Below, piece by piece: positions 1 to 64,000 of a stretch of 64,000 nt of DNA. Each line of letters begins with the position of its first letter. Position 1 is the stretch's first letter. The stretch spans positions 992,001 through 1,056,000 of the forward strand of contig NZ_CP013387.1 in assembly GCF_001523745.2 (NCBI RefSeq), given 5' to 3'. The position numbers and the translations under genes are program-made. The notes beneath the pieces were generated by a model. The model was not told the DNA's origin and searched no databases. It saw nothing but the letters and a program-made list of their open reading frames with translations. The stretch is from Burkholderia mayonis (lineage in GTDB: Bacteria; Pseudomonadota; Gammaproteobacteria; Burkholderiales; Burkholderiaceae).

Positions 1-249
1 TGCGGTCATCAACAGGATGCGCATCGACGGCGCCGCCTGGCGGATGCGATGGATCACGTCGGCGCATTCCCGGCCGAGGGTGGTCTGATCGAGTATCGCG
101 ATATCGGCATGACCGTGCTTGACGAGCTCGAATGCGGATGCCGCGTCGCCCGCTTCCCCGTCGATTTCGAAATCACCCGATTTTTCGAGAATATGTCGCA
201 GGCCGTCGCGCAGCACGACGTGACGGTCGACCATCAACAGCTTGATCAT
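1..249 (-). CDS. NarL/FixJ-type response regulator receiver domain (partial, 3' end beyond window)
   Basis: The minus strand opens with ATG at 249 and reads through to base 1, giving 83 codons without a stop. The product begins MIKLLMVDRHVVLRDGLRHI and continues into a receiver fold, with the presumed phospho-acceptor Asp in ILDQTTLG at about residue 58 and a hydrophobic beta-4 strand (MRILLMTA) at the cut. The arrangement LLMVD.H..LRDGL is typical of NarL/FixJ regulators, so a C-terminal LuxR-type HTH is expected outside the window but is not seen. The second acidic residue of the usual Asp-Asp pocket is Arg here (VDRH), which may weaken Mg2+-dependent phosphorylation. No partner kinase is visible. 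It faces a gene-free kilobase that may hold its promoter. Confidence 0.8.
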   Translation of the reverse strand, partial: MIKLLMVDRHVVLRDGLRHILEKSGDFEIDGEAGDAASAFELVKHGHADIAILDQTTLGRECADVIHRIRQAAPSMRILLMTA

Positions 250-1312
250 CAGTGAAGTCTCGCAGCTCCAATATCCCATGGCCGTCGTGTCTCGGTAGTC
301 GGCACGCGTTCGCGCCGCGTCGCGACGAAGCGCGAACGCATCTGGCGAGCCGGCCGAACTCCGGACGCTTGTTCCCCGGGCCGTTGCGTCGCGCCAAGCG
401 GCGAGCGGGTTTCCCCGAGCGCGTCGCACGCGTCGCGACAGGTCGCCACGGCTTGAAAAGCAAAGTCGAAACCGCCGCTTCGAGCGAGCCGCGCGGCGCT
501 GACGATACCCGGCGGCATGCGATGCGACGCGTGCCTTCCAGGTTCTCGTTCGTATCATCGGGATCGTCGCCCGCCGGTGGCGGACGTGTGGCCAAAATGC
601 GAGCGCCACGTTTCAATTTTATGCCGGAATGCTTACGCAATCCTGATCGTTGCGCGCGCAATCGCATCGGTGAAATCGCGAATGGCGTGCCGGCGCGCTG
701 TTTTGCGAATTGTTCATACCGTAGGACGACTGCGCTTTCGCGCAATGCGAAGACAGGCCGAGGCCGCTTTCCGTTCTTCGTGATCCGAAGCATGCGATGC
801 ACGGTGCTCGACGATCACGCAAGTTCCCGCATCCGCTCATTGCTCGCGCGTTTGCATGTGTACCGGCGACGCGATCCACGAATTGCGATACGCCGTGTCG
901 ACGCGAATGGCATGCCGACGCGTTCCGGCCGGTTCGGTCGTGTGAATCGATCGCGCCGCGACGGAACGCATGCTTTCATCGCCTCGCGGCGCACGATGCG
1001 ACATGTGCGCGCAGGCGGGTGCGGGTCGGAACGAGGAAAGCGTTTCTGAAACGTCGATGTTTGGCATCGGCATGCGCATGGCATCGATCGAACCGTGGCA
1101 CAACTGCAGCGCATTGCGCGATCGAATCGACTGCGGATTCGGCAAATTCCTACATGTCGGTGCACAGCGGCTGTGTGCTTATCTCGCAATTGCCGATTTG
1201 CTTTCGCGGTCCCGACCTGCACAGTGCGATGGAACGCAGTTTCCCATCGCAGTTGAAACGAGGGCGGTGTGGCCGGCGCAGGCTGACGCCGCTCGATGTC
1301 GGAGACATGACC
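250..1312. other. Gene-free stretch, about 1.06 kb
   Basis: I see no convincing gene here. The overlapping open frames on both strands lack a ribosome-binding site and recognisable protein features. The sequence is rich in CATGCG/CGATCG-like words and is slightly less GC-rich than the coding DNA around it. It separates the divergent response-regulator gene on the left from a small plus-strand ORF on the right. No terminator, tRNA or repeat array was recognised. Confidence 0.5.
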
Positions 1313-1534
1313 ATGTTGACGCCGCATGAATTCTCGACGTTGTTGTGCATCGCTCGCTCGCCCGAAGACGTCGACGTGGCGGACCCGGAATTCGTTTCTC
1401 TCGTCGAAATGGGACTCGCGATGACGACGGCGCGCGGACTGCCGGTCGCACGGGAGCCGCTCTTGACGTCGCGCGGCCGTGAATTGCTCGAACGGATCGT
1501 GTGCGCGAAGTCGGCCGCCGTACAGCGGATGTGA
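1313..1534 (+). CDS. Small hypothetical protein, 73 aa
   Basis: The ORF starts MLTPHEFSTLLCIARSPEDV and ends at a TGA at 1532. I chose the ATG at 1313 because GGAG at 1301-1304 sits 8 bases upstream; another in-frame ATG at 1307 is too close to that site. The C-terminal end (LLTSRGRELLERI) resembles the winged-helix-like tail of small Burkholderia proteins that begin MLTPHEF, a family I recognise only as hypothetical. There is no signal peptide or membrane segment. It lies about 370 bases upstream of the large ligase/acyltransferase gene on the same strand. Function unknown. Confidence 0.55.
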   Translation: MLTPHEFSTLLCIARSPEDVDVADPEFVSLVEMGLAMTTARGLPVAREPLLTSRGRELLERIVCAKSAAVQRM

Positions 1535-1905
1535 CCGTCGGCGAGTCGCGGCGCATGCGCGATTCGCGCGTGGTCGGACGACGATTGCAGCGTGTGATGA
1601 CGTCGTCGGGCGATCGACGAATGATGCCTTTGTCGACCGTCACATTGTTTGGCGGATCGATCTCGCATGCGGCACGGAACGCATGCGTTTCCGTCCCATT
1701 GTTGATGCAACGCAAGCCATACGTCGCGCGATGGCGCACGCTCATCGTCAGCCAGCCGTTCACGCGGGGCATCGCACGCCGACCGCCTCGCGCGCGGCGT
1801 TCGGCGCATTCGACGCAACGCAGAAAAGCGCGGCGTCAGGCAAGCGAAGCGAGCCGGCGCGCGCCGATGCGTGCGTTGAGCCTCATCAATCAACGGGCGA
1901 CAAGT

Positions 1906-4743
<2,838 letters not shown>

Positions 4744-5609
4744 TGCGCGCGGCATTCCGCCTCGCGCCCGCGCACCACGCGCCTGCCGATCAGCGCGCCG
4801 CGCGTTTCGGTGACGACGGTGCGCTGATGCTCGTCGTGTTCGGGGTCGTAGAAGTACAGGATCACCCAGTCCGCGGTGCGGCCAAGCTCGTGCGCGCGTC
4901 CGGTGTGCGAATAGAACGCCGTGAAATGCCAGTCGTCGCGCGTCGCGTGCAACACCGGCAGCCACGCTTCGTGCCGCGGGTTCAGCCGCTTCGGCGCGAT
5001 CATCGGCAACGTGCCGGCCGCGGCCTTCTCGCGATAGAGGCGGTCGACGTCGAGCAGCACGGATACGGGCGGCTCCTGCGCGGGCGTCGCGCCACGCACC
5101 AGCGCCTGCCTGCCGCGCCGGCGACTCAGCAAGTCCTCGAGCGCTGCGCGGATGCCCGCGATCCGTCGCGGACCGAGCCCTTCGACCGTCGCGAGCCGGC
5201 CGTCGTGCACGGCGAGTTCGAGGTCTTCGAGCGTGTCGATGTGGAGCGCATCGTGGATGCGCTCGGCGAGCGCCTGGCCGACTCCGGGCACCATTCGGAA
5301 CGACAGCGTCGGGCTTGCCGAGCCGCGCAGGCGATCGAGTTGGCGCCAGCGGTCGGTGATCAGCATCTCGGCGATCGCGCGCGCGATGCCGAGGCCGATG
5401 TGCGGCAGCGCGTCGAGCGCTTCGATGCCGCCCGCGTCGAATAGCTCACGGACGTCGCGACCGAGGCTCGCGATCGTATCGGCGGCCGAGCGATACGCGC
5501 CGGCCCGATACGGATTCGCGCCCTGCGCGTCGAGGAGCTGCGCCGCCTCGAGCAGTCGGTCCGCGATGCGCCGGTTGTCCGGCGCGGCGGTAGGTAGGGC
5601 AGTCTGCAT

Positions 5610-6703
5610 CGTTCGAAGGCGGTTGATTGCGCGGCGAGGCCGGGGTTCGCGTCGGCGAGCGATGCGAATGCGTGTTGCGTGGGGCGATCGAGCGACGCGG
5701 TTCCGGCGCGCACGGCGAACGGCGCGCGCCGTTCGAAGCCGCCGAATCCGCTGCGCGCGCGGCTGCGAGTCGGAGCGTCGAGGACGGCACGGGCTCATGA
5801 GCGCCGGCGCCGTATCCGTATCCGTATCCGTATCCGCATCGCATTGCATTGCATTGCATCACGCCGCGATCGACCGATCCTCTGGAAAATTCTCATCGAA
5901 CGAATGCACGGGAAATTGACGATCGTCAACGGTGTGCGATTGGGATGCGTGTGGCGACGCTTGTCGGTGCGCGACGTTTCCCGCCGTGCGATGCGGGGCC
6001 GGCACGACGGAGCGCGATCCGGAAACGCGGTCCCGCATGTCGTCGATCGGCATGTCGCCGTGCATGGGCCTGCCGAGGCCGAAACGACAGCGGTCGCCAT
6101 GCATGGCTTGCGGTTCGCGCCGCGTGAGGTCGGGCCGGCGCGCGCTGGCGGCGATATGACGAAATCACTGACGCCGTGTCGGGCGAACGGCGCGACGCGC
6201 GCGGGATCGAACGGTGCTTCCGCTTCCGATCGTCGCGTTCGTGCGCGTGCGGCGCTCGCATGCGAGTCGAGCGAACGTCTGCGATGTCGCATCCGTCTGC
6301 CGCGCGCGCCCGGAGCCGTTCGCAGCGGCACGCGCCGCGCACGCGTAGTCAGACCGCCGCGCCGTCAATCTCTCGCGCGGCGTCGCGAATCGCACCGATC
6401 GTCACGTTCGCGCAGGCGCATTCGCCTCGTGTTTTACCAATATCTGGTACGCGGCGGCATTCTGTTGCTCACGGTGCTGTTCGACCCGTATCGTCGCAAT
6501 CAGCGGCGCGCGATGAGGGGCTGACGGCCGCTCGGCTGCGCCCGGGATGAAAGGACGCAAGTGGGGTTCGTTCGGTTGCCGCCTGGCCGGATGGCGGCGC
6601 GAGCAGTCGAGCAGCCGAGCGGAAACGACAAATCCCGCCTCGCGCGCGCTCGACGCCTGCAGCCATCCGGCTGCGGAGAACGACGACGATATCTGGAGGC
6701 AGC
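5610..6703. other. Gene-free stretch with a short tandem repeat, about 1.1 kb
   Basis: No supported gene was found. The open frames on both strands are Arg/Ala-rich, lack ribosome-binding sites and show no recognisable family. The stretch holds the CGTATC/GCATT repeat at 5811-5860 and presumably the promoters of the flanking divergent genes: the PolX-like gene to the left (minus) and the lactonase gene to the right (plus). Confidence 0.5.
5811..5860. repeat. Compound microsatellite (CGTATC)4 CGCATC (GCATT)3 GCATC
   Basis: Four perfect copies of the hexamer CGTATC run from 5811 to 5834, then one variant CGCATC, then three copies of the pentamer GCATT from 5841 to 5855 and a final GCATC. Two adjoining short repeats of different unit length make this a likely variable-number locus. 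It lies about 200 bases upstream of the PolX-like start codon, within the probable 5' region of that minus-strand gene. Confidence 0.9.
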
Positions 6704-7654
6704 ATGGAACAATCGAATCGACCGTCGCGTCCGAACGCGGAGAACGCGGAGAACGCGGAATCCGCCGCCACGCTGCTGGTCGACTGCCGGAACGCGCTCG
6801 GCGAGGGTGCGACGTGGTGCGACGCGACGCGCGCGCTGTATTGGACCGACATCGAAGGCGCGCGGCTATGGCGATACCGCGCAGACGACGCGCACGGCAG
6901 CGCGGCGACCGAAACCTGGGAGATGCCCGAGCGCCTTGCATGCTTCGCGTTCACCGACGATCCGGACGTGCTGCTCGTCGGCCTCGCGTCGCATCTCGCG
7001 TTCTTCGACGTCCGCCGTCGTACGTTTACGCGGATCGTCGACGTCGAGCCCGATCTGCCGACGCGGCTCAACGACGGCCGCTGCGACCGCGCGGGCGCGT
7101 TCGTGTTCGGGACGAAGGACGAGGGCGGCGGGGCGCCGCGCGCGATCGGCGGCTACTATCGTCTGAATGCGGATTTGAGCGTGCAGCGGCTCGCGCTGCC
7201 GCCCGTCGCGATCGCGAACGGCATCGCGTTTTCTCCGGACGGATCGAGGATGTACTTCTGCGATTCGCCGACGCGGGAAATCCACGTCTGCGACTACCGG
7301 CCGGGCGGCGGCGTCGATCGCGTGCGATCGTTCGTGCGACTGGGCGACGCGGATGGCGAGCCCGACGGCTCGACCATCGATGCGAACGGCGGCCTGTGGA
7401 ACGCGCAGTGGGGCGGCGCGCGAGTCGTGCGTTACGACTCGCGCGGCGTCGTGACCGACCGCATCGCCGTACCGACGCCGCAGCCGAGCTGTGTGACGCT
7501 CGACGGCGGCGGGCGGCTGTACGTGACGAGCGCGCGCGTCGGTCTCAGCGACGACGCGCTGGCGAGCGATCCGCATGCGGGCGGCGTGTTCGTCGCGGAC
7601 ACCCGACATGCAGGCTTGCCGGCATCGAGGTTTGCGTATCGCGGTTCGCGCTGA
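6704..7654 (+). CDS. SMP-30/gluconolactonase-type sugar lactone hydrolase, 316 aa
   Basis: The protein is a six-bladed propeller of the SMP-30/LRE family. It shows the metal-binding Glu in LGEGATW near residue 35, the substrate loop RLNDGRCD, the metal-ligand Asn in IANGIAFSPDG and the Asp region GEPDGSTIDANGGLW, so the usual Glu-Asn-Asp metal site appears complete. The family hydrolyses aldonolactones such as L-arabinono- or gluconolactone in the cytosol; the exact sugar cannot be told from here. GGAGG lies just before the ATG at 6704. The N-terminus carries three perfect 9-base repeats (6733-6759) coding Asn-Ala-Glu units, an extension that can vary between strains. No sugar dehydrogenase or transporter is adjacent, so pathway context is missing. 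Confidence 0.85.
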   Translation: MEQSNRPSRPNAENAENAESAATLLVDCRNALGEGATWCDATRALYWTDIEGARLWRYRADDAHGSAATETWEMPERLACFAFTDDPDVLLVGLASHLAFFDVRRRTFTRIVDVEPDLPTRLNDGRCDRAGAFVFGTKDEGGGAPRAIGGYYRLNADLSVQRLALPPVAIANGIAFSPDGSRMYFCDSPTREIHVCDYRPGGGVDRVRSFVRLGDADGEPDGSTIDANGGLWNAQWGGARVVRYDSRGVVTDRIAVPTPQPSCVTLDGGGRLYVTSARVGLSDDALASDPHAGGVFVADTRHAGLPASRFAYRGSR

Positions 7655-8208
7655 AGCGAAAGACGGGGCAACGGCGCGCCGGCTGCGGCGGCGCGATCTC
7701 CGGCATCGCGTGCGATACGCCGCCCGCACAACGTGCGCGCACGGCGTTTCACGTCTTTTGCTGTTTTGGCGCGGCTGGCGTGTGATCGGTGCGGGCGTCT
7801 GCCGGCAGGGGCGCTCACAAGCCAAGCATCAAGTTGCTTCGGCTGCCGGCGTTTTCCGGCGGCCACGCTGCTCGAGCGGGATCTTCTCCTTTCCGCCACG
7901 AACGGGCGTCCCGCTGTCATTGAGCGCGCGCCGCCGCTATTGCGACGCCTTTGCACCGCGTGACACCGGCTCGGAGACGGATCGTTAGCAGACGAGAACA
8001 TTCGCGCGCAGGCGCTCGGCGTGCATGTTCGCACCCCGCCTTGTTAATTTATTACAAGTCGGTCAATTATTTCTTGCGATTGCGTGACGATTTCTTACAC
8101 AATGGCTGCCTCCGGTTCGTTCAGGGATATCGACTGGCGATAGTCTCGCCGTACCTGAAAGCCGTGTTTTCTTCTGATTCCCGCATTGAACCGCAGCAGA
8201 GGTAGATC
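7655..8208. other. Intergenic stretch with AT-rich promoter-like segment
   Basis: There is no supported gene in these 550 bases. The segment from about 8040 to 8105 is clearly AT-rich against the background (runs such as TTGTTAATTTATTAC and TCAATTATTTCTTG) and is the likely promoter of the cupin gene that starts at 8209. A run of GCCGGCGTTTTCCGGCGG near 7850 could form a small hairpin behind the lactonase gene, but it has no T-run. Confidence 0.45.
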
Positions 8209-8625
8209 ATGTCCCGTCCCGTTTTCGAGGCCGTACGATTGGACGACGTCGTATTGCAACCTTCTCCGATCGACCCGGCTTGGATTCTCGAAGGGAATCC
8301 TGTCGCGCGCAGCGGTCAGTGGTCCTGCAGTCCCGACTCGACGACATCCATGTGGGTCTGGGATTGCACCGCGGGGCGTTTCAACTGGCACTTCGACTGC
8401 GACGAAACCATACATGTGATCGAAGGCGAAGTGATCGTCACGTCGGAAGGCCACGAGCCGCGCACGTTGCGGGCGGGCGACGCCGCGCTGTTCCACGCCG
8501 GCAGCCGCGCCGAATGGCACGTGCCCGAGTACGTCCGCAAGCATGCGATTCTGCGTCCGCCTATCTCCAGGCCGGTGCTGTTCGTTCACAAGGTCGTCCG
8601 CAAGTTGAGCAGCACGCTGAGATGA
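8209..8625 (+). CDS. Cupin-fold protein (DUF861/EutQ-like), 138 aa
   Basis: A single cupin domain covers residues about 35-125. The first cupin motif appears as FNWHFDCDETIHVIEGEVIV and the second as LRAGDAALFHAGSRAEWHV. The N-terminal pattern (ILEGNPVARSGQWS....STSMWVWDCTAG) matches the DUF861 cupins, some of which act on ureidoglycine or ethanolamine-related metabolites. The metal-binding histidines are only partly conserved, so catalysis is uncertain. An AGAGG stretch precedes the ATG. It stands alone, transcribed towards the DUF1801 gene on the other strand. Confidence 0.75.
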   Translation: MSRPVFEAVRLDDVVLQPSPIDPAWILEGNPVARSGQWSCSPDSTTSMWVWDCTAGRFNWHFDCDETIHVIEGEVIVTSEGHEPRTLRAGDAALFHAGSRAEWHVPEYVRKHAILRPPISRPVLFVHKVVRKLSSTLR

Positions 8626-8675
8626 GACGCGCGCGGAGAGTCTGCCCGGTCCGGAGAGGGCGCGAATCCCGCGGC

Positions 8676-9092
8676 CTACTTTGCTCGCTTTGACTTTGCT
8701 TTTCCGCCGGATGTATTGAGCGCGATCGCGGCATGGATGAGGGCCTTGAACGCGTGCTCATCCAGCGCCTCGCCCTCATGGATGTCGATTGCGCGCCTTA
8801 CGTTTCCGTCGAGGCTTGAGTTGAAGAGCTTGGCCGGATCCTCCAGCGATGCCCCCTTGGCGAAGGTCAGCTTCACGATCGACTTGTAAGACTCGCCGGT
8901 GCAGATGATTCCGCCGTGCGACCATACGGGCGTGCCCATCCATTTCCATTCCTCCACGACGTCCGGGGCCGCCTCCCGAATGAGCTTGCGCATTCGGCTC
9001 AAGGTTTTTCCGCGCCAGTCTCCGAGCTCGGCGATTTTCTTGTCGATCAGCTCAGAGGCCGACTGGCCCTCGGTCGAATTCGGCTTTTCCAT
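8676..9092 (-). CDS. DUF1801 (YdhG-like) protein, 138 aa
   Basis: The start at 9092 is fixed by a near-perfect Shine-Dalgarno AGGAGGAG placed a few bases upstream; the same frame runs further upstream but lacks any such site. The chain shows the DUF1801 signature with IAELGDWRGKTLSRMRKLI, a conserved VEEWKWMGTPVW segment and KLTFAKGASLEDPAKLFN, and ends in a Lys-rich tail (GGKAKSKRAK). The family is small, cytosolic and poorly understood; some members resemble iron or ligand carriers. It is convergent with the cupin gene. Confidence 0.85.
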   Translation of the reverse strand: MEKPNSTEGQSASELIDKKIAELGDWRGKTLSRMRKLIREAAPDVVEEWKWMGTPVWSHGGIICTGESYKSIVKLTFAKGASLEDPAKLFNSSLDGNVRRAIDIHEGEALDEHAFKALIHAAIALNTSGGKAKSKRAK

Positions 9093-9434
9093 GTTCTCCT
9101 CCTGAGACTTCCAGACTCGTTCAGATTTCGGGGAGGCTTTTCGCTGCGCTCGGGGGCGTCGGATGTCTTCGTGTTCGCTGCTGTCGGCTGCTTGGCGGAC
9201 ACCTACATGGACTTTGACGCCGTCGCGGCGGGCACGACGGAGCGGGCGGGGCCTCGGCAGCTGGCTGCGCTCCTCGCACAATACTCGATTCCCGCTGCGC
9301 TCGCGCGCGCTTCGCCTTTCGGCCGAGGGCGGTCGTTCGGCTCGATACCCCAATCGTTGACGCACGGACACGAGCGTCGCGATTGAGACGGGTTGGCCTG
9401 ATAGAATACGCAGTCGCCGACTCTCCGAGGTTCC

Positions 9435-9974
9435 ATGATGAGAATTGACGCCGCTCCTCCATCAGGATACTCAGGGGTATCCCTTCGGCAACTCGAACGC
9501 TCGGATGTGGACGCCTGGTATTCGTACCTGAAGCTCCCGCACGTCTTCGAGCATACGAGCTGGGACTTGCGATCCCGGGAAGACCTCATGCCGATGTTTG
9601 ACGGATTCGAATCGACGTCTGCTCAATCAGTCCGGCGCCTGGCGATCATCGGAGATGACGACCGGAAACTGATCGGCACGATCGGGTTCCATACCGTCTC
9701 CGATGTGAACCGCACGGCAGAGATCGCCTACGACCTTTCTCCTTCGCATTGGGGAAGAGGGATCGCTAGCGCTGTATGCGCCGCCGTCACCGCCTGGTCG
9801 TTCGGCGCGTATGGTTTTGTTCGTGTTCAAGGCACGGTGTTGAAGACCCACTCGCGTTCGGGCCGCGTGCTCCACAATTGCGGTTACCGATACGAAGGCT
9901 TGCTTCGGTCCTACCGCATGGTGCGAGGCGTACCCGGAGACTTTGCGCTCTATTCGCGATTGGCGACTGACTAA
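9435..9974 (+). CDS. GNAT family N-acetyltransferase (RimJ/RimL type), 179 aa
   Basis: The chain has the GNAT order: an N-terminal LRQLERSDVDAWYSYL strand-helix, a substrate arm, a central strand KLIGTIGFHTVSDVNRTAEI, the acetyl-CoA pyrophosphate loop around SPSHWGRGIASAVCAAV (Arg/Gln-x-x-Gly-x-Gly/Ala-like) and the C-terminal HSRSGRVLHNCGYRYEGLLR typical of RimJ/RimL proteins. Family members transfer an acetyl group from acetyl-CoA to protein N-termini or small amines; the acceptor is unknown. It has no operon partner; an AT-rich region lies before the start. Confidence 0.85.
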   Translation: MMRIDAAPPSGYSGVSLRQLERSDVDAWYSYLKLPHVFEHTSWDLRSREDLMPMFDGFESTSAQSVRRLAIIGDDDRKLIGTIGFHTVSDVNRTAEIAYDLSPSHWGRGIASAVCAAVTAWSFGAYGFVRVQGTVLKTHSRSGRVLHNCGYRYEGLLRSYRMVRGVPGDFALYSRLATD

Positions 9975-10157
9975 CGCGCATCCGGGATCGGCGAATTTCG
10001 GACGTCCGGCATCGCCTGCCGATGCCCGGAAAGCCGTAGCGGATCGGGCGGCTTACCTCGCCTGGAATTCGTTCGTTATCCGGTTTGACGGCGACTGATA
10101 CGAGGGCGCATCGCCGCCTTCAGGAAAATCGCGAAGCGACGGCCGCGAGAAAAAGCC

Positions 10158-10243
10158 TGGTGCCCACAGGGCGGGATTTGAACCCGCACGCCTGTCGGCA
10201 CTCCCCCTCAAGATAGTGCGTCTGCCCATTCCGCCGCCTGGGC
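10158..10243 (-). tRNA. tRNA-Leu (anticodon GAG), degenerate copy, possible pseudogene
   Basis: Read on the minus strand from 10243 to 10158, the sequence begins GCCCAGG, contains a class II Leu-like core with GGCGGAAT, the anticodon arm CTATC-TTGAGGG, a variable arm, a perfect T arm GCGGGTTCAAATCCCGC, and ends with an encoded CCA. Two faults stand out. The 3' side of the anticodon stem reads GGAG, where GGTAG is needed to pair with CTATC, so one T is missing. The 3' acceptor strand reads CCTGTGGGC, two bases longer than the CCTGGGC that would pair perfectly with the 5' strand. A functional copy probably exists elsewhere; this one may be decayed. Confidence 0.65.
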
Positions 10244-10308
10244 AAAGGGGCGCCGCTGTAACGATTGAATGCGCGTTTGTGAACGCAGCGTATCCCGGAA
10301 GCCGGCCG

Positions 10309-10635
10309 CTACACCCGATCAAGCAGGTCGCGCAGCACCTTCGCCCCGTCGGCCCCTTTCGCCGCATCCGCCCATAGCCTGTCGATCATCTTCCGATACA
10401 TCGCGACCGCATCGGCCGACGTCGTGATCGTCGCGATTCCGGTGCGGATGTTCGGCAGTTCGCCCAGCCGGAATGGCGATGCCGCGACATGCGCGCTGTC
10501 GTCGTCCTCGAAGATCTGGAAGGTCTCGTTCGGCTGGTTGTCGTTGACGATCCCGATCCGCACGCCTTCGGTATCGTCCCAGAGCATCCCGACGATCCGC
10601 ATCACCTCCCGACGCGCGGTGCTCCGATACTGCAT
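10309..10635 (-). CDS. Hypothetical protein, probably the 3' remnant of a larger gene, 108 aa
   Basis: This frame shows strong GC3 codon usage and an acidic, ordered sequence (MRIVGMLWDDTEGVRIGIV, NETFQIFEDDDSAHVA, MYRKMIDRLWADAAKGADGA), so it is probably genuine coding DNA. The end pattern YRKMIDRLWADA resembles the last helix of effector-binding regions in some transcriptional regulators, but I cannot assign a family. The frame stays open a little upstream of 10635 without a ribosome-binding site and then meets the 5' side of the VanB-type pseudogene, so the N-terminal part may have been lost. It sits between a damaged tRNA and a pseudogene, in a decay zone. Confidence 0.45.
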   Translation of the reverse strand: MQYRSTARREVMRIVGMLWDDTEGVRIGIVNDNQPNETFQIFEDDDSAHVAASPFRLGELPNIRTGIATITTSADAVAMYRKMIDRLWADAAKGADGAKVLRDLLDRV

Positions 10636-10734
10636 CGCGACCAGCGCTGCTGGGCGTGGTGTTCGTGATTCCGATCAATGCGCTGTGATGGCGGTTGATC
10701 GGGCTGCTGTAGGTTTTCCTGAACGGTGATTCCG

Positions 10735-11657
10735 ATGATCGGCAACGATCTGATTGCGGTGCGCGTGATCGCGCGCGAGCGCGTCGCGTGCGACGTGATT
10801 TTGCTGCGGCTCGTCAGCGACGGTCAGCGACGCGCCGGACCTTCCGCTGCCGGCGTTCGAGGCCGGCGTGCATATCGACCTGCATCTGCGCGACGGGCTC
10901 ACACGCAAGTATTCGCTGTGCAACGACCCGTTCGAGCGCGGCGGGTACGAGATCGCGATCAAGCGTGAGCCGGCGTCGCGCGGCGGCTCCGCGCATGCAC
11001 GACGTGGTTCGCGTCGGCGACGTGCTGCGGATCGGCGCGCCGCTGAATTATTTCCCGCTTGCGCCGGACGGCGGCCCGGCCGTGCTGCTCGCCGCCGGGA
11101 TCGGCATGACGCCGCTGCTCGCGATGGTGCACAGCCTGATTCGCGCGGGGCGGCCGCTCGCATTCCACTACTTCGTGCGCTCGGACGGCGCGGCCGCGTA
11201 TCGGCTGACGCTCGCGTCGCGGCTGGCGGACGTCGCGACGGCGCACACGGGACTGACGCCGGACGCAACGGACGACGCGATCGCGCGCCCGGCGTTCGGC
11301 GATGCGCGGCTGCATCGCGAGTACTTTTGCGCGCCGATCGCGGGCGACGAATCCGATGCCGGCGATGCCTCGGGCGAGGCCGGCGCGTTCCGGATCGAGC
11401 TCGCGCGCTCGCAACGCGTGTTGCTCGTGCCGCCGGGGCAATCGCTCGCCGACGTGCTGTTCGACCACGACGTTCCGATTGCCGCCTCGTGAGAAGCGGG
11501 CATCTGCGGCGCATGCCGGACGGGGGGCTCGAGGGCACCCCAGATCATCGCGACGCGTTTCTGAGCGCGGCGGAAAAAGCCCGCAACGAATGCATGATGC
11601 CGTGCGTGTCGCGATGCCGCGGCGAACGGCTGGTGCCCGATCTTCGAGATGCGCCGA
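10735..11657 (+). pseudogene. VanB-type ferredoxin:NAD(P)H oxidoreductase, multiply disrupted
   Basis: Pieces of a phthalate-dioxygenase-reductase (VanB) protein occur in order across three frames. An N-terminal FMN-binding part begins at 10735 ([20 protein letters not shown]), followed by [15 protein letters not shown] and RKYSLCND in a second frame, [20 protein letters not shown] and [12 protein letters not shown] in a third, then the 2Fe-2S region. Lesion 1 is a perfect 10-base tandem duplication (GTCAGCGACG at 10813-10822 and 10823-10832); removing one copy restores the frame. Lesion 2 is a shift near 10995. Lesion 3 is a TGA at 11490 where the first cluster cysteine before [11 protein letters not shown] is expected. 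Lesion 4 is a shift in the G6 run near 11523, after which [20 protein letters not shown] continues. An intact protein would pass electrons from NAD(P)H to an aromatic-ring oxygenase, none of which is nearby. Confidence 0.85.
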
Positions 11658-12572
11658 AGGCACTGAACGGCGATTTCGATTGGACTGTCTCGGATGAGAA
11701 TGGGCGAGGGTGCGCCGTCGAGCCGCCCGGGCGGCATCGTAAGCGGGATCGCGCTTCGTCGAGATTGTCGGCGTCGCCTAACCGTTCAAGCGCTGTCACG
11801 TGAACCAAGCGCACCCGCAACAATGGCGCGTCCTCTGCGATAGGCCGAATTGAGGTGTCACGAAAAGCCGCGGCAGAGCCGGGATTTCCAGGGTTCAATA
11901 GACACATTTATTTTCACTCTCAACCAAACAGATCTTCCGCTCACCTGTATTCGAATAAATGTATCTATTCGCATCGCCACTCTGAACGTGTGACAAAACG
12001 GTATCGTATTGATGGATATATTGTCGAAATTGTGAAATATTTAATTTTGGCATGAGACGTTATATGGAAATTCCTGGATTTGTGCCGACTACGATCTATC
12101 TTGTCACTGAGAGGCAGAGATTTTGGCGAGTCTGGATGGTAAAGGAGCTTTGCTCGGGATCGAGCAAGCGTGCTTCGGCAGTAGTCGCGTTGAGATTTTC
12201 GCTATTTGAAGAATTTCTCATTATTTACGATGGAATCAATCAGGAACGGGCATATGCGAAGGGATCGAGCAGCGCGGACCTCCGGCGTTGACAGGCCGAT
12301 ATCCGCTGGTTTGGCTGGGCGGTAGCGACCGGCGAATTCATCACTGTGCCGTAAATTCAGGGCGTGATTCGACTGAAGTTTTTGCACCAACGGTTTTCTT
12401 CGTGGCCTGTCGATTTTTCAACGACGTACCGGACATGTGCAGGCCCGGACGACGTTGGTTTCGCGCATCGAGGCTTACGCGGCCGCCTCGACAGCAAGTG
12501 CAAAGAGCAATCGTTTACGAGCCGCGTATTTCGGAACATTCGATATTACATCTTTCATTTGGAGGCCATGCA
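11658..12572. other. Intergenic stretch, AT-rich second half
   Basis: No supported gene was found. From about 11890 to 12570 the base composition drops sharply, with words such as ATTTATTTTCACTC and GTGAAATATTTAATTTTGG. The short open frames here (for example a 79-codon frame at 12052-12291) lack ribosome-binding sites and family features. The AT-rich part probably carries the promoter of the secreted protein gene that starts at 12573 and may mark horizontally acquired DNA. Confidence 0.45.
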
Positions 12573-13172
12573 ATGAGCGCAACGTTTTCGAAACGTCGTT
12601 TAGGTCGCGGCACATCGGTGGCATTGGCGCTCGGAGTCTCGCTGGTTCCGGCTCTTGCCTCCGCGGACGCGGGAGCCGAACTCGGAATTCGGAATTTGTC
12701 CAGCGTGATCGCGACCCCCGCATCGCCGAACGCCGTCGGCCCTACATGCACGCAAAATGTGACCATTACGTCTCTTGCCAACCACGACCTCGTCTCGACG
12801 GAACTGGGATACGCCGGGAACGAATATGCGATGTTGCGCGCCCGAGCGACCGTGGCGGGTCCCTGGGAGCAATACAGTATCTGCAACTTCCCCAGCGACG
12901 GATATTGGACGATTCAATCGGAGGCCGACGGGCTGTTCGTCTCCGCGGAGCTCGGCTACACGGGTGACCAGTATGCGATGTTGCGCGCGCGTGCTTCCGT
13001 CGTAGGCCCTTGGGAGAAGTTCACCCTCGTGCCCTGCGGCTTGAGCTGCACGTCGATTCAATCGCTCGCCAACGGATTGTTCGTCTCCGCGGAACTCGGC
13101 TACACGGGTGGCCAATACGGGATGCTGCGCGCACGCGCTTCTGTCGCAGGTCCATGGGAACAATTCCGATAG
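12573..13172 (+). CDS. Secreted beta-trefoil (fascin-like) protein with three internal repeats, 199 aa
   Basis: GGAGG at 12561-12565 lies 7 bases before the ATG. Residues 1-31 form a signal peptide: basic start SKRRLGRG, hydrophobic core, cleavage site ALASA. The mature chain carries three repeats at about 62-101, 112-150 and 161-199. Each has the form (I)xSLANxLFVSAELGYTGxQY followed by MLRARAxVxGPWExF. Three 40-residue repeats of this kind make a complete beta-trefoil, as in fascin-like and actin-crosslinking or lectin-like modules, where the terminal GPWExF is typical. Four cysteines could form disulfides outside the cytosol. The likely role is binding of a surface, glycan or host component, which is inference. 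It stands alone after an AT-rich region. Confidence 0.75.
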   Translation: MSATFSKRRLGRGTSVALALGVSLVPALASADAGAELGIRNLSSVIATPASPNAVGPTCTQNVTITSLANHDLVSTELGYAGNEYAMLRARATVAGPWEQYSICNFPSDGYWTIQSEADGLFVSAELGYTGDQYAMLRARASVVGPWEKFTLVPCGLSCTSIQSLANGLFVSAELGYTGGQYGMLRARASVAGPWEQFR

Positions 13173-13738
13173 CGCGATTCGGTGCATGAGGGGCACGCGC
13201 GCGGCATGACGAGCTGAACGCGAACGCGGGACATCCAAGAAGATTCACGGTTCAATTCCTGGCTGTCCCCATCGGCCTATTCGATCCCGGCAAGGTGACG
13301 CCGCGCTGTGGTTGATGGAGCTGATCCGCTTTCATGGACACCGGCTCTTCCAAAGGGCATGGAGCCGTAACAAGCGGACATTCAAAACTGCGACGCCGAT
13401 TGTCTGTTTCGGATCGGCTTCGGAACACTAGAAATCGCACGGCGCAGCTGACAGCGTAGGTAATCTGTCAGAGCCTTGTCGGACGAGATGCAGGTACTGC
13501 TGCATCAGTCTTTCCAGCGTGAAAAGTAGAGGATCATTCGCAAGATATCTGTCAATTTTGGTTAGGCGGACTTGGCCGGCGCGCCGTAAGCCGGCCGATT
13601 TCCCGTTTGCTTCAGTGGATTCGGTATCCTTATTCGCCAAAGATGGCGGTTCGCCGGTTCCGATACCGCGCTCGATCGCCTGACAACAAGGGGCGCGACG
13701 CCCCATTCCGGCGAACCCGAGAAAAAAGGATTTGAACC
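13173..13738. other. Gene-free stretch, about 570 bases
   Basis: No gene is supported here. A short perfect hairpin GGGGCG-CGA-CGCCCC at about 13689-13703 lies 36 bases before the vgrG start and has no T-run. The last 150 bases are probably the vgrG 5' region. Confidence 0.4.
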
Positions 13739-14645
13739 ATGACGTTGGGGCCGCGCGGGCCGCAGGAGACTGCGTTTGCGCCGATCTTCGAGGCGATTCA
13801 TCGTGGGCTGTTGCAGCGCGAGCGGCTGCTGAAGCTCGACACGCCGCTCGGCGCGAACGCGCTCATTCCGTTGCGTGCGGTCGGCGAAGCGAAGCTCGGC
13901 CGCGATTACACGTGGACAATCGACGTCGCGACCACGCGCGACGATCTGAATGCCGACGCGCTGATCGCGCAGCAATCGTCGCTAAGCGAGCAGCATCGCG
14001 CGGAGAGTCTGAAAGCGGGTCACGACGCGCTCACGGAACTGACCGGCGCGACGCGGCAGCCGGTGGAGCCGGGCTTGAGCGGCGGCCGCACGTCGGGCGG
14101 CGGGACGGGCAGCGCGAACGGCTTCAGGGTGCCGGCAATGCTGCTCGGCAGCGGGCGGGATGGGCCTCACGACGCTTCAGTCGCTGCACGCGTCGGCGGA
14201 TCGGCACGTGAACGTCGTCGCGGGTCAAAGCGCGTTCGTCGCGACCGGGAAGTCGTTCGTGACGAGCGCGGGCGAGAAGGTGAGCGTGTTCGCGCAGGAC
14301 GGGATCAAGCTGTTCGCGAAGGACGCGATTCAGATCGAGTCGCATCGCGAGACGATCGACCTGATCGGCCAGAAGACGGTGCGGATCGTGTCGGCGACGG
14401 AGCGGATCGAGATCGCGGCGGACAAGGAGATACTGATTACGTCGGGGCAGGCGTATATCCGCCTGAAGGACGGTGACATTCAGATCCATGCGCCGGGCAA
14501 GATCGACATCAAGGGCAGCATGCACAACTTCTCAGGCCCGGCCAGCATGCCGTATCCGATGCCGACGCAGCCGGATGCGGTCTGTGTGCCATGCATGATG
14601 AAGCAGGCGGCCGGACGCGGCGCGTTCGTGACGACGGGGGCGTGA
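13739..14645 (+). pseudogene. vgrG: vgrG (T6SS spike) pseudogene with large internal deletion and a frameshift
   Basis: The first about 75 codons match a VgrG N-terminus (RERLLKLDTPLGANALIPL, AVGEAKLGRDYTWTIDV). The text then jumps directly to the segment that normally follows the gp5/OB domain several hundred residues later (SLKAGHDALTELTGATRQ, GGGTGSANGFRVPAMLLGS). The frame is lost near 14150 and resumes in a second frame with the DUF2345 needle-extension domain (ADRHVNVVAGQSAFVATGK, AYIRLKDGDIQIHAPGKIDI) up to the TGA at 14643. The gp27-like and gp5-like core is missing, so no functional trimeric spike can be made. The stop overlaps the next start as GTGA, keeping the usual vgrG-adaptor coupling. 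Confidence 0.85.
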
Positions 14646-15523
14646 CGACCGAGCGGAATACCCAAGACTCCGGCATCCAAGTCACGTTCGCCGAGGCTGA
14701 AGCGTTGGGCGCGCATGTATACGTACTCGCGGCGCCGTTGCATAACGGCAGCTTGCCGGGGGCGTTGTCGGTTCGTCGCGACCATGTCGCATGCATGCTT
14801 GACGGCGGAGCGGACGTGCAGGTCGTATCGCCACACCTGATCTACATTCCGCCAAGTCACTTTGAGTCGGCTCGTGCGTGGCTGGAACGACATGGGCCGT
14901 CATCGCCGTGTGCAACGATTCTCGCATCGCCATTGCCGCTTGCTGCGCTCGCGGCGCATCTGAAGTCGTTTTTGCGCGTGCGCTTGCCGGATGGCGAACC
15001 GATCGTGCTCGCGTATTGGGATCCGGCGATTCTCGCGACGCTCGCCGGCTCGGTCGAGGACGAGACGCTGTTCGTGAAAGGGCCGGTGCTGTCCGACGCG
15101 CAGCATCAGGCATGGCTCGCGCCGATTCTGAGGTGGACATATTGGGACCGCAAAGGCGCGCTGCGTCAGATCGACTGGCGTCAGGATCGGATGCCGGCCT
15201 CTACAGCGACGCTCAAGCCGCCGTTCAAACTTGATCAAGGGCAGGTGGATGCATTGATCGATGCGAGTGTGCCGGACGGCTTGCTATTGCATCTCAATGA
15301 ACGCGATCCGTCGACGTTAGCTGGAATCCCGGAAGGCGAGCGCTACGGATTCGTATGCCGGCAGATTGAACGTGCTTGGCAGCACGGTATCGAGGGAGTC
15401 GGCGTGCTCATGGAATACTGCTCGCTTGCCGTCCGGTATGGGGAGGCGTTCGAGGCATCGCCCGAAGGCGCTGCATTATTGAAACCGCTACTACCGGTTA
15501 CGATCGATCGACCCCAAGCATAA
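14642..15523 (+). CDS. DUF4123 T6SS adaptor/chaperone (Tap/TEC type), 293 aa
   Basis: DUF4123 proteins load a cognate effector onto the VgrG tip. The DUF4123 domain spans about residues 15-150 with AHVYVLAAPLHNGSLPG, a central YIPPSHFESARAWLERHG and the diagnostic LPDGEPIVLAYWDPAILATL. The C-terminal region contains ALIDASVPDGLLLHL and GIEGVGVLMEYCSLAVRYG, as in Burkholderia family members. The GTG start at 14642 overlaps the vgrG stop by four bases, giving translational coupling. The frame is intact although the upstream vgrG and the downstream lipase are both broken, so the adaptor has no visible functional client here. Confidence 0.8.
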   Translation: MTTERNTQDSGIQVTFAEAEALGAHVYVLAAPLHNGSLPGALSVRRDHVACMLDGGADVQVVSPHLIYIPPSHFESARAWLERHGPSSPCATILASPLPLAALAAHLKSFLRVRLPDGEPIVLAYWDPAILATLAGSVEDETLFVKGPVLSDAQHQAWLAPILRWTYWDRKGALRQIDWRQDRMPASTATLKPPFKLDQGQVDALIDASVPDGLLLHLNERDPSTLAGIPEGERYGFVCRQIERAWQHGIEGVGVLMEYCSLAVRYGEAFEASPEGAALLKPLLPVTIDRPQA

Positions 15524-15553
15524 TCGGGCTATTTGCCAAGAAGGACGCACAAG

Positions 15554-16039
15554 ATGACCTTTGCCACATTCCGGCGTATAGCTTTCGCGGCGGGCTTTGC
15601 TGTCTTTACACTGACCGCTTGCGCCGGTTCCGACATCCTTCCCGATGATCCGTTTGCCGGGGAAGGGCCGGCGCTTGCGATGGTGCCAGCCAATCATACC
15701 GATCGCTGGGCAGTGAACATCTTTGTAGAGAAGTATTGGGCGGGGGATGTGAGCCCTCGGGGAGGGGGCGCGAAGGCGGCATGCTGTTTCCCTGGCATGA
15801 AAGACTGGAGTAAGCCGGTCACAGTGACTTGGACTTGGGACGCCGTCGAAGACCCGAAAACCAAGGCCGTAACAGTACCTGAAGAAAAGCGCAGTGTTCA
15901 GGCGAACTTTCCGCCCGGCGGTCCGCATCAAGATTCCGACTGGCACAAGGCGGACGCCTACCTGTGTGTCATTTTACGAGATCGCAATACCGCTGCTTTG
16001 GCTTTTTCGCCCAGTCGATCGGGGTGCATGGCGAAATAA
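15554..16039 (+). CDS. DUF3304 lipoprotein, candidate immunity protein, 161 aa
   Basis: The ATG at 15554 has AAGAAGGA 8 bases upstream. Residues 1-24 are a lipoprotein signal with the lipobox LTAC, so the mature protein is anchored by a lipidated cysteine. The rest shows DUF3304 features: MVPANHTDRWAVNIFVEKYW, a paired cysteine in AACCFPGMKDWSKPVTVTW and a late DAYLCVILRDR segment. Small periplasmic lipoproteins encoded next to DUF2235 T6SS lipases commonly neutralise them, so an immunity role is the best inference from its position between the adaptor and the lipase gene. It is intact. Confidence 0.7.
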   Translation: MTFATFRRIAFAAGFAVFTLTACAGSDILPDDPFAGEGPALAMVPANHTDRWAVNIFVEKYWAGDVSPRGGGAKAACCFPGMKDWSKPVTVTWTWDAVEDPKTKAVTVPEEKRSVQANFPPGGPHQDSDWHKADAYLCVILRDRNTAALAFSPSRSGCMAK

Positions 16040-16059
16040 CTACACAAGGGGAGAGATTC

Positions 16060-17654
16060 ATGACGGTTCGACAAGCGGGCGCGCCAATTACCAACGAAGC
16101 ACTCAAACAAGCAGCAATCGACGGCGTAACGGAACGTATCCTTTTGCAATGCCCCGAAAATCAGGCAGAAAAAATTGCGTGCCGTCTTTACCCCGCACTG
16201 TCGTTCTTTTTCGACGGTACGAACAACAACATGGAACGAGACTTGCCGCAGAACAAGCACTCGAATGTCGTCAAATTATTTCGAGCGGCAAAAGATTCCA
16301 TCCAAGAAGACGCGAGGTCCATCTATCTTTCTGGTGTGGGGACGCCATTCAAATTCGTCAAGGTAGCTGGCTACACCGATCATCTGAAAGACGATGAAGG
16401 CGGGGTGCTTGGGCTTGGACTCGGCGCGGGCGGTGTGAGCTTCGTATTAAGTTTGCCCTCGCGGAATTTTCTCGATTGCTGGAAGTTAAATGGGGGCCGG
16501 GCTCATGGAAGCACATGCGCGCAGTTACTGTCGCGATCTTCGGCTTTTCTCGGGGTGCGACGGAAGCGCGCGCATTTGCTCGTCGATTAATTGAACAAAA
16601 ATGCGTGAAGGGCGGGGGCAAGCTGTAGTGGGCAGCCCCGAGCGGCGTGCGCGTGCTGTTACGTATTACCTTCATGGGCATTTTTGATACGGTCGCCTCG
16701 GTCGGCGGTCCCGCTCTGCATCTCGATTGGGCGTCGGAATTGGCGATACCGGCCGAAGTAGAGCGATGCGTGCACTATGCTTCGGCGCACGAAGTTCGAC
16801 GCGCATTTTCGCTCGATTCGGTTCGTGTCGATAAGTCCTACCAGGGTAACTGTGAGGAAGTCGTGTATCCGGGCGTGCATTCCGATGTCGGCGGTGGTTA
16901 CGGGCCTGAGGAGCAGGGACGCGTTCACGATCTTTCGTTGATTCCGTTGAGGCATATGTTTGCGGAGGCGTTAAAGGCCCGCGTGCCGATGATCCCTATC
17001 GATCAGATGCCAAGGAACATCAGGAAGGATTTCGATCTGCCCGATGATGCCCGAATTGCGGGGCTGTACACCGAGTATATGGCTGCCCTGCCGTCCGCAT
17101 CCGGCGACACGCTCGAAGCGCTGATCCAACCGCACCGTTACCTGAACTTCCGGTGGCGCAGCATCCTTGCTCGCAACCGTGCGGACGACCGCGTATTGGG
17201 GCAGCTCTATCAGAAAGTGGGCGCATCGTTTTGCGCGGCCGTGTCGGCCGGAACCGACGCTGACCACCCGCCGTGCCAGCCGAACGAATGGGTCTATGAC
17301 GTTCCGAAGGATCCCGAAGAGCAAGCCAGACAACTGTTGGGCGAGCAGCGGCGGCTGGAGCGGCATATCGAGTTCCTGCGCAATCCTGTCGAACGCCGCC
17401 CGGGGCCGCATAGCTATCCGCCGACGCCGCGCGAACTGACTCCATACGAAAAAATGATCCTGTCGGCGTGGGACGAGCAGGAGCCGCCTTTGCTGGTCGT
17501 CGATCAACTGCTGGCGGAATACGCTCACGATTCGGTTGCTGCATTCACGTCGTGGCCCTGTGCGCTATGGGATCAGCGGGGGATCTGGTGTGACCAGAGG
17601 CGCTATCTCGCGGAGAATGAACCGATGAATGCGGGAGATTTAGCCGTGGCGTAG
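16060..17654 (+). pseudogene. DUF2235 phospholipase T6SS effector (Tle-like), frameshifted and with in-frame stop
   Basis: Translation from the ATG at 16060 (GGGGAG just upstream) gives the DUF2235 N-terminus with the diagnostic FFFDGTNNN. The frame is lost near 16441 and continues in another frame with RIKFALAEFSRLLE and the lipase nucleophile elbow FGFSRGA (G-x-S-x-G). A TAG at 16626 then interrupts that frame. Downstream the same frame continues with FMGIFDTVASVGGP, PGVHSDVGGGYG and a long C-terminal part to 17652. All catalytic landmarks are recognisable, so this was a full Tle-type alpha/beta hydrolase of about 530 residues. As read it encodes no complete enzyme. It ends the vgrG-adaptor-lipoprotein-effector module. 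Confidence 0.85.
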
Positions 17655-17981
17655 GGACGGCGGGGCGCGGATCATCGGCCTGCCAAAAATACACCAGCTC
17701 GGGGTTTATATGGCGGCGTCTGCTGTTGCGCGCCGAGCTTCGTCAGGATCAGCTGGTGCGCGGTGTGCGTCGAGAAACCGGTCGGCGGCGGCACGGCGAT
17801 GTCGTGGCCCGGACGGCGGCCAATGAATTGACGGCCGGTACGTTGAGTGCCGCGCCGTCGCTTCGGTTCGCTCCGCCGGCGCGCGCCTGGAGGGGCGAGT
17901 CCGACGCTGCCTCGCGCCGAGCGGCCGGGCGATCCGGTGCTCGGTGCGTTTCCGGGCGACTGCCCGCCCGCGGCCGGTCCC
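17655..17981. other. Intergenic stretch, about 330 bases
   Basis: No gene is supported. A short minus-strand reading between about 17700 and 17830 (GHDIAVPPPTGFSTHTAHQL) looks protein-like and could be a small gene remnant, but it has no start and I recognise no family. It separates the lipase pseudogene from the convergent TetR gene. Confidence 0.35.
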
Positions 17982-18626
17982 TCACTTCGAAACCGATCGC
18001 CACGCCGCGATCGCGAGCGCTTCCCGATATTTGGCGGGCGGCGACTTGACCCGGCCGTTTAGCCACGCGCGACAGTAGTTTTCCGATTGGCCGACGATGA
18101 GCGACGGCAGCAGTTCCGTCGGCCATTGCGCCATCTCGTCGCGCCCTTGCGCGTGCGCGAACCAGCCGATGACGCGGCGATTGCGCGCACGGTTCTTTTC
18201 CGCCAGCTCGTCGGCGCGCGGCCCCGAGGCGACGGCCGTGCGCGCCATGAACTGGAAGCGTGCGAATTCGGGCTGAGCGCTGACCCAGTCGACATAGCTG
18301 TGGACGAGCGCGGCGACGCCCTCCCGCGCGGTCGTCGCGCGCCCGATGTAGTCGGCGAGCAATTGCGCCTGGTCTTCGATCGCACACAGGAAGAGCGCGG
18401 CGATCAGGCCGTCCTTGTTGCCGAAGTGGTGATAGATGTTGCCGACGCTGGTGTCGCAGCGCTCGCGGATCATCTCGATCGTCGTGGGCTCGAGCCCGTG
18501 ATCGTTGAAGCAGGCGAGCGCGGTCGCGAGGATCGTGCGCTTCAGGTGCGCGCGGCGGCCGGGAAACTGCCGCGTCAGGATGTCGAAGGTAGGCAAGCGG
18601 GATCGCGAACGAAAAACTGGAGTCAC
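17982..18626 (-). CDS. TetR/AcrR family transcriptional regulator, 214 aa
   Basis: An N-terminal TetR DNA-binding domain covers residues about 27-75: LKRTILATALACFNDHGLE then TTIEMIRERCDTSVGNIYHHFGNKDGL, the canonical helix-turn-helix ending in the YHHF-NKDGL pattern. The C-terminal ligand domain is unspecific (EGVAALVHSYVDWVSAQPEF, LPSLIVGQSENYCRAWLNG). The start is taken as the GTG at 18626, with AAGG 9 bases upstream. It diverges from the thioesterase gene across 86 bases that contain two copies of CAGAA-N5-TTCTG, so it very probably represses both genes and responds to an acyl or aromatic compound. That ligand is inference. Confidence 0.85.
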   Translation of the reverse strand: MTPVFRSRSRLPTFDILTRQFPGRRAHLKRTILATALACFNDHGLEPTTIEMIRERCDTSVGNIYHHFGNKDGLIAALFLCAIEDQAQLLADYIGRATTAREGVAALVHSYVDWVSAQPEFARFQFMARTAVASGPRADELAEKNRARNRRVIGWFAHAQGRDEMAQWPTELLPSLIVGQSENYCRAWLNGRVKSPPAKYREALAIAAWRSVSK

Positions 18627-18654
18627 GCAATAGTACCTTGACGCTTGCCAATCA

Positions 18655-18689
18655 AACAGAATAATCTTCTGTTGCAGAACATTGTTCTG
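18655..18689. promoter_or_regulatory. Tandem TetR operator pair
   Basis: Two inverted repeats share the half-site CAGAA and an N5 spacer: AACAGAA-TAATC-TTCTGTT at 18655-18673 and CAGAA-CATTG-TTCTG at 18675-18689, with centres 18 bp apart. They lie between the divergent TetR and DUF4442 genes, ending 24 bp before the DUF4442 start. This is the expected place and form for operators of the TetR protein. Confidence 0.75.
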
Positions 18690-18712
18690 TTTTCATCGAA
18701 ACGGGAGACAAC

Positions 18713-19150
18713 ATGAGTCAGGTTCTCGAGATGTTCAAGGCGGCCGGGGCCGCGCAATTCAGCAAGATGGTCTGTCAGATGGCGCCGTTCTTCGGCACGA
18801 TCGAGCCGCAGGTCGTCGAGCTGCAGCCCGGTCGAGCGGAGGCGAAAGTCGGCTTCCGGCGTGAAATCACCAATCATCTCGGCACGGTCCACGCGATCGC
18901 GCTGTGCAACGCGGCCGAGCTGGTCGCGGGGCTGATGACCCAGGTGTCGATTCCGGACGGCCTGCGCTGGATTCCGAAAGGCATGACCGTCGAATACCTC
19001 GCGAAGGCGAAGACGGACGTGACGGCGGTCGCCGACGGCTCGGCCGTCGACTGGCAAAGCGAAGGCGACAAGATCGTGCCGGTCGAAGTGACCGACGCCG
19101 AAGGCAAGACGGTGTTCACCGCGCGGATCACGATGAACATCAAGGCTTGA
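18713..19150 (+). CDS. DUF4442/PaaI-like hotdog thioesterase, 145 aa
   Basis: The chain has the hotdog-fold pattern: a first helix, a strand ATIEPQ-like region (GTIEPQVVELQPGRAEAKVG), the helix-containing catalytic stretch FRREITNHLGTVHAIALCNAAELVAG and late strands WIPKGMTVEYLAKAKTDVTA. Asn-His in TNHLGT, followed by an acidic residue in NAAELVAG, fits the DUF4442 and PaaI thioesterase group, which hydrolyse acyl- or aryl-CoA thioesters in the cytosol; the substrate is unknown. It is the presumed target of the divergent TetR regulator. GGGAGA lies just before the ATG. Confidence 0.8.
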   Translation: MSQVLEMFKAAGAAQFSKMVCQMAPFFGTIEPQVVELQPGRAEAKVGFRREITNHLGTVHAIALCNAAELVAGLMTQVSIPDGLRWIPKGMTVEYLAKAKTDVTAVADGSAVDWQSEGDKIVPVEVTDAEGKTVFTARITMNIKA

Positions 19151-19250
19151 GGCCGCCGCGCAGTCGCCGCCGGGGAAGGCGGCACCTGCGCCGGCGACGC
19201 GAAGGCGCGCATGCGCGTCTCGCTGCAGCGAATTTTGACCGGCTATGATC

Positions 19251-19264
19251 TGATCATATGATCA
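19251..19264. promoter_or_regulatory. Perfect 14-bp palindrome TGATCATATGATCA upstream of the binding-protein gene
   Basis: The palindrome ends 25 bases before the GTG start at 19290. Its position suggests an operator overlapping the transcription start of the amino-acid binding-protein gene. The cognate regulator is not identified. Confidence 0.45.
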
Positions 19265-19289
19265 ACGTCCGTCCAACAAGGAGACTGCA

Positions 19290-20432
19290 GTGAAAATGAA
19301 AATCCGCAAACTGTTGCCGATCAGCGCGGCTGCGATGCTCGCGGCGGCGGCCGCGACGCATGCGGCGGCCGACCAGGTCGTCAAGATCGGCAGCGCCGAG
19401 CCACTGACGGGCGGCATCGCCCACCTCGGCAAGGACAACGAGAACGGCGCGCGTCTCGCGGTCGAGGAGATCAATGCGAAGGGCCTCACGATCGGCGGCC
19501 AGAAGATCACGCTGCAGCTCGACGCGCAAGACGACGCAGCCGATCCGCGCACCGCGACGCAGGTCGCGCAGAAGCTCGTCGACGGCAAGGTCGTCGCGGT
19601 CATCGGCCACCTGAATTCGGGCACGTCGATCCCCGCGTCGAAGATCTACAGCGACGCCGGCATCCTGCAGATCTCGCCGTCGGCGACGAACCCGGCTTAT
19701 ACGCAGCAAGGTTTCAAGACGACCTACCGGGTCGTCGCGACCGACGCGCAGCAAGGCCCGGCGCTCGCCGATTACGCGAAGCAGAAGGGAATCAAGACGG
19801 TCGCAGTCGTCGACGATTCGACCGCGTACGGCCAGGGCCTCGCGAACGAATTCGAGAAGAAGGCGAAGGCGCTCGGCCTGAAGGTGCTGTCGCACGACGC
19901 GACGAACGACAAGGCGGTCGACTTCCGCGCGATCCTGACGAAGATCAAGGGCACGAATCCGGACGCGATCATGTACGGCGGCATGGACGCGACGGGCGGC
20001 CCGTTCGCGAAGCAGGCGAAGCAGCTCGGCCTGCGCGCGAAGATCTTCTCGGGCGACGGCGTGTGCACCGAGCAGTTGCCCGCGCTCGCGGGCGCGGCGG
20101 CCGACAACGTCGTGTGCTCGCAGGCGGGCGCGGCGCTCGAGAAGATGCCGGGCGGCGCGGCGTTCCAGGCGAAGTACGAGAAGCGCTTCAACCAGCCGAT
20201 CCGCTTCGACGCGCCGTTCACGTACGACGCGGTGTACATCGTCGTCGACGCGATGAAGCGCGCGAACTCGACCGATCCGGCGAAGATCCTCGCGGCGATG
20301 CCGAAGACGAACTACACGGGCGTGATCGGTACGACGATCTTCGATTCGAAGGGCGACCTGAAGCACGGCGTGATTTCCCTGTACGACTTCAAGGGCGGCA
20401 AGAAGACCTTCCTCGATCAGGTCACGATGTAA
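19290..20432 (+). CDS. Branched-chain amino-acid ABC transporter periplasmic binding protein (LivJ/LivK-like), 380 aa
   Basis: The GTG start at 19290 has AAGGAG 6 bases upstream; the ATG two codons later is too far from it. Residues 1-27 are a Sec signal peptide (KIRKLLPISAAAMLAAAAAT, cleavage near HAAA-DQ). The mature chain is a type I periplasmic binding protein: VVKIGSAEPLTGGIAHLGKD, ENGARLAVEEINAKG, AVIGHLNSGTSIPASKIY, ISPSATNPAYT and TVAVVDDSTAYGQGLANEFEKK, all typical of Leu/Ile/Val-binding proteins. No permease or ATPase gene is adjacent, so it must work with a transporter encoded elsewhere. It is followed by a strong terminator, so it is a single-gene unit. Confidence 0.92.
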   Translation: MKMKIRKLLPISAAAMLAAAAATHAAADQVVKIGSAEPLTGGIAHLGKDNENGARLAVEEINAKGLTIGGQKITLQLDAQDDAADPRTATQVAQKLVDGKVVAVIGHLNSGTSIPASKIYSDAGILQISPSATNPAYTQQGFKTTYRVVATDAQQGPALADYAKQKGIKTVAVVDDSTAYGQGLANEFEKKAKALGLKVLSHDATNDKAVDFRAILTKIKGTNPDAIMYGGMDATGGPFAKQAKQLGLRAKIFSGDGVCTEQLPALAGAAADNVVCSQAGAALEKMPGGAAFQAKYEKRFNQPIRFDAPFTYDAVYIVVDAMKRANSTDPAKILAAMPKTNYTGVIGTTIFDSKGDLKHGVISLYDFKGGKKTFLDQVTM

Positions 20433-20755
20433 GCGGCGCGGCGGAGCTTGCCGCCGGATGTGCCGATTGAAAAGACGGGCGGGCGCCGGATGCGGCGTCC
20501 GCCCGTCTCGTTTTTCGTCCGGCGGGAGGAAGGATATCGCGTTGTCGAGACGCCACCATTCCGACCGAGGCCGTCGCCGAGAAGCGCGCGCATTCGCTCG
20601 ACGCCGTGCGGCTGTCTGCCTTGCAGGCGTCGCGCGCATCGCGACTGCGAAATTCGGGGTAGTCTCGCCGTTCATGAACTTGCCGGCTGCCGCCGGGCGG
20701 CGAATTGCCTGCGGCAGTGGCGTGCCGATCGGCAATTTTCCTCTTCCGGCGACTT
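20433..20755. other. Intergenic stretch after the binding-protein gene
   Basis: Apart from the terminator at 20473-20515, I see no gene or repeat in these 320 bases. Confidence 0.4.
20473..20515 (+). terminator. Rho-independent terminator
   Basis: A perfect 10-bp stem, AGACGGGCGG at 20473-20482 and CCGCCCGTCT at 20499-20508, is extended inward by further GC pairs (GCGCCG with CGGCGT) and followed by TTTTT at 20511-20515. It closes the amino-acid binding-protein gene that ends 40 bases upstream. Confidence 0.9.
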
Positions 20756-20989
20756 TCAGGCGTTTGGAGACGTATTTGAAAACCCGGAATGTGTATTGTC
20801 GAAAGCGCGATCACCCCGATGCTCCGGCGCGATGTGCTTTGGCCGATCAATTGTAGCGGCGTAGTGGCGAGGGTAATAACCGTAGTAAATGTCGACGGTG
20901 CCGTCATTGGCGGCGAATCGCGCGACATAGGCTTCGATGCCGGGTTCCGACGGAGGCTGCGAAACGTATTGATCGCTGTCCGCGTCCAT
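20756..20989 (-). CDS. Small hypothetical protein, 77 aa
   Basis: The frame encodes an acidic, Tyr-rich protein (MDADSDQYVSQPPSEPGIEA, then DGTVDIYYGYYPRHYAATI). It has reasonable amino-acid composition but only a weak AGGG five bases before the ATG. It lies downstream of the lectin gene on the same strand, 110 bases away, and could be co-transcribed with it. I recognise no family, and a chance frame is possible. Confidence 0.35.
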   Translation of the reverse strand: MDADSDQYVSQPPSEPGIEAYVARFAANDGTVDIYYGYYPRHYAATIDRPKHIAPEHRGDRAFDNTHSGFSNTSPNA

Positions 20990-21099
20990 GAAGCCCTGTC
21001 ATCTGCGCGGCGGCATGGCGTGCCGCCGCATCCGCGAATTGCAACGCGCATGCGGCGACCGGGACGATTGGCGTGGCGTTTTCTCGAGCCTAGCCGACG

Positions 21100-21930
21100 T
21101 TATTGCGGCAATGCCGTCGCGCGGAAGCCGATCGGGCCTTCGCCGCTGTAGGTCATGCTGCCATGGAACGTGTTGCCGTTGTCGCCAGAGGTGATGTAGA
21201 GCTCCACGACGTTTTGGCCTGAGCGGCAGCCGAGCAGCCAGGTGCCGCCCGGATGCCACGGAGCAGACGTTCCACCCCACTGATTTTCGACCGCGTAGTT
21301 GTTGCCCGCGACCGAATTCCCCTTGAAGCCGATCGGCCCCTCGCCGGCATAGGTCATGTTCCCGTTCAGCGTCTTGCCGCTGTCCGTGGAGCCGATGCTC
21401 ACCGAGACAACGGCCTGATCGCGCGCGCCGATCACCCACACGCCGCCGTTGTGCCAGGGGGCCGACGAACCGCCCCATTGATTCTCGACCGCGTAGACGC
21501 CACCGTCGGCCTGCTGGCTCTTGAAACCGATCGGGCCTTCGCCCGCGTACGTCATCGTTCCCGCGAGCGTGGCGCCCTGGTCGCCGGATTCGATGTCGAG
21601 CGCCACCACGTTCTGATTGACGCGGCAGCCGATGATCCACGTGCCGCCCGGATGCCAGGGGGCCGAGCTTCCGCCCCATTGATTTTCGACCGCGTATGTG
21701 TTGCTTTGCGTGAGCGTCGCCCTGAAGCCGATCGGACCTTCTCCGACGTAGGTCATCGTGCCGGTCAGGGTCCTCCCACCGTCTCCGGACTTGATGCTGA
21801 GCGCCACGACGTTCTGACCGGAACGGCATCCGAGCACCCACATGCCGCCTTCATGCCACGGTGCCGACGAGCCACCCCATTGATTCTGCACGTGCTGCAG
21901 ATTGTTGAAGCCCTTGCTGGTCTTTGCCAT
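21100..21930 (-). CDS. OAA-family high-mannose-binding lectin with four repeats (BOA-like agglutinin), 276 aa
   Basis: Four homologous repeats of about 67 residues fill the whole chain. Each has the core NQWGGSSAPWHxGGxWxxGxR, then QNVVxLxIxSGDxGxTLxGxMTY and GEGPIGF. NQWGG...W and GEGPIGF are the hallmarks of the Oscillatoria agardhii agglutinin family, whose members bind branched high-mannose glycans. Two-repeat OAA forms one barrel, so four repeats should form two barrels, as in Myxococcus MBHA and the B. oklahomensis agglutinin. There is no signal peptide, so export would need another route. Repeat 3 departs slightly (ARDQAVVSVSIGSTDSGKT). GGAG lies 7 bases before the ATG. The gene stands alone, perhaps with the small ORF downstream. 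Confidence 0.92.
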   Translation of the reverse strand: MAKTSKGFNNLQHVQNQWGGSSAPWHEGGMWVLGCRSGQNVVALSIKSGDGGRTLTGTMTYVGEGPIGFRATLTQSNTYAVENQWGGSSAPWHPGGTWIIGCRVNQNVVALDIESGDQGATLAGTMTYAGEGPIGFKSQQADGGVYAVENQWGGSSAPWHNGGVWVIGARDQAVVSVSIGSTDSGKTLNGNMTYAGEGPIGFKGNSVAGNNYAVENQWGGTSAPWHPGGTWLLGCRSGQNVVELYITSGDNGNTFHGSMTYSGEGPIGFRATALPQ

Positions 21931-22684
21931 TTTTATCTCCGGTGATGGTACGGGTAGCGTGGGAGTTCAACCCACGTACGGAGAACGGCCTTGCACTTTG
22001 ATTTTCATTGCCGCGCCCGTCATCCTGTTCCAGAAAGCGAATGCCCAAGCAGCATGATCGAATTTGGACAAGGCAAAGACGTGTTTTGCGATTGCATGGC
22101 CGATCAAACGAGTGACCACGATTGCCTGCATAACGAGCCGATTTGTTTCTCGCAGGCGATCGACGCTGCGACTCATTCTCAAAAAAAATAGTTCAGATCC
22201 GAATCCATCACAACTACCAGAACCCGTAGGTAAGCCGCTGATTTTGCGATGGCGCGGCGACTCGGGAACGGGCGCTGTGCTGTTGCCGTACCGAACGCGG
22301 GGCAGGTCATCGTCCGCGCAGACACCTACCAATACTGTCAGGCTCCCGCCCTTGAGCGATCGCCTAGACTTCAATCATTTCACCGGGGTCCGCGCGTGAT
22401 CTTTCGGGGCGGTATCGGTGCTTCTCAGATCGGCGCGCTGCACGACACAGCATGACCGAGGCCCCGTGAATCGGCGGGACTCGCCGCGTGAAATCGGGCA
22501 GGGCGCAGACATTTGGGGTGGTGGAGTCTCGACGTCACGGGATTCAACGCCTGAGCCGGGCGTGTTCGTAGCGGCGCATCAATCTCGGCACCGAACTTTT
22601 TCTGGTATGTGCGTGCGGCCGGCAATCTGCATCATCCGCTGGAGCGACTTTCGCATACTTCAAAAACGATGGGTGGGATACCAA
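21931..22684. other. Intergenic stretch between lectin and glycosyltransferase genes, about 750 bases
   Basis: I see no supported gene. The first 250 bases are less GC-rich (for example TTCTCAAAAAAAATAG near 22185) and may contain the lectin promoter. The glycosyltransferase frame stays open upstream of 22685 but shows no protein-like features there. Confidence 0.4.
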
Positions 22685-24157
22685 ATGAATTCAGCCAGCG
22701 CCGTTCAAGATGATCCGCAAGTCGCTCATCGAAAGAACGTTCTGTTTGGGATTTCAATGGACGGGGTGCTTGCTTCCGGCATCACGGAGGAGTTTCTAAA
22801 AGTTGCGTCGATTTTCAACGGGCATGGCTATCGAATATATCTCGATCTCGGCTATGACATCAGGAGCGATAAAGGCGATTTCTTTCGACCTTACGTGAAC
22901 GAAGCCGATGCGTTGCCCGACTGGTTGACGTTGGTGCGCATTCAGGGTCTCGCCGCTGTCAGGGGATACACGCAGCGTTTGGTCACGGAAATGCTGGAGC
23001 AACTCCGGGAGCGTGACGGCGAGCGAATACGCAGATGCCTCGACGGCAGCATCGTTCCTCGGATTGCCGCGTCGATTGTGGACACCTGGCGACGTCTGGA
23101 CGTTTCGGTCGTCGTCGTGGAGAACGGGTCCCTGCCGGAGAATCTGCTGTTTTCCGAGGCTTTGCGTGTCGCAATCGAGCAGTACGGACGTGAAAGGCGC
23201 AAGGGTCCGTTCGTGCTCTGGCGGGACCACGACCTGATGTGGTTCAGCGAAAGCGCCAAATACGGAGGGCCTCCGTTCGAAGGCATTCCGAAGCCGTCTG
23301 TCTCGAAGTACATCCGATACGTGACCCTCACGAACACCGCGAGAAAGCAGCTCAACCAGTGGGCGCCGCACGTGGATGCGACCGTACTGCCAAACTGCTT
23401 TCGGTTCGCGGAAGTCGCAATCGACGACGGCAATCGACATTTTCGCTCTCGCTACGGCATTCCCGCCGATGCGCTGCTGATCGCTCGGTGTACCCGGGTC
23501 ATTCCGCAAAAAAGGCTCGATAGAGACGTCTTTCTTTTGCATGCGCTGCAGAAATCGATGCGTTCGTCAGGCGGTCAGCGGCCTGTCTATCTCTTCGTGA
23601 CCGGGCCTACCGACGAACACGAGGAAGAGCGTCGCCGGCTGTCCCGCATGGCGATCGAACTGGGAGTCGACGATCACGTTATCTATGGAAACGGGCTGCT
23701 GCCGTGCTCCGCGCTATGCCGCCCCTCGAATCGTGCATCGCGGGAGACCCGGTATTCCGTCGGCGACCTCCTCGCGCACGCCGATTTGAGTTCGTTTCTG
23801 ACCTCGTACGATTACGAAGGCTTTGGCAATCCTCCCGCCGAGGCGAGTGCTCAAAAACGCCCATTCATTAGCAGCACCTACGAAATGTACGAAGAGGTAT
23901 ACGGGGAGAAGGGTTTCAAGAGTCTTCTTTTGCGCACGCGAAAGGATTGGGACGAAATGCCCGATCACGCCTACGTGCAAGCGGTGCTCGAACTCCTTCT
24001 CGATGAACGACGGCGGGAACGATGGGCACGTTTCAACTTCGAGCTCGGGAGAAAACACTTTTCCCTGGAGTTCTTGCAGCGCCGGCTTCGCGCATGCCTG
24101 CCCGGCGCACTCGAGACGGCGCCATCCGAGGCGATGCACGGTGCAGTCAGTGTCTAG
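22685..24157 (+). CDS. GT4-family glycosyltransferase (GT-B fold), 490 aa
   Basis: The N-terminal half starts with a Rossmann-like NVLFGISMDGVLASGITEEF and a nucleotide-sugar transferase layout, with VSVVVVENGSLPENLLFSEA and the acceptor-side WRDHDLMWFSE. The C-terminal half has the GT4 donor-binding pattern: LPNCFRF, a strand LLIARCTRVIPQKRLD, LFVTGPTDEHEEE, then the EX7E motif in YDYEGFGNPPAEASAQ. It should transfer a sugar from a nucleotide donor; donor and acceptor are unknown. The ATG at 22685 starts just before the first conserved strand; no strong ribosome-binding site is seen. The radical SAM gene follows with 12 bases between, so the two are co-transcribed. Confidence 0.85.
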   Translation: MNSASAVQDDPQVAHRKNVLFGISMDGVLASGITEEFLKVASIFNGHGYRIYLDLGYDIRSDKGDFFRPYVNEADALPDWLTLVRIQGLAAVRGYTQRLVTEMLEQLRERDGERIRRCLDGSIVPRIAASIVDTWRRLDVSVVVVENGSLPENLLFSEALRVAIEQYGRERRKGPFVLWRDHDLMWFSESAKYGGPPFEGIPKPSVSKYIRYVTLTNTARKQLNQWAPHVDATVLPNCFRFAEVAIDDGNRHFRSRYGIPADALLIARCTRVIPQKRLDRDVFLLHALQKSMRSSGGQRPVYLFVTGPTDEHEEERRRLSRMAIELGVDDHVIYGNGLLPCSALCRPSNRASRETRYSVGDLLAHADLSSFLTSYDYEGFGNPPAEASAQKRPFISSTYEMYEEVYGEKGFKSLLLRTRKDWDEMPDHAYVQAVLELLLDERRRERWARFNFELGRKHFSLEFLQRRLRACLPGALETAPSEAMHGAVSV

Positions 24158-24169
24158 GAGGTGCCCTCA

Positions 24170-25633
24170 ATGTCCAGCTCGCCTATTCGGATGCTAGAGC
24201 GCGTGAGCGCTCGCGAGAGCCTGTTGCTCGTCGACGAGGATTATCCTCGGCCGCGGGCAGCGGACGTGTTGTGCAGGCCCGAGAACGATCATCTTCTTCG
24301 ATACGTCGTGCGCGACCCGTTTGGCTCGCACGTATTTCCGGGCACAAGGGAGTGTTCCCGGGAACGGTTTCTTCAGAGTCTTCAGGCTGAACTGGAAGGG
24401 CAAAATCCTTATTTTTTATGGGCGACGATTCCACTCTGCAAATACCATTGCTACTTCTGTCAATTTCCCATCGTCATGCGCAAGCACGATGAGGCGGCGT
24501 TTCGCGAGCAGGCTCGAAACTGGGTCGATCTGAACATTGCCGAGGCCAGGTTGTGGTTGGCGCTCGTGCCGGCGTTGCGGGACGCGCCGGTCGGAGAGTT
24601 TTGCCTGTTCGGCGGAACGCCCACGCTTTTGCCCGACGAATTGCTGGCCGAGCTCCTGGATTTCTACCGGTCGAATTTCGGGTTCAACGCCGACACCACC
24701 ATTCGCATCGAAGGCAGTCCCGACAGTCTCTCGAGCGACAAGCTCGCGCTTCTCCATAAAAAAGGATGCCGAAAGATCACTTATGGCATTCAGTCTTTCG
24801 ACGATCGTCTGGTTGCGCTCGCCGGGCGGGAGCACACGTCCGACGAAGCCCGGACGGTGGTTCGCCGCGCCTTCCTGTCGGGCTTCGAGCGGGTGGATGG
24901 CGATCTGATCTATGGATTGCTGGATCAGCGTGTCGAGGGATTTTGTCGCGACGTTCGGCAGATGCTGGAGCTGGGTTACAGCACGGTCGTGATGACGAAG
25001 CTGCACCTGCGTCCGTTCGGCGAAACCGGGACCGCCATCGCAGGTGTTTCCGCCAGGTGGCAGAGTCCGGCGAGCAGGGCGCGCGCGTCACGAGAGGGCC
25101 ATCGCTGGCCGAGCCTGGGAGAGCAGTATCAAATGCGCGAAGCGGCAGTCGCGTTGCTGGAGGACGCCGGACGCTTCGAGTATCCGACGATGTACTTCCA
25201 GAAGCCGGAAACCGGATGCGGACGGTGGAAGTCGCTCGTCCTCGACCAGGACAAGCAGTTCGTCGAAGTCGGAATCGGGTTGGGAGCCAGTTCCGCGACT
25301 CGGCGTTGCTCCGCCAATGTCGCGACGCGGCCGGGAGAGTATCTCGATGCGATTGCCAGCGGGGAATTGCCGCTCGAACTGCTGGAAATGAGCCCGGACG
25401 AGGAGATCGCGAGCTCGATGCGCCGCGCGCTCACTACGTGTCAGCCGCTTCGAGACGATTTGCATCGGGCCAGGTTCGCCGGCGGCTCTCTCTTCGATCA
25501 GCGATGGAAGCCGGTGTTTCAAAGCCTGGAGCGGCGCGGGCTCGCGGCGATGCGACCCGACGAAGAGACGGTCGAGCTCACCAGCGTCGGCAAGACGCTG
25601 GTCGAGGCCATCGTCAACACGGAAATACGCTGA
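24170..25633 (+). CDS. HemN-like radical SAM protein, 487 aa
   Basis: AGGAGG ends 8 bases before the ATG at 24170. The radical SAM cluster motif is CKYHCYFC (CX3CX2C) at about residue 100. Next come the coproporphyrinogen-oxidase-like strands EFCLFGGTPTLLPDELLAEL, TIRIEGSPDSLSSDKLALLH and GIQSFDDRLVALAGREH, and DGDLIYGLLDQ, all in the HemN order. The C-terminal part ends in a winged-helix-like segment (LERRGLAAMRPDEETVELTS) as in HemN and HemW. The chemistry is SAM-derived radical formation; true heme synthesis is unlikely given the neighbours. It forms an operon with the GT4 gene and converges on the QueA-like operon, ending 90 bases from it. Confidence 0.87.
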   Translation: MSSSPIRMLERVSARESLLLVDEDYPRPRAADVLCRPENDHLLRYVVRDPFGSHVFPGTRECSRERFLQSLQAELEGQNPYFLWATIPLCKYHCYFCQFPIVMRKHDEAAFREQARNWVDLNIAEARLWLALVPALRDAPVGEFCLFGGTPTLLPDELLAELLDFYRSNFGFNADTTIRIEGSPDSLSSDKLALLHKKGCRKITYGIQSFDDRLVALAGREHTSDEARTVVRRAFLSGFERVDGDLIYGLLDQRVEGFCRDVRQMLELGYSTVVMTKLHLRPFGETGTAIAGVSARWQSPASRARASREGHRWPSLGEQYQMREAAVALLEDAGRFEYPTMYFQKPETGCGRWKSLVLDQDKQFVEVGIGLGASSATRRCSANVATRPGEYLDAIASGELPLELLEMSPDEEIASSMRRALTTCQPLRDDLHRARFAGGSLFDQRWKPVFQSLERRGLAAMRPDEETVELTSVGKTLVEAIVNTEIR

Positions 25634-25722
25634 GCAGTTTGCCCGGCGGCCCCGGAGGCGGCTCGGGGAGCGCAACGGCTCGACCCGACCCGATGCTCCG
25701 GCCGTCGGACGGCATTGCGGGA

Positions 25723-27150
25723 TCATCGGGCCTGGAGCCATTGCCGGCGGCCTTGTTCGTAGCGCGGTCGATAGACTTCGGCGAGGAACGCGAGCGAGCC
25801 GGGAATGCTCGAATGCCGAGGCGGAGGGTGAAAGATGAATTCACCTTCGCGCGTGAAGTACTCGGGGATCGGCATCGTCGAGTCGTCGACTCCAGCTTCC
25901 TTGAACGCCATTTTGAGCCGAGTGTTGTAGGTCGATGTCTTGTCACAGATGAACTCCGGCCACCGCCGCCAGAGGGGGATCTCGGACCAAAGAGGGGCCA
26001 GGCGGCTCGACAGGCGAAAGAGATGCTCCGCGTGCGGGTAATACGCTTCGAGCTTTCGGTAGCCTTCTTCCTTGGTCGTTGCGGCTTCGACGACGCCCTG
26101 GAGCAGAGTGCGATAGTAGCCGAATATCTCTTCGAAGCCGTCTGCATCCTTGACGATGAATGGATCCGCACATTCGCCCTTGACCAGCGTATCCACGCCG
26201 AAGAAAACCGACGCGAAGGCGCTTGCGTGCGTCTGCGAGATGCCGTCGCCGGGCCGGAGCGAATACCGTTTGCGCTTGATGCCGTAATGGATCGCACGCA
26301 GCACCGAGCCGGCCTTGCGGCTCAGCAGGCCGCGCCACGATGTCTTCAGGAAAATGCCGAGGAGTTCCGCCTCCGGCCGGCCGCGGATACGGTCCAGGTT
26401 CGCCAGTCCGTCCCGTCCTCGCTGCGTGAACACGAGCATGTCGGGCTGTCTGACTTCGCGGCTGCGAGTCTGCCCCACGGGCAACAGGCTGTCGAAGTAT
26501 TCCAGCCGCAGGAACTCGTTGGTCCCGGGCGGGAAGATCAACTCGCGAGCGATCATGTTGACGACGATGTCATGGTCGTGGATATCGCGCTCGAGCAGCC
26601 AGGGCCAGACGTCGTACGCGAGGACGAGATCGGCCGCTGTCCAGACGATCGCATCGTCCGCGTCGGCGGCGATAAGCGGGGCCGTGCTGCGCTTGAACGA
26701 ATCGAAGAAAGAGATGCGGCTCTTGTCCTCTTGCACTGTGATCAGATCGCATGTATCGCGGATCCAGCCTATCTGAGCAACGTAATCGCGCACGACTTCC
26801 GCCACACGGCAGACCTCGGGCGGCGCATAGAGGCAGATGCGGATTCCGGCGCGCGCGAAATTGAGCAGCGGCAGGACCACGACCGGAATGTTGTCGAGCA
26901 CCGGGTAAAGGAACTTGACGTCGTCGACGCCGCTTTCGATCGATCTGTTCAAGCGCGTACTCTCGATCGCGTACGGACACCATTTGCGGCCAAGGCGGTG
27001 TTGAGTGAGGATTTCGATGCGGCGTTGAAGGCGATCCCGGATCGTCTCGCGAAGGGCCTCCTCGGGCGAAGAGAACAGTTCGTGGCTTGCTGCAATCGCC
27101 ACGTTTCGGGCCGGCCAGCGCCTTTTCTTGCTGATCGTCGAGTCGCTCAT
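25723..27150 (-). CDS. Nucleotidyltransferase-like protein of unknown role, 475 aa
   Basis: The start is at 27150, behind a GAGGA site and five bases after the preceding stop, so it is the last gene of a four-gene operon. The first half looks like a sugar-nucleotidyltransferase-type Rossmann fold. It has a Lys/Arg-rich loop, a segment FLYPVLDNIPVVVLPLLNFA, GIRICLYAPPEVCRVAEVV and an acidic strand DADDAIVWTAADLVLAYDV followed by NMIARELIFPP. The canonical GxGTRM glycine loop is not visible, so activity is not proven. The second half is alpha-helical with many aromatic residues (YGYYRTLLQ, AEHLFRLSSRLAPLW). I recognise no named family. A role in preparing or attaching a nucleotide-linked group is inference from fold and context. 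Confidence 0.6.
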   Translation of the reverse strand: MSDSTISKKRRWPARNVAIAASHELFSSPEEALRETIRDRLQRRIEILTQHRLGRKWCPYAIESTRLNRSIESGVDDVKFLYPVLDNIPVVVLPLLNFARAGIRICLYAPPEVCRVAEVVRDYVAQIGWIRDTCDLITVQEDKSRISFFDSFKRSTAPLIAADADDAIVWTAADLVLAYDVWPWLLERDIHDHDIVVNMIARELIFPPGTNEFLRLEYFDSLLPVGQTRSREVRQPDMLVFTQRGRDGLANLDRIRGRPEAELLGIFLKTSWRGLLSRKAGSVLRAIHYGIKRKRYSLRPGDGISQTHASAFASVFFGVDTLVKGECADPFIVKDADGFEEIFGYYRTLLQGVVEAATTKEEGYRKLEAYYPHAEHLFRLSSRLAPLWSEIPLWRRWPEFICDKTSTYNTRLKMAFKEAGVDDSTMPIPEYFTREGEFIFHPPPRHSSIPGSLAFLAEVYRPRYEQGRRQWLQAR

Positions 27151-27155
27151 CGGGT

Positions 27156-28373
27156 CTATCCTCGATTTTTTGCGGTCTGGCTCGCGCGCGAATCCGCAAA
27201 CCGCCGCTGAAAGTCGCGACGCTCGAATCCGGCGGGCCAAGGGCGGCCTGTCATGAGATCCGCGGCCAGGCGTCCGAGCGTGTCCGAACACGCGGCAGCC
27301 GCACCGTTGCCTGCCGTCGCGACGAACAACCCGTCGTCCAACTCGTCGATATAGGGCTTGCCGTGCGCGCTGTAGGTGACGAGGCAGCGCTTTGCGCGAG
27401 CCGAAAGCAAGTCGAGATCGGGCAGCAGATGAAACATGGCCTCGCGTATGTCCGATCGCGGCTCGTCGGAGCCGGAGATCATCCATTGCTGAATCGCATC
27501 GAAGCTCGGCAGGATCATGTCCGCGTCCGTGTTGGCGCCGAGCTTGAGGTAATGATTGCCGTCCGGATAAAGCATCGGCGGGACGACATAGACGTCGGAA
27601 ATCGAACGCGAATCGATCCGGTAGCTAATCGGCGGCAGTGCTCGAAGTCGCTCCGATTCGGCTCCGGAAACCTGAAGGAGGACTGTGTGCTCCGACTTGA
27701 CGCGCAAATCGAGCTTGCGAGGCAGGAGATCGAAGCAGTTGGAGTACGCGCCGGCGCTGACCAGCACCTTGTTCGCGGTGTAGCGTCGGCCGCAGGCCGT
27801 GTTCAACTCCCAGTGTGCGGCGCGCCTGCGGATTGCCGTGACGATGGCGCAAATGACGCTCGCGCCGTTGGCTTTGGCTATCGTCAAGTGGTTGTGCCGC
27901 AACGCGAGCGGACCGAAGATTCCGGCCGGCGCGTGCTCGAGCAGGCCGTGAAAGCCAGCGGGAAAGCGGAGCGGCGATAGTCGCCCGGCGCACGCCGCGC
28001 TTGCGAGTTCGACGTGGTCCACCTTCAGGCTGCGCGCGAGCCGGACTCGCTCTTGCATGATCGGGTCATCCAGCGGCGCCACATAGAGCATGCCGAGCGG
28101 CCGGTAGGACCGCGCTCCGCCAACCTGTTCCAGACGGGCGTACTCGTCCATCGATCGATGGACGAGTCTTGCCCAGACGTGATCGCGAGAAAGCCGCGTC
28201 GCAATCCGCCCCGCGTCGTGATGGCTGGAGAAGAGGCCTCGATGTGCGCGCCCATCCCGGGGCTCGTCGGGACCGATGGCCGCGACGCTTTCGGACGCGA
28301 CGCTGAGGTAGCGCAGCGTCGCGGCTCCGATGAGCCCCTTGCCGACGACTGCGTGCTCGTAGTGGCGCATCAT
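27156..28373 (-). CDS. FAD-dependent oxidoreductase, DAO/sarcosine-oxidase-like, 405 aa
   Basis: The N-terminal FAD-binding beta-alpha-beta unit reads HAVVGKGLIGAATLRYL (GxGxxG at about residues 10-15). It is followed by FSSHHDAGRIATRLSRDHVW and, in the substrate domain, RPLGMLYVAP, VLVSAGAYSNCFDLL and the C-terminal FAD contact KPYIDELDDGLFVATAGNG. This is the D-amino-acid/sarcosine oxidase layout, which oxidises secondary or primary amines. The ATG at 28373 overlaps the previous stop as ATGA, indicating translational coupling with the flavin monooxygenase. No covalent-flavin cysteine was identified with certainty. Confidence 0.85.
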   Translation of the reverse strand: MMRHYEHAVVGKGLIGAATLRYLSVASESVAAIGPDEPRDGRAHRGLFSSHHDAGRIATRLSRDHVWARLVHRSMDEYARLEQVGGARSYRPLGMLYVAPLDDPIMQERVRLARSLKVDHVELASAACAGRLSPLRFPAGFHGLLEHAPAGIFGPLALRHNHLTIAKANGASVICAIVTAIRRRAAHWELNTACGRRYTANKVLVSAGAYSNCFDLLPRKLDLRVKSEHTVLLQVSGAESERLRALPPISYRIDSRSISDVYVVPPMLYPDGNHYLKLGANTDADMILPSFDAIQQWMISGSDEPRSDIREAMFHLLPDLDLLSARAKRCLVTYSAHGKPYIDELDDGLFVATAGNGAAAACSDTLGRLAADLMTGRPWPAGFERRDFQRRFADSRASQTAKNRG

Positions 28374-29674
28374 GATCGCGTTTCGGCGCGGCATCGCAGC
28401 CGGGCGGCAATATAGGGCGCGTCGAGGTGGAATCCGGCCACCGTTCCCGAGGACTGCGTCCGAAGGCCGTGGAAGCCCAGCCAATAGAAACCGTCGACGG
28501 GGGTTTCGCAGGAAGCCGGAAGTCCGCGAGAATCCAGCGCCCGGCGAACTTCGTCGATCCGCAGCCAGCTCAAGTCGGCGCGCCAGCCCGTGGCCCACAC
28601 GACGGCACGGATGCCATGCTCGCGCAGCGTCACGCTCGTGGGTGGGGTAGACGCGAGAAGCGGGGGATACGGTTGCCACGCCGGCTCGGCTGTCGGCGGC
28701 GGATACCGCGTGTGCGCGTTTGCGTCCCGGTTTGCGATCCAGTTCTCGATGCGATCGATCAGCGCCTGGTAGCCTTGCGATGCAAATGCAATGTTGGCGT
28801 GGAGATCCTCGTCGAACGTCGCAACCGCGCCGTCTGGCGAGATGCCGCTCAGGCGCCCCAGCAGTTGAACGCCGAGCCGAGCCAATGAATGGTGAGAAAT
28901 CGGATGATCGTGGCCGACGATGGGCATTTGATCGGGTTGTTCGGCAGGATGCGCGAACGCGCTCTTCGGGGCGCTCAGGAACCCGATTCGGTCCAGCCAG
29001 AACATGATGTCCTCGCCGCGGTAGCTGCGCGGGGTTCCCTTGACTCTCGACGTTGCCAAGTACACGCTGCGGCCGGCCGTCGCCAATTCTTCGCTGAGCT
29101 GCACGCCCGTTTGACCGCCGCCGACCACCAGCACGGGGCCGTCCTGCACGGCCGACGGGTTCGTATATGTCCCGACGTGGAGTTGCTGCACTTCGGTGCG
29201 CAGATGCCGTGCGAAGTCGGGAATTCTCACGAGCTGGTAATTGCCCGGCGCGGCGACGACGTTCAGCGCGTCGTAACGTCGCGGGCCATCGTCGCCTTCG
29301 ACGTGGACCCGGAAGCGTCCGCCTTCGATCCGCTCGACCGAGCCGACCCGGCAGCGCTCACGGATGGGAAAGCGCCTCTGCGCGATGCATGCGTCCCACA
29401 TCCGTACCATCTCTTCGAGCGGGATGCTTCGCCGGATGCCGGGAAGTCCATCGATCTGTCCCATCAACCTCGAATAGGCGAGCGGAGAATTGATTCTGAA
29501 CGAATCCCATCGCGCCGATCGCCATTGTTCGAGCGCGCGCGCTTTCTCCAGCACCACGTGCTCGCGTCCCTCGCGCTGCAGGACGTAGCTCATGCAAAGC
29601 CCCGCATGACCGGCGCCGATCACGACGGTGTCGATGCGTTTGTCTCGTTCCATGGCACTCGTCGACGGCGCCAT
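28370..29674 (-). CDS. Flavin-dependent monooxygenase (CzcO/FMO-like), 434 aa
   Basis: Two dinucleotide-binding motifs are present: TVVIGAGHAGLCMSYVL for FAD near the N-terminus and VLVVGGGQTGVQLSEEL for NADPH near residue 175. The string LEKARALEQWRSARWDSFRI and the late VVWATGWRADLSWL are typical of class B flavoprotein monooxygenases, with an FxGxHxLRT-like end reading WLGFHGLRTQSSGTV. These enzymes insert oxygen at carbon, nitrogen or sulfur using NADPH and O2. The start could be the ATG at 29674 or the one seven codons later (MERDKR). It begins four bases after the QueA-like stop and overlaps the next gene by four bases, so it is firmly within the operon. Confidence 0.85.
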   Translation of the reverse strand: MAPSTSAMERDKRIDTVVIGAGHAGLCMSYVLQREGREHVVLEKARALEQWRSARWDSFRINSPLAYSRLMGQIDGLPGIRRSIPLEEMVRMWDACIAQRRFPIRERCRVGSVERIEGGRFRVHVEGDDGPRRYDALNVVAAPGNYQLVRIPDFARHLRTEVQQLHVGTYTNPSAVQDGPVLVVGGGQTGVQLSEELATAGRSVYLATSRVKGTPRSYRGEDIMFWLDRIGFLSAPKSAFAHPAEQPDQMPIVGHDHPISHHSLARLGVQLLGRLSGISPDGAVATFDEDLHANIAFASQGYQALIDRIENWIANRDANAHTRYPPPTAEPAWQPYPPLLASTPPTSVTLREHGIRAVVWATGWRADLSWLRIDEVRRALDSRGLPASCETPVDGFYWLGFHGLRTQSSGTVAGFHLDAPYIAARLRCRAETRS

Positions 29675-29678
29675 GCCG

Positions 29679-30743
29679 TTACAGGATCAGCATGCTGTCG
29701 CCGAACATGTCGAATTCGTATCCCCCCATCTCGAGAATCTCCGCGTAGCCGCGCATGAGGAGAGCCTTGCCCGCGAAGGCCGCGGTCAGGACGATGTGGC
29801 TGGATCGCGGCCGATGGAGGTTCGTGAGCAGCCCGTTCGCGATCTTGAACTCGAATCCGGGATAGATATAGAGTTCGGTCCATCCCGCCTGGGCCCGGAA
29901 GGCGGCGCCCGGCTCGCCATGAGCCGCAAGCGACTCCAGCGTTCGCATGGCTGTGGTGCCGATCGCGATGATGCGGCGCTTCTCCGCTCGCGCCCGGTTG
30001 ATTTGCTCGGCGGCCTCGGCTCCGACTTCGAAGTACTCCGGCCTGACCTTGTGCTGCTCGATCTCGTCCTCGTCGATATGGCGAACCGCGAGGATCTCCG
30101 TTGCTCCGACATGCAGCGTGACGTAAGCGAATTCGACGCCCTTGTCGGCGAGCCGCCTTAACACGTCGGTGGAAAAGTGCAGGCCTGCGGACGGAATTTC
30201 CAACGAGCCGGGTTTCCTGGCGTACACGGCGCGGTATGCATCGGGCCGCGTGCGCCAGTAAACGGGGTTGAGAGGAATCGTTTCGTCCGAGCGCCATCCG
30301 CGGCGATCGAGGACGCCGACGAGTTTCCCCGCAGGTTCGAATCGCGCGCTCCAGAGTTGATTCGGCTCCGGAGAGAGCAAGGTGCAGCTGAGCTGGCTGT
30401 CGTCCGTGGCGGTCAACGTGAGGCCGGGCCGCGGCGATTGGGAAGATCTGAGTTCGACGATGCTCGTTCCGTCGGGCTCCTGACCGTACACGATCACGTG
30501 CGCGGACTCGTTGCCATGCCGGAACGACAACGTGTTCGACAGCATGTAGCTGTCGTTGAAGACCAGAAGGTCGCCCGGCCGAAGATGGTCGGAAATGGTG
30601 GGGAAAATCGTATGCTCGATCGTGGTCGCGGCGCGATCGAGCACGATCATTTTGCCGCTGTCGCGACGCTTGCCGCGCAATTCGGCGGGATCGGTCGGCA
30701 TGGCTTTCCAATCGAGGCCGAAATCGAAATCGTCGGTTTTCAT
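29679..30743 (-). CDS. Divergent QueA-like S-adenosylmethionine ribosyltransferase-isomerase, 354 aa
   Basis: The chain follows QueA from end to end: RRDSGKMIVLDR, LRPGDLLVFNDSYML, YRAVYARKPGSLEIPSAGLH, VTLHVGATEILAVRHI, RRIIAIGTTAMRTLESL, ELYIYPGFEFKIANGLLTNL and a closing FDMFGDSMLIL. Housekeeping QueA uses SAM as ribosyl donor to make epoxyqueuosine in tRNA. Here several hallmark positions differ: FNDS for FNDT, PSAGLHF for PTAGLHF, HVGATEI for HVGxGTF, and LTNLHRPRSSH for LTNFHLPxST. That suggests a paralogue with a changed acceptor. No tgt, queF or other queuosine gene is near, whereas tailoring enzymes are. It is the first gene of the operon. Confidence 0.85.
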   Translation of the reverse strand: MKTDDFDFGLDWKAMPTDPAELRGKRRDSGKMIVLDRAATTIEHTIFPTISDHLRPGDLLVFNDSYMLSNTLSFRHGNESAHVIVYGQEPDGTSIVELRSSQSPRPGLTLTATDDSQLSCTLLSPEPNQLWSARFEPAGKLVGVLDRRGWRSDETIPLNPVYWRTRPDAYRAVYARKPGSLEIPSAGLHFSTDVLRRLADKGVEFAYVTLHVGATEILAVRHIDEDEIEQHKVRPEYFEVGAEAAEQINRARAEKRRIIAIGTTAMRTLESLAAHGEPGAAFRAQAGWTELYIYPGFEFKIANGLLTNLHRPRSSHIVLTAAFAGKALLMRGYAEILEMGGYEFDMFGDSMLIL

Positions 30744-31754
30744 CGTTTATTGTCCTTGGCAGTCCATTTTTCAGGACTGGATCCGATGACTCAGTATTCG
30801 GTAAGCCACGCGCACGACCGGCAATTAATCCGGCTCGTTGTGCCGCCTTCGGCACCATTTGGCGAATCAACGGCAAAGGTCTATCCGAAGAAAGGCGCTG
30901 AAGCTGGCCAGATGCCCCAGTGTCGAGGGCATTTACAGCCTAGGACATGCGATATCCGTTTTCAAATCGATAAAGAAATCGATGCGCGGCGGCATTGGGG
31001 TTTTCTTACGCATCCGATGATGTCGCCGTCATTCGGTTCGCTTCCGGCACGCAGAGGCGCTCGATGCGGGCTTCCAATCGCCCGCCGATCCGGACCGACA
31101 GGTGCGCTGCGGCGAACCGGGAGCGTGAGGCCGGTCAGAAGCTCGGATCCACGCTTGACGAAACCGAGTTCGAACGGCGGCGAAGCATGCGCCCGGAAAC
31201 GCTATTGCTTTCGACGCGGCATCCTTCTTTTATAGTCGTCGATATCCGTCTGGTGCGTTCGATTCGATGCGCGTATGTGAAATTAAACGCGTTGCCACTT
31301 CACAAATAACATTGCCGACGTGCGGAAACATCCATGAAATACGGGATCACGATGCGAGTTGATGGATCGATTCGGCTTGAGCGCTACACGCTCGTCCGCG
31401 GATTTTTCTTCCATGTGAATGGGAAGCGGACATAGGCGCGTATTCGCCGTGGCCAGCGGATTGCGCATCAGGTTGGTCGATGCGTCGGCCCTTCGGCATC
31501 GGAAACTGAGTGCGAGAAGCAGTCCGCCGGTACCGGTGCTCGTGCCGAGCAGCGCCCATCACGACCCGATGCGGGACATGGGCCGACCGTTCGGCGCTGA
31601 CTCGGGCGGCATGTGCGCAGGGATCATTTCCCGCAGTGGGTGGCGGCCGCAGCCCTATCGGCCGCACCGGAGTGCTTCGTCGGCTGAACCACGTCCGTTC
31701 CCGGCTCGTCGCACGTCGCGAGCGCGGCGCGTGTTCTTGCTCCCTGCCGCACAG
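30744..31754. other. Gene-free stretch upstream of the QueA-like operon, about 1 kb
   Basis: No supported gene was found on either strand. Two AT-richer parts are seen, around 30780-30990 and 31200-31340 (for example TTTTATAGTCG and AATTAAACG). The first is well placed for the promoter of the QueA-like operon, which reads leftward from 30743. Confidence 0.45.
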
Positions 31755-32222
31755 CTACAGCGGCATCGCACTCGTGCACTTGATCTCGTCGAGGCACACG
31801 CTTGAATGCACGCCGCTCACGCCGGGGATGCGCATCAGCGTGTCGAGCAGGAACGTCGACAAGCCCTTCAGGTCCGCGGCGACGACTTTCAGCACGTAGT
31901 CGATGTCGCCCGTGACGGAGAAACACTCCTGAATCTGCGCGAGCTCGGAGACGAGCTTCTGGAACGTCGACAAGTCGCGGATGTGGCCGCGCTCCATCGT
32001 CACCTGGACGAACGCGGTGACGCCGAAGCCGAGCGTGCCGGCGTCGAGCCGGGTCTCGTAGCGCTTGATCGCGCCGATCTCCTCGAGCCGGCGATGCCGC
32101 CGCAGCGTCTGCGCGGGCGACAACCCAACTTCCTTGGCCAGCTCCAGGTTGGAGATGCGGCCGTTTTCCTGCAGGATGTCGAGCAGATGGCGATCGATGC
32201 GGTCGAGAAGCGCTTCTTGCAT
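31755..32222 (-). CDS. Lrp/AsnC family transcriptional regulator, 155 aa
   Basis: An N-terminal AsnC-type helix-turn-helix (LDRIDRHLLDILQENGRISN, LELAKEVGLSPAQTLRRHRR, LEEIGAIKRYETRLD) is followed by the RAM ligand-binding domain (FVQVTMERG, IQECFSVTGDIDYVLKVVA, IPGVSGVHSSVCLDEIK). Such proteins sense an amino acid and act as octamers on promoter DNA. The gene is divergent from an aromatic amino-acid permease and aminotransferase across 327 bases, so it most likely controls that pair in response to an aromatic amino acid. Confidence 0.9.
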   Translation of the reverse strand: MQEALLDRIDRHLLDILQENGRISNLELAKEVGLSPAQTLRRHRRLEEIGAIKRYETRLDAGTLGFGVTAFVQVTMERGHIRDLSTFQKLVSELAQIQECFSVTGDIDYVLKVVAADLKGLSTFLLDTLMRIPGVSGVHSSVCLDEIKCTSAMPL

Positions 32223-32247
32223 TTTTGTTTCCTTATTTGTCTCCTGG

Positions 32248-32280
32248 ATGCAATCTTATCTCATAATGTAGGGTTTGCAT
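32248..32280. promoter_or_regulatory. Inverted repeat in the Lrp-permease control region
   Basis: ATGCAA at 32248-32253 and TTGCAT at 32275-32280 form a perfect inverted repeat with a 21-base AT-rich spacer containing TATCTCATAATG. It lies 26 bases upstream of the regulator start, in the 327-base divergent region, and could be an Lrp site overlapping a promoter. The rest of the region (32281-32549) is GC-rich without recognised features. Confidence 0.35.
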
Positions 32281-32549
32281 GAAGGGCTTACGAAACCCCA
32301 TTTCATCCCGCCAGCGATAAACTGAGCGCCGATTTTTGCGCGAGATCAAAGAAAATCGGTGCGCGCGGGCAGGAGCGGGGCGGCGGCTTTCCCGCTCGAT
32401 GCAAGGCGACGCGCGCTGCGCAAGAATTCGGCATCCCCAGCCCGGCCGGCCGCCGTGACGAACCACGACGGCGGCCGGAACAGTACACAGCGCCCGGGCC
32501 GGCCCGAAGGCGCGCCGCCTCCAAGAAAGGCGGATGAGACGGAGAAGAC

Positions 32550-33935
32550 ATGGTTTCGGATCAGGACAACGACGGACTCAAGCGGGGGCTGAAGAACCGC
32601 CACATCCAGCTGATTGCGCTAGGCGGCGCGATCGGCACGGGGCTCTTCCTCGGCATTGCTCAGACGATTCGGATGGCGGGGCCGTCGGTGCTGCTCGGCT
32701 ACGCGCTCGCCGGCGTCGTCGCGTTCTTCATCATGCGGCAACTGGGCGAGATGGTCGTCGACGAGCCCGTCGCCGGCTCGTTCAGCTATTTCGCGAACAA
32801 ATATTGCGGGCACTTCACGGGCTTCCTGTCCGGCTGGAACTACTGGGTGCTGTACGTGCTCGTCAGCATGGCCGAGCTGTCCGCGGTCGGCATCTACGTT
32901 CAATACTGGTGGCCGGGCGTGCCGACCTGGATCTCCGCACTCGTGTTTTTCGTCGCGATCAACGCGATCAACCTCGCGAGCGTCAAGTCGTATGGCGAAA
33001 CCGAATTCTGGTTCTCGATCATCAAGGTCGCCGCGATCATCGGGATGATCGGCTTCGGCGGCTATCTGCTGCTGTCGGGCCACGCGGGTCCGGACGCCGG
33101 CGTCGCGAACCTGTGGCGGCACGGCGGTTTCTTCCCGAACGGCATCGGCGGTCTTGCGATGGCGATGGCGGTCATCATGTTCTCGTTCGGCGGGCTCGAG
33201 CTCGTCGGCATCACGGCCGCCGAGGCCGACGATCCGTCGCACAGCATCCCGCGCGCGACGAACCAGGTGATCTACCGCATCCTGATCTTCTACATCGGCG
33301 CGCTCGGCGTGCTGCTGTCGCTTTATCCGTGGCAGAAGGTCGTGACGGGCGGCAGCCCGTTCGTGCTGATCTTCCACGCGCTGTCGAGCGACATCGCCGC
33401 GAACGTGCTGAACGTCGTCGTGCTGACGGCCGCGCTGTCGGTCTACAACAGCTGCGTCTACTGCAACAGCCGGATGCTGTACGGCCTCGCGCGGCAGGGC
33501 AACGCGCCGCGGGCGCTCGCGCGCGTGAACGGGCGCGGCATTCCGATCGCGGCGCTCGGCGCGTCCGCGTTCGCGACCGCGCTGTGTGTGGTGATCAACT
33601 ATTTCATGCCGGGCAAGGCATTCGAACTGTTGATGGGACTCGTCGTATCGGCGATCATCATCAACTGGGCGATGATCAGCGTGATCCACCTGCGGTTCCG
33701 CCAGGCAAAACGCGCGGCGGGCGAGGAGACGCGCTTCAAGAGTCTCGGCTACCCGCTGACGAACTATCTCTGTCTCGCATTCATGGCGGCCATCCTCGTC
33801 GTCATGTTCCGGACGCCGGATCTGCGCCTGTCGGTCTACCTGATCCCCGTGTGGCTCGCGGTGCTCGCGATCGGCTACCGGTTCCGCCAGCGCGGCGCCG
33901 GCTATGCGCTCGGCGGCGGCGTCTCGGCCCGTTGA
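32550..33935 (+). CDS. Aromatic amino-acid permease (AroP/PheP-type APC transporter), 461 aa
   Basis: The product is an APC-superfamily amino-acid:proton symporter with twelve predicted membrane spans. The first span carries the amino-acid-binding unwinding motif ALGGAIGTGLFLGIAQ, followed by GEMVVDEPVAGSFSYFANKY, SGWNYWVLYVLVSMAE and FSFGGLELVGITAAEADDP, all AroP/PheP/CycA-like. GGAGA stands before the ATG. The aminotransferase gene follows 32 bases later on the same strand, supporting uptake and transamination of phenylalanine, tyrosine or tryptophan under control of the divergent Lrp-type regulator. Confidence 0.9.
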   Translation: MVSDQDNDGLKRGLKNRHIQLIALGGAIGTGLFLGIAQTIRMAGPSVLLGYALAGVVAFFIMRQLGEMVVDEPVAGSFSYFANKYCGHFTGFLSGWNYWVLYVLVSMAELSAVGIYVQYWWPGVPTWISALVFFVAINAINLASVKSYGETEFWFSIIKVAAIIGMIGFGGYLLLSGHAGPDAGVANLWRHGGFFPNGIGGLAMAMAVIMFSFGGLELVGITAAEADDPSHSIPRATNQVIYRILIFYIGALGVLLSLYPWQKVVTGGSPFVLIFHALSSDIAANVLNVVVLTAALSVYNSCVYCNSRMLYGLARQGNAPRALARVNGRGIPIAALGASAFATALCVVINYFMPGKAFELLMGLVVSAIIINWAMISVIHLRFRQAKRAAGEETRFKSLGYPLTNYLCLAFMAAILVVMFRTPDLRLSVYLIPVWLAVLAIGYRFRQRGAGYALGGGVSAR

Positions 33936-33967
33936 CCCCGATTTTTCCTCATCAGTCAGAAACCGCC

Positions 33968-35170
33968 ATGTTTGAACATATCGATGCATACCCCGGCGAT
34001 CCGATTCTCACGCTGAACGAGAATTTTCAGAAAGACCCGCGCACGCGCAAGGTCAACCTGAGCATCGGCATCTATTTCGACGACGACGGCCGGATTCCCG
34101 TGATGGGCGCCGTGCGCGAGGCCGAGGCCGTCGTGCAGCGCGAGTCCGGTCCGAAGCCGTATCTGCCGATGACGGGGCTCGCGTCGTATCGCGATGCGGT
34201 GCAGGCGATCGTGTTCGGCGAGGACAGCGACGCGCGCGCGCACGGGCGCATCGCGACGGTGCAGACGCTCGGCGGGTCGGGCGCGCTCAGGATCGGCGCG
34301 GACTTCATCAAGCGCTACTTCCCGGGCTCGCAGGTGTGGCTCAGCGATCCGAGCTGGGAGAACCATCGGTTCATCTTCGAGCGCGCGGGCTTCACGGTCA
34401 ACACGTATCCGTACTATGACGAGGCGACGGGCGGCCTGAAGTTCGACGCGATGCAGGCCGCGATCGACGCGCTGCCGAAGAAGAGCATCGTGCTGCTGCA
34501 CGCGTGCTGCCACAACCCGACGGGCGTCGACCTCGACGACGCGCAATGGCTGAAGCTGATCGACGTATTGCAGGCGCGCGAGCTGCTGCCGTTCGTCGAC
34601 ATGGCGTACCAGGGCTTCGGCGCGGGCCTCGCAGCCGACGCGTTCGCGATCCGCGAGCTCGCGCGCCGCGGCGTGCCGGCGTTCGTCGCGAACTCGTTCT
34701 CGAAGAACTTCTCGCTGTATGGCGAGCGCGTCGGCGGGCTGTCGGTGATCTGCGACGATGCGGCGGCGGCGGAGCGCGTGCTCGGCCAACTGGCAGGCGC
34801 GGTGCGCTCGAACTACAGCAATCCGCCGACCTACGGCGCGAAGATCGTCGCGCAGGTGCTGACGACGCCCGCGCTGCGCGCGCAATGGGAAGAAGAGCTC
34901 GCGACGATGTGCCGGCGCATCGCGAAGATGCGCAGCGCGATCCACGACGGCCTGCGCGCGCACGTGCAGGGCGAGGCGCTGTCGCGCTACGTGAAGCAGC
35001 GCGGGATGTTCACGTACACGGGCCTGACCGAAGCGCAGGTCGAGTGCCTGCGCGAGCAGCACGGCGTGTACGTGTTGCGCTCGGGCCGGATGTGCGTCGC
35101 CGGGTTGAACGAGGCGAACGTCGGGATCGTCGCGGATGCGTTCGGCGCGGTGATCGCGAGCGGCGTCTGA
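33968..35170 (+). CDS. tyrB: Aromatic amino-acid aminotransferase (TyrB-like), 400 aa
   Basis: A class I PLP aminotransferase of the AspC/TyrB type and usual length (400 residues). Landmarks are VNLSIGIYFDDDGRIPVMGA at the N-terminus, TVQTLGGSGALRIGADFIK, HACCHNPTGVDLDDAQW, FVDMAYQGFGAGLAADAFAI and the PLP-lysine segment NSFSKNFSLYGERVGGL. An Arg that binds the substrate carboxylate is in VLRSGRMCVAGLNEANV. The segment DDDGRIPVM, rather than the DxxGxTPVL of AspC, fits the aromatic subgroup. It is encoded directly after the permease and likely makes arylpyruvates from imported amino acids using 2-oxoglutarate. Confidence 0.9.
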   Translation: MFEHIDAYPGDPILTLNENFQKDPRTRKVNLSIGIYFDDDGRIPVMGAVREAEAVVQRESGPKPYLPMTGLASYRDAVQAIVFGEDSDARAHGRIATVQTLGGSGALRIGADFIKRYFPGSQVWLSDPSWENHRFIFERAGFTVNTYPYYDEATGGLKFDAMQAAIDALPKKSIVLLHACCHNPTGVDLDDAQWLKLIDVLQARELLPFVDMAYQGFGAGLAADAFAIRELARRGVPAFVANSFSKNFSLYGERVGGLSVICDDAAAAERVLGQLAGAVRSNYSNPPTYGAKIVAQVLTTPALRAQWEEELATMCRRIAKMRSAIHDGLRAHVQGEALSRYVKQRGMFTYTGLTEAQVECLREQHGVYVLRSGRMCVAGLNEANVGIVADAFGAVIASGV

Positions 35171-35488
35171 CGTTTGCCGGCGCGTCGGCGCTCGGCCGGG
35201 AGGCTTGGCGTCGGTGCGTTCGGTATGTCCGGTATGTTCCGGGCGATGCGAAGTCGCGCGCCGGCGGCCGCATGCCCGGCGCGTCGAATGAAATGGGAGC
35301 GGCGGCGCAATGCGGTTGCCGCGCGGTCGTTCGCATGAGGGGATGCGTCGCGCGTCGTCGGTTGTGCGTCATCTGCCGCGCGGCCGTGCGTCGTGCCGCA
35401 TCGTCCGGCACTGCGATGCCGCGATGCGTCGCGCGCAAGTCGGCGGTTCGACGCACTTCGCGCCGATCACTCTGAACGGGAGCCCAGC
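35171..35488. other. Intergenic stretch, about 320 bases
   Basis: Nothing recognisable was found; no terminator with a T-run follows the aminotransferase gene. Confidence 0.4.
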
Positions 35489-35878
35489 ATGAGCATCAGC
35501 ATTGTCCAACTCGGAACGCGGCGCGCCGACGACGAGGGCGTGCGGATTGGCACCGTGCGCCGTCCGCCGCGCGGCGTGCCGAAGGAAGAATTCGCGGCGC
35601 GCGACTTCTACGATGTCTGGCTGCCGACGTTGTCGCCGAGTCCGGAGCTCGTCGCCGAAGCGCAGGCGGCGAAAACCGACGCCGACTGGAAGGCATTCGC
35701 GCGGAAGTTCCGCGGCGAGATGAAGCACGGCGACGCGAGCAAGGTGCTCGACGTGCTTGCCGCGCTGTCGGCGACGTCGAACTTCGCGATCGGTTGCTAC
35801 TGCGAAAACGAGGCGCGCTGCCATCGCAGCAACCTGCGCGAGCTGCTCGCGGAGCGGGGGGCGTCGATTCGGTCGTGA
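35489..35878 (+). CDS. DUF488 family protein, 129 aa
   Basis: A small cytosolic DUF488 protein. It has the N-terminal IQLGT-like strand (SIVQLGTRRADDEGVRIG), RPPRGVPKEEFAARDFYDVW and the C-terminal cysteine signature CYCENEARCHRSNLRELL that marks the family. Function is unknown; the Cys-His cluster suggests metal or nucleic-acid contact. The ATG at 35489 has GGGAG 6-8 bases upstream. No operon partner. Confidence 0.85.
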   Translation: MSISIVQLGTRRADDEGVRIGTVRRPPRGVPKEEFAARDFYDVWLPTLSPSPELVAEAQAAKTDADWKAFARKFRGEMKHGDASKVLDVLAALSATSNFAIGCYCENEARCHRSNLRELLAERGASIRS

Positions 35879-35914
35879 TCGACGGCGATTTCGGCGGGCG
35901 CGGCGAACCGTGCT

Positions 35915-36366
35915 TCAAAGAGCCTTGACCGGATATTTGCGTCGCCATCGCAGCCGCAGCGCGTCGAATGCACGGATCCCGACCAGCCGCAGTGCGGCGA
36001 TCAAGAAAATGCCGAGTAGCGACGCGATGTTTCCGACCTGCGTGATATGGAACGGAGTCGTGAACACGCCGGTGAAGAACATCTTGATCGCTCCCCGCGG
36101 CGCGCTCGCCGTGACACGGTTCTTTTCGACTTCTCCCATGCTCACGACGAACGCGCGCGACTCGGCTACGCCGAATCGAAGCCGATCAGGAACGAGAAAG
36201 CGGCGATGCGCCAGCCGCGATGATCGACGTCGAGCCGGGGGAACAGGACGCAGACCAGTAGCAGTAGACGGTCGCGGCGATATGCGATCGCGCCGACGGA
36301 ATATTGATCAATACGTCGCCCATCACCGATGAGCCTGTTATTGAACCTGTCTCTCGGAAAAGTCAC
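35915..36366 (-). pseudogene. Small membrane protein of the tyrosinase operon, frameshifted
   Basis: Two adjoining minus-strand frames read as one protein. From a GTG at 36366 the first frame gives AIAYRRDRLLLLVCVLFPRL and FSFLIGFDSA, then a stop at 36166. The second frame takes over near 36170 with ESRAFVVSMGEVEKNRV, FFTGVFTTPFHITQVGNIAS and a membrane segment LLGIFLIAALRLVGI, ending in a basic tail RLRWRRKYPVKAL. The GTG overlaps the SCO-like stop as GTGA, so the gene was translationally coupled as the fourth member of the operon. A single frameshift would explain the split. I recognise no family. Confidence 0.5.
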
Positions 36367-37565
36367 GTCGCCGCGATGGCATTCACTGCCCTGACGATGT
36401 CTCCTTCATCCCAAAGGCGCCGCAACCGCAGATCTTTGATGGCGCCGGCGGCATCGATCAGCATTAGCTCGATTCGATGCCGGTTGACAGTCGTGGGCCC
36501 ATAGCCCACACCCAGATGTAGCGCTTCAATGACCGCCGCGAATGATTCCGTTGTGCGAAGCAGTTGGCAACGGTCCCCGAACGGCCAGTTTCGGTCTTCG
36601 CCATAGCGACGCAATCGATCAGGAACGTCATAGTCCGGGTCATAGCTGATTGCGGCAACTGTCGTGCCGCGGTTCGCCGGAGAGTCCTCCAGGAGCCGAG
36701 ACAGACGCGCCAGGTTGCTGATCGTGCGCGAGCACTTGTTGGGGTTCATGCATCGCGTATAAAAGAACCCGACGACGGCCGGACGCCCCTCGAATATCTG
36801 ACCGAACGTGGCTCGCATTCCGTCCTGGTTCTCAAGCTCAACGTTGTGCAGCATCGCGATCGAGTCGGGTTGAACATGCGAATCGGTCGACCGGCTGTCT
36901 GTCTGCGCACAGTCCCGTGATTTCCGCTTGATCGCTTTCGAGGGCTCGGCTTGCGACGTGCCTCCACAACACTTCGATTCGGTGCCGGTTGGGTTTGCAT
37001 CTTCACCGGCCGCGGCGAGCGTTTCCTGGAGCAGCGCTCTGGTACGCGGGGTTGCGTGTCCATCGTTCTCGATATCGTTCAAGAGTGCGATTCGTTCCGT
37101 TCGGCTGCCGATGCACGTCATGGCCAGCGTTTCGATCAGTTCGTCGATCGCGGTCGTGCAGCCGCCGGTCGGTGGCGATGGATAGATATCAAATTGCACG
37201 AACTGGTCGACGTGCCGAATGCGGTCGATTGCATCCACGAGCAGCTTGGGCATCTCCGGAGGCAGAGGACGGATACCGCGGGCGACACGAGCGGCCGCGG
37301 CCAGGGCATGCGGGTTCAAGCCCGTTTCGAGTTCCTCGAGGACGTAGGGCAACAACACGTCGGCCATGCCTGCCGCCCCGATGTGCGCCATCACATGTGC
37401 GCGGAGCAATTCGACTTCGGTCGCGCCTCTGCCGCGGTAGATGGCTGCATCCTCTCGCATCAACGAGAGCAGGTCATCGCGGCCTCCGCAGCACGCCGCG
37501 CGTGAGCCGATCCCGCGCAGGACAACTGCGACCTCGCCCTCCGACAGGGCCGGCATGTTGTTCAT
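36363..37565 (-). CDS. Protein with helical N-terminal half and SCO1/SenC-like thioredoxin-fold C-terminal half, 400 aa
   Basis: The start is the ATG at 37565 behind GCGAGGTGCCG. Residues about 1-190 are alpha-helical with HEAT-like pairs and two Cys-Cys-Gly-Gly sites (AACCGGRDD and SKCCGGTSQ, the second in the linker). Residues about 245-400 are SCO1/SenC-like: AMLHNVELENQDGMRATFGQ, FFYTRCMNPNKCSRTISNLA (Cys-X5-Cys), AISYDPDYDVPDRLRRYGED and ALHLGVGYGPTTVNRHRIEL with the His expected as third copper ligand. SCO proteins carry copper or reduce disulfides for copper enzymes. With a tyrosinase in the same operon, copper delivery or thiol maintenance for it is a reasonable inference. No signal peptide is seen. 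Confidence 0.75.
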   Translation of the reverse strand: MNNMPALSEGEVAVVLRGIGSRAACCGGRDDLLSLMREDAAIYRGRGATEVELLRAHVMAHIGAAGMADVLLPYVLEELETGLNPHALAAAARVARGIRPLPPEMPKLLVDAIDRIRHVDQFVQFDIYPSPPTGGCTTAIDELIETLAMTCIGSRTERIALLNDIENDGHATPRTRALLQETLAAAGEDANPTGTESKCCGGTSQAEPSKAIKRKSRDCAQTDSRSTDSHVQPDSIAMLHNVELENQDGMRATFGQIFEGRPAVVGFFYTRCMNPNKCSRTISNLARLSRLLEDSPANRGTTVAAISYDPDYDVPDRLRRYGEDRNWPFGDRCQLLRTTESFAAVIEALHLGVGYGPTTVNRHRIELMLIDAAGAIKDLRLRRLWDEGDIVRAVNAIAAT

Positions 37566-37641
37566 CGGCACCTCGCCCGGTTGGTGCGCGCGCGTCGGTT
37601 CGTTCTCGAAACGTTGCGAGCGGCGCATGGCTGAACGACCG

Positions 37642-38421
37642 CTATCGACGCCGACGGCTCGCGCCCTTCTTGGCCGGACGTTTCGTCGGTGCGGAGGGCG
37701 GCGTAGCAGGCGTGACGTTGGCGCGCTGAAGCGCGCCGGCCACGGTCGCCTTGATGTCCTCGAAGTCGGATTCGTCTTCGAGGATGTCCTGTGCGCATTT
37801 CGCGAACATCTGCGGGTCGAGTGCGCGCAAGGCGACCGCGCTTGCGCGCCGAACTTGCCGAAACTCCGTCTTGTCCTTCATCACGGCGTCGAGCAGCGAC
37901 TTCGCGGCGGGGGCCGCACCGAGTACGCGCACGGCCTGCTCACGAACATGCTGATCGGTGCTTTGCTTCAGCAAATCGCGCGCGATGTCGTGAGCAGAGC
38001 CATGGTCGTCGCGCGCGAGAAAACCGAGCGCGACGGCCGGGGCCACGAGTGCGTCTTCCGGGCTGCTCAAGCCCTCCGTCAATTTTTGGCGCGCGAAGTC
38101 GTCCTTCTGGTTGCTCAACACATCCAGCGCCATGCGGCGCAACTCGCTATCTGCATCGGTCGCCAAGCGCCGCAGCGTATCCAGGTACTCCGCGTGTAGC
38201 GATGCAAACTGCGGAGCAAGGAAGGAGGCCGCCTGCAGAATCTGGAGTGCGCCTCTTCGGCCCGCAGGGTCGAGGGTCGAGTCGACAACGTGCTCGAGCG
38301 CTTGATTCCAGATTGCTATGGGATCGCTGTCGACGGGCGCGGCAGTCGCTTCAGCCGCCGCGGACACGCGGCGCGTCTGTAGTTGTGCTTCAATCTGCTG
38401 CCGGTATTCTTTGACGCTCAC
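37642..38421 (-). CDS. HEAT-repeat protein of the tyrosinase operon, 259 aa
   Basis: The GTG at 38421 has GAGGAG 8 bases upstream and was chosen over an upstream in-frame TTG that overlaps the tyrosinase stop. The body is a row of alpha-helical HEAT-like repeats: PAGRRGALQILQAASFLAPQ, YLDTLRRLATDADSELRRMA, EDALVAPAVALGFLARDD, HVREQAVRVLGAAPAAKSLL and VRRASAVALRALDPQMFAKC. It ends in a Lys/Arg-rich tail KRPAKKGASRRRR. Such repeats form a protein-binding solenoid. No enzyme motif is present. It lies between the tyrosinase and SCO-like genes, suggesting a scaffold or maturation role, which is inference. Confidence 0.8.
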   Translation of the reverse strand: MSVKEYRQQIEAQLQTRRVSAAAEATAAPVDSDPIAIWNQALEHVVDSTLDPAGRRGALQILQAASFLAPQFASLHAEYLDTLRRLATDADSELRRMALDVLSNQKDDFARQKLTEGLSSPEDALVAPAVALGFLARDDHGSAHDIARDLLKQSTDQHVREQAVRVLGAAPAAKSLLDAVMKDKTEFRQVRRASAVALRALDPQMFAKCAQDILEDESDFEDIKATVAGALQRANVTPATPPSAPTKRPAKKGASRRRR

Positions 38422-38432
38422 GGTGCCGCTCC

Positions 38433-39713
38433 TCAAGGATTAAGTTCGAACGGGACATCGTCGTAGTCGAAACCGAGCGGCTCGGTTCCGTGAACCCCCT
38501 GATAGTCGATCATATCCTTCACGGTCGGCTGCCCTCCCGGACGGGACGTGATCGGTGACGGCGGGAAGGGACCGCGCGGCGGCGCATACGTGGGTCTCGG
38601 CGGCTTTGTTGACCCGTTCCAGGGCCACATCGTGTCGTTCAGCCTGTGGCCGATGTTATTCGGCTTTCGCACCGGCCCGGTCAACGCGTAGGTGGCCGGG
38701 TCGCTGGGATCGGTGCGTCGGTTGAGCCACTGCCAGAACGCCCACAGGCGGTCGACGTTGGCATGAAGCAAGAAGAACAACGGATCTTTTGCCGCGGTCG
38801 GTACGCTGCTGATCGGCCCGTCAAAACTGGTATGCGCGCTGCCGTGCGGAGCGCTTTCCAATCGGCGGAAATTTGGATAGAGGCCGCCGAGCGCCAGCGT
38901 TGCCGCCTGGTCGATCACGGAAGGCTGTCCATTTATCGTTTGCGGCGGAGCGACCGCGATGTCATAGCGTGGGCGCCGCTCGATCGGGTCGTGAGTCGGG
39001 TCCGTCTTCCAGAATTCGAGCGGATGCCCATGAGGGAACTGAATGATGTCGCCCTGCGCCGGGTTCGCCGACGGCATGCCCAGGAACTCGGGAGCGAAAA
39101 GGCCGGGGGCAGGCTCATCGAACCGCCAGTACGGCAGGGCGACGGCGGGATCGATAGCCTGTAGCGATCGCTCGAGATCAAGCAGGTAGGCGCGGTGCCA
39201 GGGGGGGAAGCCCGGGTAGCCGTGCGCTTCATCTTGGGACGGACGAACGTGCGTGTCACGAAAGCTCTGGAACGGACCCGCCCCGGCATCGTTGAGTTTG
39301 CCGAGCGCCACCAGAAACCGATCGCGTTCGGCGGGTGCCAGTTTCACCGCGTTCTTGCGGATGCGAACCATCAGATCGCGTTGCCCGACCACCAGGCCTG
39401 CCGGCGAGACAGCTTCGATCGCGGCGTCGTCGAGGTCAGTGCTCGGGTGTTGGAATTCGCCGGCGACCCAAAATTCTACTTCGCTGCCATCGGCTGGCAA
39501 GCTCAGGTGAAGTTCGTCGGCGCCTGCATCGCTGCGCTTCGTATCGAATACCACGCGACCGCCATTCACTTTACCGCCGTTGCGCAGCGTGATGTCGATA
39601 GGCGCGGGCGGAGCGCCGTCACTGCTCAACCGCGCGGTCGACTTGATGGGAGCCCAGCCGATGAACGAACGCCCTTGTGGGTCCGTGGCCTCCAGGTTGA
39701 TCTCGACCTTCAT
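38433..39713 (-). CDS. Tyrosinase-type binuclear copper oxidase, 426 aa
   Basis: The start MKVEINLEATDPQG at 39713 has AGGGAGGGGG immediately upstream; an ATG at 39746 is possible but has no such site. After a beta-rich N-terminal region (about 1-110), the CuA site reads FRDTHVRPSQDEAHGYPGFP followed by PWHRAYLLDLER, and the CuB site reads APHGSAHTSFDGPI and then KDPLFFLLHANVDRLWAFWQ, so all six His positions seem present. The family oxidises phenols or catechols to quinones. A C-terminal part (about 340-426) with Pro-rich PPRPTYAPPRGPF may cover the active site. It is the first gene of an operon with HEAT, SCO-like and membrane genes. No secretion signal is seen. Confidence 0.88.
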   Translation of the reverse strand: MKVEINLEATDPQGRSFIGWAPIKSTARLSSDGAPPAPIDITLRNGGKVNGGRVVFDTKRSDAGADELHLSLPADGSEVEFWVAGEFQHPSTDLDDAAIEAVSPAGLVVGQRDLMVRIRKNAVKLAPAERDRFLVALGKLNDAGAGPFQSFRDTHVRPSQDEAHGYPGFPPWHRAYLLDLERSLQAIDPAVALPYWRFDEPAPGLFAPEFLGMPSANPAQGDIIQFPHGHPLEFWKTDPTHDPIERRPRYDIAVAPPQTINGQPSVIDQAATLALGGLYPNFRRLESAPHGSAHTSFDGPISSVPTAAKDPLFFLLHANVDRLWAFWQWLNRRTDPSDPATYALTGPVRKPNNIGHRLNDTMWPWNGSTKPPRPTYAPPRGPFPPSPITSRPGGQPTVKDMIDYQGVHGTEPLGFDYDDVPFELNP

Positions 39714-40550
39714 GCCCCCTCCCTGTGTGCTCGCAGTGGCATTCATGCGCAACGGACATGCAATCTACACGGCCCAGTGTGACGAATACATGCTAGTAAC
39801 TGCGTTGCCAAGTGGCAAGCTCGGGTAATGGCGGATGATGCATTCCGAAAAAATCAAACTCACTCTTTCTTTTTTGGGGTCATCAAAGCGATATTCGTCG
39901 TGCCGCTCGGGACTTCGGCAACGGCCGCGCTCACGCGTATTTTGGCGACTTCATCGATGCATCGATCCTCGAGATGCGATAGGCGATGAAGTAACGCGAG
40001 GAATCGATCGGCGGCTTCGACGCGGCGACGCCGATTGACATATTTATCTTTTGAGCATGGAAATAAATGCGCCAACTCAATCCGAGAAAATCCGTTCCGC
40101 CGCGGCCCACGGTGACATATTTAATGCGGTTCACGCGTACGGACCAGACTTGCGCTTGTAGAGCATGGGCGAGGATTTCGAGGTCGAACCCAGTTGCCTT
40201 CGCGTCATGCCCGATATCGTTCAGGGACGGTTCGCCGGGGTCGTTGCGCCGGACAGCGGCCGTCGCGGTGTATCGGCAATGTGCGGAAGCGCGCCAGGCC
40301 TTCGGCGATGGCCGCGCGGAGCGTGTGGAAGGTTGGGCTGGTCGCGAGCATGGCCTGACAGTTGACGGAATCGCTCCACGTGCGCATGAAACGTGTGCGC
40401 TTCTCATTTTTTGCTCACTTGCAAATGCCGATGCGAAGGTAGCGTAGTCGGATCGCGGTTGGATTCCCAAGTATTCAAGCCGGTATGACGAAAGCGAGCG
40501 CGATGCAACGAATTCGAGTCGATGCGGCTACGGCGGCAAGGTCGTAGATA
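39714..40550. other. Gene-free stretch between tyrosinase gene and insertion element
   Basis: These 840 bases hold the presumed tyrosinase promoter in the AT-richer part at 39755-39900. A 179-codon minus-strand frame (39931-40470) has one protein-like part but no start signal or family, and I do not call it. Confidence 0.4.
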
Positions 40551-42033
40551 GTCGGCCCTGAACAATTCGTTTTGTCGCGCAGATGAAGCTACGCCGCCGA
40601 CGGCGCAGCGGCTCGGAAGCTGAGCAAAGCGACGAGAATCAGGGCGTAAAAAAGCCGCAGGTTGCGCAGGATCATCCGCAGGTTGTGGCCAGCGCCGCAC
40701 AGCACCGCATGAATCGCATCGCCCAACGAACCCTTGAGCCAATTTCGATCGAGCTTGCCGTCGGCCTTCATGTGCCCGATGGCCGGTTCGATTGCGCTGC
40801 GACGCCGGATCATTGCTCGCAGGCCGCGTGTGATACCGCGTCGCAAACCTGGGTGATAGACCTTCACACCATCGACGGCGACGCCCTTGTAGCCGCGGTC
40901 GACGACGGCGATCTCCGGCTGCACATCGCTCAGGATCGCCGCTTGTTCTAACGCTTCGGCCAACGTGTGCCCGTCGTATGGATTGCCCGGCATTGAACGA
41001 GCTCCGACTACCAGACCTTCCTTGTGCGTCGTGGTGATCGACACCTTCACGCCAAATTCGTACGGCTTGCGCGCTTTGCCTTTCGCCAGGCACTCCACTT
41101 CCGGCGCGTGCAGCGCATACAGCTTGTTTTTGTCCTTCTGCTTCTGCGTGAGAATCCGCTTCGTGCGGCTGATCAAGTCTTCCAACTCCGCGCGACTTTG
41201 CTGAACAACGCCTTCCAGTTGCCGCTCCACGTCACGCATCACGCGCCCCACTCGTGAACGCAAAGTGCGCAGCGCCTTCTTCATCCGCTTGTACTGCTTC
41301 GCATGCGCATAGCGCCCGATCTGGCCCGCCAGACGCGGCGCTTCGCGGTTGTAGTTCTGCCGCAGCTTCAGCCCGTGCTGGGCGGCGGCCTTCACCAGAT
41401 GTTCCCGGCAACGTTCGAGCAGGCGCGAATCGGTGGGATGCGCAATCGCCTTTTCCATCACCGTCGTATCGACAATCACCCGCTTCAGGCTCGTCGTCTT
41501 GATGACCTTTGCGCGTTTGGCCGCTTCGATCGTCTCAGCCAACAGTTCTTCAACGCCGGCTTCGCCCAGGCGCTTACGCCAGCGCGTCAGGCTCGACGGA
41601 TCGATCGGCGGTTTCGTCTGCAAGTACGTCTCGCCGGTGAACACTTGCCAGTACGGGTTCTCCAGCCATTGCCAGACGACCTCTTCATCCGACAGGTCGA
41701 ACGCGTGCTGCAAGTACAGCAGCCCTGCGATCAAACGCGGCGACGTTGCCGGTCGGCCACGAGACGATGCGAAACTCGCACTCATCGTCGTGCTCAACCG
41801 AGCCCAGTCGATCAGATCGGCCAGGCGAATCAACGGATGCTTCAGATTGATCTGCTCGCGCAGCGGTTGGCGGAAGAAATCTCCCTCTGTCACCGGCAAC
41901 TTCGGACCCATCCACACCTCGTCAGGATTTGCAGGATTCACGCGTCAATATGCCTGCTTCCTGCAAATCCAACAACACCGTTTCGGCCTCACCGCCTTTC
42001 CGTATAAGCCGTCCAGGATTGTTCAGGTTCGAC
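40551..42033 (-). mobile_element. IS5-type insertion sequence, complete, 1483 bp
   Basis: The ends are imperfect inverted repeats: GTCGGCCCTGAACAAT at 40551-40566 and ATTGTTCAGGTTCGAC at 42018-42033. The hexamer TAGATA directly flanks both ends (40545-40550 and 42034-42039) and is the likely target duplication. One full transposase gene fills the element. Matching flanks and an uninterrupted transposase suggest a fairly recent insertion. Confidence 0.88.
40589..41941 (-). CDS. IS5-family DDE transposase, 450 aa
   Basis: The chain starts PKLPVTEGDFFRQPLREQIN and has an N-terminal domain with RPATSPRLIAGLLYLQHAFD and EEVVWQWLENPYWQVFTGET typical of IS5/IS1182-like transposases. DDE landmarks are IVDTTVMEKAIAHPTDSRLL (first Asp), EIAVVDRGYKGVAVDGVKVY (second Asp) and RRSAIEPAIGHMKADGKLDR (Glu). 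Between them lies a long basic, helical insertion (AKQYKRMKKALRTLRSRVG, TKRILTQKQKDKNKLY). It catalyses cut-and-paste movement of the element. Full length and undisrupted. Confidence 0.92.
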   Translation of the reverse strand: MNPANPDEVWMGPKLPVTEGDFFRQPLREQINLKHPLIRLADLIDWARLSTTMSASFASSRGRPATSPRLIAGLLYLQHAFDLSDEEVVWQWLENPYWQVFTGETYLQTKPPIDPSSLTRWRKRLGEAGVEELLAETIEAAKRAKVIKTTSLKRVIVDTTVMEKAIAHPTDSRLLERCREHLVKAAAQHGLKLRQNYNREAPRLAGQIGRYAHAKQYKRMKKALRTLRSRVGRVMRDVERQLEGVVQQSRAELEDLISRTKRILTQKQKDKNKLYALHAPEVECLAKGKARKPYEFGVKVSITTTHKEGLVVGARSMPGNPYDGHTLAEALEQAAILSDVQPEIAVVDRGYKGVAVDGVKVYHPGLRRGITRGLRAMIRRRSAIEPAIGHMKADGKLDRNWLKGSLGDAIHAVLCGAGHNLRMILRNLRLFYALILVALLSFRAAAPSAA

Positions 42034-42644
42034 TAGATAGCGGGCACCGGCTATCTGCCTACGTCGGCTGGCCCGATTCATCTGGCGGCGGACCATCGAC
42101 TGCCGCTCACGTCAGGTCGTGGGTGGGCGGATGAAAACAAAGCCGGCGCGTGAGTTCATGCTGACGTGCTGCACATTGCCGGGGCGTGCCGCAAGCGGTC
42201 GCGAACCATGCTCGCGCCAAGTGTGAGCGAGCCGTGCCGCGACATGTGTCATCGGCTCATTGGCGCGGGGGCGTTTGCGGTTGTCGCTGCGGCGGCAACG
42301 GCCAGTTGTCGCTACGGCTTCCGCCCGTCGGCGAATTTCACGTGCTCATCGCGCATGAGCATCATCACGAAATCGGCAACGCTGTTTCCGTCCGGGATGC
42401 GCCGCGCGCCGTCGGCTGCGCGCGTACGGATGGAGCGCAGCGTGGTCTGACTGCAGCGCAGCGTGTAAATCGAACATCTCGAGCCGACGGTCGCAGCCGC
42501 TTACCGCGTAGTCGTGACCTTCGCTTCGCGCGGTCTTCGGTGCGTCGATGAATTCGCGGTGCCGCGCCCACGGCAACTCGTTCGCGGCGAAGCGCAGCGC
42601 GGTGCGCTGTCCGGACTTGCGCGTCGCGTTCGGATCCCCGCATG
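42034..42644. other. Stretch right of the insertion element, no intact gene
   Basis: No supported gene was found. A minus-strand reading around 42350-42470 (SIRTRAADGARRIPDGNSVA then FVMMLMRDEHVKFADGRKP) is protein-like but closed by stops and may be a remnant. No repeat or RNA gene was seen. Confidence 0.35.
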
Positions 42645-42914
42645 TCACGAACCACCAATAGGCGCTGCTAGAAGTACGTTCAGCACGACAATCCCCACGA
42701 ACGCGAGCTTCCAGAATGCCGATCCAATCACGGCCCGGCCGACGCCCGATTGGATGAAGCCCGTCGTCGGATGGATCGCGTCGTGCCGTGGCAGGCTTCC
42801 TTGCAGTCTTTCGACAATCGGTTCACCAATGTCTCATCGGCTCGGCTCTTCCGGATGTCCAGGCAAGCGGCTTGCCGCAAGAGTCGATATGCACTCGGGA
42901 TATTTGGAAACCAT
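42645..42914 (-). pseudogene. Small membrane-protein ORF with internal stop
   Basis: The minus-strand frame from an ATG at 42914 reads MVSKYPECISTLAASRLPGH, meets a TGA at 42836-42834, and continues in the same frame with IGEPIVERLQGSLPRHDAIH and a transmembrane-like end WKLAFVGIVVLNVLLAAPIG before the stop at 42645. Codon choice stays GC3-rich on both sides of the TGA, which suggests a real gene interrupted by one base change. No family recognised. Confidence 0.4.
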
Positions 42915-43040
42915 CTCCAAGTTGACGCGTTGAGCATGGCGAGGGCATTTTTATGTTGCGCAGGATGATTTTATTTTGTTATAAATATAATAAGTTAATT
43001 GTTTTGGTGGAGGTGTTCGATGGATTGAATTTTAAATATA

Positions 43041-43739
43041 TTATTGGTATATTTTTCCAATATACTCGAGCCTATATCCATGTCTGTAGACGGAGCGCAA
43101 TATGACAAGATTGCAGCGTGTTAATCCTAATTTTTGCCTGATGCGATAAATGTGGGTGTCGAGCGTGCGAAAGCTTGCCTCGTCGGGCGGGCGTCCCCAA
43201 ACGAGAGAAACCATCTTGTCTCGCGGCACGACCTGTCCGAGATTCTGGGCAAGTAATTCGACGATCTCGTATTCCTTGGGGGATAGTGATATTTTTTCGC
43301 GATGAAGGTAGACTGTTTTTTCGATTGTTTGGATTTTATATGGGCCAATTTCCATCAATTCGGGCCGAGTGTGAATTTCGCGGGATCGTCGATATAGCGC
43401 CTTCACGCGCGCGACGAATTCTTGCTCCCTGGGGGGCTTGGTCACGTAATCATCGGCGCCGGCCTCCAATGCCGTAACGACATCCGACTCGAGAACCGCA
43501 TTCGTCAATATGAGGACCGGGACGGTAGCGTGGTTCTTTCGTATCCAGGCCAGAACTTCAAGTCCGTCGAGATCTGGCAATCGTCTGTCGAGAATGACCA
43601 AATCCGGAGTCATTCGATGAATCTCGCGAAATGCTCGCTCGCCATCAAGCAATATCTTCACTTCCCATCCGTGTCTCGCCAAAATTGACTGGTAGTATTG
43701 AGCTTGAATTTCGTCATCCTCGACCAAGTAAATAACCAC
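43041..43739 (-). CDS. OmpR/PhoB-family response regulator, 232 aa
   Basis: The receiver domain has the acidic pair in YLVEDDEIQAQYY, the phospho-Asp in DLVILDRRLPDLDGLEVL (about residue 51), the switch Thr in VLILTNAVLES and the conserved Lys in ADDYVTKPPREQEF. The C-terminal winged helix covers about 128-225 with LSPKEYEIVELLAQNLGQVV, RDKMVSLVWG, RTLDTHIYRIRQKLG and ILRSVYRHGYRLEY. It is a full-length transcription factor of a two-component system. The start is a GTG at 43739 with GAGGT upstream. Its GC content is clearly lower than the surroundings (many AAA, ATT, TAT codons) and no kinase is adjacent, which suggests acquisition by transfer. Confidence 0.9.
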   Translation of the reverse strand: MVIYLVEDDEIQAQYYQSILARHGWEVKILLDGERAFREIHRMTPDLVILDRRLPDLDGLEVLAWIRKNHATVPVLILTNAVLESDVVTALEAGADDYVTKPPREQEFVARVKALYRRSREIHTRPELMEIGPYKIQTIEKTVYLHREKISLSPKEYEIVELLAQNLGQVVPRDKMVSLVWGRPPDEASFRTLDTHIYRIRQKLGLTRCNLVILRSVYRHGYRLEYIGKIYQ

Positions 43740-43993
43740 CTGCTACCTCGTGCTGTTTGATGCTCTTGTTTCATTGATTTAGACATCAATTTTGATTGAA
43801 ATCGAATCGTCTGATATGGACTTATTTTTTATATTAACTAAGATATTTCAGTGTTTATGGATGTGCGGATTTTGGGGCATTGGTGAGTGCTTCAATGATT
43901 TCTATGATGATGGCGTTGGTGAGGGTGCAGTAATTGCTTGGAAAGCTCGAACCCTCTCGGCAATGCGTTGTCTCGATGTTCGCAATATGGCAT

Positions 43994-44824
43994 ATGTGCC
44001 CCTATTTTTTTGATACCGCCGACATTTATTCGCGCGGCGAAAGCGAGCGCATCCTCGGCCGTGCGCTATGCGACTTCGCGGTGCGAAACGACATCGTGAT
44101 CGCGACAAAGGCATTCTTTCCGACAAGCGACGCGCCCAACGCGCGGGGACTGTCGCGCAAGCATCTGTTTGCAGGCATCGACGCATCGCTCAAGCGTCTC
44201 GGTACCGACCACGTCGATCTCTTCGTGATTCATCGCTTCGATCCGGAAACGCCGATGGAAGAAACGCTGGATGCGCTCGACGCGATCGTGCGCAGCGGCA
44301 AGGCGCGCTATCTCGGCGCGTCGTCGATGCATGCATGGCAACTGATGAAGATGCTCGCGTATCAGCGGCATCACGGGTTGGCTCCGTTCGTCTCGATGCA
44401 GAGTCAATACAATCTCATTTGCCGCAGCGACGAATATGAAATGTTGCCGATGTGCATCGGCGAGGGCGTCGCGTATACGCCGTGGTCGCCGCTCGGCCGA
44501 GGGTTGCTGGCGGGGTCGCGCCGAACCGGCACGCTGCGCGCGGACACCGATCGGCAGATGGTCGACTGGTACGGCGGGCGAAGCGACGTGGCGGCGGCCG
44601 TCGCGGCGGTCGAACGGCTGGCAGGCGCACGCGGCGTGCCGCCTGCGCAGATCGCGCTCGCGTGGGTGCTGCGGCGTCCGGGCGTAACTGCGCCGATCGT
44701 CGGCTTGTCGAAGCCGCACCATGTATCCGACGCGCTCGCTGCGCTCGCGCTCGAACTGTCCGACGACGAGATCGCCATGCTGGACGGCACGACGGAGAAC
44801 AGCCTCGACGTCGCGCAATGGTGA
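43994..44824 (+). pseudogene. Aldo/keto reductase, 5'-truncated
   Basis: From the ATG at 43994 the protein enters directly at FFDTADIYSRGESERILGRA, which in intact aldo/keto reductases lies about 45-50 residues from the start and contains the catalytic Tyr. The rest is complete: the catalytic Lys in IVIATKAFFP, DHVDLFVIHRFDPETPMEET, MQSQYNLICRSDEYEM, TPWSPLGRGLLAGS and an NADPH-binding end GVTAPIVGLSKPHHVSDALA. The first beta strand and cofactor-binding Asp region are missing. Upstream of about 44005 the DNA changes abruptly to AT-rich sequence with no matching frame, so the 5' end was replaced. The fragment may be expressed but is unlikely to be active. Confidence 0.8.
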
Positions 44825-45063
44825 GCGTGGCGTGCGGGTTCGCGCGGCGCTCGTCTTGTCGCAAGTCCTTCCGCTTCGCGCGTACGAAGGAAACAACGGC
44901 GCGCGACGCCAGGATCGATCGCGAAGGAACTGGTGGGGCGTGGCCGTTTGGACGACCGATCCGTCAATGCGCTTGGCCTGCCGCCGAGTATCGCCGGCGG
45001 CGGCGAACAGCGCTCGCGTTTTCCACAACACCGTTCGATTCACGCTTCTCGCTTCGATGACGC

Positions 45064-45396
45064 TTGTTCCGCTTTGATCATTCGCCGATCACCGGCGTGA
45101 TCGACGCGATGCGGCAAAGCCGCAGCTTCATCCTGCTCGACGGCGGGAACGACGAGGTCGGCGCGTTCGGCGTGACGATCGTCGACGTGACGGACATCGG
45201 CATCGCGCAGGATGTGCTGCGGAATCGGGAGAAGCGGCTGACCGAAGCGCTCGCCGAGCTGACCGCGAGCCATGTGGAGCTGTTCGAGCTGAACCGCCAG
45301 CTCGCCGTCGGCATCGTGCTCGAGATCAACAATCCGGTGCAAGCCCGTGCGCATCGGCGCCTTCCGCGCGTATTGCATCGACCGAATCCGCCGTGA
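45064..45396 (+). pseudogene. Sensor histidine kinase remnant (PAS/PAC end and damaged H-box)
   Basis: The frame contains SFILLDGGNDEVGAFGVTIV and DVTDIGIAQDVLRNREKRLT, as at the end of a PAS domain, then a coiled-coil linker EALAELTASHVELFELNRQL and AVGIVLEINNPVQARA. The last piece matches the H-box of histidine kinases (usually xxHEINNP), but the phospho-accepting His is Leu. The frame then ends without the ATPase domain. It is best read as a leftover of a larger kinase gene. It ends directly against the tssM stop on the other strand. Confidence 0.55.
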
Positions 45397-48300
45397 TCAC
45401 ATGTTCTCGCGGACACCGATTGGATGAGCGACGCGCTGGCGAACCGGCTCCCCCGATCGGTATTGGCGATGCACGGTCTCCGTGGCGGGCGGCGTGCGCG
45501 GGCTCGCCGGCGGCAATCCCGGTGGCGGCCCGGTGTCCGCCAGATTGAACGTCGGCATCGAAACGGGACACTGGAAAGTCTTCAGCACGTTGCTGGTCAA
45601 CGGATTGGCGACGCTGCCGGTACTCGCGATGTCGAGCACGGCCCTGCGGCCGTCGAAGTCAAGCGCGACGCGCGAGCGCCCGGGCGTCGCCGTTTCGATC
45701 AGATGCCCCTTCTGCAACAGGCGCAGCAGCGCCCATGGGCCGTCCGTCGAGACCGTCGACGTGTCGGGCCGGATGCGCGGGCTCGCCGTGATCTCCACAT
45801 GGACGCCGCCGCGCGGTCCCGGCCAGCTCACCGTAAATGGGGCAACGGGACCGTGCTGATAGAGCGTCGTCTGTCCGTCGACATCGATCATCAGGCTCGT
45901 GATCGTAGGGTCCAGTTCAGGCGTCCGGATGTCGGCCTTCCAGGCGAGTTGCTTCTCGCCCGGATCGCCGAAAAAGATCTCGCGGATCGCCTTGGCATGC
46001 TGGAACGGTTCGAGATCGGGGCCCTGCACCGGTTCGGTCGCGCCGGGCAGCGTCTTGTAGCGCCACGGCCTCGTAGACGTATCGACGAACGGCGCGAGCG
46101 TCTTCGTGAAGAAGTCGTCGATGACGCCGCCCCGCGCGAACACGCGTGTGAAATCGTCGATGCGCACGTCGCGCTTGCTGTCGGTTGCAAACGGATAGTT
46201 GCCCTCGATCGTGAGCCGGCAGGTGTCGCCGACCATCGCCTCCATCTGGCGCGACAGCAGTTGGCCGATCCCCCGGTTCACCTCTCGCGAGCCCTCTATC
46301 GAGAGTTCGAGCAGCACCGCACGAAAGGGCGCCGGCATCGTGTTCGCGGCCATCTTCAGTTTCGCCGCGGCGTCGCTTGCGGGCGGCATGCTGTTGTTGG
46401 AAAGGGCGTCGTCCGCCACGGTCAGTGCGGTGTAATAGTCGTTCAGCAGGTTCGCCACGCCGTCGAGGCCGGTCTTGCCCGCCTGCGCGGCGGAGGGGGG
46501 TGTTTCCGTCCGGGCCTCCGCGCTGCCCGTCACCATTTCGCGCAAGCCGGCGAAACGACTGTCGACCAGCTCGCGCTCGACGCGCTCCTCGGCGCGAATG
46601 CCGAGCGCCTTGTCCGCTTTCTGGCTCAGCGAGTCGGTCGCCTTTTGCAGGACGGAACGGTCCGCCTGGGCGATGGGCTGCGTGAGTGTCGTTTCGTGGA
46701 CCGCCGCGCGCGCGAGCCGTGCGAGCGGCGAATCCGGTGCGGCGAAGCTTCGCAGGACCAGCAGGTTGAAGGCGAGACTCGTGCCTGTCACCGTGCGGAT
46801 GTCGCCGAGAAAGGCATCCCATTGCTGTGCGTATTCCATCAGGTATTGCCGGCGGATGGCTTCAGTCAGCGGATCGTCGGTATCCGCCGCCGCGCGCCCG
46901 ATTGCAGTCGTTTTTTTTTGAGCCTCGCCCAGATAGGCGCGGCCCATGACCCACGCGTCGTCGTCGCGCGCGATCTGCACGAACTCGGGCAGACGCTTGT
47001 CGAACACGCGCCGATAGCCGTCGAACGTGAAGAGGCCCGGCACGCCGCGCGAGAGCGGCGCGTCGCTCGCGCGTGCGAAGACCGTCCCGGCCTGCGGGCC
47101 GACGGCCTTGAGCAGCGTGAACTCGTCCGGCGCTTCCTTCTGCATCGCCGCCTTCGCGCGCTCGTAGAGCCGCTGGGTCGCGTTGCTGCCGTCGAGAAAC
47201 GCACGCGCCTGCTGGATCAACCCGTCGTTACGGATCAGCGGGGACTGCACGGCACGCTCGCCGGAGAAGAGCTGCTCGACGTGGGCGATCATCGATGCGC
47301 GACCGCCGAACACCGCCGCGCTGTCGGTCTTGGCCCAGTCGTCGAGCACCCACGCTTCGACCTGGGCGGCGTCGAACTTTGCCTTGTCGTACAGCATCAG
47401 GTAGACGCGCAGCGCATCGTAGGCGGCCTTCGGGTTCCTGCCGGCGATCGACTGAGCAAGGACCGCTTCGATGCGCTTCACGATCTGCGGCAGCAGCAGG
47501 GTGTCCTCCAGTGCGTCGTAGGTGCGATGGCTTTCGGCGACGATGTCGGGCGGTGTGTACAGGCCGAAGCGCCAGGCGCCGTCCGGGTTCGACAGGTCGA
47601 GACCCGGGTACGCGGGGAGGTGGCGCGCTTCGGTCAGCGCATCGGGCACCGCCTCGGGCTTGGGCGCCTTGTATAGCTGGCTGACCCGGGATGCGAGCGC
47701 CGCCGTCTTGTGCCCGATCGCGTCGAGATAATCGCCGTTGTTGCTCATGCTGATGCGCAGGCCGATCGCCAGCCACCCGAACAGCAGCAGCGCGAGCGCG
47801 TGGCCGATGAGACACAGCGTGCGAGAGCGATATTCCCACCGCAGATTGGGGTGTACCAGATGCGCGTCCGGAAACACGATCTTCGTCAATGGATCGTGGA
47901 GGAAGAAGCTCTGGCTGCCTTCGTGCCGCGGCGCGAGCGTGGCCGTGGCCGGCACGCGTCCGATGGCGGCCGCGAGACGCTGCGCCACGGTGCGCGGTTC
48001 CGCCGCGATCTCCCCGCCGGTTTGGGCGGCGCTCGTGAAATACACGCCGCGCAGCGTCGAGTGGCGCTGCGTATCGTCATAGCGGGAATCGAGGAACACG
48101 CGGTTGATCAGTTCGCCGAGCGTGTGCGTCAGCACGAGGAACTCTTCGGCAAAGGCGGCGAGCCGGCGGCGTCTGAGCGTTTCGTGTTCCTCCAGCAGAC
48201 GTGCATTGACGCCGGCGGCGAGCCTCGCGGCCAGTTCGCCCAGTTCCTCGGTGCAGCGAGCATGGACGCCCTCGTTTGCAATGGTTTCCTTGCCGTACGG

Positions 48301-49548
48301 GAGCGTGAAACCCCAGGTCTGGGCACGGCCTTCCGTCGTCAGCGAGCTGAAGTATTCACTGAAGCCCGGCAACCGGTCCATCTTCGTGATCAGCAGATAG
48401 ACGGGAAAACGGATGCCCAGCTCCGTGCGCAGATCGGCGAGCCGTGCGCGCAATGCGGCGGCTTCGGCAATGCGCGCGTTCTCGTCGACGCTCGTCAGTT
48501 CGGCCACGTCGACGGTGAGCAGCGCGCCGTTGATCGGCGCGCGGGGACGGTGCTTGCGCAGCATGCGCAGAAAGCCGAGCCACTCCGCCTGGTCGACGAT
48601 CTGCCGCCACGTGCTTTCCTCGCCAGGCGGGAAGTCGGCACTTGCCGTGTTTGCCGAGGCCGCAGCGGCAGCGCGGCCTTCACCGGTCGTCTGGCCCTCC
48701 GAATGGCGGGCGTGGGGCTTGCCCGCGGATTCGGCGCCGTCCGGATGCCCGGACGAAGCCGGGACGGGCGGTTGCGGCAATGCATGCCGCGAGGTGCCGT
48801 GACGCGTGTAATGGCCCGCCGTGTCGATCAGGACCGCGTCGTTGGTCAGCCACCAATCCACGGCCCCGCTCTGGTTCGCCAGCCTGGCCGTCGCCCGTTG
48901 CATCTGCGCGGCCAGCGGGAACGACAGCCCGGCGTTGAGCAGCGCGCTCGTCTTGCCCGATGCCCCCGAACCGAGCGTGATGAACCACGGCAGTTCGTAC
49001 AGGTAGCGCTTGCCCTGGAAGAGGCGCCCGAGTCCGCGGGCGCCGGTGCGCATCGCCTTCAGCCGCGCGAGCGCGCCGGCGACCGCCGCATTGACCTTGG
49101 CCAGTTGGCCGGCTGCGGGCGACGCGTGCTTCTTGCTGCCGAACTCGATCAGGTTCTTGAGAAAGTCCGCGTCCGTGCGCATCTTCTGCAAGAGCCGGAA
49201 CGCCAGGTGGATCAGAAATGCCGTGAGGACGACCGCGATCGCAATCACCCGCGCAGATTCCGGTACGAAGGGCGTTGCGTGTCCGAACGCAAGAAGCGGC
49301 GACGCATGCCAGATCAGCAGGCACAGCAGCGCCACGAACACGACGCTGGTCGACCAGTCCGCGAGCCACAGCAGCACGCCGGCCAGCAGCAGCGCGATCA
49401 CGAGGATTCGCATGCCCGCGCCCGCGAGCGGCTTGAGGCCCCCGAACGCGACAAACGGGCCGACGAACCAGATCAGCAGCGCGACGAGCAGCAGCGCGAC
49501 GAAGGAGAGGAACTGGCGCGACACCAGAAAGGACAGGAACTTGTTCAT
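45397..49548 (-). CDS. tssM: TssM/IcmF, T6SS inner-membrane complex subunit, 1383 aa
   Basis: TssM spans inner membrane and periplasm and joins TssL and TssJ in the membrane complex. Three hydrophobic segments occur in the first 130 residues (FLSFVALLLVALLIWFVG, GMRILVIALLLAGVLLWLAD, ARVIAIAVVLTAFLIHLAF). The cytosolic NTPase-like domain has a Walker A GSGASGKTS near residue 200. A Pro/Ala/Ser-rich insertion of about 60 residues (PQPPVPASSGHPDGAESAG and on) follows it. The periplasmic IcmF-related region ends with ANPLTSNVLKTFQCPVSMPT. The start is the ATG at 49548, 29 bases after the tssL stop. A run of nine A residues in the coding strand at 46911-46919 is a possible slippage site. Last gene of the minus-strand T6SS operon. 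Confidence 0.93.
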   Translation of the reverse strand: MNKFLSFLVSRQFLSFVALLLVALLIWFVGPFVAFGGLKPLAGAGMRILVIALLLAGVLLWLADWSTSVVFVALLCLLIWHASPLLAFGHATPFVPESARVIAIAVVLTAFLIHLAFRLLQKMRTDADFLKNLIEFGSKKHASPAAGQLAKVNAAVAGALARLKAMRTGARGLGRLFQGKRYLYELPWFITLGSGASGKTSALLNAGLSFPLAAQMQRATARLANQSGAVDWWLTNDAVLIDTAGHYTRHGTSRHALPQPPVPASSGHPDGAESAGKPHARHSEGQTTGEGRAAAAASANTASADFPPGEESTWRQIVDQAEWLGFLRMLRKHRPRAPINGALLTVDVAELTSVDENARIAEAAALRARLADLRTELGIRFPVYLLITKMDRLPGFSEYFSSLTTEGRAQTWGFTLPYGKETIANEGVHARCTEELGELAARLAAGVNARLLEEHETLRRRRLAAFAEEFLVLTHTLGELINRVFLDSRYDDTQRHSTLRGVYFTSAAQTGGEIAAEPRTVAQRLAAAIGRVPATATLAPRHEGSQSFFLHDPLTKIVFPDAHLVHPNLRWEYRSRTLCLIGHALALLLFGWLAIGLRISMSNNGDYLDAIGHKTAALASRVSQLYKAPKPEAVPDALTEARHLPAYPGLDLSNPDGAWRFGLYTPPDIVAESHRTYDALEDTLLLPQIVKRIEAVLAQSIAGRNPKAAYDALRVYLMLYDKAKFDAAQVEAWVLDDWAKTDSAAVFGGRASMIAHVEQLFSGERAVQSPLIRNDGLIQQARAFLDGSNATQRLYERAKAAMQKEAPDEFTLLKAVGPQAGTVFARASDAPLSRGVPGLFTFDGYRRVFDKRLPEFVQIARDDDAWVMGRAYLGEAQKKTTAIGRAAADTDDPLTEAIRRQYLMEYAQQWDAFLGDIRTVTGTSLAFNLLVLRSFAAPDSPLARLARAAVHETTLTQPIAQADRSVLQKATDSLSQKADKALGIRAEERVERELVDSRFAGLREMVTGSAEARTETPPSAAQAGKTGLDGVANLLNDYYTALTVADDALSNNSMPPASDAAAKLKMAANTMPAPFRAVLLELSIEGSREVNRGIGQLLSRQMEAMVGDTCRLTIEGNYPFATDSKRDVRIDDFTRVFARGGVIDDFFTKTLAPFVDTSTRPWRYKTLPGATEPVQGPDLEPFQHAKAIREIFFGDPGEKQLAWKADIRTPELDPTITSLMIDVDGQTTLYQHGPVAPFTVSWPGPRGGVHVEITASPRIRPDTSTVSTDGPWALLRLLQKGHLIETATPGRSRVALDFDGRRAVLDIASTGSVANPLTSNVLKTFQCPVSMPTFNLADTGPPPGLPPASPRTPPATETVHRQYRSGEPVRQRVAHPIGVRENM

Positions 49549-49577
49549 GTCGAGGTTCCGAATGGTCCGGCGGGGAG

Positions 49578-50885
49578 TTAGTACGCAACCGTGATTTCGA
49601 CGCGGCGGTTCAGCGCGCGGCCTTGCACGGTTCCGTTGTCGCCGATCGGGCCCGTGTCGCCCTTGCCGATTGACTCCAGGCGGCTCGCCGGCACGCCTGC
49701 GCTCTGGAGCATCTGCATGACCTGAGTCGCGCGCTCCTCGGACAGCGCCTCGTTCGATGCGAACTGACGGCTTTTGATCGGCACGTTGTCGGTGTAGCCC
49801 GTCACCGTCACCTTGCCCGGCATCTTGACGATCTCGCCCGCGATCTTCGCGATCAGCGGTCCCATCGCCGAATTCACGGCCGCCGCGCCCGGCGGGAACA
49901 TCGCATCGCCGCGAAAGGTCACCGAGCCGTGGCCGCTGTCTTCGTCGACGCTGACCGTACCCGCGGCAATCTCGTTCCCGAGCAATGCCTTGAGACGCAG
50001 CGCGGGCGGAGCAGGGGGCGGCGTCATGCGGCCGATGTCGGCGATCCGCTGTTGCACGTCGGCGCTGCGGGTCGAGAGCACGTATTTGAAATAGCCGAAC
50101 AGGCCGAGCAGGATCAGCGACAGCACGACGACCGTGATCCAGACGGGGAAGTCGTAGAACGAGACGCGCCCGCCCCTGGCGTCGGACTGCCAATGCGGCG
50201 AAAGGGCGACGGACACCGCGCCGCGTCGAGACGCGATCTCGTTGTGGAGCCGCTGGCGGACGGTCTCGTGCTTGCGCTGGCCGTCGGCTTCGTACCGGTA
50301 GCGGCCTTCGAAGCCGAGGCTCAGGAGCCGGTACACGACTTCGAGCAGATCGAGGTGTTCCTGCGGCGAGCTCATGAGTCGTCCGATCAGCAGATAGACC
50401 TTGTCGCCGCCCTGCCGGTCCTCGTGAAACGAGGTGGCGAGCCCTTCGCTGATCCAGGTGCCGAGGCTGCTTTCGCCCGACCTGGCCCACGAGGTTTGCA
50501 TGGCCGCTTCGTCGAGCGCCGTGCAAAGGCAGTAGCGCGCGCCGAGCATGTGATCGCGGCGGATGTTCGCCTGATCGCAGAGCCGCTGGAACAGGCGCAC
50601 TTCCTGTTCGAGCAGCAGGCGCAACTGCTGGATGCCTTCGCGATCGAGCTGGTCGGGCATGTCGGCCAACGCCCGCAGCAGAGGCCGGGCCGCTTCCAGC
50701 AGCGGGTTCGGCGCGGCCTTGATCGCGGCGAGGCGGGCAGCGGGCGACTCCGCGGCCGGGGCGCGCGTGGTGCCGCCGCGCTGCGCAAACGGCGTCACGG
50801 CGAGATCGATCGGTTCCGGTGCGGCCCTATCCGGACGATGCACGGCTTCTGAGGTCACTGGTATTCCCCGGTTCGTTTCATTCAT
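49578..50885 (-). CDS. tssL: TssL (DotU) with C-terminal OmpA-like domain, 435 aa
   Basis: Residues about 60-230 are the DotU/TssL cytosolic domain: NPLLEAARPLLRALADMPDQ, FQRLCDQANIRRDHMLGARY, CLCTALDEAAMQTSWAR and LEVVYRLLSLGFEGRYRYEA. One membrane segment follows (FPVWITVVVLSLILLGLFGY). The periplasmic part carries an OmpA/MotB peptidoglycan-binding domain: VTVTGYTDNVPIKSRQFASN, LSEERATQVMQMLQSAGV and ALNRRVEITV. The fusion anchors the membrane complex to the cell wall without a separate TagL. It lies between tssK and tssM, with short gaps. Confidence 0.93.
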   Translation of the reverse strand: MNETNRGIPVTSEAVHRPDRAAPEPIDLAVTPFAQRGGTTRAPAAESPAARLAAIKAAPNPLLEAARPLLRALADMPDQLDREGIQQLRLLLEQEVRLFQRLCDQANIRRDHMLGARYCLCTALDEAAMQTSWARSGESSLGTWISEGLATSFHEDRQGGDKVYLLIGRLMSSPQEHLDLLEVVYRLLSLGFEGRYRYEADGQRKHETVRQRLHNEIASRRGAVSVALSPHWQSDARGGRVSFYDFPVWITVVVLSLILLGLFGYFKYVLSTRSADVQQRIADIGRMTPPPAPPALRLKALLGNEIAAGTVSVDEDSGHGSVTFRGDAMFPPGAAAVNSAMGPLIAKIAGEIVKMPGKVTVTGYTDNVPIKSRQFASNEALSEERATQVMQMLQSAGVPASRLESIGKGDTGPIGDNGTVQGRALNRRVEITVAY

Positions 50886-50930
50886 CCAAGCGACCGGCGC
50901 ACGCAGTCCGGTCGCGCTTCGTACATGCCG

Positions 50931-52277
50931 TTATCCCCGAATGCCCCACAGCTCGAGCTTCAGCGACGGAAATTCGCCCGCGACGTGCAACGCGAGCCCG
51001 CCGTGACGCGAGACTTCTTCCCACAACGGTCCGGTTCGCGTGAGTTCGTAATAGACGTAGCCCGCGTTGAACGGAATCTGCCGCGGCGGCACCGGCAGCG
51101 CCTGCAGCGCGATGCCGGACAGATGGCTGCGCACCAGGTCCGGGAGGCGCTCGGACGGCCCCGCCTTCGCCTGCGCGGCAAACTGCTGCTGCAGGATGTC
51201 GGGCGGCATCTGCGCGTGCACCGCGAGTACGACCGCGCTGAAGCCCTGCATGTCGGCCGGGTCGACCACGGCATTGAGCATTCCGTGTCCCTGATCGGTG
51301 AGCACGATGCTTTGCGCGCTGCGCACGAGCACGGCGTTGAGCAGCCGATGTGCATCGTCGACGACGGGCTTCAGGCACAGGTGCGGCGCGACGTGCTGAT
51401 ACGGCGGATGCGTGTCGAGCGGCCGGCGCGTGTCGGTCCGCACATAGGTCGACAGCTCGCCCGCCATGCAGACGAGCAGCGCATACAGCTCGGCGGGCGA
51501 GGTGGTCGGCACCCGCTGCAGATGCTGCAGAAGCGGCTCGTAGCGGTTGAGCGTTTGCAGCAGCAGGTAGTCGGACACTTCGGCCGTCGAGCCGGCCTTG
51601 CCGTCCGCGCCCGTCAGGCGTTCGGCGAGTGCGTTCGCGCGCAGGTGCGTGAGGTCGTGGATCTTCGCGAGCCAGCTCGCGAGCGTATCGCTCGCGCCGT
51701 AGCCGACCACGGGCGGAATCAGCGTGTCGTCGAGCTCGATGCTGGCGTCGGCGCGGATCGTCTTCACGCGCGTCAGCGCAAGGCCGATCCACGCGTCCGT
51801 CAGCTCCTTCTCCGGAACCAGCCGCAGACGCAGGTTCGATAGCTGAACGGTCTTCGGCCCTTGCCCGATCGAGTTCGTATCGCGCAGGTCGGTATCGAAC
51901 ACGACGTAGCGGGCGAGCGACTCGGCGGCATCGTCGAACGCGGTTTCCTCTCCGTTCGGCACGCGGATCGGCACCGCGAGATAGATCAACTGGTCCAGAT
52001 GCTCGGGCCGGATCGTGAGCGGCGCGGGCGGGGGCGTGCTGCCCGGCGCGTCGAACGGCGTGCCGTCGGCGAATACGCCGCTGGCCGATTTGACGACTAT
52101 CTTGCCGAGCGCCGGCGCCTCGGTATCGAGGCTGAAGTGGCTGAAACCGAAGAAAAACGGTGAGAGCGGCGCCGCGCGCTTGTGCGCATAGTGTTCGAGG
52201 TAGCGCTCCTGCTGCTGGAACAGTTGCGGGCGCATGAACAGTCCCTCGCTCCAGACGACCTTGTTATGCCAGCTCAT
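50931..52277 (-). CDS. tssK: TssK, T6SS baseplate subunit, 448 aa
   Basis: The start MSWHNKVVWSEGLFMRPQLF followed by QQQERYLEHYAHKRAAPLSP is the diagnostic TssK N-terminus, and the length is usual. Further on come TIRPEHLDQLIYLAVPI, NLRLRLVPEKELTDAWIGLA and a C-terminal AEFPSL-type end (AGEFPSLKLELWGIRG). TssK trimers link the baseplate wedge (TssE, F, G) to the TssL/TssM membrane complex. It starts 21 bases after the tssJ stop. Confidence 0.94.
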   Translation of the reverse strand: MSWHNKVVWSEGLFMRPQLFQQQERYLEHYAHKRAAPLSPFFFGFSHFSLDTEAPALGKIVVKSASGVFADGTPFDAPGSTPPPAPLTIRPEHLDQLIYLAVPIRVPNGEETAFDDAAESLARYVVFDTDLRDTNSIGQGPKTVQLSNLRLRLVPEKELTDAWIGLALTRVKTIRADASIELDDTLIPPVVGYGASDTLASWLAKIHDLTHLRANALAERLTGADGKAGSTAEVSDYLLLQTLNRYEPLLQHLQRVPTTSPAELYALLVCMAGELSTYVRTDTRRPLDTHPPYQHVAPHLCLKPVVDDAHRLLNAVLVRSAQSIVLTDQGHGMLNAVVDPADMQGFSAVVLAVHAQMPPDILQQQFAAQAKAGPSERLPDLVRSHLSGIALQALPVPPRQIPFNAGYVYYELTRTGPLWEEVSRHGGLALHVAGEFPSLKLELWGIRG

Positions 52278-52298
52278 GGTTTCGTTCCGCCGTTCATG

Positions 52299-52802
52299 TC
52301 ATTTTCCGGTTTCGGTGACCTTGATCGCATGGGTGTCCAGATCGATGGTCAGTTTCAGCTTCGGCGACGAGAAGCGGTACCAGGCCGCATCCGGCGCGGG
52401 CGGCAGCCGGTAGACCGCGCGCCAGACCGCGTTCGGCAAATCGCGGTAGGCCGCGACGATGCCGATTGCGGTCGTCGCCGGATCGGCGTTGCGCCGGATC
52501 GTCCGGCGCTCGCCCGGGCGAAGCAGGAACCGGTCGCGCGTCACGAGATCGTCGGCCAGCACGGTCTTCTCGTTGTCCTGCAGCGTGAAGAAGTCGGCGG
52601 CGTTGAATGCGCCGTCGGTCTTCAGTTCATAGATGCCGACGACGATCGGCGCGGCTCGGTTTCGATCGTCCGGATTGACGGTAGGCGCGGCGTTCACGAT
52701 CAGGTCGAGACGGATCGGTTCCTTCGGCTTGGGGGGGCCGCTCGCACATGCGGCGAACATCAGCGCGAACGCGACGACGGTAACGGGAGTGGGCGGGCGC
52801 AT
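52299..52802 (-). CDS. tssJ: TssJ, T6SS outer-membrane lipoprotein, 167 aa
   Basis: An N-terminal signal ends in the lipobox FAACAS (Cys at about 19). The mature part has the TssJ pattern: IRLDLIVNAAPTVNPDDRNR, APIVVGIYELKTDGAFNAAD, FFTLQDNEK and LLRPGERRTIRRNADPATTA, a transthyretin-like fold. It anchors TssM to the outer membrane. It is encoded between hcp and tssK in the minus-strand operon. Confidence 0.92.
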   Translation of the reverse strand: MRPPTPVTVVAFALMFAACASGPPKPKEPIRLDLIVNAAPTVNPDDRNRAAPIVVGIYELKTDGAFNAADFFTLQDNEKTVLADDLVTRDRFLLRPGERRTIRRNADPATTAIGIVAAYRDLPNAVWRAVYRLPPAPDAAWYRFSSPKLKLTIDLDTHAIKVTETGK

Positions 52803-52891
52803 TCAGGTGTACGGTGCAGGAGGGATTCGATCGAAGGCGGGCGCTGCCCGGCGGGCGTCGTCGACGTTCGCCGGGCTCGCGACCCCGCCGC

Positions 52892-53377
52892 TCAAGCTTC
52901 CTTGTTGCCCTTGATGTCGAAGCTGGTCGTGACGGCGCCGCCGCTGCCGCCCTGCGCGTTCTGCACGACATACTCCTGCTTGACCTTCGCGAACGACAGC
53001 GACACCGTTTCGCGGCTGCGCTCCGCATCTGTCCTGCTGCCGGACGGCTTCACCCGCGTGACGATCACGTCGCTCATCGTGAGCTTCAGGTACTCGAGCG
53101 GGTTGCCGCCGGCCTTGCGCATGACGAGCACGGCCTGGTCGACGTGCTTGCCGGTCAGCGCGTACTTCATCAGATTCGGGCTGGCGCGGTCGATCGCATG
53201 TTCGAACGTGAGGTCCTTGACGCTCGCCTTGCCGGCGCCGCCGCCGCTGCCGGCGTGCATCGTGGATGCCTGCTCGATTTCCCAGTCCCAGTTCAGGACT
53301 TCGATTTCGTCCTTGTGACTGTCGTCGAGCGATTCGCCGTTGATGCCGTCGATCTTCAAAAAAATATCCTGAGCCAT
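52892..53377 (-). CDS. hcp: Hcp (TssD), T6SS tube protein, 161 aa
   Basis: The chain has the Hcp order: MAQDIFLKIDGINGESLDDS, EIEVLNWDWEIEQAST, a Gly-rich loop (HAGSGGGAGKASVKDLTFEH), HVDQAVLVMRKAGGNPLEYL and a final VSLSFAKVKQEYVVQ. Hcp rings stack into the tube expelled by sheath contraction. The gene lies 126 bases after tssC, with a long stable hairpin in that gap, and 89 bases before tssJ. Only a weak GAGAG ribosome site is visible. Confidence 0.95.
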   Translation of the reverse strand: MAQDIFLKIDGINGESLDDSHKDEIEVLNWDWEIEQASTMHAGSGGGAGKASVKDLTFEHAIDRASPNLMKYALTGKHVDQAVLVMRKAGGNPLEYLKLTMSDVIVTRVKPSGSRTDAERSRETVSLSFAKVKQEYVVQNAQGGSGGAVTTSFDIKGNKEA

Positions 53378-53409
53378 GTCGTTGCTCTCTCATGTGGATG
53401 ACAAAAACA

Positions 53410-53476
53410 GCCGGTTTCGCGGCGCGCCGCGCGCGGTCAGCCCGCGACGAGTCCGCGATATGTCCGCGAAACCGGC
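53410..53476 (-). promoter_or_regulatory. Long-stem hairpin between tssC and hcp
   Basis: A perfect 13-bp inverted repeat, GCCGGTTTCGCGG at 53410-53422 and CCGCGAAACCGGC at 53464-53476, encloses a GC-rich 41-base loop that can itself fold. It lies in the 126-base tssC-hcp gap, starting 32 bases upstream of the hcp start. There is no T-run on either strand, so it is more likely an mRNA stability or processing element than a terminator. Confidence 0.7.
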
Positions 53477-53503
53477 CAGCCAGGGATGCCGGCCCGCAAT
53501 CGC

Positions 53504-54997
53504 TCAGGCGGCTTCCTTGATCGACGGCAGCTTCGCAACCAGCCGCAGCGACACGGTCAGGCCTTCGAGCTGGAAGTGCGGCCGCAGGAAGAATTTCGCC
53601 TTGTAGTAGCCGGGGTTGCCTTCCGCTTCCTCGACGACCACTTCGGCGGCCGCGAGCGGTCGGCGCGCCTTCGTGTCCTGCGACGAGTTCGCCGGGTCCG
53701 CATCGACGTAGTTCATGATCCATTCGTTCAGCCAGCGCTGCATGTCCTCACGCTCCTTGAACGCGCCGACCTTGTCGCGCACGATGCACTTCAGGTAGTG
53801 CGCGAAGCGCGAGCACGCGAAGAGATAGGGCAGGCGCGCCGACAGGTTGGCGTTGGCGGTTGCGTCGGCATCGTCGTATTCAGCCGGCTTGTGCAGCGAC
53901 TGCGCGCCGATGAAGGTCGCATGGCCGGTGTTCTTGCGGTGAACGAGCGGAATGAAGCCGTTCTTCGAGAGCTCGGCCTCGCGACGGTCGGAAATCGCGA
54001 TCTCGGTCGGGCATTTCATGTCGACGCCGCCGTCGTCGGTCGGGAACGTGTGGCACGGCAGGTTCTCGACCGTGCCGCCGGACTCGACGCCGCGGATCAG
54101 CGAGCACCAGCCGTACTGCCTGAACGACCGGTTGATGTTCACGCCCATCGCATAGGCGGCGTTCGTCCACGCATAGCGGCGGTGATCGGCGCCGTTCGTG
54201 TCTTCCTCGAAATCGAACTCGTCGACCGGATTGGTCTGCACGCCGTACGGCAGGCGCGACAGGAAGCGCGGCATCGCGAGGCCGATGTAGCGCGCATCGT
54301 CCGTGTTGCGCAGCGAATTCCACGACGCGTATTCGAGGTTCTGCGTGAAGATCTTCGTGAGATCGCGCGGATTCGCGAGCTCCTGCCACGATTCCATCTG
54401 CAGCACCGACGGCGACGCGCCGGAAATGAACGGCGTGTGCGCGGACGCGGCCACCTTCGCGATCGAGCCGAGCAGGTCGACGTCCGGCGGCGTGTGGTCG
54501 AAGTAGTAATCGGCCATCAGGCAGCCGTACGGCTCGCCGCCGAGCTGGCCGTATTCCTCTTCGTAGATCTGCTTGAAGAGCGGGCTCTGGTCCCACGCCA
54601 GGCCCTTGTAGCGTCGCATGGTGCGGCGCAGCTCTTCTTTCGAGATGTCGATGAAGCGGATCTTCAGGCGCTCGTCGGTTTCGGTGTTCGACACCATGTG
54701 GTGCAATCCGCGCCACGCCGACTCGATCTTCTGAAAATCCTCGTGATGGAGGATCAGATTGATCTGCTCGGAGAGCTTGTGATCGATCTGCGCGATGATG
54801 GCGGCGATGCTCTTGTAGGCATCGTCGCTGATCTTGGCGGACTGCTGCAGCGCCTGTTCGGCGAGCGTGCGGACTGCGTACTCGACGGCTTCGCGGGCCT
54901 GTTCGGTCTTCGGCTTGAACTCGTGCGTGAGTAGACGCGCGAAGTCCGATGCCGGTTGCGCTTCGGCGACAGGCGTCTGCGTTTGCGGTTTTTTCAT
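53504..54997 (-). CDS. tssC: TssC (VipB), T6SS sheath large subunit, 497 aa
   Basis: Full length and collinear with TssC: KISDDAYKSIAAIIAQIDHK, the diagnostic FQKIESAWRGLHHMVSNTET, PFISGASPSVLQMESW, ARYIGLAMPRFLSRLPYG and the C-terminal sheath stretch YYKAKFFLRPHFQLEGLTVS. With TssB it forms the contractile sheath around the Hcp tube. GAGGAG is 7 bases before the ATG, and the gene starts 33 bases after the tssB stop. Confidence 0.95.
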   Translation of the reverse strand: MKKPQTQTPVAEAQPASDFARLLTHEFKPKTEQAREAVEYAVRTLAEQALQQSAKISDDAYKSIAAIIAQIDHKLSEQINLILHHEDFQKIESAWRGLHHMVSNTETDERLKIRFIDISKEELRRTMRRYKGLAWDQSPLFKQIYEEEYGQLGGEPYGCLMADYYFDHTPPDVDLLGSIAKVAASAHTPFISGASPSVLQMESWQELANPRDLTKIFTQNLEYASWNSLRNTDDARYIGLAMPRFLSRLPYGVQTNPVDEFDFEEDTNGADHRRYAWTNAAYAMGVNINRSFRQYGWCSLIRGVESGGTVENLPCHTFPTDDGGVDMKCPTEIAISDRREAELSKNGFIPLVHRKNTGHATFIGAQSLHKPAEYDDADATANANLSARLPYLFACSRFAHYLKCIVRDKVGAFKEREDMQRWLNEWIMNYVDADPANSSQDTKARRPLAAAEVVVEEAEGNPGYYKAKFFLRPHFQLEGLTVSLRLVAKLPSIKEAA

Positions 54998-55030
54998 GAT
55001 TCGCTCCTCGGGGTTAGCCTGTTCGACCGA

Positions 55031-55585
55031 TCAGATTGCGTCGTCCTCGCGACCCGCGGCATCCTCGGTGCCCGGTTCGCTCGTGAGCTGGGGTTTCGGT
55101 GCGGACGCGAGCGACTGGAGCAGCGCCTGGTCCTGCAGCAACTGGTTCACGAGCGCTTCGGCGCCCGACTTGCCGTCCATGTAGGTCTGCAGGTTCGCGA
55201 GCTGCGTGCGCGCCTCGAGCAGCTGCCGCAGCGGTTCCACCTTGCGCGCGATCGCGGCCGGCGAGAAGTCCTCGATGCTTTCGAAGGTCATGTCGACCAT
55301 CAGTTGCCCGTCGTCCGTCAACGTGTTCTGGACGGCAAACGCGGCGCGCGGCTTGATGGCCTTCATGCGCTCGTCGAAGTTGTCGATGTCGATATCGAGA
55401 AAGCGGCGGTCGGCCACTGCCGGCAGCGGCGTCACCGGCTTGCCGGACAGATCGGCGAGCACGCCCATGACGAACGGCAGTTCGACCTTCTTTTCCGAGC
55501 CGTAGACTTCGACGTCGTACTCGATCTGCACGCGTGGCGCGCGATTGCGCGCGATGAATTTTTGAGAGCTGCTGGATGCGGACAT
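55031..55585 (-). CDS. tssB: TssB (VipA), T6SS sheath small subunit, 184 aa
   Basis: The start MSASSSSQKFIARNRAPRVQ at 55585 has GGAG 6 bases upstream; an ATG four codons earlier lacks one. Signature parts are IEYDVEVYGSEKKVELPFVM, GVLADLSGKP, FLDIDIDNFDERMKAIKPRA and VDMTFESIEDFSPAAIARKV. It pairs with TssC in the sheath. It lies between clpV and tssC with gaps of 35 and 33 bases. Confidence 0.95.
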   Translation of the reverse strand: MSASSSSQKFIARNRAPRVQIEYDVEVYGSEKKVELPFVMGVLADLSGKPVTPLPAVADRRFLDIDIDNFDERMKAIKPRAAFAVQNTLTDDGQLMVDMTFESIEDFSPAAIARKVEPLRQLLEARTQLANLQTYMDGKSGAEALVNQLLQDQALLQSLASAPKPQLTSEPGTEDAAGREDDAI

Positions 55586-55620
55586 GCGTGACTCCATGGA
55601 CGAGGGAAGGGATAGCAGGG

Positions 55621-58359
55621 TTAGTTCGCCTGCTCGACGAAAAGCGGCGCGGTTGGGGACGTCGCCGGGGATGTGGCGCGGTCCGCGTAACCGGGGTGGA
55701 AGGCGAGTGCCTCCAGCGCGGGCGCGGCCGGGTCCGCCACGTCGACGTCGATGCGCGCGAGCGCTTCTTTCGATCCGAACGCGTCGAGCCACAGCGCGGA
55801 GAGGCGCGGCAGCACGTGCTGCTCGATGAAGCCGATCAGCAGCCGGGCGCCGGTTTCCTGCACGAGGCACCGCCCGACGATGTAGTCGACGACCGCGTCG
55901 TCATACGCAAGGGCGATCCGATGGTTGTCGGCCATGCGCGTGACGACGCGATCCAGATGCAGGCGCACGATGCGCGAGAGCGCGCCTTGTTCGAGCGGCC
56001 GGTACGGCACGACGGTGACGCGCCCCAGAAACGCGGCGGGGAAGACCTTCAGCAGCTCGGGCATGAGCGCGTCGCGAAGGCCGGCGGCGTCCGGCGCGAG
56101 CGACGCGTCGGCGCACAGGCTCGCGCTCAGATCCGAACCGACGTTGCTCGTGAGCAGGATCGTGGTGTTGCGGAAATCGATGTAGCGGCCGTCGCCGTCT
56201 TCCATGTAACCCTTGTCGAACACCTGGAAGAACATTTCGTGCACGTCGCGATGCCCTTTCTCGATCTCGTCGAGCAGCACGACCGAGTAGGGGCGGCGCC
56301 GCACCGCCTCGGTCAGCACGCCGCCCTCGCCATAGCCGACGTAGCCGGGCGGGGCGCCTTTCAGGCCGGATACGGTGTGGGCTTCCTGATACTCGCTCAT
56401 GTTGATCGTGATCAGGTTCTGTTCGCCGCCGTACAGCGCTTCGGCAAGGGCGAGCGCGGTTTCGGTCTTGCCCACGCCCGACGGCCCTGCCAGGAGGAAC
56501 ACGCCGAGCGGTTTTTTCGGGTCGATCAGGCCCGCGCGCGCGGTCTGCACGCGCTCGCCGATCTGGCGCAGCGCATCGGGCTGGCCGATCACGCGCGCTT
56601 CGAGGGTGGCGGGCAGCGTTCGCACGGCGGTGACTTCGTCGGTCACCATCCGGCCGACCGGAATGCCGGTCCAGTCGGCGACGATTTCCGCGACGATCGC
56701 CTCGTTGACTTCCGGGAACACGAGCGGCGTGTCGCCTTGCGATGCGGCGAGCACACGTTCGAGTTCGCGCAGCGCCGTGTTGGACGTGGCGTCCGGCGTG
56801 TCTGTCGCCGGCTCCGGATCCCCGGCCAGCGCCGCTTCGCGCGCGGCGAGCAGCGCCTGCGCCGCGTCGGCCTGCGCCTTCCAGCGTGCGTCGACGGCCG
56901 CTTCCTCGGCCGATAGCGCCGCGATGCGCTCGCGGGCGGCGGCGACGGACCGGCCGGCCGCGAGGCCGATGCGCGCCTCCTGCCGAAGCAGGTCGAGTTC
57001 GATGCGCGCCGCTTGCAGACGCTGGCGGACGTCCTGCAGTTCGCGCGGCGCGGCATGCTGCGAGAGCGCCACGCGCGCGCAGGCGGTGTCGAGCAGGCTG
57101 ATCGCCTTGTCCGGCAACTGGCGCGACGGGATATATCGATGCGAGAGCTTCACCGCGGCGCGGATCGCTTCGTCGCGCACCGCGACACCGTGATGCCGCG
57201 AGAACATCTGCGCGAGGCCGCGCACCATATGGACCGCCGCCGGTTCCTCCGGCTCCGGCACCTGCAGCACCTGAAACCGGCGGGTCAACGCGGGGTCCTT
57301 CTCGATGTGCCGTTTGTACTCGGACCACGTGGTCGCGCCGATCGTGCGGATCGTGCCGCGCGCGAGCGCGGGTTTGAGCAGGTTCGCGGCGTCTCCGGTG
57401 CCGGCCTGGCCGCCGGCGCCGATCAGCGTGTGGACCTCGTCGACGAACAGGATGACCGGCGCGGCGGACTTCGCGGCGGTTTCGAGCACCCCTTTCAGGC
57501 GCGCCTCGAATTCGCCCTTCATGCTCGCGCCGGCGAGCAGTGCGCCGACATCGAGGCTCATCAGCCGTACCTCGGCGAGCTTCGGCGGCACGTCGCCTGT
57601 TGCGATCGCCCGCGCCAGGCCTTCCACGACGGCCGTCTTGCCTACGCCCGCTTCGCCCGTGAGCAGGGGATTGTTCTGACGGCGCCGCAGCAGGACGTCG
57701 ATCATCGTGCGGATTTCCAGCTCCCGGCCGACGACAGGGTCGATGCCGCCGTTGCGCGCGCGGGCGGTCAGGTCCGTGCAGTACTGTTCGAGGGGCGAGC
57801 CCTTCGATGCCGGAGGCATCGCATTGGATACCTCGCCGGGCGTAGCGGGGGAGAAATCGCTGTTGTCGTAGGGCGCGTCGGCGGCTTCCGGGGAGCCTTC
57901 GATCCACGCGGGCAGCGCGTCATCGATTCCGTCCGGAGCAATCCTGCCGAAGGCCGGCGAAATGGACAGCAGCACGCGTCGCAGGTCCGGCGTATGCACG
58001 AGCGCTGCCACGAGCCACGCGCCGCGGATGCGGCGGTCGTCGAAGCGCAGCGTCGCCAGCACCCATGCGCGCTCGATCGCCGTTTCGATGTGATGCGAAA
58101 AATCGCTGATCGAACTCGCCCCGACGGGTAGCGCCGCGAGCGCGCGCGCCATGTCGCGATCCAGTGTGTCGCGATCGATTCCGGCGCACCTGACGATGCG
58201 ATGGAGGTCCGAGTCGGCCTGCTGCAGCAACTGATGCAGCCAGTGGACCAGCTCGACATACGGGTTGCCGCGCAGCTTGCAAAAAGCCGTAGCCGACTCG
58301 ATTCCCCTGAAGAGCGTGCCCCCGAGCTTGCCAAACAGCGCCTGACGCGAAATCGTCAT
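55621..58359 (-). CDS. clpV: ClpV (TssH), T6SS sheath-disassembly AAA+ ATPase, 912 aa
   Basis: The chain has a Clp N domain (about 1-160), then two AAA+ modules. The first has Walker A GEAGVGKTA and Walker B VILFVDEVHTLIGAGG. A coiled-coil middle domain of the ClpV type follows (ELQDVRQRLQAARIELDLLR). The second module has GPSGVGKTETALALAEALYG and VVLLDEIEKGHRDVHEMFFQ, with the pore-loop region GAPPGYVGYGEGG. It unfolds contracted TssB/TssC sheath for reuse. It is the first gene of the minus-strand operon, reading away from the AT-rich divergent control region. Confidence 0.95.
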   Translation of the reverse strand: MTISRQALFGKLGGTLFRGIESATAFCKLRGNPYVELVHWLHQLLQQADSDLHRIVRCAGIDRDTLDRDMARALAALPVGASSISDFSHHIETAIERAWVLATLRFDDRRIRGAWLVAALVHTPDLRRVLLSISPAFGRIAPDGIDDALPAWIEGSPEAADAPYDNSDFSPATPGEVSNAMPPASKGSPLEQYCTDLTARARNGGIDPVVGRELEIRTMIDVLLRRRQNNPLLTGEAGVGKTAVVEGLARAIATGDVPPKLAEVRLMSLDVGALLAGASMKGEFEARLKGVLETAAKSAAPVILFVDEVHTLIGAGGQAGTGDAANLLKPALARGTIRTIGATTWSEYKRHIEKDPALTRRFQVLQVPEPEEPAAVHMVRGLAQMFSRHHGVAVRDEAIRAAVKLSHRYIPSRQLPDKAISLLDTACARVALSQHAAPRELQDVRQRLQAARIELDLLRQEARIGLAAGRSVAAARERIAALSAEEAAVDARWKAQADAAQALLAAREAALAGDPEPATDTPDATSNTALRELERVLAASQGDTPLVFPEVNEAIVAEIVADWTGIPVGRMVTDEVTAVRTLPATLEARVIGQPDALRQIGERVQTARAGLIDPKKPLGVFLLAGPSGVGKTETALALAEALYGGEQNLITINMSEYQEAHTVSGLKGAPPGYVGYGEGGVLTEAVRRRPYSVVLLDEIEKGHRDVHEMFFQVFDKGYMEDGDGRYIDFRNTTILLTSNVGSDLSASLCADASLAPDAAGLRDALMPELLKVFPAAFLGRVTVVPYRPLEQGALSRIVRLHLDRVVTRMADNHRIALAYDDAVVDYIVGRCLVQETGARLLIGFIEQHVLPRLSALWLDAFGSKEALARIDVDVADPAAPALEALAFHPGYADRATSPATSPTAPLFVEQAN

Positions 58360-58452
58360 GAACAGATCCTTTCTTTTGCTTACCTTGTCGTTCTTTTTAT
58401 TGCGGAGGGGGCAGGTCGTTTCGCATGTTGTCTAAATGTTTTATGCGTCATT

Positions 58453-58466
58453 TGAAAATCGGTTGA
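58453..58466 (+). repeat. 14-bp direct repeat TGAAAATCGGTTGA, copy 1
   Basis: It is identical to the copy at 58774-58787 and lies 93 bases upstream of the clpV start. It is a candidate regulator-binding site. Confidence 0.75.
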
Positions 58467-58773
58467 TTGCATTGAATCGACTGCCCTTGATCGAATTATT
58501 TTTGTGGGGTCGATCATTCGTCAACTACCATAAATCGTTGGCCTGTTTTATAAAGCGAAATGGTAGATGGTTATATAAGGCGAACGGAAACTGTTAAAAA
58601 TTGCAAAGTCGATCCTGCTGGTTATGGACAGCGGCAATCGTCAGGCGCACACTGTTTTTGCGCTTGCGTCGGGCAGTATGTGGCTCGTAGTGAAAATGGA
58701 GCTGCGGTCATTGGTTTTTTTGAGATTGGATTGATTAATTAGCCGAAGGCTCGCGTGCGGCATGTCTGGTTTG

Positions 58774-58787
58774 TGAAAATCGGTTGA
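58774..58787 (+). repeat. 14-bp direct repeat TGAAAATCGGTTGA, copy 2
   Basis: It is identical to the copy at 58453-58466, in the same orientation, and lies 87 bases upstream of the tagK start, a distance similar to that of copy 1 from clpV. Confidence 0.75.
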
Positions 58788-58874
58788 CGTATTAAATCCG
58801 TTTCGACGGATGGAAAATTAGAATGGATGTCAGCGCCGCTTTTTAATTGAGCCTCGCAATTGATCGGATTCCCT

Positions 58875-59585
58875 ATGCGCACTTTCAAACTGTTTCGCCG
58901 TGGCGAGCCGGATATGAAATACGCCGAAGCGATGCCGCAGCGCGCCGACGCTTCGCCCGCGGCTGCCTGCGACGCGGACGCGCCGGTCATGGAAACGCTG
59001 CTGACCGGCTCGCCGGAAGATGGCTTGCGTGACGCGATCCGCGACGGCAACGCGGTGTTCGGCCTCATCGGCACGGCGATTTCGGCGGAAACGTTCGCTC
59101 GCCGGCAGGGTGAACCCGCAACGGATGTTGCGACGGCGGCCGGCAGCCCGGTCCAGGCGCGGGATCTGATGCAGTCGCTGTACGAGCAGTACTGCGGCGC
59201 GCTTGACGATCCGCAGGCGTCGCTCGCGAGTGACTGGCCGGCTCAAACGGCGATCGTGCGCAGGCCGCCGCCCGATCAGCGGGGCGACCGGCGCAAGGGG
59301 ATTGAGGAGGCCGAGGAGGCGGATTCGATCGACGCTCTCGTGTCCGGCTCGCCCGTCTTCGACGAAGTCTTCGGCTTGCTCAAGCCGGGCGATGCGCCCG
59401 ATCCGGCGGCGATGGAGCCGATTCCGGAGGTCCTGCGGCTTTTTGCGCCGGCCGAATACCACGCGGCGATGGCGCGCCGGCCGGGTAGTCTGCCGCCTGC
59501 ACTTGCCCGGCGGGAACACCAGACGCTTGCCATCGATAGTCCGCTGTCGGCGTCGGGTTCGACGTCGAACCACGACGCGCCATGA
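58875..59585 (+). CDS. tagK: TagK-domain T6SS accessory protein, 236 aa
   Basis: This is the first gene of the plus-strand T6SS arm. The C-terminal half shows the TagK pattern I know from Burkholderia T6SS loci: LMQSLYEQYCGALDDPQASL, a Ser/Asp linker, LVSGSPVFDEVFGLLKPGDA, IPEVLRLFAPAEYHAAMARR and LPPALARREHQTLAIDSPL. The N-terminal 90 residues are variable. There is no signal peptide or membrane segment; the role in assembly is unknown. The ATG at 58875 begins MRTFKLFRRGEP; an ATG-like start five codons upstream is less likely. The stop overlaps the next start as ATGA. Confidence 0.8.
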   Translation: MRTFKLFRRGEPDMKYAEAMPQRADASPAAACDADAPVMETLLTGSPEDGLRDAIRDGNAVFGLIGTAISAETFARRQGEPATDVATAAGSPVQARDLMQSLYEQYCGALDDPQASLASDWPAQTAIVRRPPPDQRGDRRKGIEEAEEADSIDALVSGSPVFDEVFGLLKPGDAPDPAAMEPIPEVLRLFAPAEYHAAMARRPGSLPPALARREHQTLAIDSPLSASGSTSNHDAP

Positions 59586-60511
59586 CGATGCCGATTCCCT
59601 CCGATTCGTTCTCCGCCGCCGAGGCCGGTCCGTCGCGCGATCTGCCGCTCGAGGCGAGGCTGGCGAGCCTGGAGACGATAGTCCGGGCGCAGCCCGCGGT
59701 CGCGGAACACCGCTGGTCGCTCTTTCAGCTGCTTTGCGCAATGGGGCAATGGGAGCGCGCGGTTCAGCAGTTGCAGGTCCATGCGCAGCTCGCTCCGCAG
59801 GACGCGCAGACAGCCCAGGCATACCGCGATCTGATTCGCGCCGAGCGCTGGCGCGCCGGCGTGGCGGCCGGACAGGCGCGGCCCGGATTCGTGTTCGACG
59901 CGCCGCAGTGGGCCGGTGGTTTGCTGGAGGCGCTGCGCCTCGCGTCGATCGGCAGGCACGACGAGGCCGACCGCGTGCGGGAGCATGCACTCGATCAGGC
60001 GCCGCTCGTCGCGGCGCGCATCCCGCACGCGCTGTTTGACTGGATCGCCGACAGCGATTCGCGGTTCGGACCGGTTTGCGAGATCGTGACCGCCGGGCAT
60101 TATCGCTGGCTGCCGTTTTCGGACATTTGCGCGTGGCACGTCGCGCGTCCGGCCAAGCTGCTCGATCTCGTATGGGCGCCCTGCGCGCTGAAGCTCGTCG
60201 ACGGCAGCCCGATGCGGGGGTTCATGCCGGCGCGCTATCCGGGTTCGGAAGGCGGGCGGACGGGCGCCGGGCCATGCGCGCGCGAGGAAATCGACGCGCT
60301 GCGCCTGGGCCGCAGGACGGTATGGCGCGAGGTCGGCCGTACCGGCGTGATCGCGCTTGGCCGGAAGACCTGGTCGACGAGCGCGGGCGACTTCGGCCTG
60401 TTCGAACTGGAAACCTGCGAGTTCGGCGAGAAAGCGCTCGCGACCGACGCGATCGGCCGCGCAACGCATGAACCGGCATCATGCGAGGGGGACACCGATG
60501 GGCATGAATAA
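59582..60511 (+). CDS. tagJ: TagJ/ImpE-family T6SS accessory protein, 309 aa
   Basis: The N-terminal TPR-like part reads LEARLASLETIVRAQPAVAE, HRWSLFQLLCAMGQWERAVQ and QLQVHAQLAPQDAQTAQAYR, followed by the ImpE-specific core RFGPVCEIVTAGHYRWLPFS, LVWAPCALKLVDGSPMRGFM and PARYPGS. The family member TagJ binds the sheath subunit TssB in some systems. It overlaps tagK by four bases and tssE by 14 bases, so all are co-translated. Confidence 0.9.
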   Translation: MTMPIPSDSFSAAEAGPSRDLPLEARLASLETIVRAQPAVAEHRWSLFQLLCAMGQWERAVQQLQVHAQLAPQDAQTAQAYRDLIRAERWRAGVAAGQARPGFVFDAPQWAGGLLEALRLASIGRHDEADRVREHALDQAPLVAARIPHALFDWIADSDSRFGPVCEIVTAGHYRWLPFSDICAWHVARPAKLLDLVWAPCALKLVDGSPMRGFMPARYPGSEGGRTGAGPCAREEIDALRLGRRTVWREVGRTGVIALGRKTWSTSAGDFGLFELETCEFGEKALATDAIGRATHEPASCEGDTDGHE

Positions 60512-61079
60512 GAAGGGCGTGCCGGTGCAGGACAAGCGCAGCGACAGGCGCGCGGGCGACGATGGCGTGGCGACGCCGCGCCGCGCGAACACGCATCTGC
60601 TGCCCACGCTGCTCGACCGCCTGCGCGACGACGCGCCCCAGCGCCAGACGGAAGCGCCCGGCGAATACGCGGTGACGCGCATGCAGATGCGCGGCATCGT
60701 CCAGCGGGACCTTGCGTTTTTGCTCAATACGATGAGCATCGAGGAGCACATCGACCGGGAGCGATATCCGGAAGCGGCGGCGTCGACCGTCAACTTCGGC
60801 ATGCCGCCGCTCGCCGGCGCGTTCATGGCCTCACGCAAGTGGGCCGAGATCGAGCGGATCATCCGCCGGGTGATTCGCGACTTCGAGCCGAGACTGATCG
60901 CGGAAACGCTCGTCGTCGCGCCATCGAAGGACACCGAGGCCAGTGAACGCGCCAACGTGCTGTCGTTCGAGGTGCGAGGGATGATCCGCATGGACCCCTA
61001 TCCGCTCGAATTCATGGTCCAGAGCTCGCTCGATCTGGAAACGAGCCAGGTGAACATCACCGGCATGCGCGCGAGCTGA
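60498..61079 (+). CDS. tssE: TssE, T6SS baseplate gp25-like subunit, 193 aa
   Basis: The gp25-like domain occupies the C-terminal two thirds: LLPTLLDRLRDDAPQ, VQRDLAFLLNTMSIEEHIDR, RYPEAAASTVNFGMPPLAGA, IERIIRRVIRDFEPRLIAET and the final FMVQSSLDLETSQVNIT. It forms part of the baseplate wedge with TssF and TssG and contacts the sheath. GAGGGGGACACCG precedes the ATG at 60498, inside the 3' end of tagJ. Confidence 0.92.
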   Translation: MGMNKKGVPVQDKRSDRRAGDDGVATPRRANTHLLPTLLDRLRDDAPQRQTEAPGEYAVTRMQMRGIVQRDLAFLLNTMSIEEHIDRERYPEAAASTVNFGMPPLAGAFMASRKWAEIERIIRRVIRDFEPRLIAETLVVAPSKDTEASERANVLSFEVRGMIRMDPYPLEFMVQSSLDLETSQVNITGMRAS

Positions 61080-61107
61080 CGCGCGGGCCGACAAACGGGA
61101 ATGCACA

Positions 61108-62997
61108 GTGGACCCGCGACTGCTCGACTACTACAACCAGGAACTGATCTATATGCGCGAGCTTGCCGCCGAGTTCGCGCAGGCACACCCGAAGATCGCG
61201 CGGCGCCTTGGCATGCAGGCGGGCGAAGTGGCCGACCCGTACGTCGAACGGCTGATCGAGTCGTTCTGCTTCATGGCCGCGCGCATGCAGCTCAAGCTCG
61301 ACGCGGAGTTCCCGCGCTTCACGGGCCGGCTGCTGGAGGTGCTGTATCCGAACTACGTGGCGCCCACGCCGTCGATGGCGGTCGCGCGCCTCTATCCGAG
61401 CCGCACGGAAGGCAATCTCGCGGACGGGTTCCGCATCGCGCGCGGCACCGCCTTCACCGCGCGCGTGCCGGCCGGCGAGAAGACCGCCTGCCAGTTCCGC
61501 AGCGGCCAGGATGTGACGCTCTATCCGCTGGAGATCGCCGAGGCGCGGCTGACGGGCATTCCGCCCGACATCCCCGCGCTCGACCGCTATGTGCCGGCCA
61601 GCACGCAGGTGCGCGGCGCGCTGCGCCTGCGGCTGCGCACGACCGGCAACGCCCGCATGGCCGATCTGAAGGGACTGGACCGGCTGCCGCTGTATCTGGC
61701 GGGCGACGACCAGGTCGCCTCGCATCTCTTCGAACTGCTGCACGCCGCCGGCGTCGCGACGATCACGGGGGCGCCCGGTGAGTTCGCCGCGCCCGGCCAG
61801 CCGCTCTCGGCCGTCACGGTCAATGCGGTCGTCCACGAAGGACTCGGCGCCGACCAGAGCCTGCTGCCGCTCACATGGTCGAAGTTCCACGGGCACAACC
61901 TGCTGCATGAATACTTCGCCTGTCCAGGGCGGTTCTACTTCTTCGCTTTGACCGGACTCGAGGCGGGATTGCGCCGCGTGACCGGCCAGGAGGTCGAGAT
62001 CGTCGTGCTGCTCGACCAGTCGACGGAGCGGCTCGCGAACGTCGTCGACGCATCGCGTTTCGCGTTGTTCTGCACGCCGGTGATCAACCTGTTTCCGCGC
62101 CACACGGACCGGATCGAACTGTCGTCGGGACAGACGGAGTTCCGCCTGGTGCCGGCTCGCCTGGCGCCGCTCGACTACGAGGTGTTTTCGGTGGAGGCGA
62201 TGTACGGACAGGTCGCGGCCACTTCCGCCGAACTCGAGTTCCGGCCGCTGTACCAGACGCTGAACAACGACGAGCACAATCATGGCCGATATTTCTCGAC
62301 ACGGCGCGAGCGCAGGCTCGTGTCGGAATCGGCGCGTCGCTACGGCACGCGTACGCCCTATGTCGGCACGGAGACGTTCGTGTCGCTCGTCGACCAGAAC
62401 GAGGCGCCCTATAGCGAGGACATTCGCTACCTGTCGGTCGATGCGCTGGTGACGAACCGCGATCTGCCGAGCCTCGTGCCGCGCGACGGCGTTCGCGACC
62501 TGATGGTGGCCGAATCCGCGCCGCTCGAAAGCGTCGGACTGATCCGCGCACCGAGCGTGCCGAAGGCGCCGTATGCGGAGCGCGAGACGGCCTGGCGGCT
62601 GATTCGCCAGTTGAATTTCAATTACCTGCCGCTCGACGAACTCGATCACCGTGCCGGCGGCCAGGGATTGCGCGATCTGCTGCGGCTGTTCCTGACGGGC
62701 GACGAGGCCGACAACCGGCGGCAAATCGAGAGTCTCGTCGGCGTGAAGACGCGGCCGGTGACGCGGAAGCTGCCGGGTGCGGGCCCGCTCGTCTTCGGGC
62801 GCGGCGTCGAATGCTCGCTGACCGTCGACGAGCCGGGGTTTTCCGGGGTCAGCCCGTACCTGTTCGGCGTGGTGCTCGAACACTATCTGGCGCGGCACGT
62901 ATCGATCAACGTCTTCACGCAGACCGAGCTGCATTCGATACAGCGCGGCCACATTGCGCGCTGGCCGGTGCGCATGGGCGCGCGGGGGGGAGCCTGA
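61108..62997 (+). CDS. tssF: TssF, T6SS baseplate subunit, 629 aa
   Basis: The start at the GTG of 61108 gives the diagnostic TssF N-terminus MDPRLLDYYNQELIYMRELA with EFAQAHPKIARRLGMQAGEV and DPYVERLIESFCFMAARMQL. Later landmarks are FPRFTGRLLEVLYPNYVAPT, FALFCTPVINLFPRHTDRIE and a C-terminal VLEHYLARHVSINVFTQTEL. The length is normal. Two TssF copies and one TssG make the wedge. The stop and the tssG start share one base (TGATG). Confidence 0.94.
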   Translation: MDPRLLDYYNQELIYMRELAAEFAQAHPKIARRLGMQAGEVADPYVERLIESFCFMAARMQLKLDAEFPRFTGRLLEVLYPNYVAPTPSMAVARLYPSRTEGNLADGFRIARGTAFTARVPAGEKTACQFRSGQDVTLYPLEIAEARLTGIPPDIPALDRYVPASTQVRGALRLRLRTTGNARMADLKGLDRLPLYLAGDDQVASHLFELLHAAGVATITGAPGEFAAPGQPLSAVTVNAVVHEGLGADQSLLPLTWSKFHGHNLLHEYFACPGRFYFFALTGLEAGLRRVTGQEVEIVVLLDQSTERLANVVDASRFALFCTPVINLFPRHTDRIELSSGQTEFRLVPARLAPLDYEVFSVEAMYGQVAATSAELEFRPLYQTLNNDEHNHGRYFSTRRERRLVSESARRYGTRTPYVGTETFVSLVDQNEAPYSEDIRYLSVDALVTNRDLPSLVPRDGVRDLMVAESAPLESVGLIRAPSVPKAPYAERETAWRLIRQLNFNYLPLDELDHRAGGQGLRDLLRLFLTGDEADNRRQIESLVGVKTRPVTRKLPGAGPLVFGRGVECSLTVDEPGFSGVSPYLFGVVLEHYLARHVSINVFTQTELHSIQRGHIARWPVRMGARGGA

Positions 62998-64000
62998 TGG
63001 CGCATGCCATGCTCGAGACCGTCGTGCTTGATACGGTGCTTTCGTCGCAGCTGCTCGAGCGATTGCGGACCGAACCGTGGCGCTACAGTTTTCTGACGCT
63101 CTTGCGGCGCATCGGCGCGGATCCACGCATCGATCCGGTCGGCACTGCCAGGCGCCCGCAGGCGGAGCCGTTTCGACTCGGACAGCAGCCGAGCCTCGCC
63201 TTCGCGCCGCGCGAGATCGCGAGCGTCGGCGAGGCGGGCGGGCGGGTCAAGGTGCGCCTGTTCGGTCTGGGCATGCTGGGGCCGAACGGGCCGTTGCCCA
63301 TCCACGTGACGGAGATCGCGCGCGATCGCGAGGAGAGTCGGCGCGACGCGACGCTCGGCCATTTCCTCGACATTTTCCACCATCGCTATCTGACGCTGCT
63401 GTATCGCGCATGGGCGTCGGCGCAGGCGGCCGCGGGTCTCGACAGGCCGGGCGACGAACGGTTTTCCTTCTATATCGCAAGTCTCACCGGTCAGGACACC
63501 GACGAGATCGGCCGCCGTCCGCTGCCCGCGCATGCGCGTCTGTCGGCGTCCCCGCATCTGGTGCGCGAGGCTCGCAATCCGGATGGCCTGCGCATGACGC
63601 TCGCGCGGTACTTCGGCGTGCCGGTGACGATCGAGGAAAACGTGTTTCACTGGATTCAGGTGGACCCGCTCGAGCACAGCTATCTCGGCAAGCCGGGTGC
63701 TTCGTCGACCATGGCCGAAGGTGCGATGCTCGGCGAGCTGGTGCCGGACCGGCAGCACAAATTCCGCATCGTCGTCGGGCCGCTCGATATCGACGCCTAC
63801 CTGCGCTTCACGCCCCAGGGCGAAGACTTGCCGCGGCTCGTCGAATGGGTGAGGGCGTTTGTCGGCTACGAGTTCGAATGGGAGCTGGAACTGCGCATCA
63901 AGCCGAACGGCGCGCCGCCGGCGGTGATGGGCGGGACTCAGCAGCTCGGCTGGTCAGGGTGGCTGGGCCGTTCGCCTTCGGGGGAGCCCGTCACGGGCAT
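62997..64000 (+). CDS. tssG: TssG, T6SS baseplate subunit (partial, cut by window edge)
   Basis: The ATG at 62997-62999 overlaps the tssF stop. The 334 visible codons show TssG features: SSQLLERLRTEPWRYSFLTL, LLRRIGADPRIDPVG, LRLGQ-type segment reading FRLGQQPSLAFAPREIASV, VRLFGLGMLGPNGPLPIHVT, FLDIFHHRYLTLLYRAW and FGVPVTIEENVFHW. The last residues lie near the usual end of the protein (about 340-370). It interacts with TssF and TssK in the baseplate. Confidence 0.93.
   Translation, partial: MAHAMLETVVLDTVLSSQLLERLRTEPWRYSFLTLLRRIGADPRIDPVGTARRPQAEPFRLGQQPSLAFAPREIASVGEAGGRVKVRLFGLGMLGPNGPLPIHVTEIARDREESRRDATLGHFLDIFHHRYLTLLYRAWASAQAAAGLDRPGDERFSFYIASLTGQDTDEIGRRPLPAHARLSASPHLVREARNPDGLRMTLARYFGVPVTIEENVFHWIQVDPLEHSYLGKPGASSTMAEGAMLGELVPDRQHKFRIVVGPLDIDAYLRFTPQGEDLPRLVEWVRAFVGYEFEWELELRIKPNGAPPAVMGGTQQLGWSGWLGRSPSGEPVTG

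What the first reader, a model, noticed from the sequence alone, without database searches (positions are those of the whole stretch)
22685..30743. Unrecognised six-gene convergent locus: QueA-like ribosyltransferase, two flavoenzymes, nucleotidyltransferase-like protein, GT4 glycosyltransferase and HemN-like radical SAM protein
Seen: two tight operons that face each other. The plus arm has a GT4 and a radical SAM gene 12 bases apart. The minus arm has QueA-like, flavin monooxygenase, DAO-type oxidase and nucleotidyltransferase-like genes with gaps of 4 to 5 bases or 4-base overlaps. Known: QueA transfers ribose from SAM to a deazapurine base; the other families tailor small molecules. Inference: the locus makes a ribosylated or glycosylated product, or a hypermodified nucleoside, from SAM. 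I know no described pathway with this set.
Basis: partly seen in the sequence, partly recalled or inferred. Interest (0 to 1): 0.85.

Follow-up and report, generated by a model that had tools for sequence, protein, structure and literature searches.

The report
Hybrid gene cluster with repurposed QueA
A rare six-gene locus in a Burkholderia genome carries a relative of the tRNA enzyme QueA that belongs to a separate branch shared with soil actinobacteria and fungi, which suggests that cells have reused this unusual chemistry to build an unknown small molecule.

Summary
In detail: six intact genes in two convergent arms, with the stated spacings. The locus is accessory: 6 of 6 congeners fetched keep the AsnC-permease block beside it but lack the locus. 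It looks assembled from separable modules.

(1) The QueA-like gene is probably not the tRNA enzyme. The genome has a canonical queA-tgt pair elsewhere. The window copy scores below NCBI's QueA cut-offs and sits in a 100/100-supported clade (69 tree rows, 37 with fungal names). At 27 positions invariant in nine canonical QueAs it has another commonest residue. Ten of 54 close flavoenzyme clusters share a contig length with a QueA-like cluster, against 0 of 65 distant ones.
(2) GT4 plus HemN-like radical SAM recur as a cassette on the same ten plasmid records. In Paraburkholderia phymatum nodules its expression needs NifA.
(3) The unannotated protein is a new family with a nucleotidyltransferase-type fold; elsewhere it lies beside heptose genes.

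A second Burkholderia keeps four genes and a relic of a fifth. Likeliest reading: a specialised-metabolite locus in which SAM donates a ribose-derived ring to a non-tRNA acceptor, followed by oxidation and glycosylation. Substrate and product are unknown. Ten library searches listed no paper on this QueA branch.

The parts
22685..24157 (+). GT4-type glycosyltransferase, 490 aa
   Evidence: PF00534 28.9 bits; best NCBIfam match is mannosylglucosylglycerate synthase at 52.7 bits, far below its cut-off of 640. Homologues (35-39% id) lie upstream of the radical SAM gene, same strand, on 10 of 10 plasmid records.
24170..25633 (+). HemN-like radical SAM enzyme, 487 aa, with C90-x3-C94-x2-C97
   Evidence: PF04055 53.6 bits; cysteines invariant in 7 of 7 aligned; PDB relatives HemN 1olt and the methyltransferase NocN 9p2u; same 10 plasmid records as GT4.
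25723..27150 (-). Member of an undescribed family (475 aa) with a nucleotidyltransferase-type fold
27156..28373 (-). DAO-type FAD oxidase, about 405 aa
   Evidence: PF01266 108.7 bits; best NCBIfam match N-methyl-L-tryptophan oxidase, 79.9 bits, below its cut-off of 257; only a 95-residue relic in L017.
28370..29674 (-). Flavin monooxygenase-like protein, 434 aa, recurrent partner of the QueA-like gene
   Evidence: PF13738 58.5 bits; MSMEG_0569 family 234.7 bits, below its cut-off of 498.35; shares contig lengths with QueA-like clusters in 10 cases.
29679..30743 (-). QueA-like SAM ribosyltransferase of the non-canonical clade, 354 aa
   Evidence: PF02547 287.8 bits, but below all three NCBI QueA cut-offs; tree; residue comparison.
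25634..25722 (.). Convergent intergenic gap between the two arms; no terminator-like site found here

Best explanation
An accessory specialised-metabolite locus assembled from separable modules. Core module: the QueA-like enzyme takes the ribose carbons of SAM (leaving adenine and methionine, as canonical QueA does) and transfers them to an acceptor that is not tRNA, most likely a small amine. The adjacent FAD monooxygenase then oxidises the acceptor or product. In this strain the DAO-type oxidase adds a second oxidation, the nucleotidyltransferase-type protein activates a sugar or carbocycle phosphate, and the GT4-radical SAM cassette glycosylates the product and makes a HemN-type radical modification such as C-methylation. 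Shown here: gene content, synteny, relic, clade membership, contig-level linkage and predicted fold. Inferred: every catalytic step, the acceptor and the product.
For: A canonical queA lies next to a tgt homologue elsewhere in the genome, so the window copy is not needed for queuosine. QueA-like and canonical rows fall in two clades supported 100/100 (69 rows) and 100/99 (9 rows). 37 residues are kept in both clades, while at 27 positions invariant in nine canonical QueAs the commonest QueA-like residue differs, for example canonical VG-x-GTF-x-P against VGATEI-x-A. 10 of 54 close flavoenzyme clusters share an exact longest-contig length with one of the 120 listed QueA-like clusters, against 0 of 65 distant ones. 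Five of those ten carry the same organism name in both tables: Burkholderia sp. ABCPW 14, B. ubonensis, Nocardiopsis halotolerans, Spirillospora, Actinosynnema. Four genes plus a DAO relic are syntenic in L017. The GT4-radical SAM cassette exists on its own. Nucleotidyltransferase-type fold; relatives of that protein lie beside heptose genes in five of eight loci.
Against: No substrate, product or activity is known. The full six-gene set was read in one genome only. I recognised no NRPS, PKS or dedicated exporter among the window ORFs that I read or scanned, but the whole window was not scanned. The link between plus arm and minus arm rests on two Burkholderia genomes. L017 has lost DAO and the nucleotidyltransferase-like gene, so these may be dispensable or the locus there may be decaying. 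Equal contig length is an indirect proxy for linkage, and the four short-contig matches (3.2-4.5 kb) could include a coincidence. 110 of the 120 listed QueA-like clusters have no flavoenzyme match, among them all 37 with fungal names and Paraburkholderia P0023 (capped lists, one contig length per cluster), and L018 has a QueA-like gene without the other five.
Confidence: 0.6

Rival explanations
1. A nucleic-acid modification locus: the QueA-like enzyme acts on tRNA or another RNA, and GT4 and radical SAM decorate the modified base, as glycosylated queuosines are made in animals (recalled).
For: The full-length QueA profile is matched. GT4 and GT2 enzymes glycosylate queuosine in animals (recalled, not tested). 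A queE gene lies about 10 kb from the GT-radical SAM cassette in P. phymatum.
Against: 27 canonical invariants have another commonest residue. The subfamily is shared with fungi, while eukaryotes are said to obtain queuosine from bacteria (PMC10639084, start of abstract in the listing). The flavoenzyme, not tgt, is the neighbour that recurs. No queE is annotated within 14 kb of the radical SAM gene in P. sabiae or P. phenoliruptrix (gene tables there are incomplete).
Confidence: 0.13
2. Two unrelated loci side by side: the GT4-radical SAM cassette makes a cell-surface or symbiosis glycan, and the minus arm makes a separate metabolite.
For: The cassette recurs on 10 plasmid records, with no QueA, flavoenzyme, DAO or 475-residue homologue in the 6 regions searched. 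In nodules its transcripts fall in nifA (both genes) and rpoN (the GT gene) mutants (PMC8305402, PMC5979394; passages).
Against: In L017 the two arms stay adjacent and intact, although the genes between them are deleted. The window copy lacks the GT2 of the plasmid cassettes, so the cassette itself has changed.
Confidence: 0.22
3. Decaying or transient genomic island without a coherent product.
For: Rare: the QueA-like gene is in 3 of 398 family genomes and the 475-residue protein in 1 of 65 congeners. DAO is truncated and the 475-residue protein absent in L017.
Against: All six window ORFs are intact with tight coupling. L017's four remaining genes are 85-89% identical over their full length, which suggests selection.
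Confidence: 0.1

Closest known systems
Canonical QueA (tRNA preQ1(34) SAM ribosyltransferase-isomerase; TIGR00113, PRK00147)
   Same: Full-length profile match and 37 shared near-invariant residues; probably the same SAM chemistry (inference)
   Different: Separate clade, scores below the curated cut-offs, 27 canonical invariants with another commonest residue, no tgt beside it in the window, found in fungi
GT-radical SAM cassette of plasmids, six of ten records from rhizobial species (P. phymatum Bphy_7707/7706 and relatives)
   Same: GT4-type and HemN-like radical SAM enzymes at 35-41% identity, same strand and order
   Different: The plasmid cassettes have a slot of about 1.3-1.6 kb between the two matches in 10 of 10, filled by a GT2 in the five aligned; the window has 12 bases there and adds the QueA arm
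MSMEG_0569 family flavoenzyme of the Nit1C cluster (cluster name recalled)
   Same: Best NCBIfam match of the flavoenzyme, 234.7 bits
   Different: Less than half the family cut-off; no other Nit1C-type gene was recognised among the six
NocN, radical SAM methyltransferase (PDB 9p2u), and HemN (1olt)
   Same: Radical SAM core of the plus-arm enzyme
   Different: The match covers only about 210-220 residues; substrate unknown
RmlA, GlmU and IspD nucleotidyltransferases
   Same: Predicted fold of the 475-residue protein
   Different: No sequence match; the Gly-rich GxGTR loop (recalled signature) is absent; C-terminal helical extension

Membership tests
Canonical QueA | Full-length match to the QueA profile | tested here: met
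   PRK00147 residues 1-354 of 354, E 2.3e-72; PF02547 287.8 bits
Canonical QueA | Curated equivalog score cut-off | tested here: not met
   243.8 against 324, 218.8 against 267.45 and 163.8 against 588 bits
Canonical QueA | Groups with canonical QueAs in a tree | tested here: not met
   9 canonical rows form one clade (100/99), 69 QueA-like rows another (100/100, stem 1.46); the tool warns of long branches
Canonical QueA | Canonical invariant residues | tested here: not met
   27 positions invariant in 9 of 9 canonical sequences have another commonest residue in the 69
Canonical QueA | Acts on preQ1 in tRNA | not testable with these tools
   No assay; canonical queA beside a tgt homologue exists elsewhere in the genome
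Plasmid GT-radical SAM cassette | GT4-type gene upstream of the radical SAM gene | tested here: met
Plasmid GT-radical SAM cassette | GT2 gene between or fused | tested here: not met
   12 bases between GT4 and radical SAM in the window
HemN/HemW/HutW | Curated equivalog cut-offs | tested here: not met
   HemN 88.4 against 324.95, HemW 79.7 against 205.4, HutW 99.7 against 400 bits
Radical SAM superfamily | C-x3-C-x2-C motif | tested here: met
   C90, C94, C97 invariant in 7 of 7
RmlA/GlmU-type nucleotidyltransferase | Fold | tested here: met
RmlA/GlmU-type nucleotidyltransferase | GxGTR nucleotide-binding loop (recalled signature) | tested here: not met
   The N-terminal strand reads VAI-ASHE in the consensus
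MSMEG_0569 family | Curated cut-off | tested here: not met
   234.7 against 498.35 bits
Known anti-phage defence system | Match to PADLOC models | tested here: not met
   0 families for five of six proteins; one trivial FAD-motif hit (E 0.00045) for the flavoenzyme

The most novel reading that the evidence does not exclude
QueA chemistry, in which SAM's ribose is turned into a five-membered carbocycle, has been recruited from tRNA modification into small-molecule biosynthesis and spread between bacteria and fungi. That would be a new route to (epoxy)aminocyclopentitol natural products, here further oxidised and glycosylated. Recalled compounds such as mannostatin carry such a C5 aminocyclopentane ring.
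Probability: 0.4. Interest if true: 0.88.

Novelty: new variant of a known kind. Interest (0 to 1): 0.68.

Why it matters
In a review of SAM chemistry all seven mentions of QueA fall in the queuosine section (PMC10491745, the one passage found), and a 2005 survey states that QueA homologues are found only in bacteria (PMC1282579, passages). A separate QueA clade that reaches Aspergillus, Metarhizium and Mortierella, with a recurrent flavoenzyme partner in bacteria, would open a SAM-ribose route in specialised metabolism. It would also correct the naming of these genes, many of which the sources call tRNA or queuosine enzymes, and it gives a small single-chain enzyme to test. The GT-radical SAM cassette, which is switched on in P. 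phymatum nodules, becomes a testable symbiosis function.

Tried and rejected
Six-gene set as one conserved pathway: rejected, because modules occur apart. The 475-residue protein as homologue of the plasmid GT2: profile comparison gave probability 0.2%. Its sequence relatives in PDB: none; one chance-level hit at E 1.5. Viral contigs for that protein and for QueA-like: none. Plasmid copies of it: none. RNA families in 19000-34000 at gathering thresholds: none. Promoter and terminator consensus: no more than chance. QueA-like in three further genera: 0 of 60, 0 of 58, 0 of 32 (judged by their handles these genomes largely repeat the family sample) and 1 of 11, the known G193. Flavoenzyme in 16 family genomes: 0 of 16. 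Fungal and actinobacterial neighbourhoods could not be read with the collections on hand. Literature: ten searches; I saw only their listed rows, several lists were mostly off topic, and most subscription papers are not in that library; no row described this QueA branch. The first residue comparison used five sequences as canonical, two of which (L019, L024) I then dropped; it was redone with nine from one clade. The tree used 69 of the 122 QueA-like sequences at hand (37 fungal, 13 actinobacterial, 6 Burkholderiaceae, 13 without a name), nine canonical and two divergent relatives (L019, L022); L023 and L024 were extracted but left out.

Full report
What is there. The six genes stand as described. 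The genome has 6.59 Mb in two contigs; the window is on the second. The genus is taken to be Burkholderia, because the best matches are named so: Burkholderia sp. ABCPW 14 at 95% for QueA-like and 97% for the flavoenzyme. The species is not known. Spacings are 12 bases in the plus arm, and 4 bases, a 4-base overlap and 5 bases in the minus arm.

Accessory locus. The AsnC-type regulator was located in 12 of 13 congeners asked; I fetched six of the twelve. In 6 of 6 the block 31758-35170 (regulator, permease and onward) is kept at 82-84% DNA identity, and none of the six proteins nor the lectin was found in the stretches around it. The QueA-like gene at E <= 1e-80 was found in 3 of 398 family genomes: the own one, G033 and G193. 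The 475-residue protein (UNK in my notes) was found in 1 of 65 genus genomes and 1 of 398 family genomes, each time the own one.

Sister locus. L017, from G033, keeps QueA-like (85%), flavoenzyme (87%), radical SAM (89%), GT4 (85%) and the neighbouring lectin (93%), with flanks also conserved. Between flavoenzyme and radical SAM only about 95 residues of DAO remain, at 52% identity, and the 475-residue protein is gone. The six-gene form is therefore probably ancestral to both, and two genes were lost in G033. In L018 (from G193) a 57-59% identical QueA-like gene stands without the other five.

The QueA-like enzyme. The own genome has a second, canonical QueA (422.5 bits to PF02547 against 287.4) next to a tgt homologue (56% to the Magnetococcus Tgt). 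The window copy misses the curated cut-offs of the QueA equivalog models. A protein search scored 8000 candidates and found 202 at E <= 1e-60, 120 listed. Among the 120, 37 carry fungal names (Aspergillus, Metarhizium, Tolypocladium, Mortierella, Alternaria, lichens and others) and 13 actinobacterial ones (Nocardia, Nocardiopsis, Kitasatospora, Spirillospora, Actinosynnema, a Pseudonocardiaceae bin). In a maximum-likelihood tree of 80 rows the 69 QueA-like rows (37 fungal by name, 13 actinobacterial, 6 Burkholderiaceae, 13 environmental) are one clade at 100/100 with a stem of 1.46, and nine canonical rows another at 100/99; two divergent plasmid relatives lie outside both. The tool warned of long branches between the groups. 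Two rows labelled fungal (Tirmania P0022, Entomortierella P0030) lie among bacterial rows and may be contamination or endosymbionts; the other 35 lie in several groups whose order at the base of the clade is unresolved. Fungal labels are the sources' own; contamination cannot be excluded for lichen assemblies. Residues: 37 positions are kept in at least 95% of the QueA-like rows and all nine canonical rows; at 27 positions invariant in the nine the QueA-like rows have another commonest residue. Reading: SAM handling kept, acceptor site changed. This is inference, because the two QueA crystal structures that the review discusses lack bound substrates (PMC10491745, passage).

The flavoenzyme partner. 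Again 8000 candidates were scored; of 566 proteins at E <= 1e-50, 120 were listed. I took the first 54 as the close group: 53 at 48% identity or more and one (P0186, Sphaeroforma) at 42%; after them identity is 41% or less and E jumps from 1e-88 to 1e-75. Matching exact longest-contig lengths, 10 of the 54 share one with a listed QueA-like cluster; 0 of the 65 later rows with a contig length do (one later row without a length was left out). Six of the ten contigs are longer than 12 kb. The other 110 QueA-like clusters have no match, including all 37 with fungal names; since lists are capped and a cluster shows one contig length, absence says little. The 475-residue protein shares contig lengths with QueA-like (12398, 12902) and with the flavoenzyme (12398, 540262). 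The 12398 contig, named B. ubonensis in all three tables, thus probably holds at least three of the six genes.

The plus arm. GT4 and radical SAM each hit 10 plasmid records, and they are the same ten, with GT4 upstream on the same strand in 10 of 10 and 1277-1590 bases between the matches: Paraburkholderia phymatum, P. sabiae and P. phenoliruptrix, Cupriavidus taiwanensis, Rhizobium jaguaris, Sinorhizobium garamanticum, three Duffyella and a Pseudochrobactrum. The first six are rhizobial species (partly recalled). I fetched 8 of the 10 regions; 6 of these were searched with the window proteins and gave only GT4 and radical SAM. In five of them a GT2 sits in the slot or is fused, aligned at 71-77% identity; Pfam was run on two. 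The Pseudochrobactrum radical SAM gene reads in pieces in different frames. In P. phymatum nodules, log2 fold changes in a nifA mutant are -4.98 (Bphy_7707, GT) and -4.07 (Bphy_7706, radical SAM) (PMC8305402, table passages), and -3.6 for Bphy_7707 in an rpoN mutant (PMC5979394, passages). This cassette thus has its own life; I saw no product named for it.

Mechanism. My most likely scheme is in the best explanation. Canonical QueA releases adenine and methionine and transfers and isomerises ribose to an epoxide on a substrate amine (for the proposed mechanism; the ring structure is recalled). A small amine acceptor would give an aminocyclopentitol. The order of later steps is a guess.

Limits. 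Enzyme activity, acceptor and product are unknown. Fungal and actinobacterial neighbourhoods were out of reach. No statement here that something is unpublished goes beyond the listed rows of the ten searches named.

Noticed in passing
window 21100-21930 (-): OAA-family lectin with four sugar-binding repeats (PF17882, 293.8 bits, four stretches; repeat spacing 198-201 bases), conserved at 93% beside the locus in L017. It may be an unrelated neighbour.
   Followed up: partly
L025 3666-10115 (Sinorhizobium meliloti plasmid pRmeGR4a) and L026 7701-18741 (Geobacillus plasmid pGeo12a): Another divergent QueA relative on plasmids typed conjugative, with a diaminopimelate decarboxylase-like gene and a CPBP protease in both, two radical SAM genes in the first, two thymidylate synthases, PqqD-like and NUDIX genes in the second: possibly a second QueA-based biosynthetic cluster.
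   Followed up: partly
L033 23424-24317: A queE gene (7-deazaguanine pathway) on the P. phymatum symbiosis plasmid about 10 kb from the GT-radical SAM cassette, also lower in nifA-mutant nodules (log2FC -4.11). Not annotated within 14 kb of the radical SAM gene in P. sabiae or P. phenoliruptrix.
   Followed up: partly
L018 9849-15158: QueA-like gene of G193 stands near genes that read like a JmjC/cupin protein, a glycosyltransferase, a prolyl-4-hydroxylase and a MetZ-type lyase (read from sequence only): perhaps another QueA-based cluster.
   Followed up: no
window 50931-62997: Type VI secretion genes (TssK, TssC sheath, ClpV-like ATPase, TssF).
   Followed up: no
L005 and L010: Corallococcus llansteffanensis carries two diverged copies of the 475-residue protein on one 33.8-kb contig; Myxococcus vastator and Corallococcus sp. 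CA053C also have two each.
   Followed up: no
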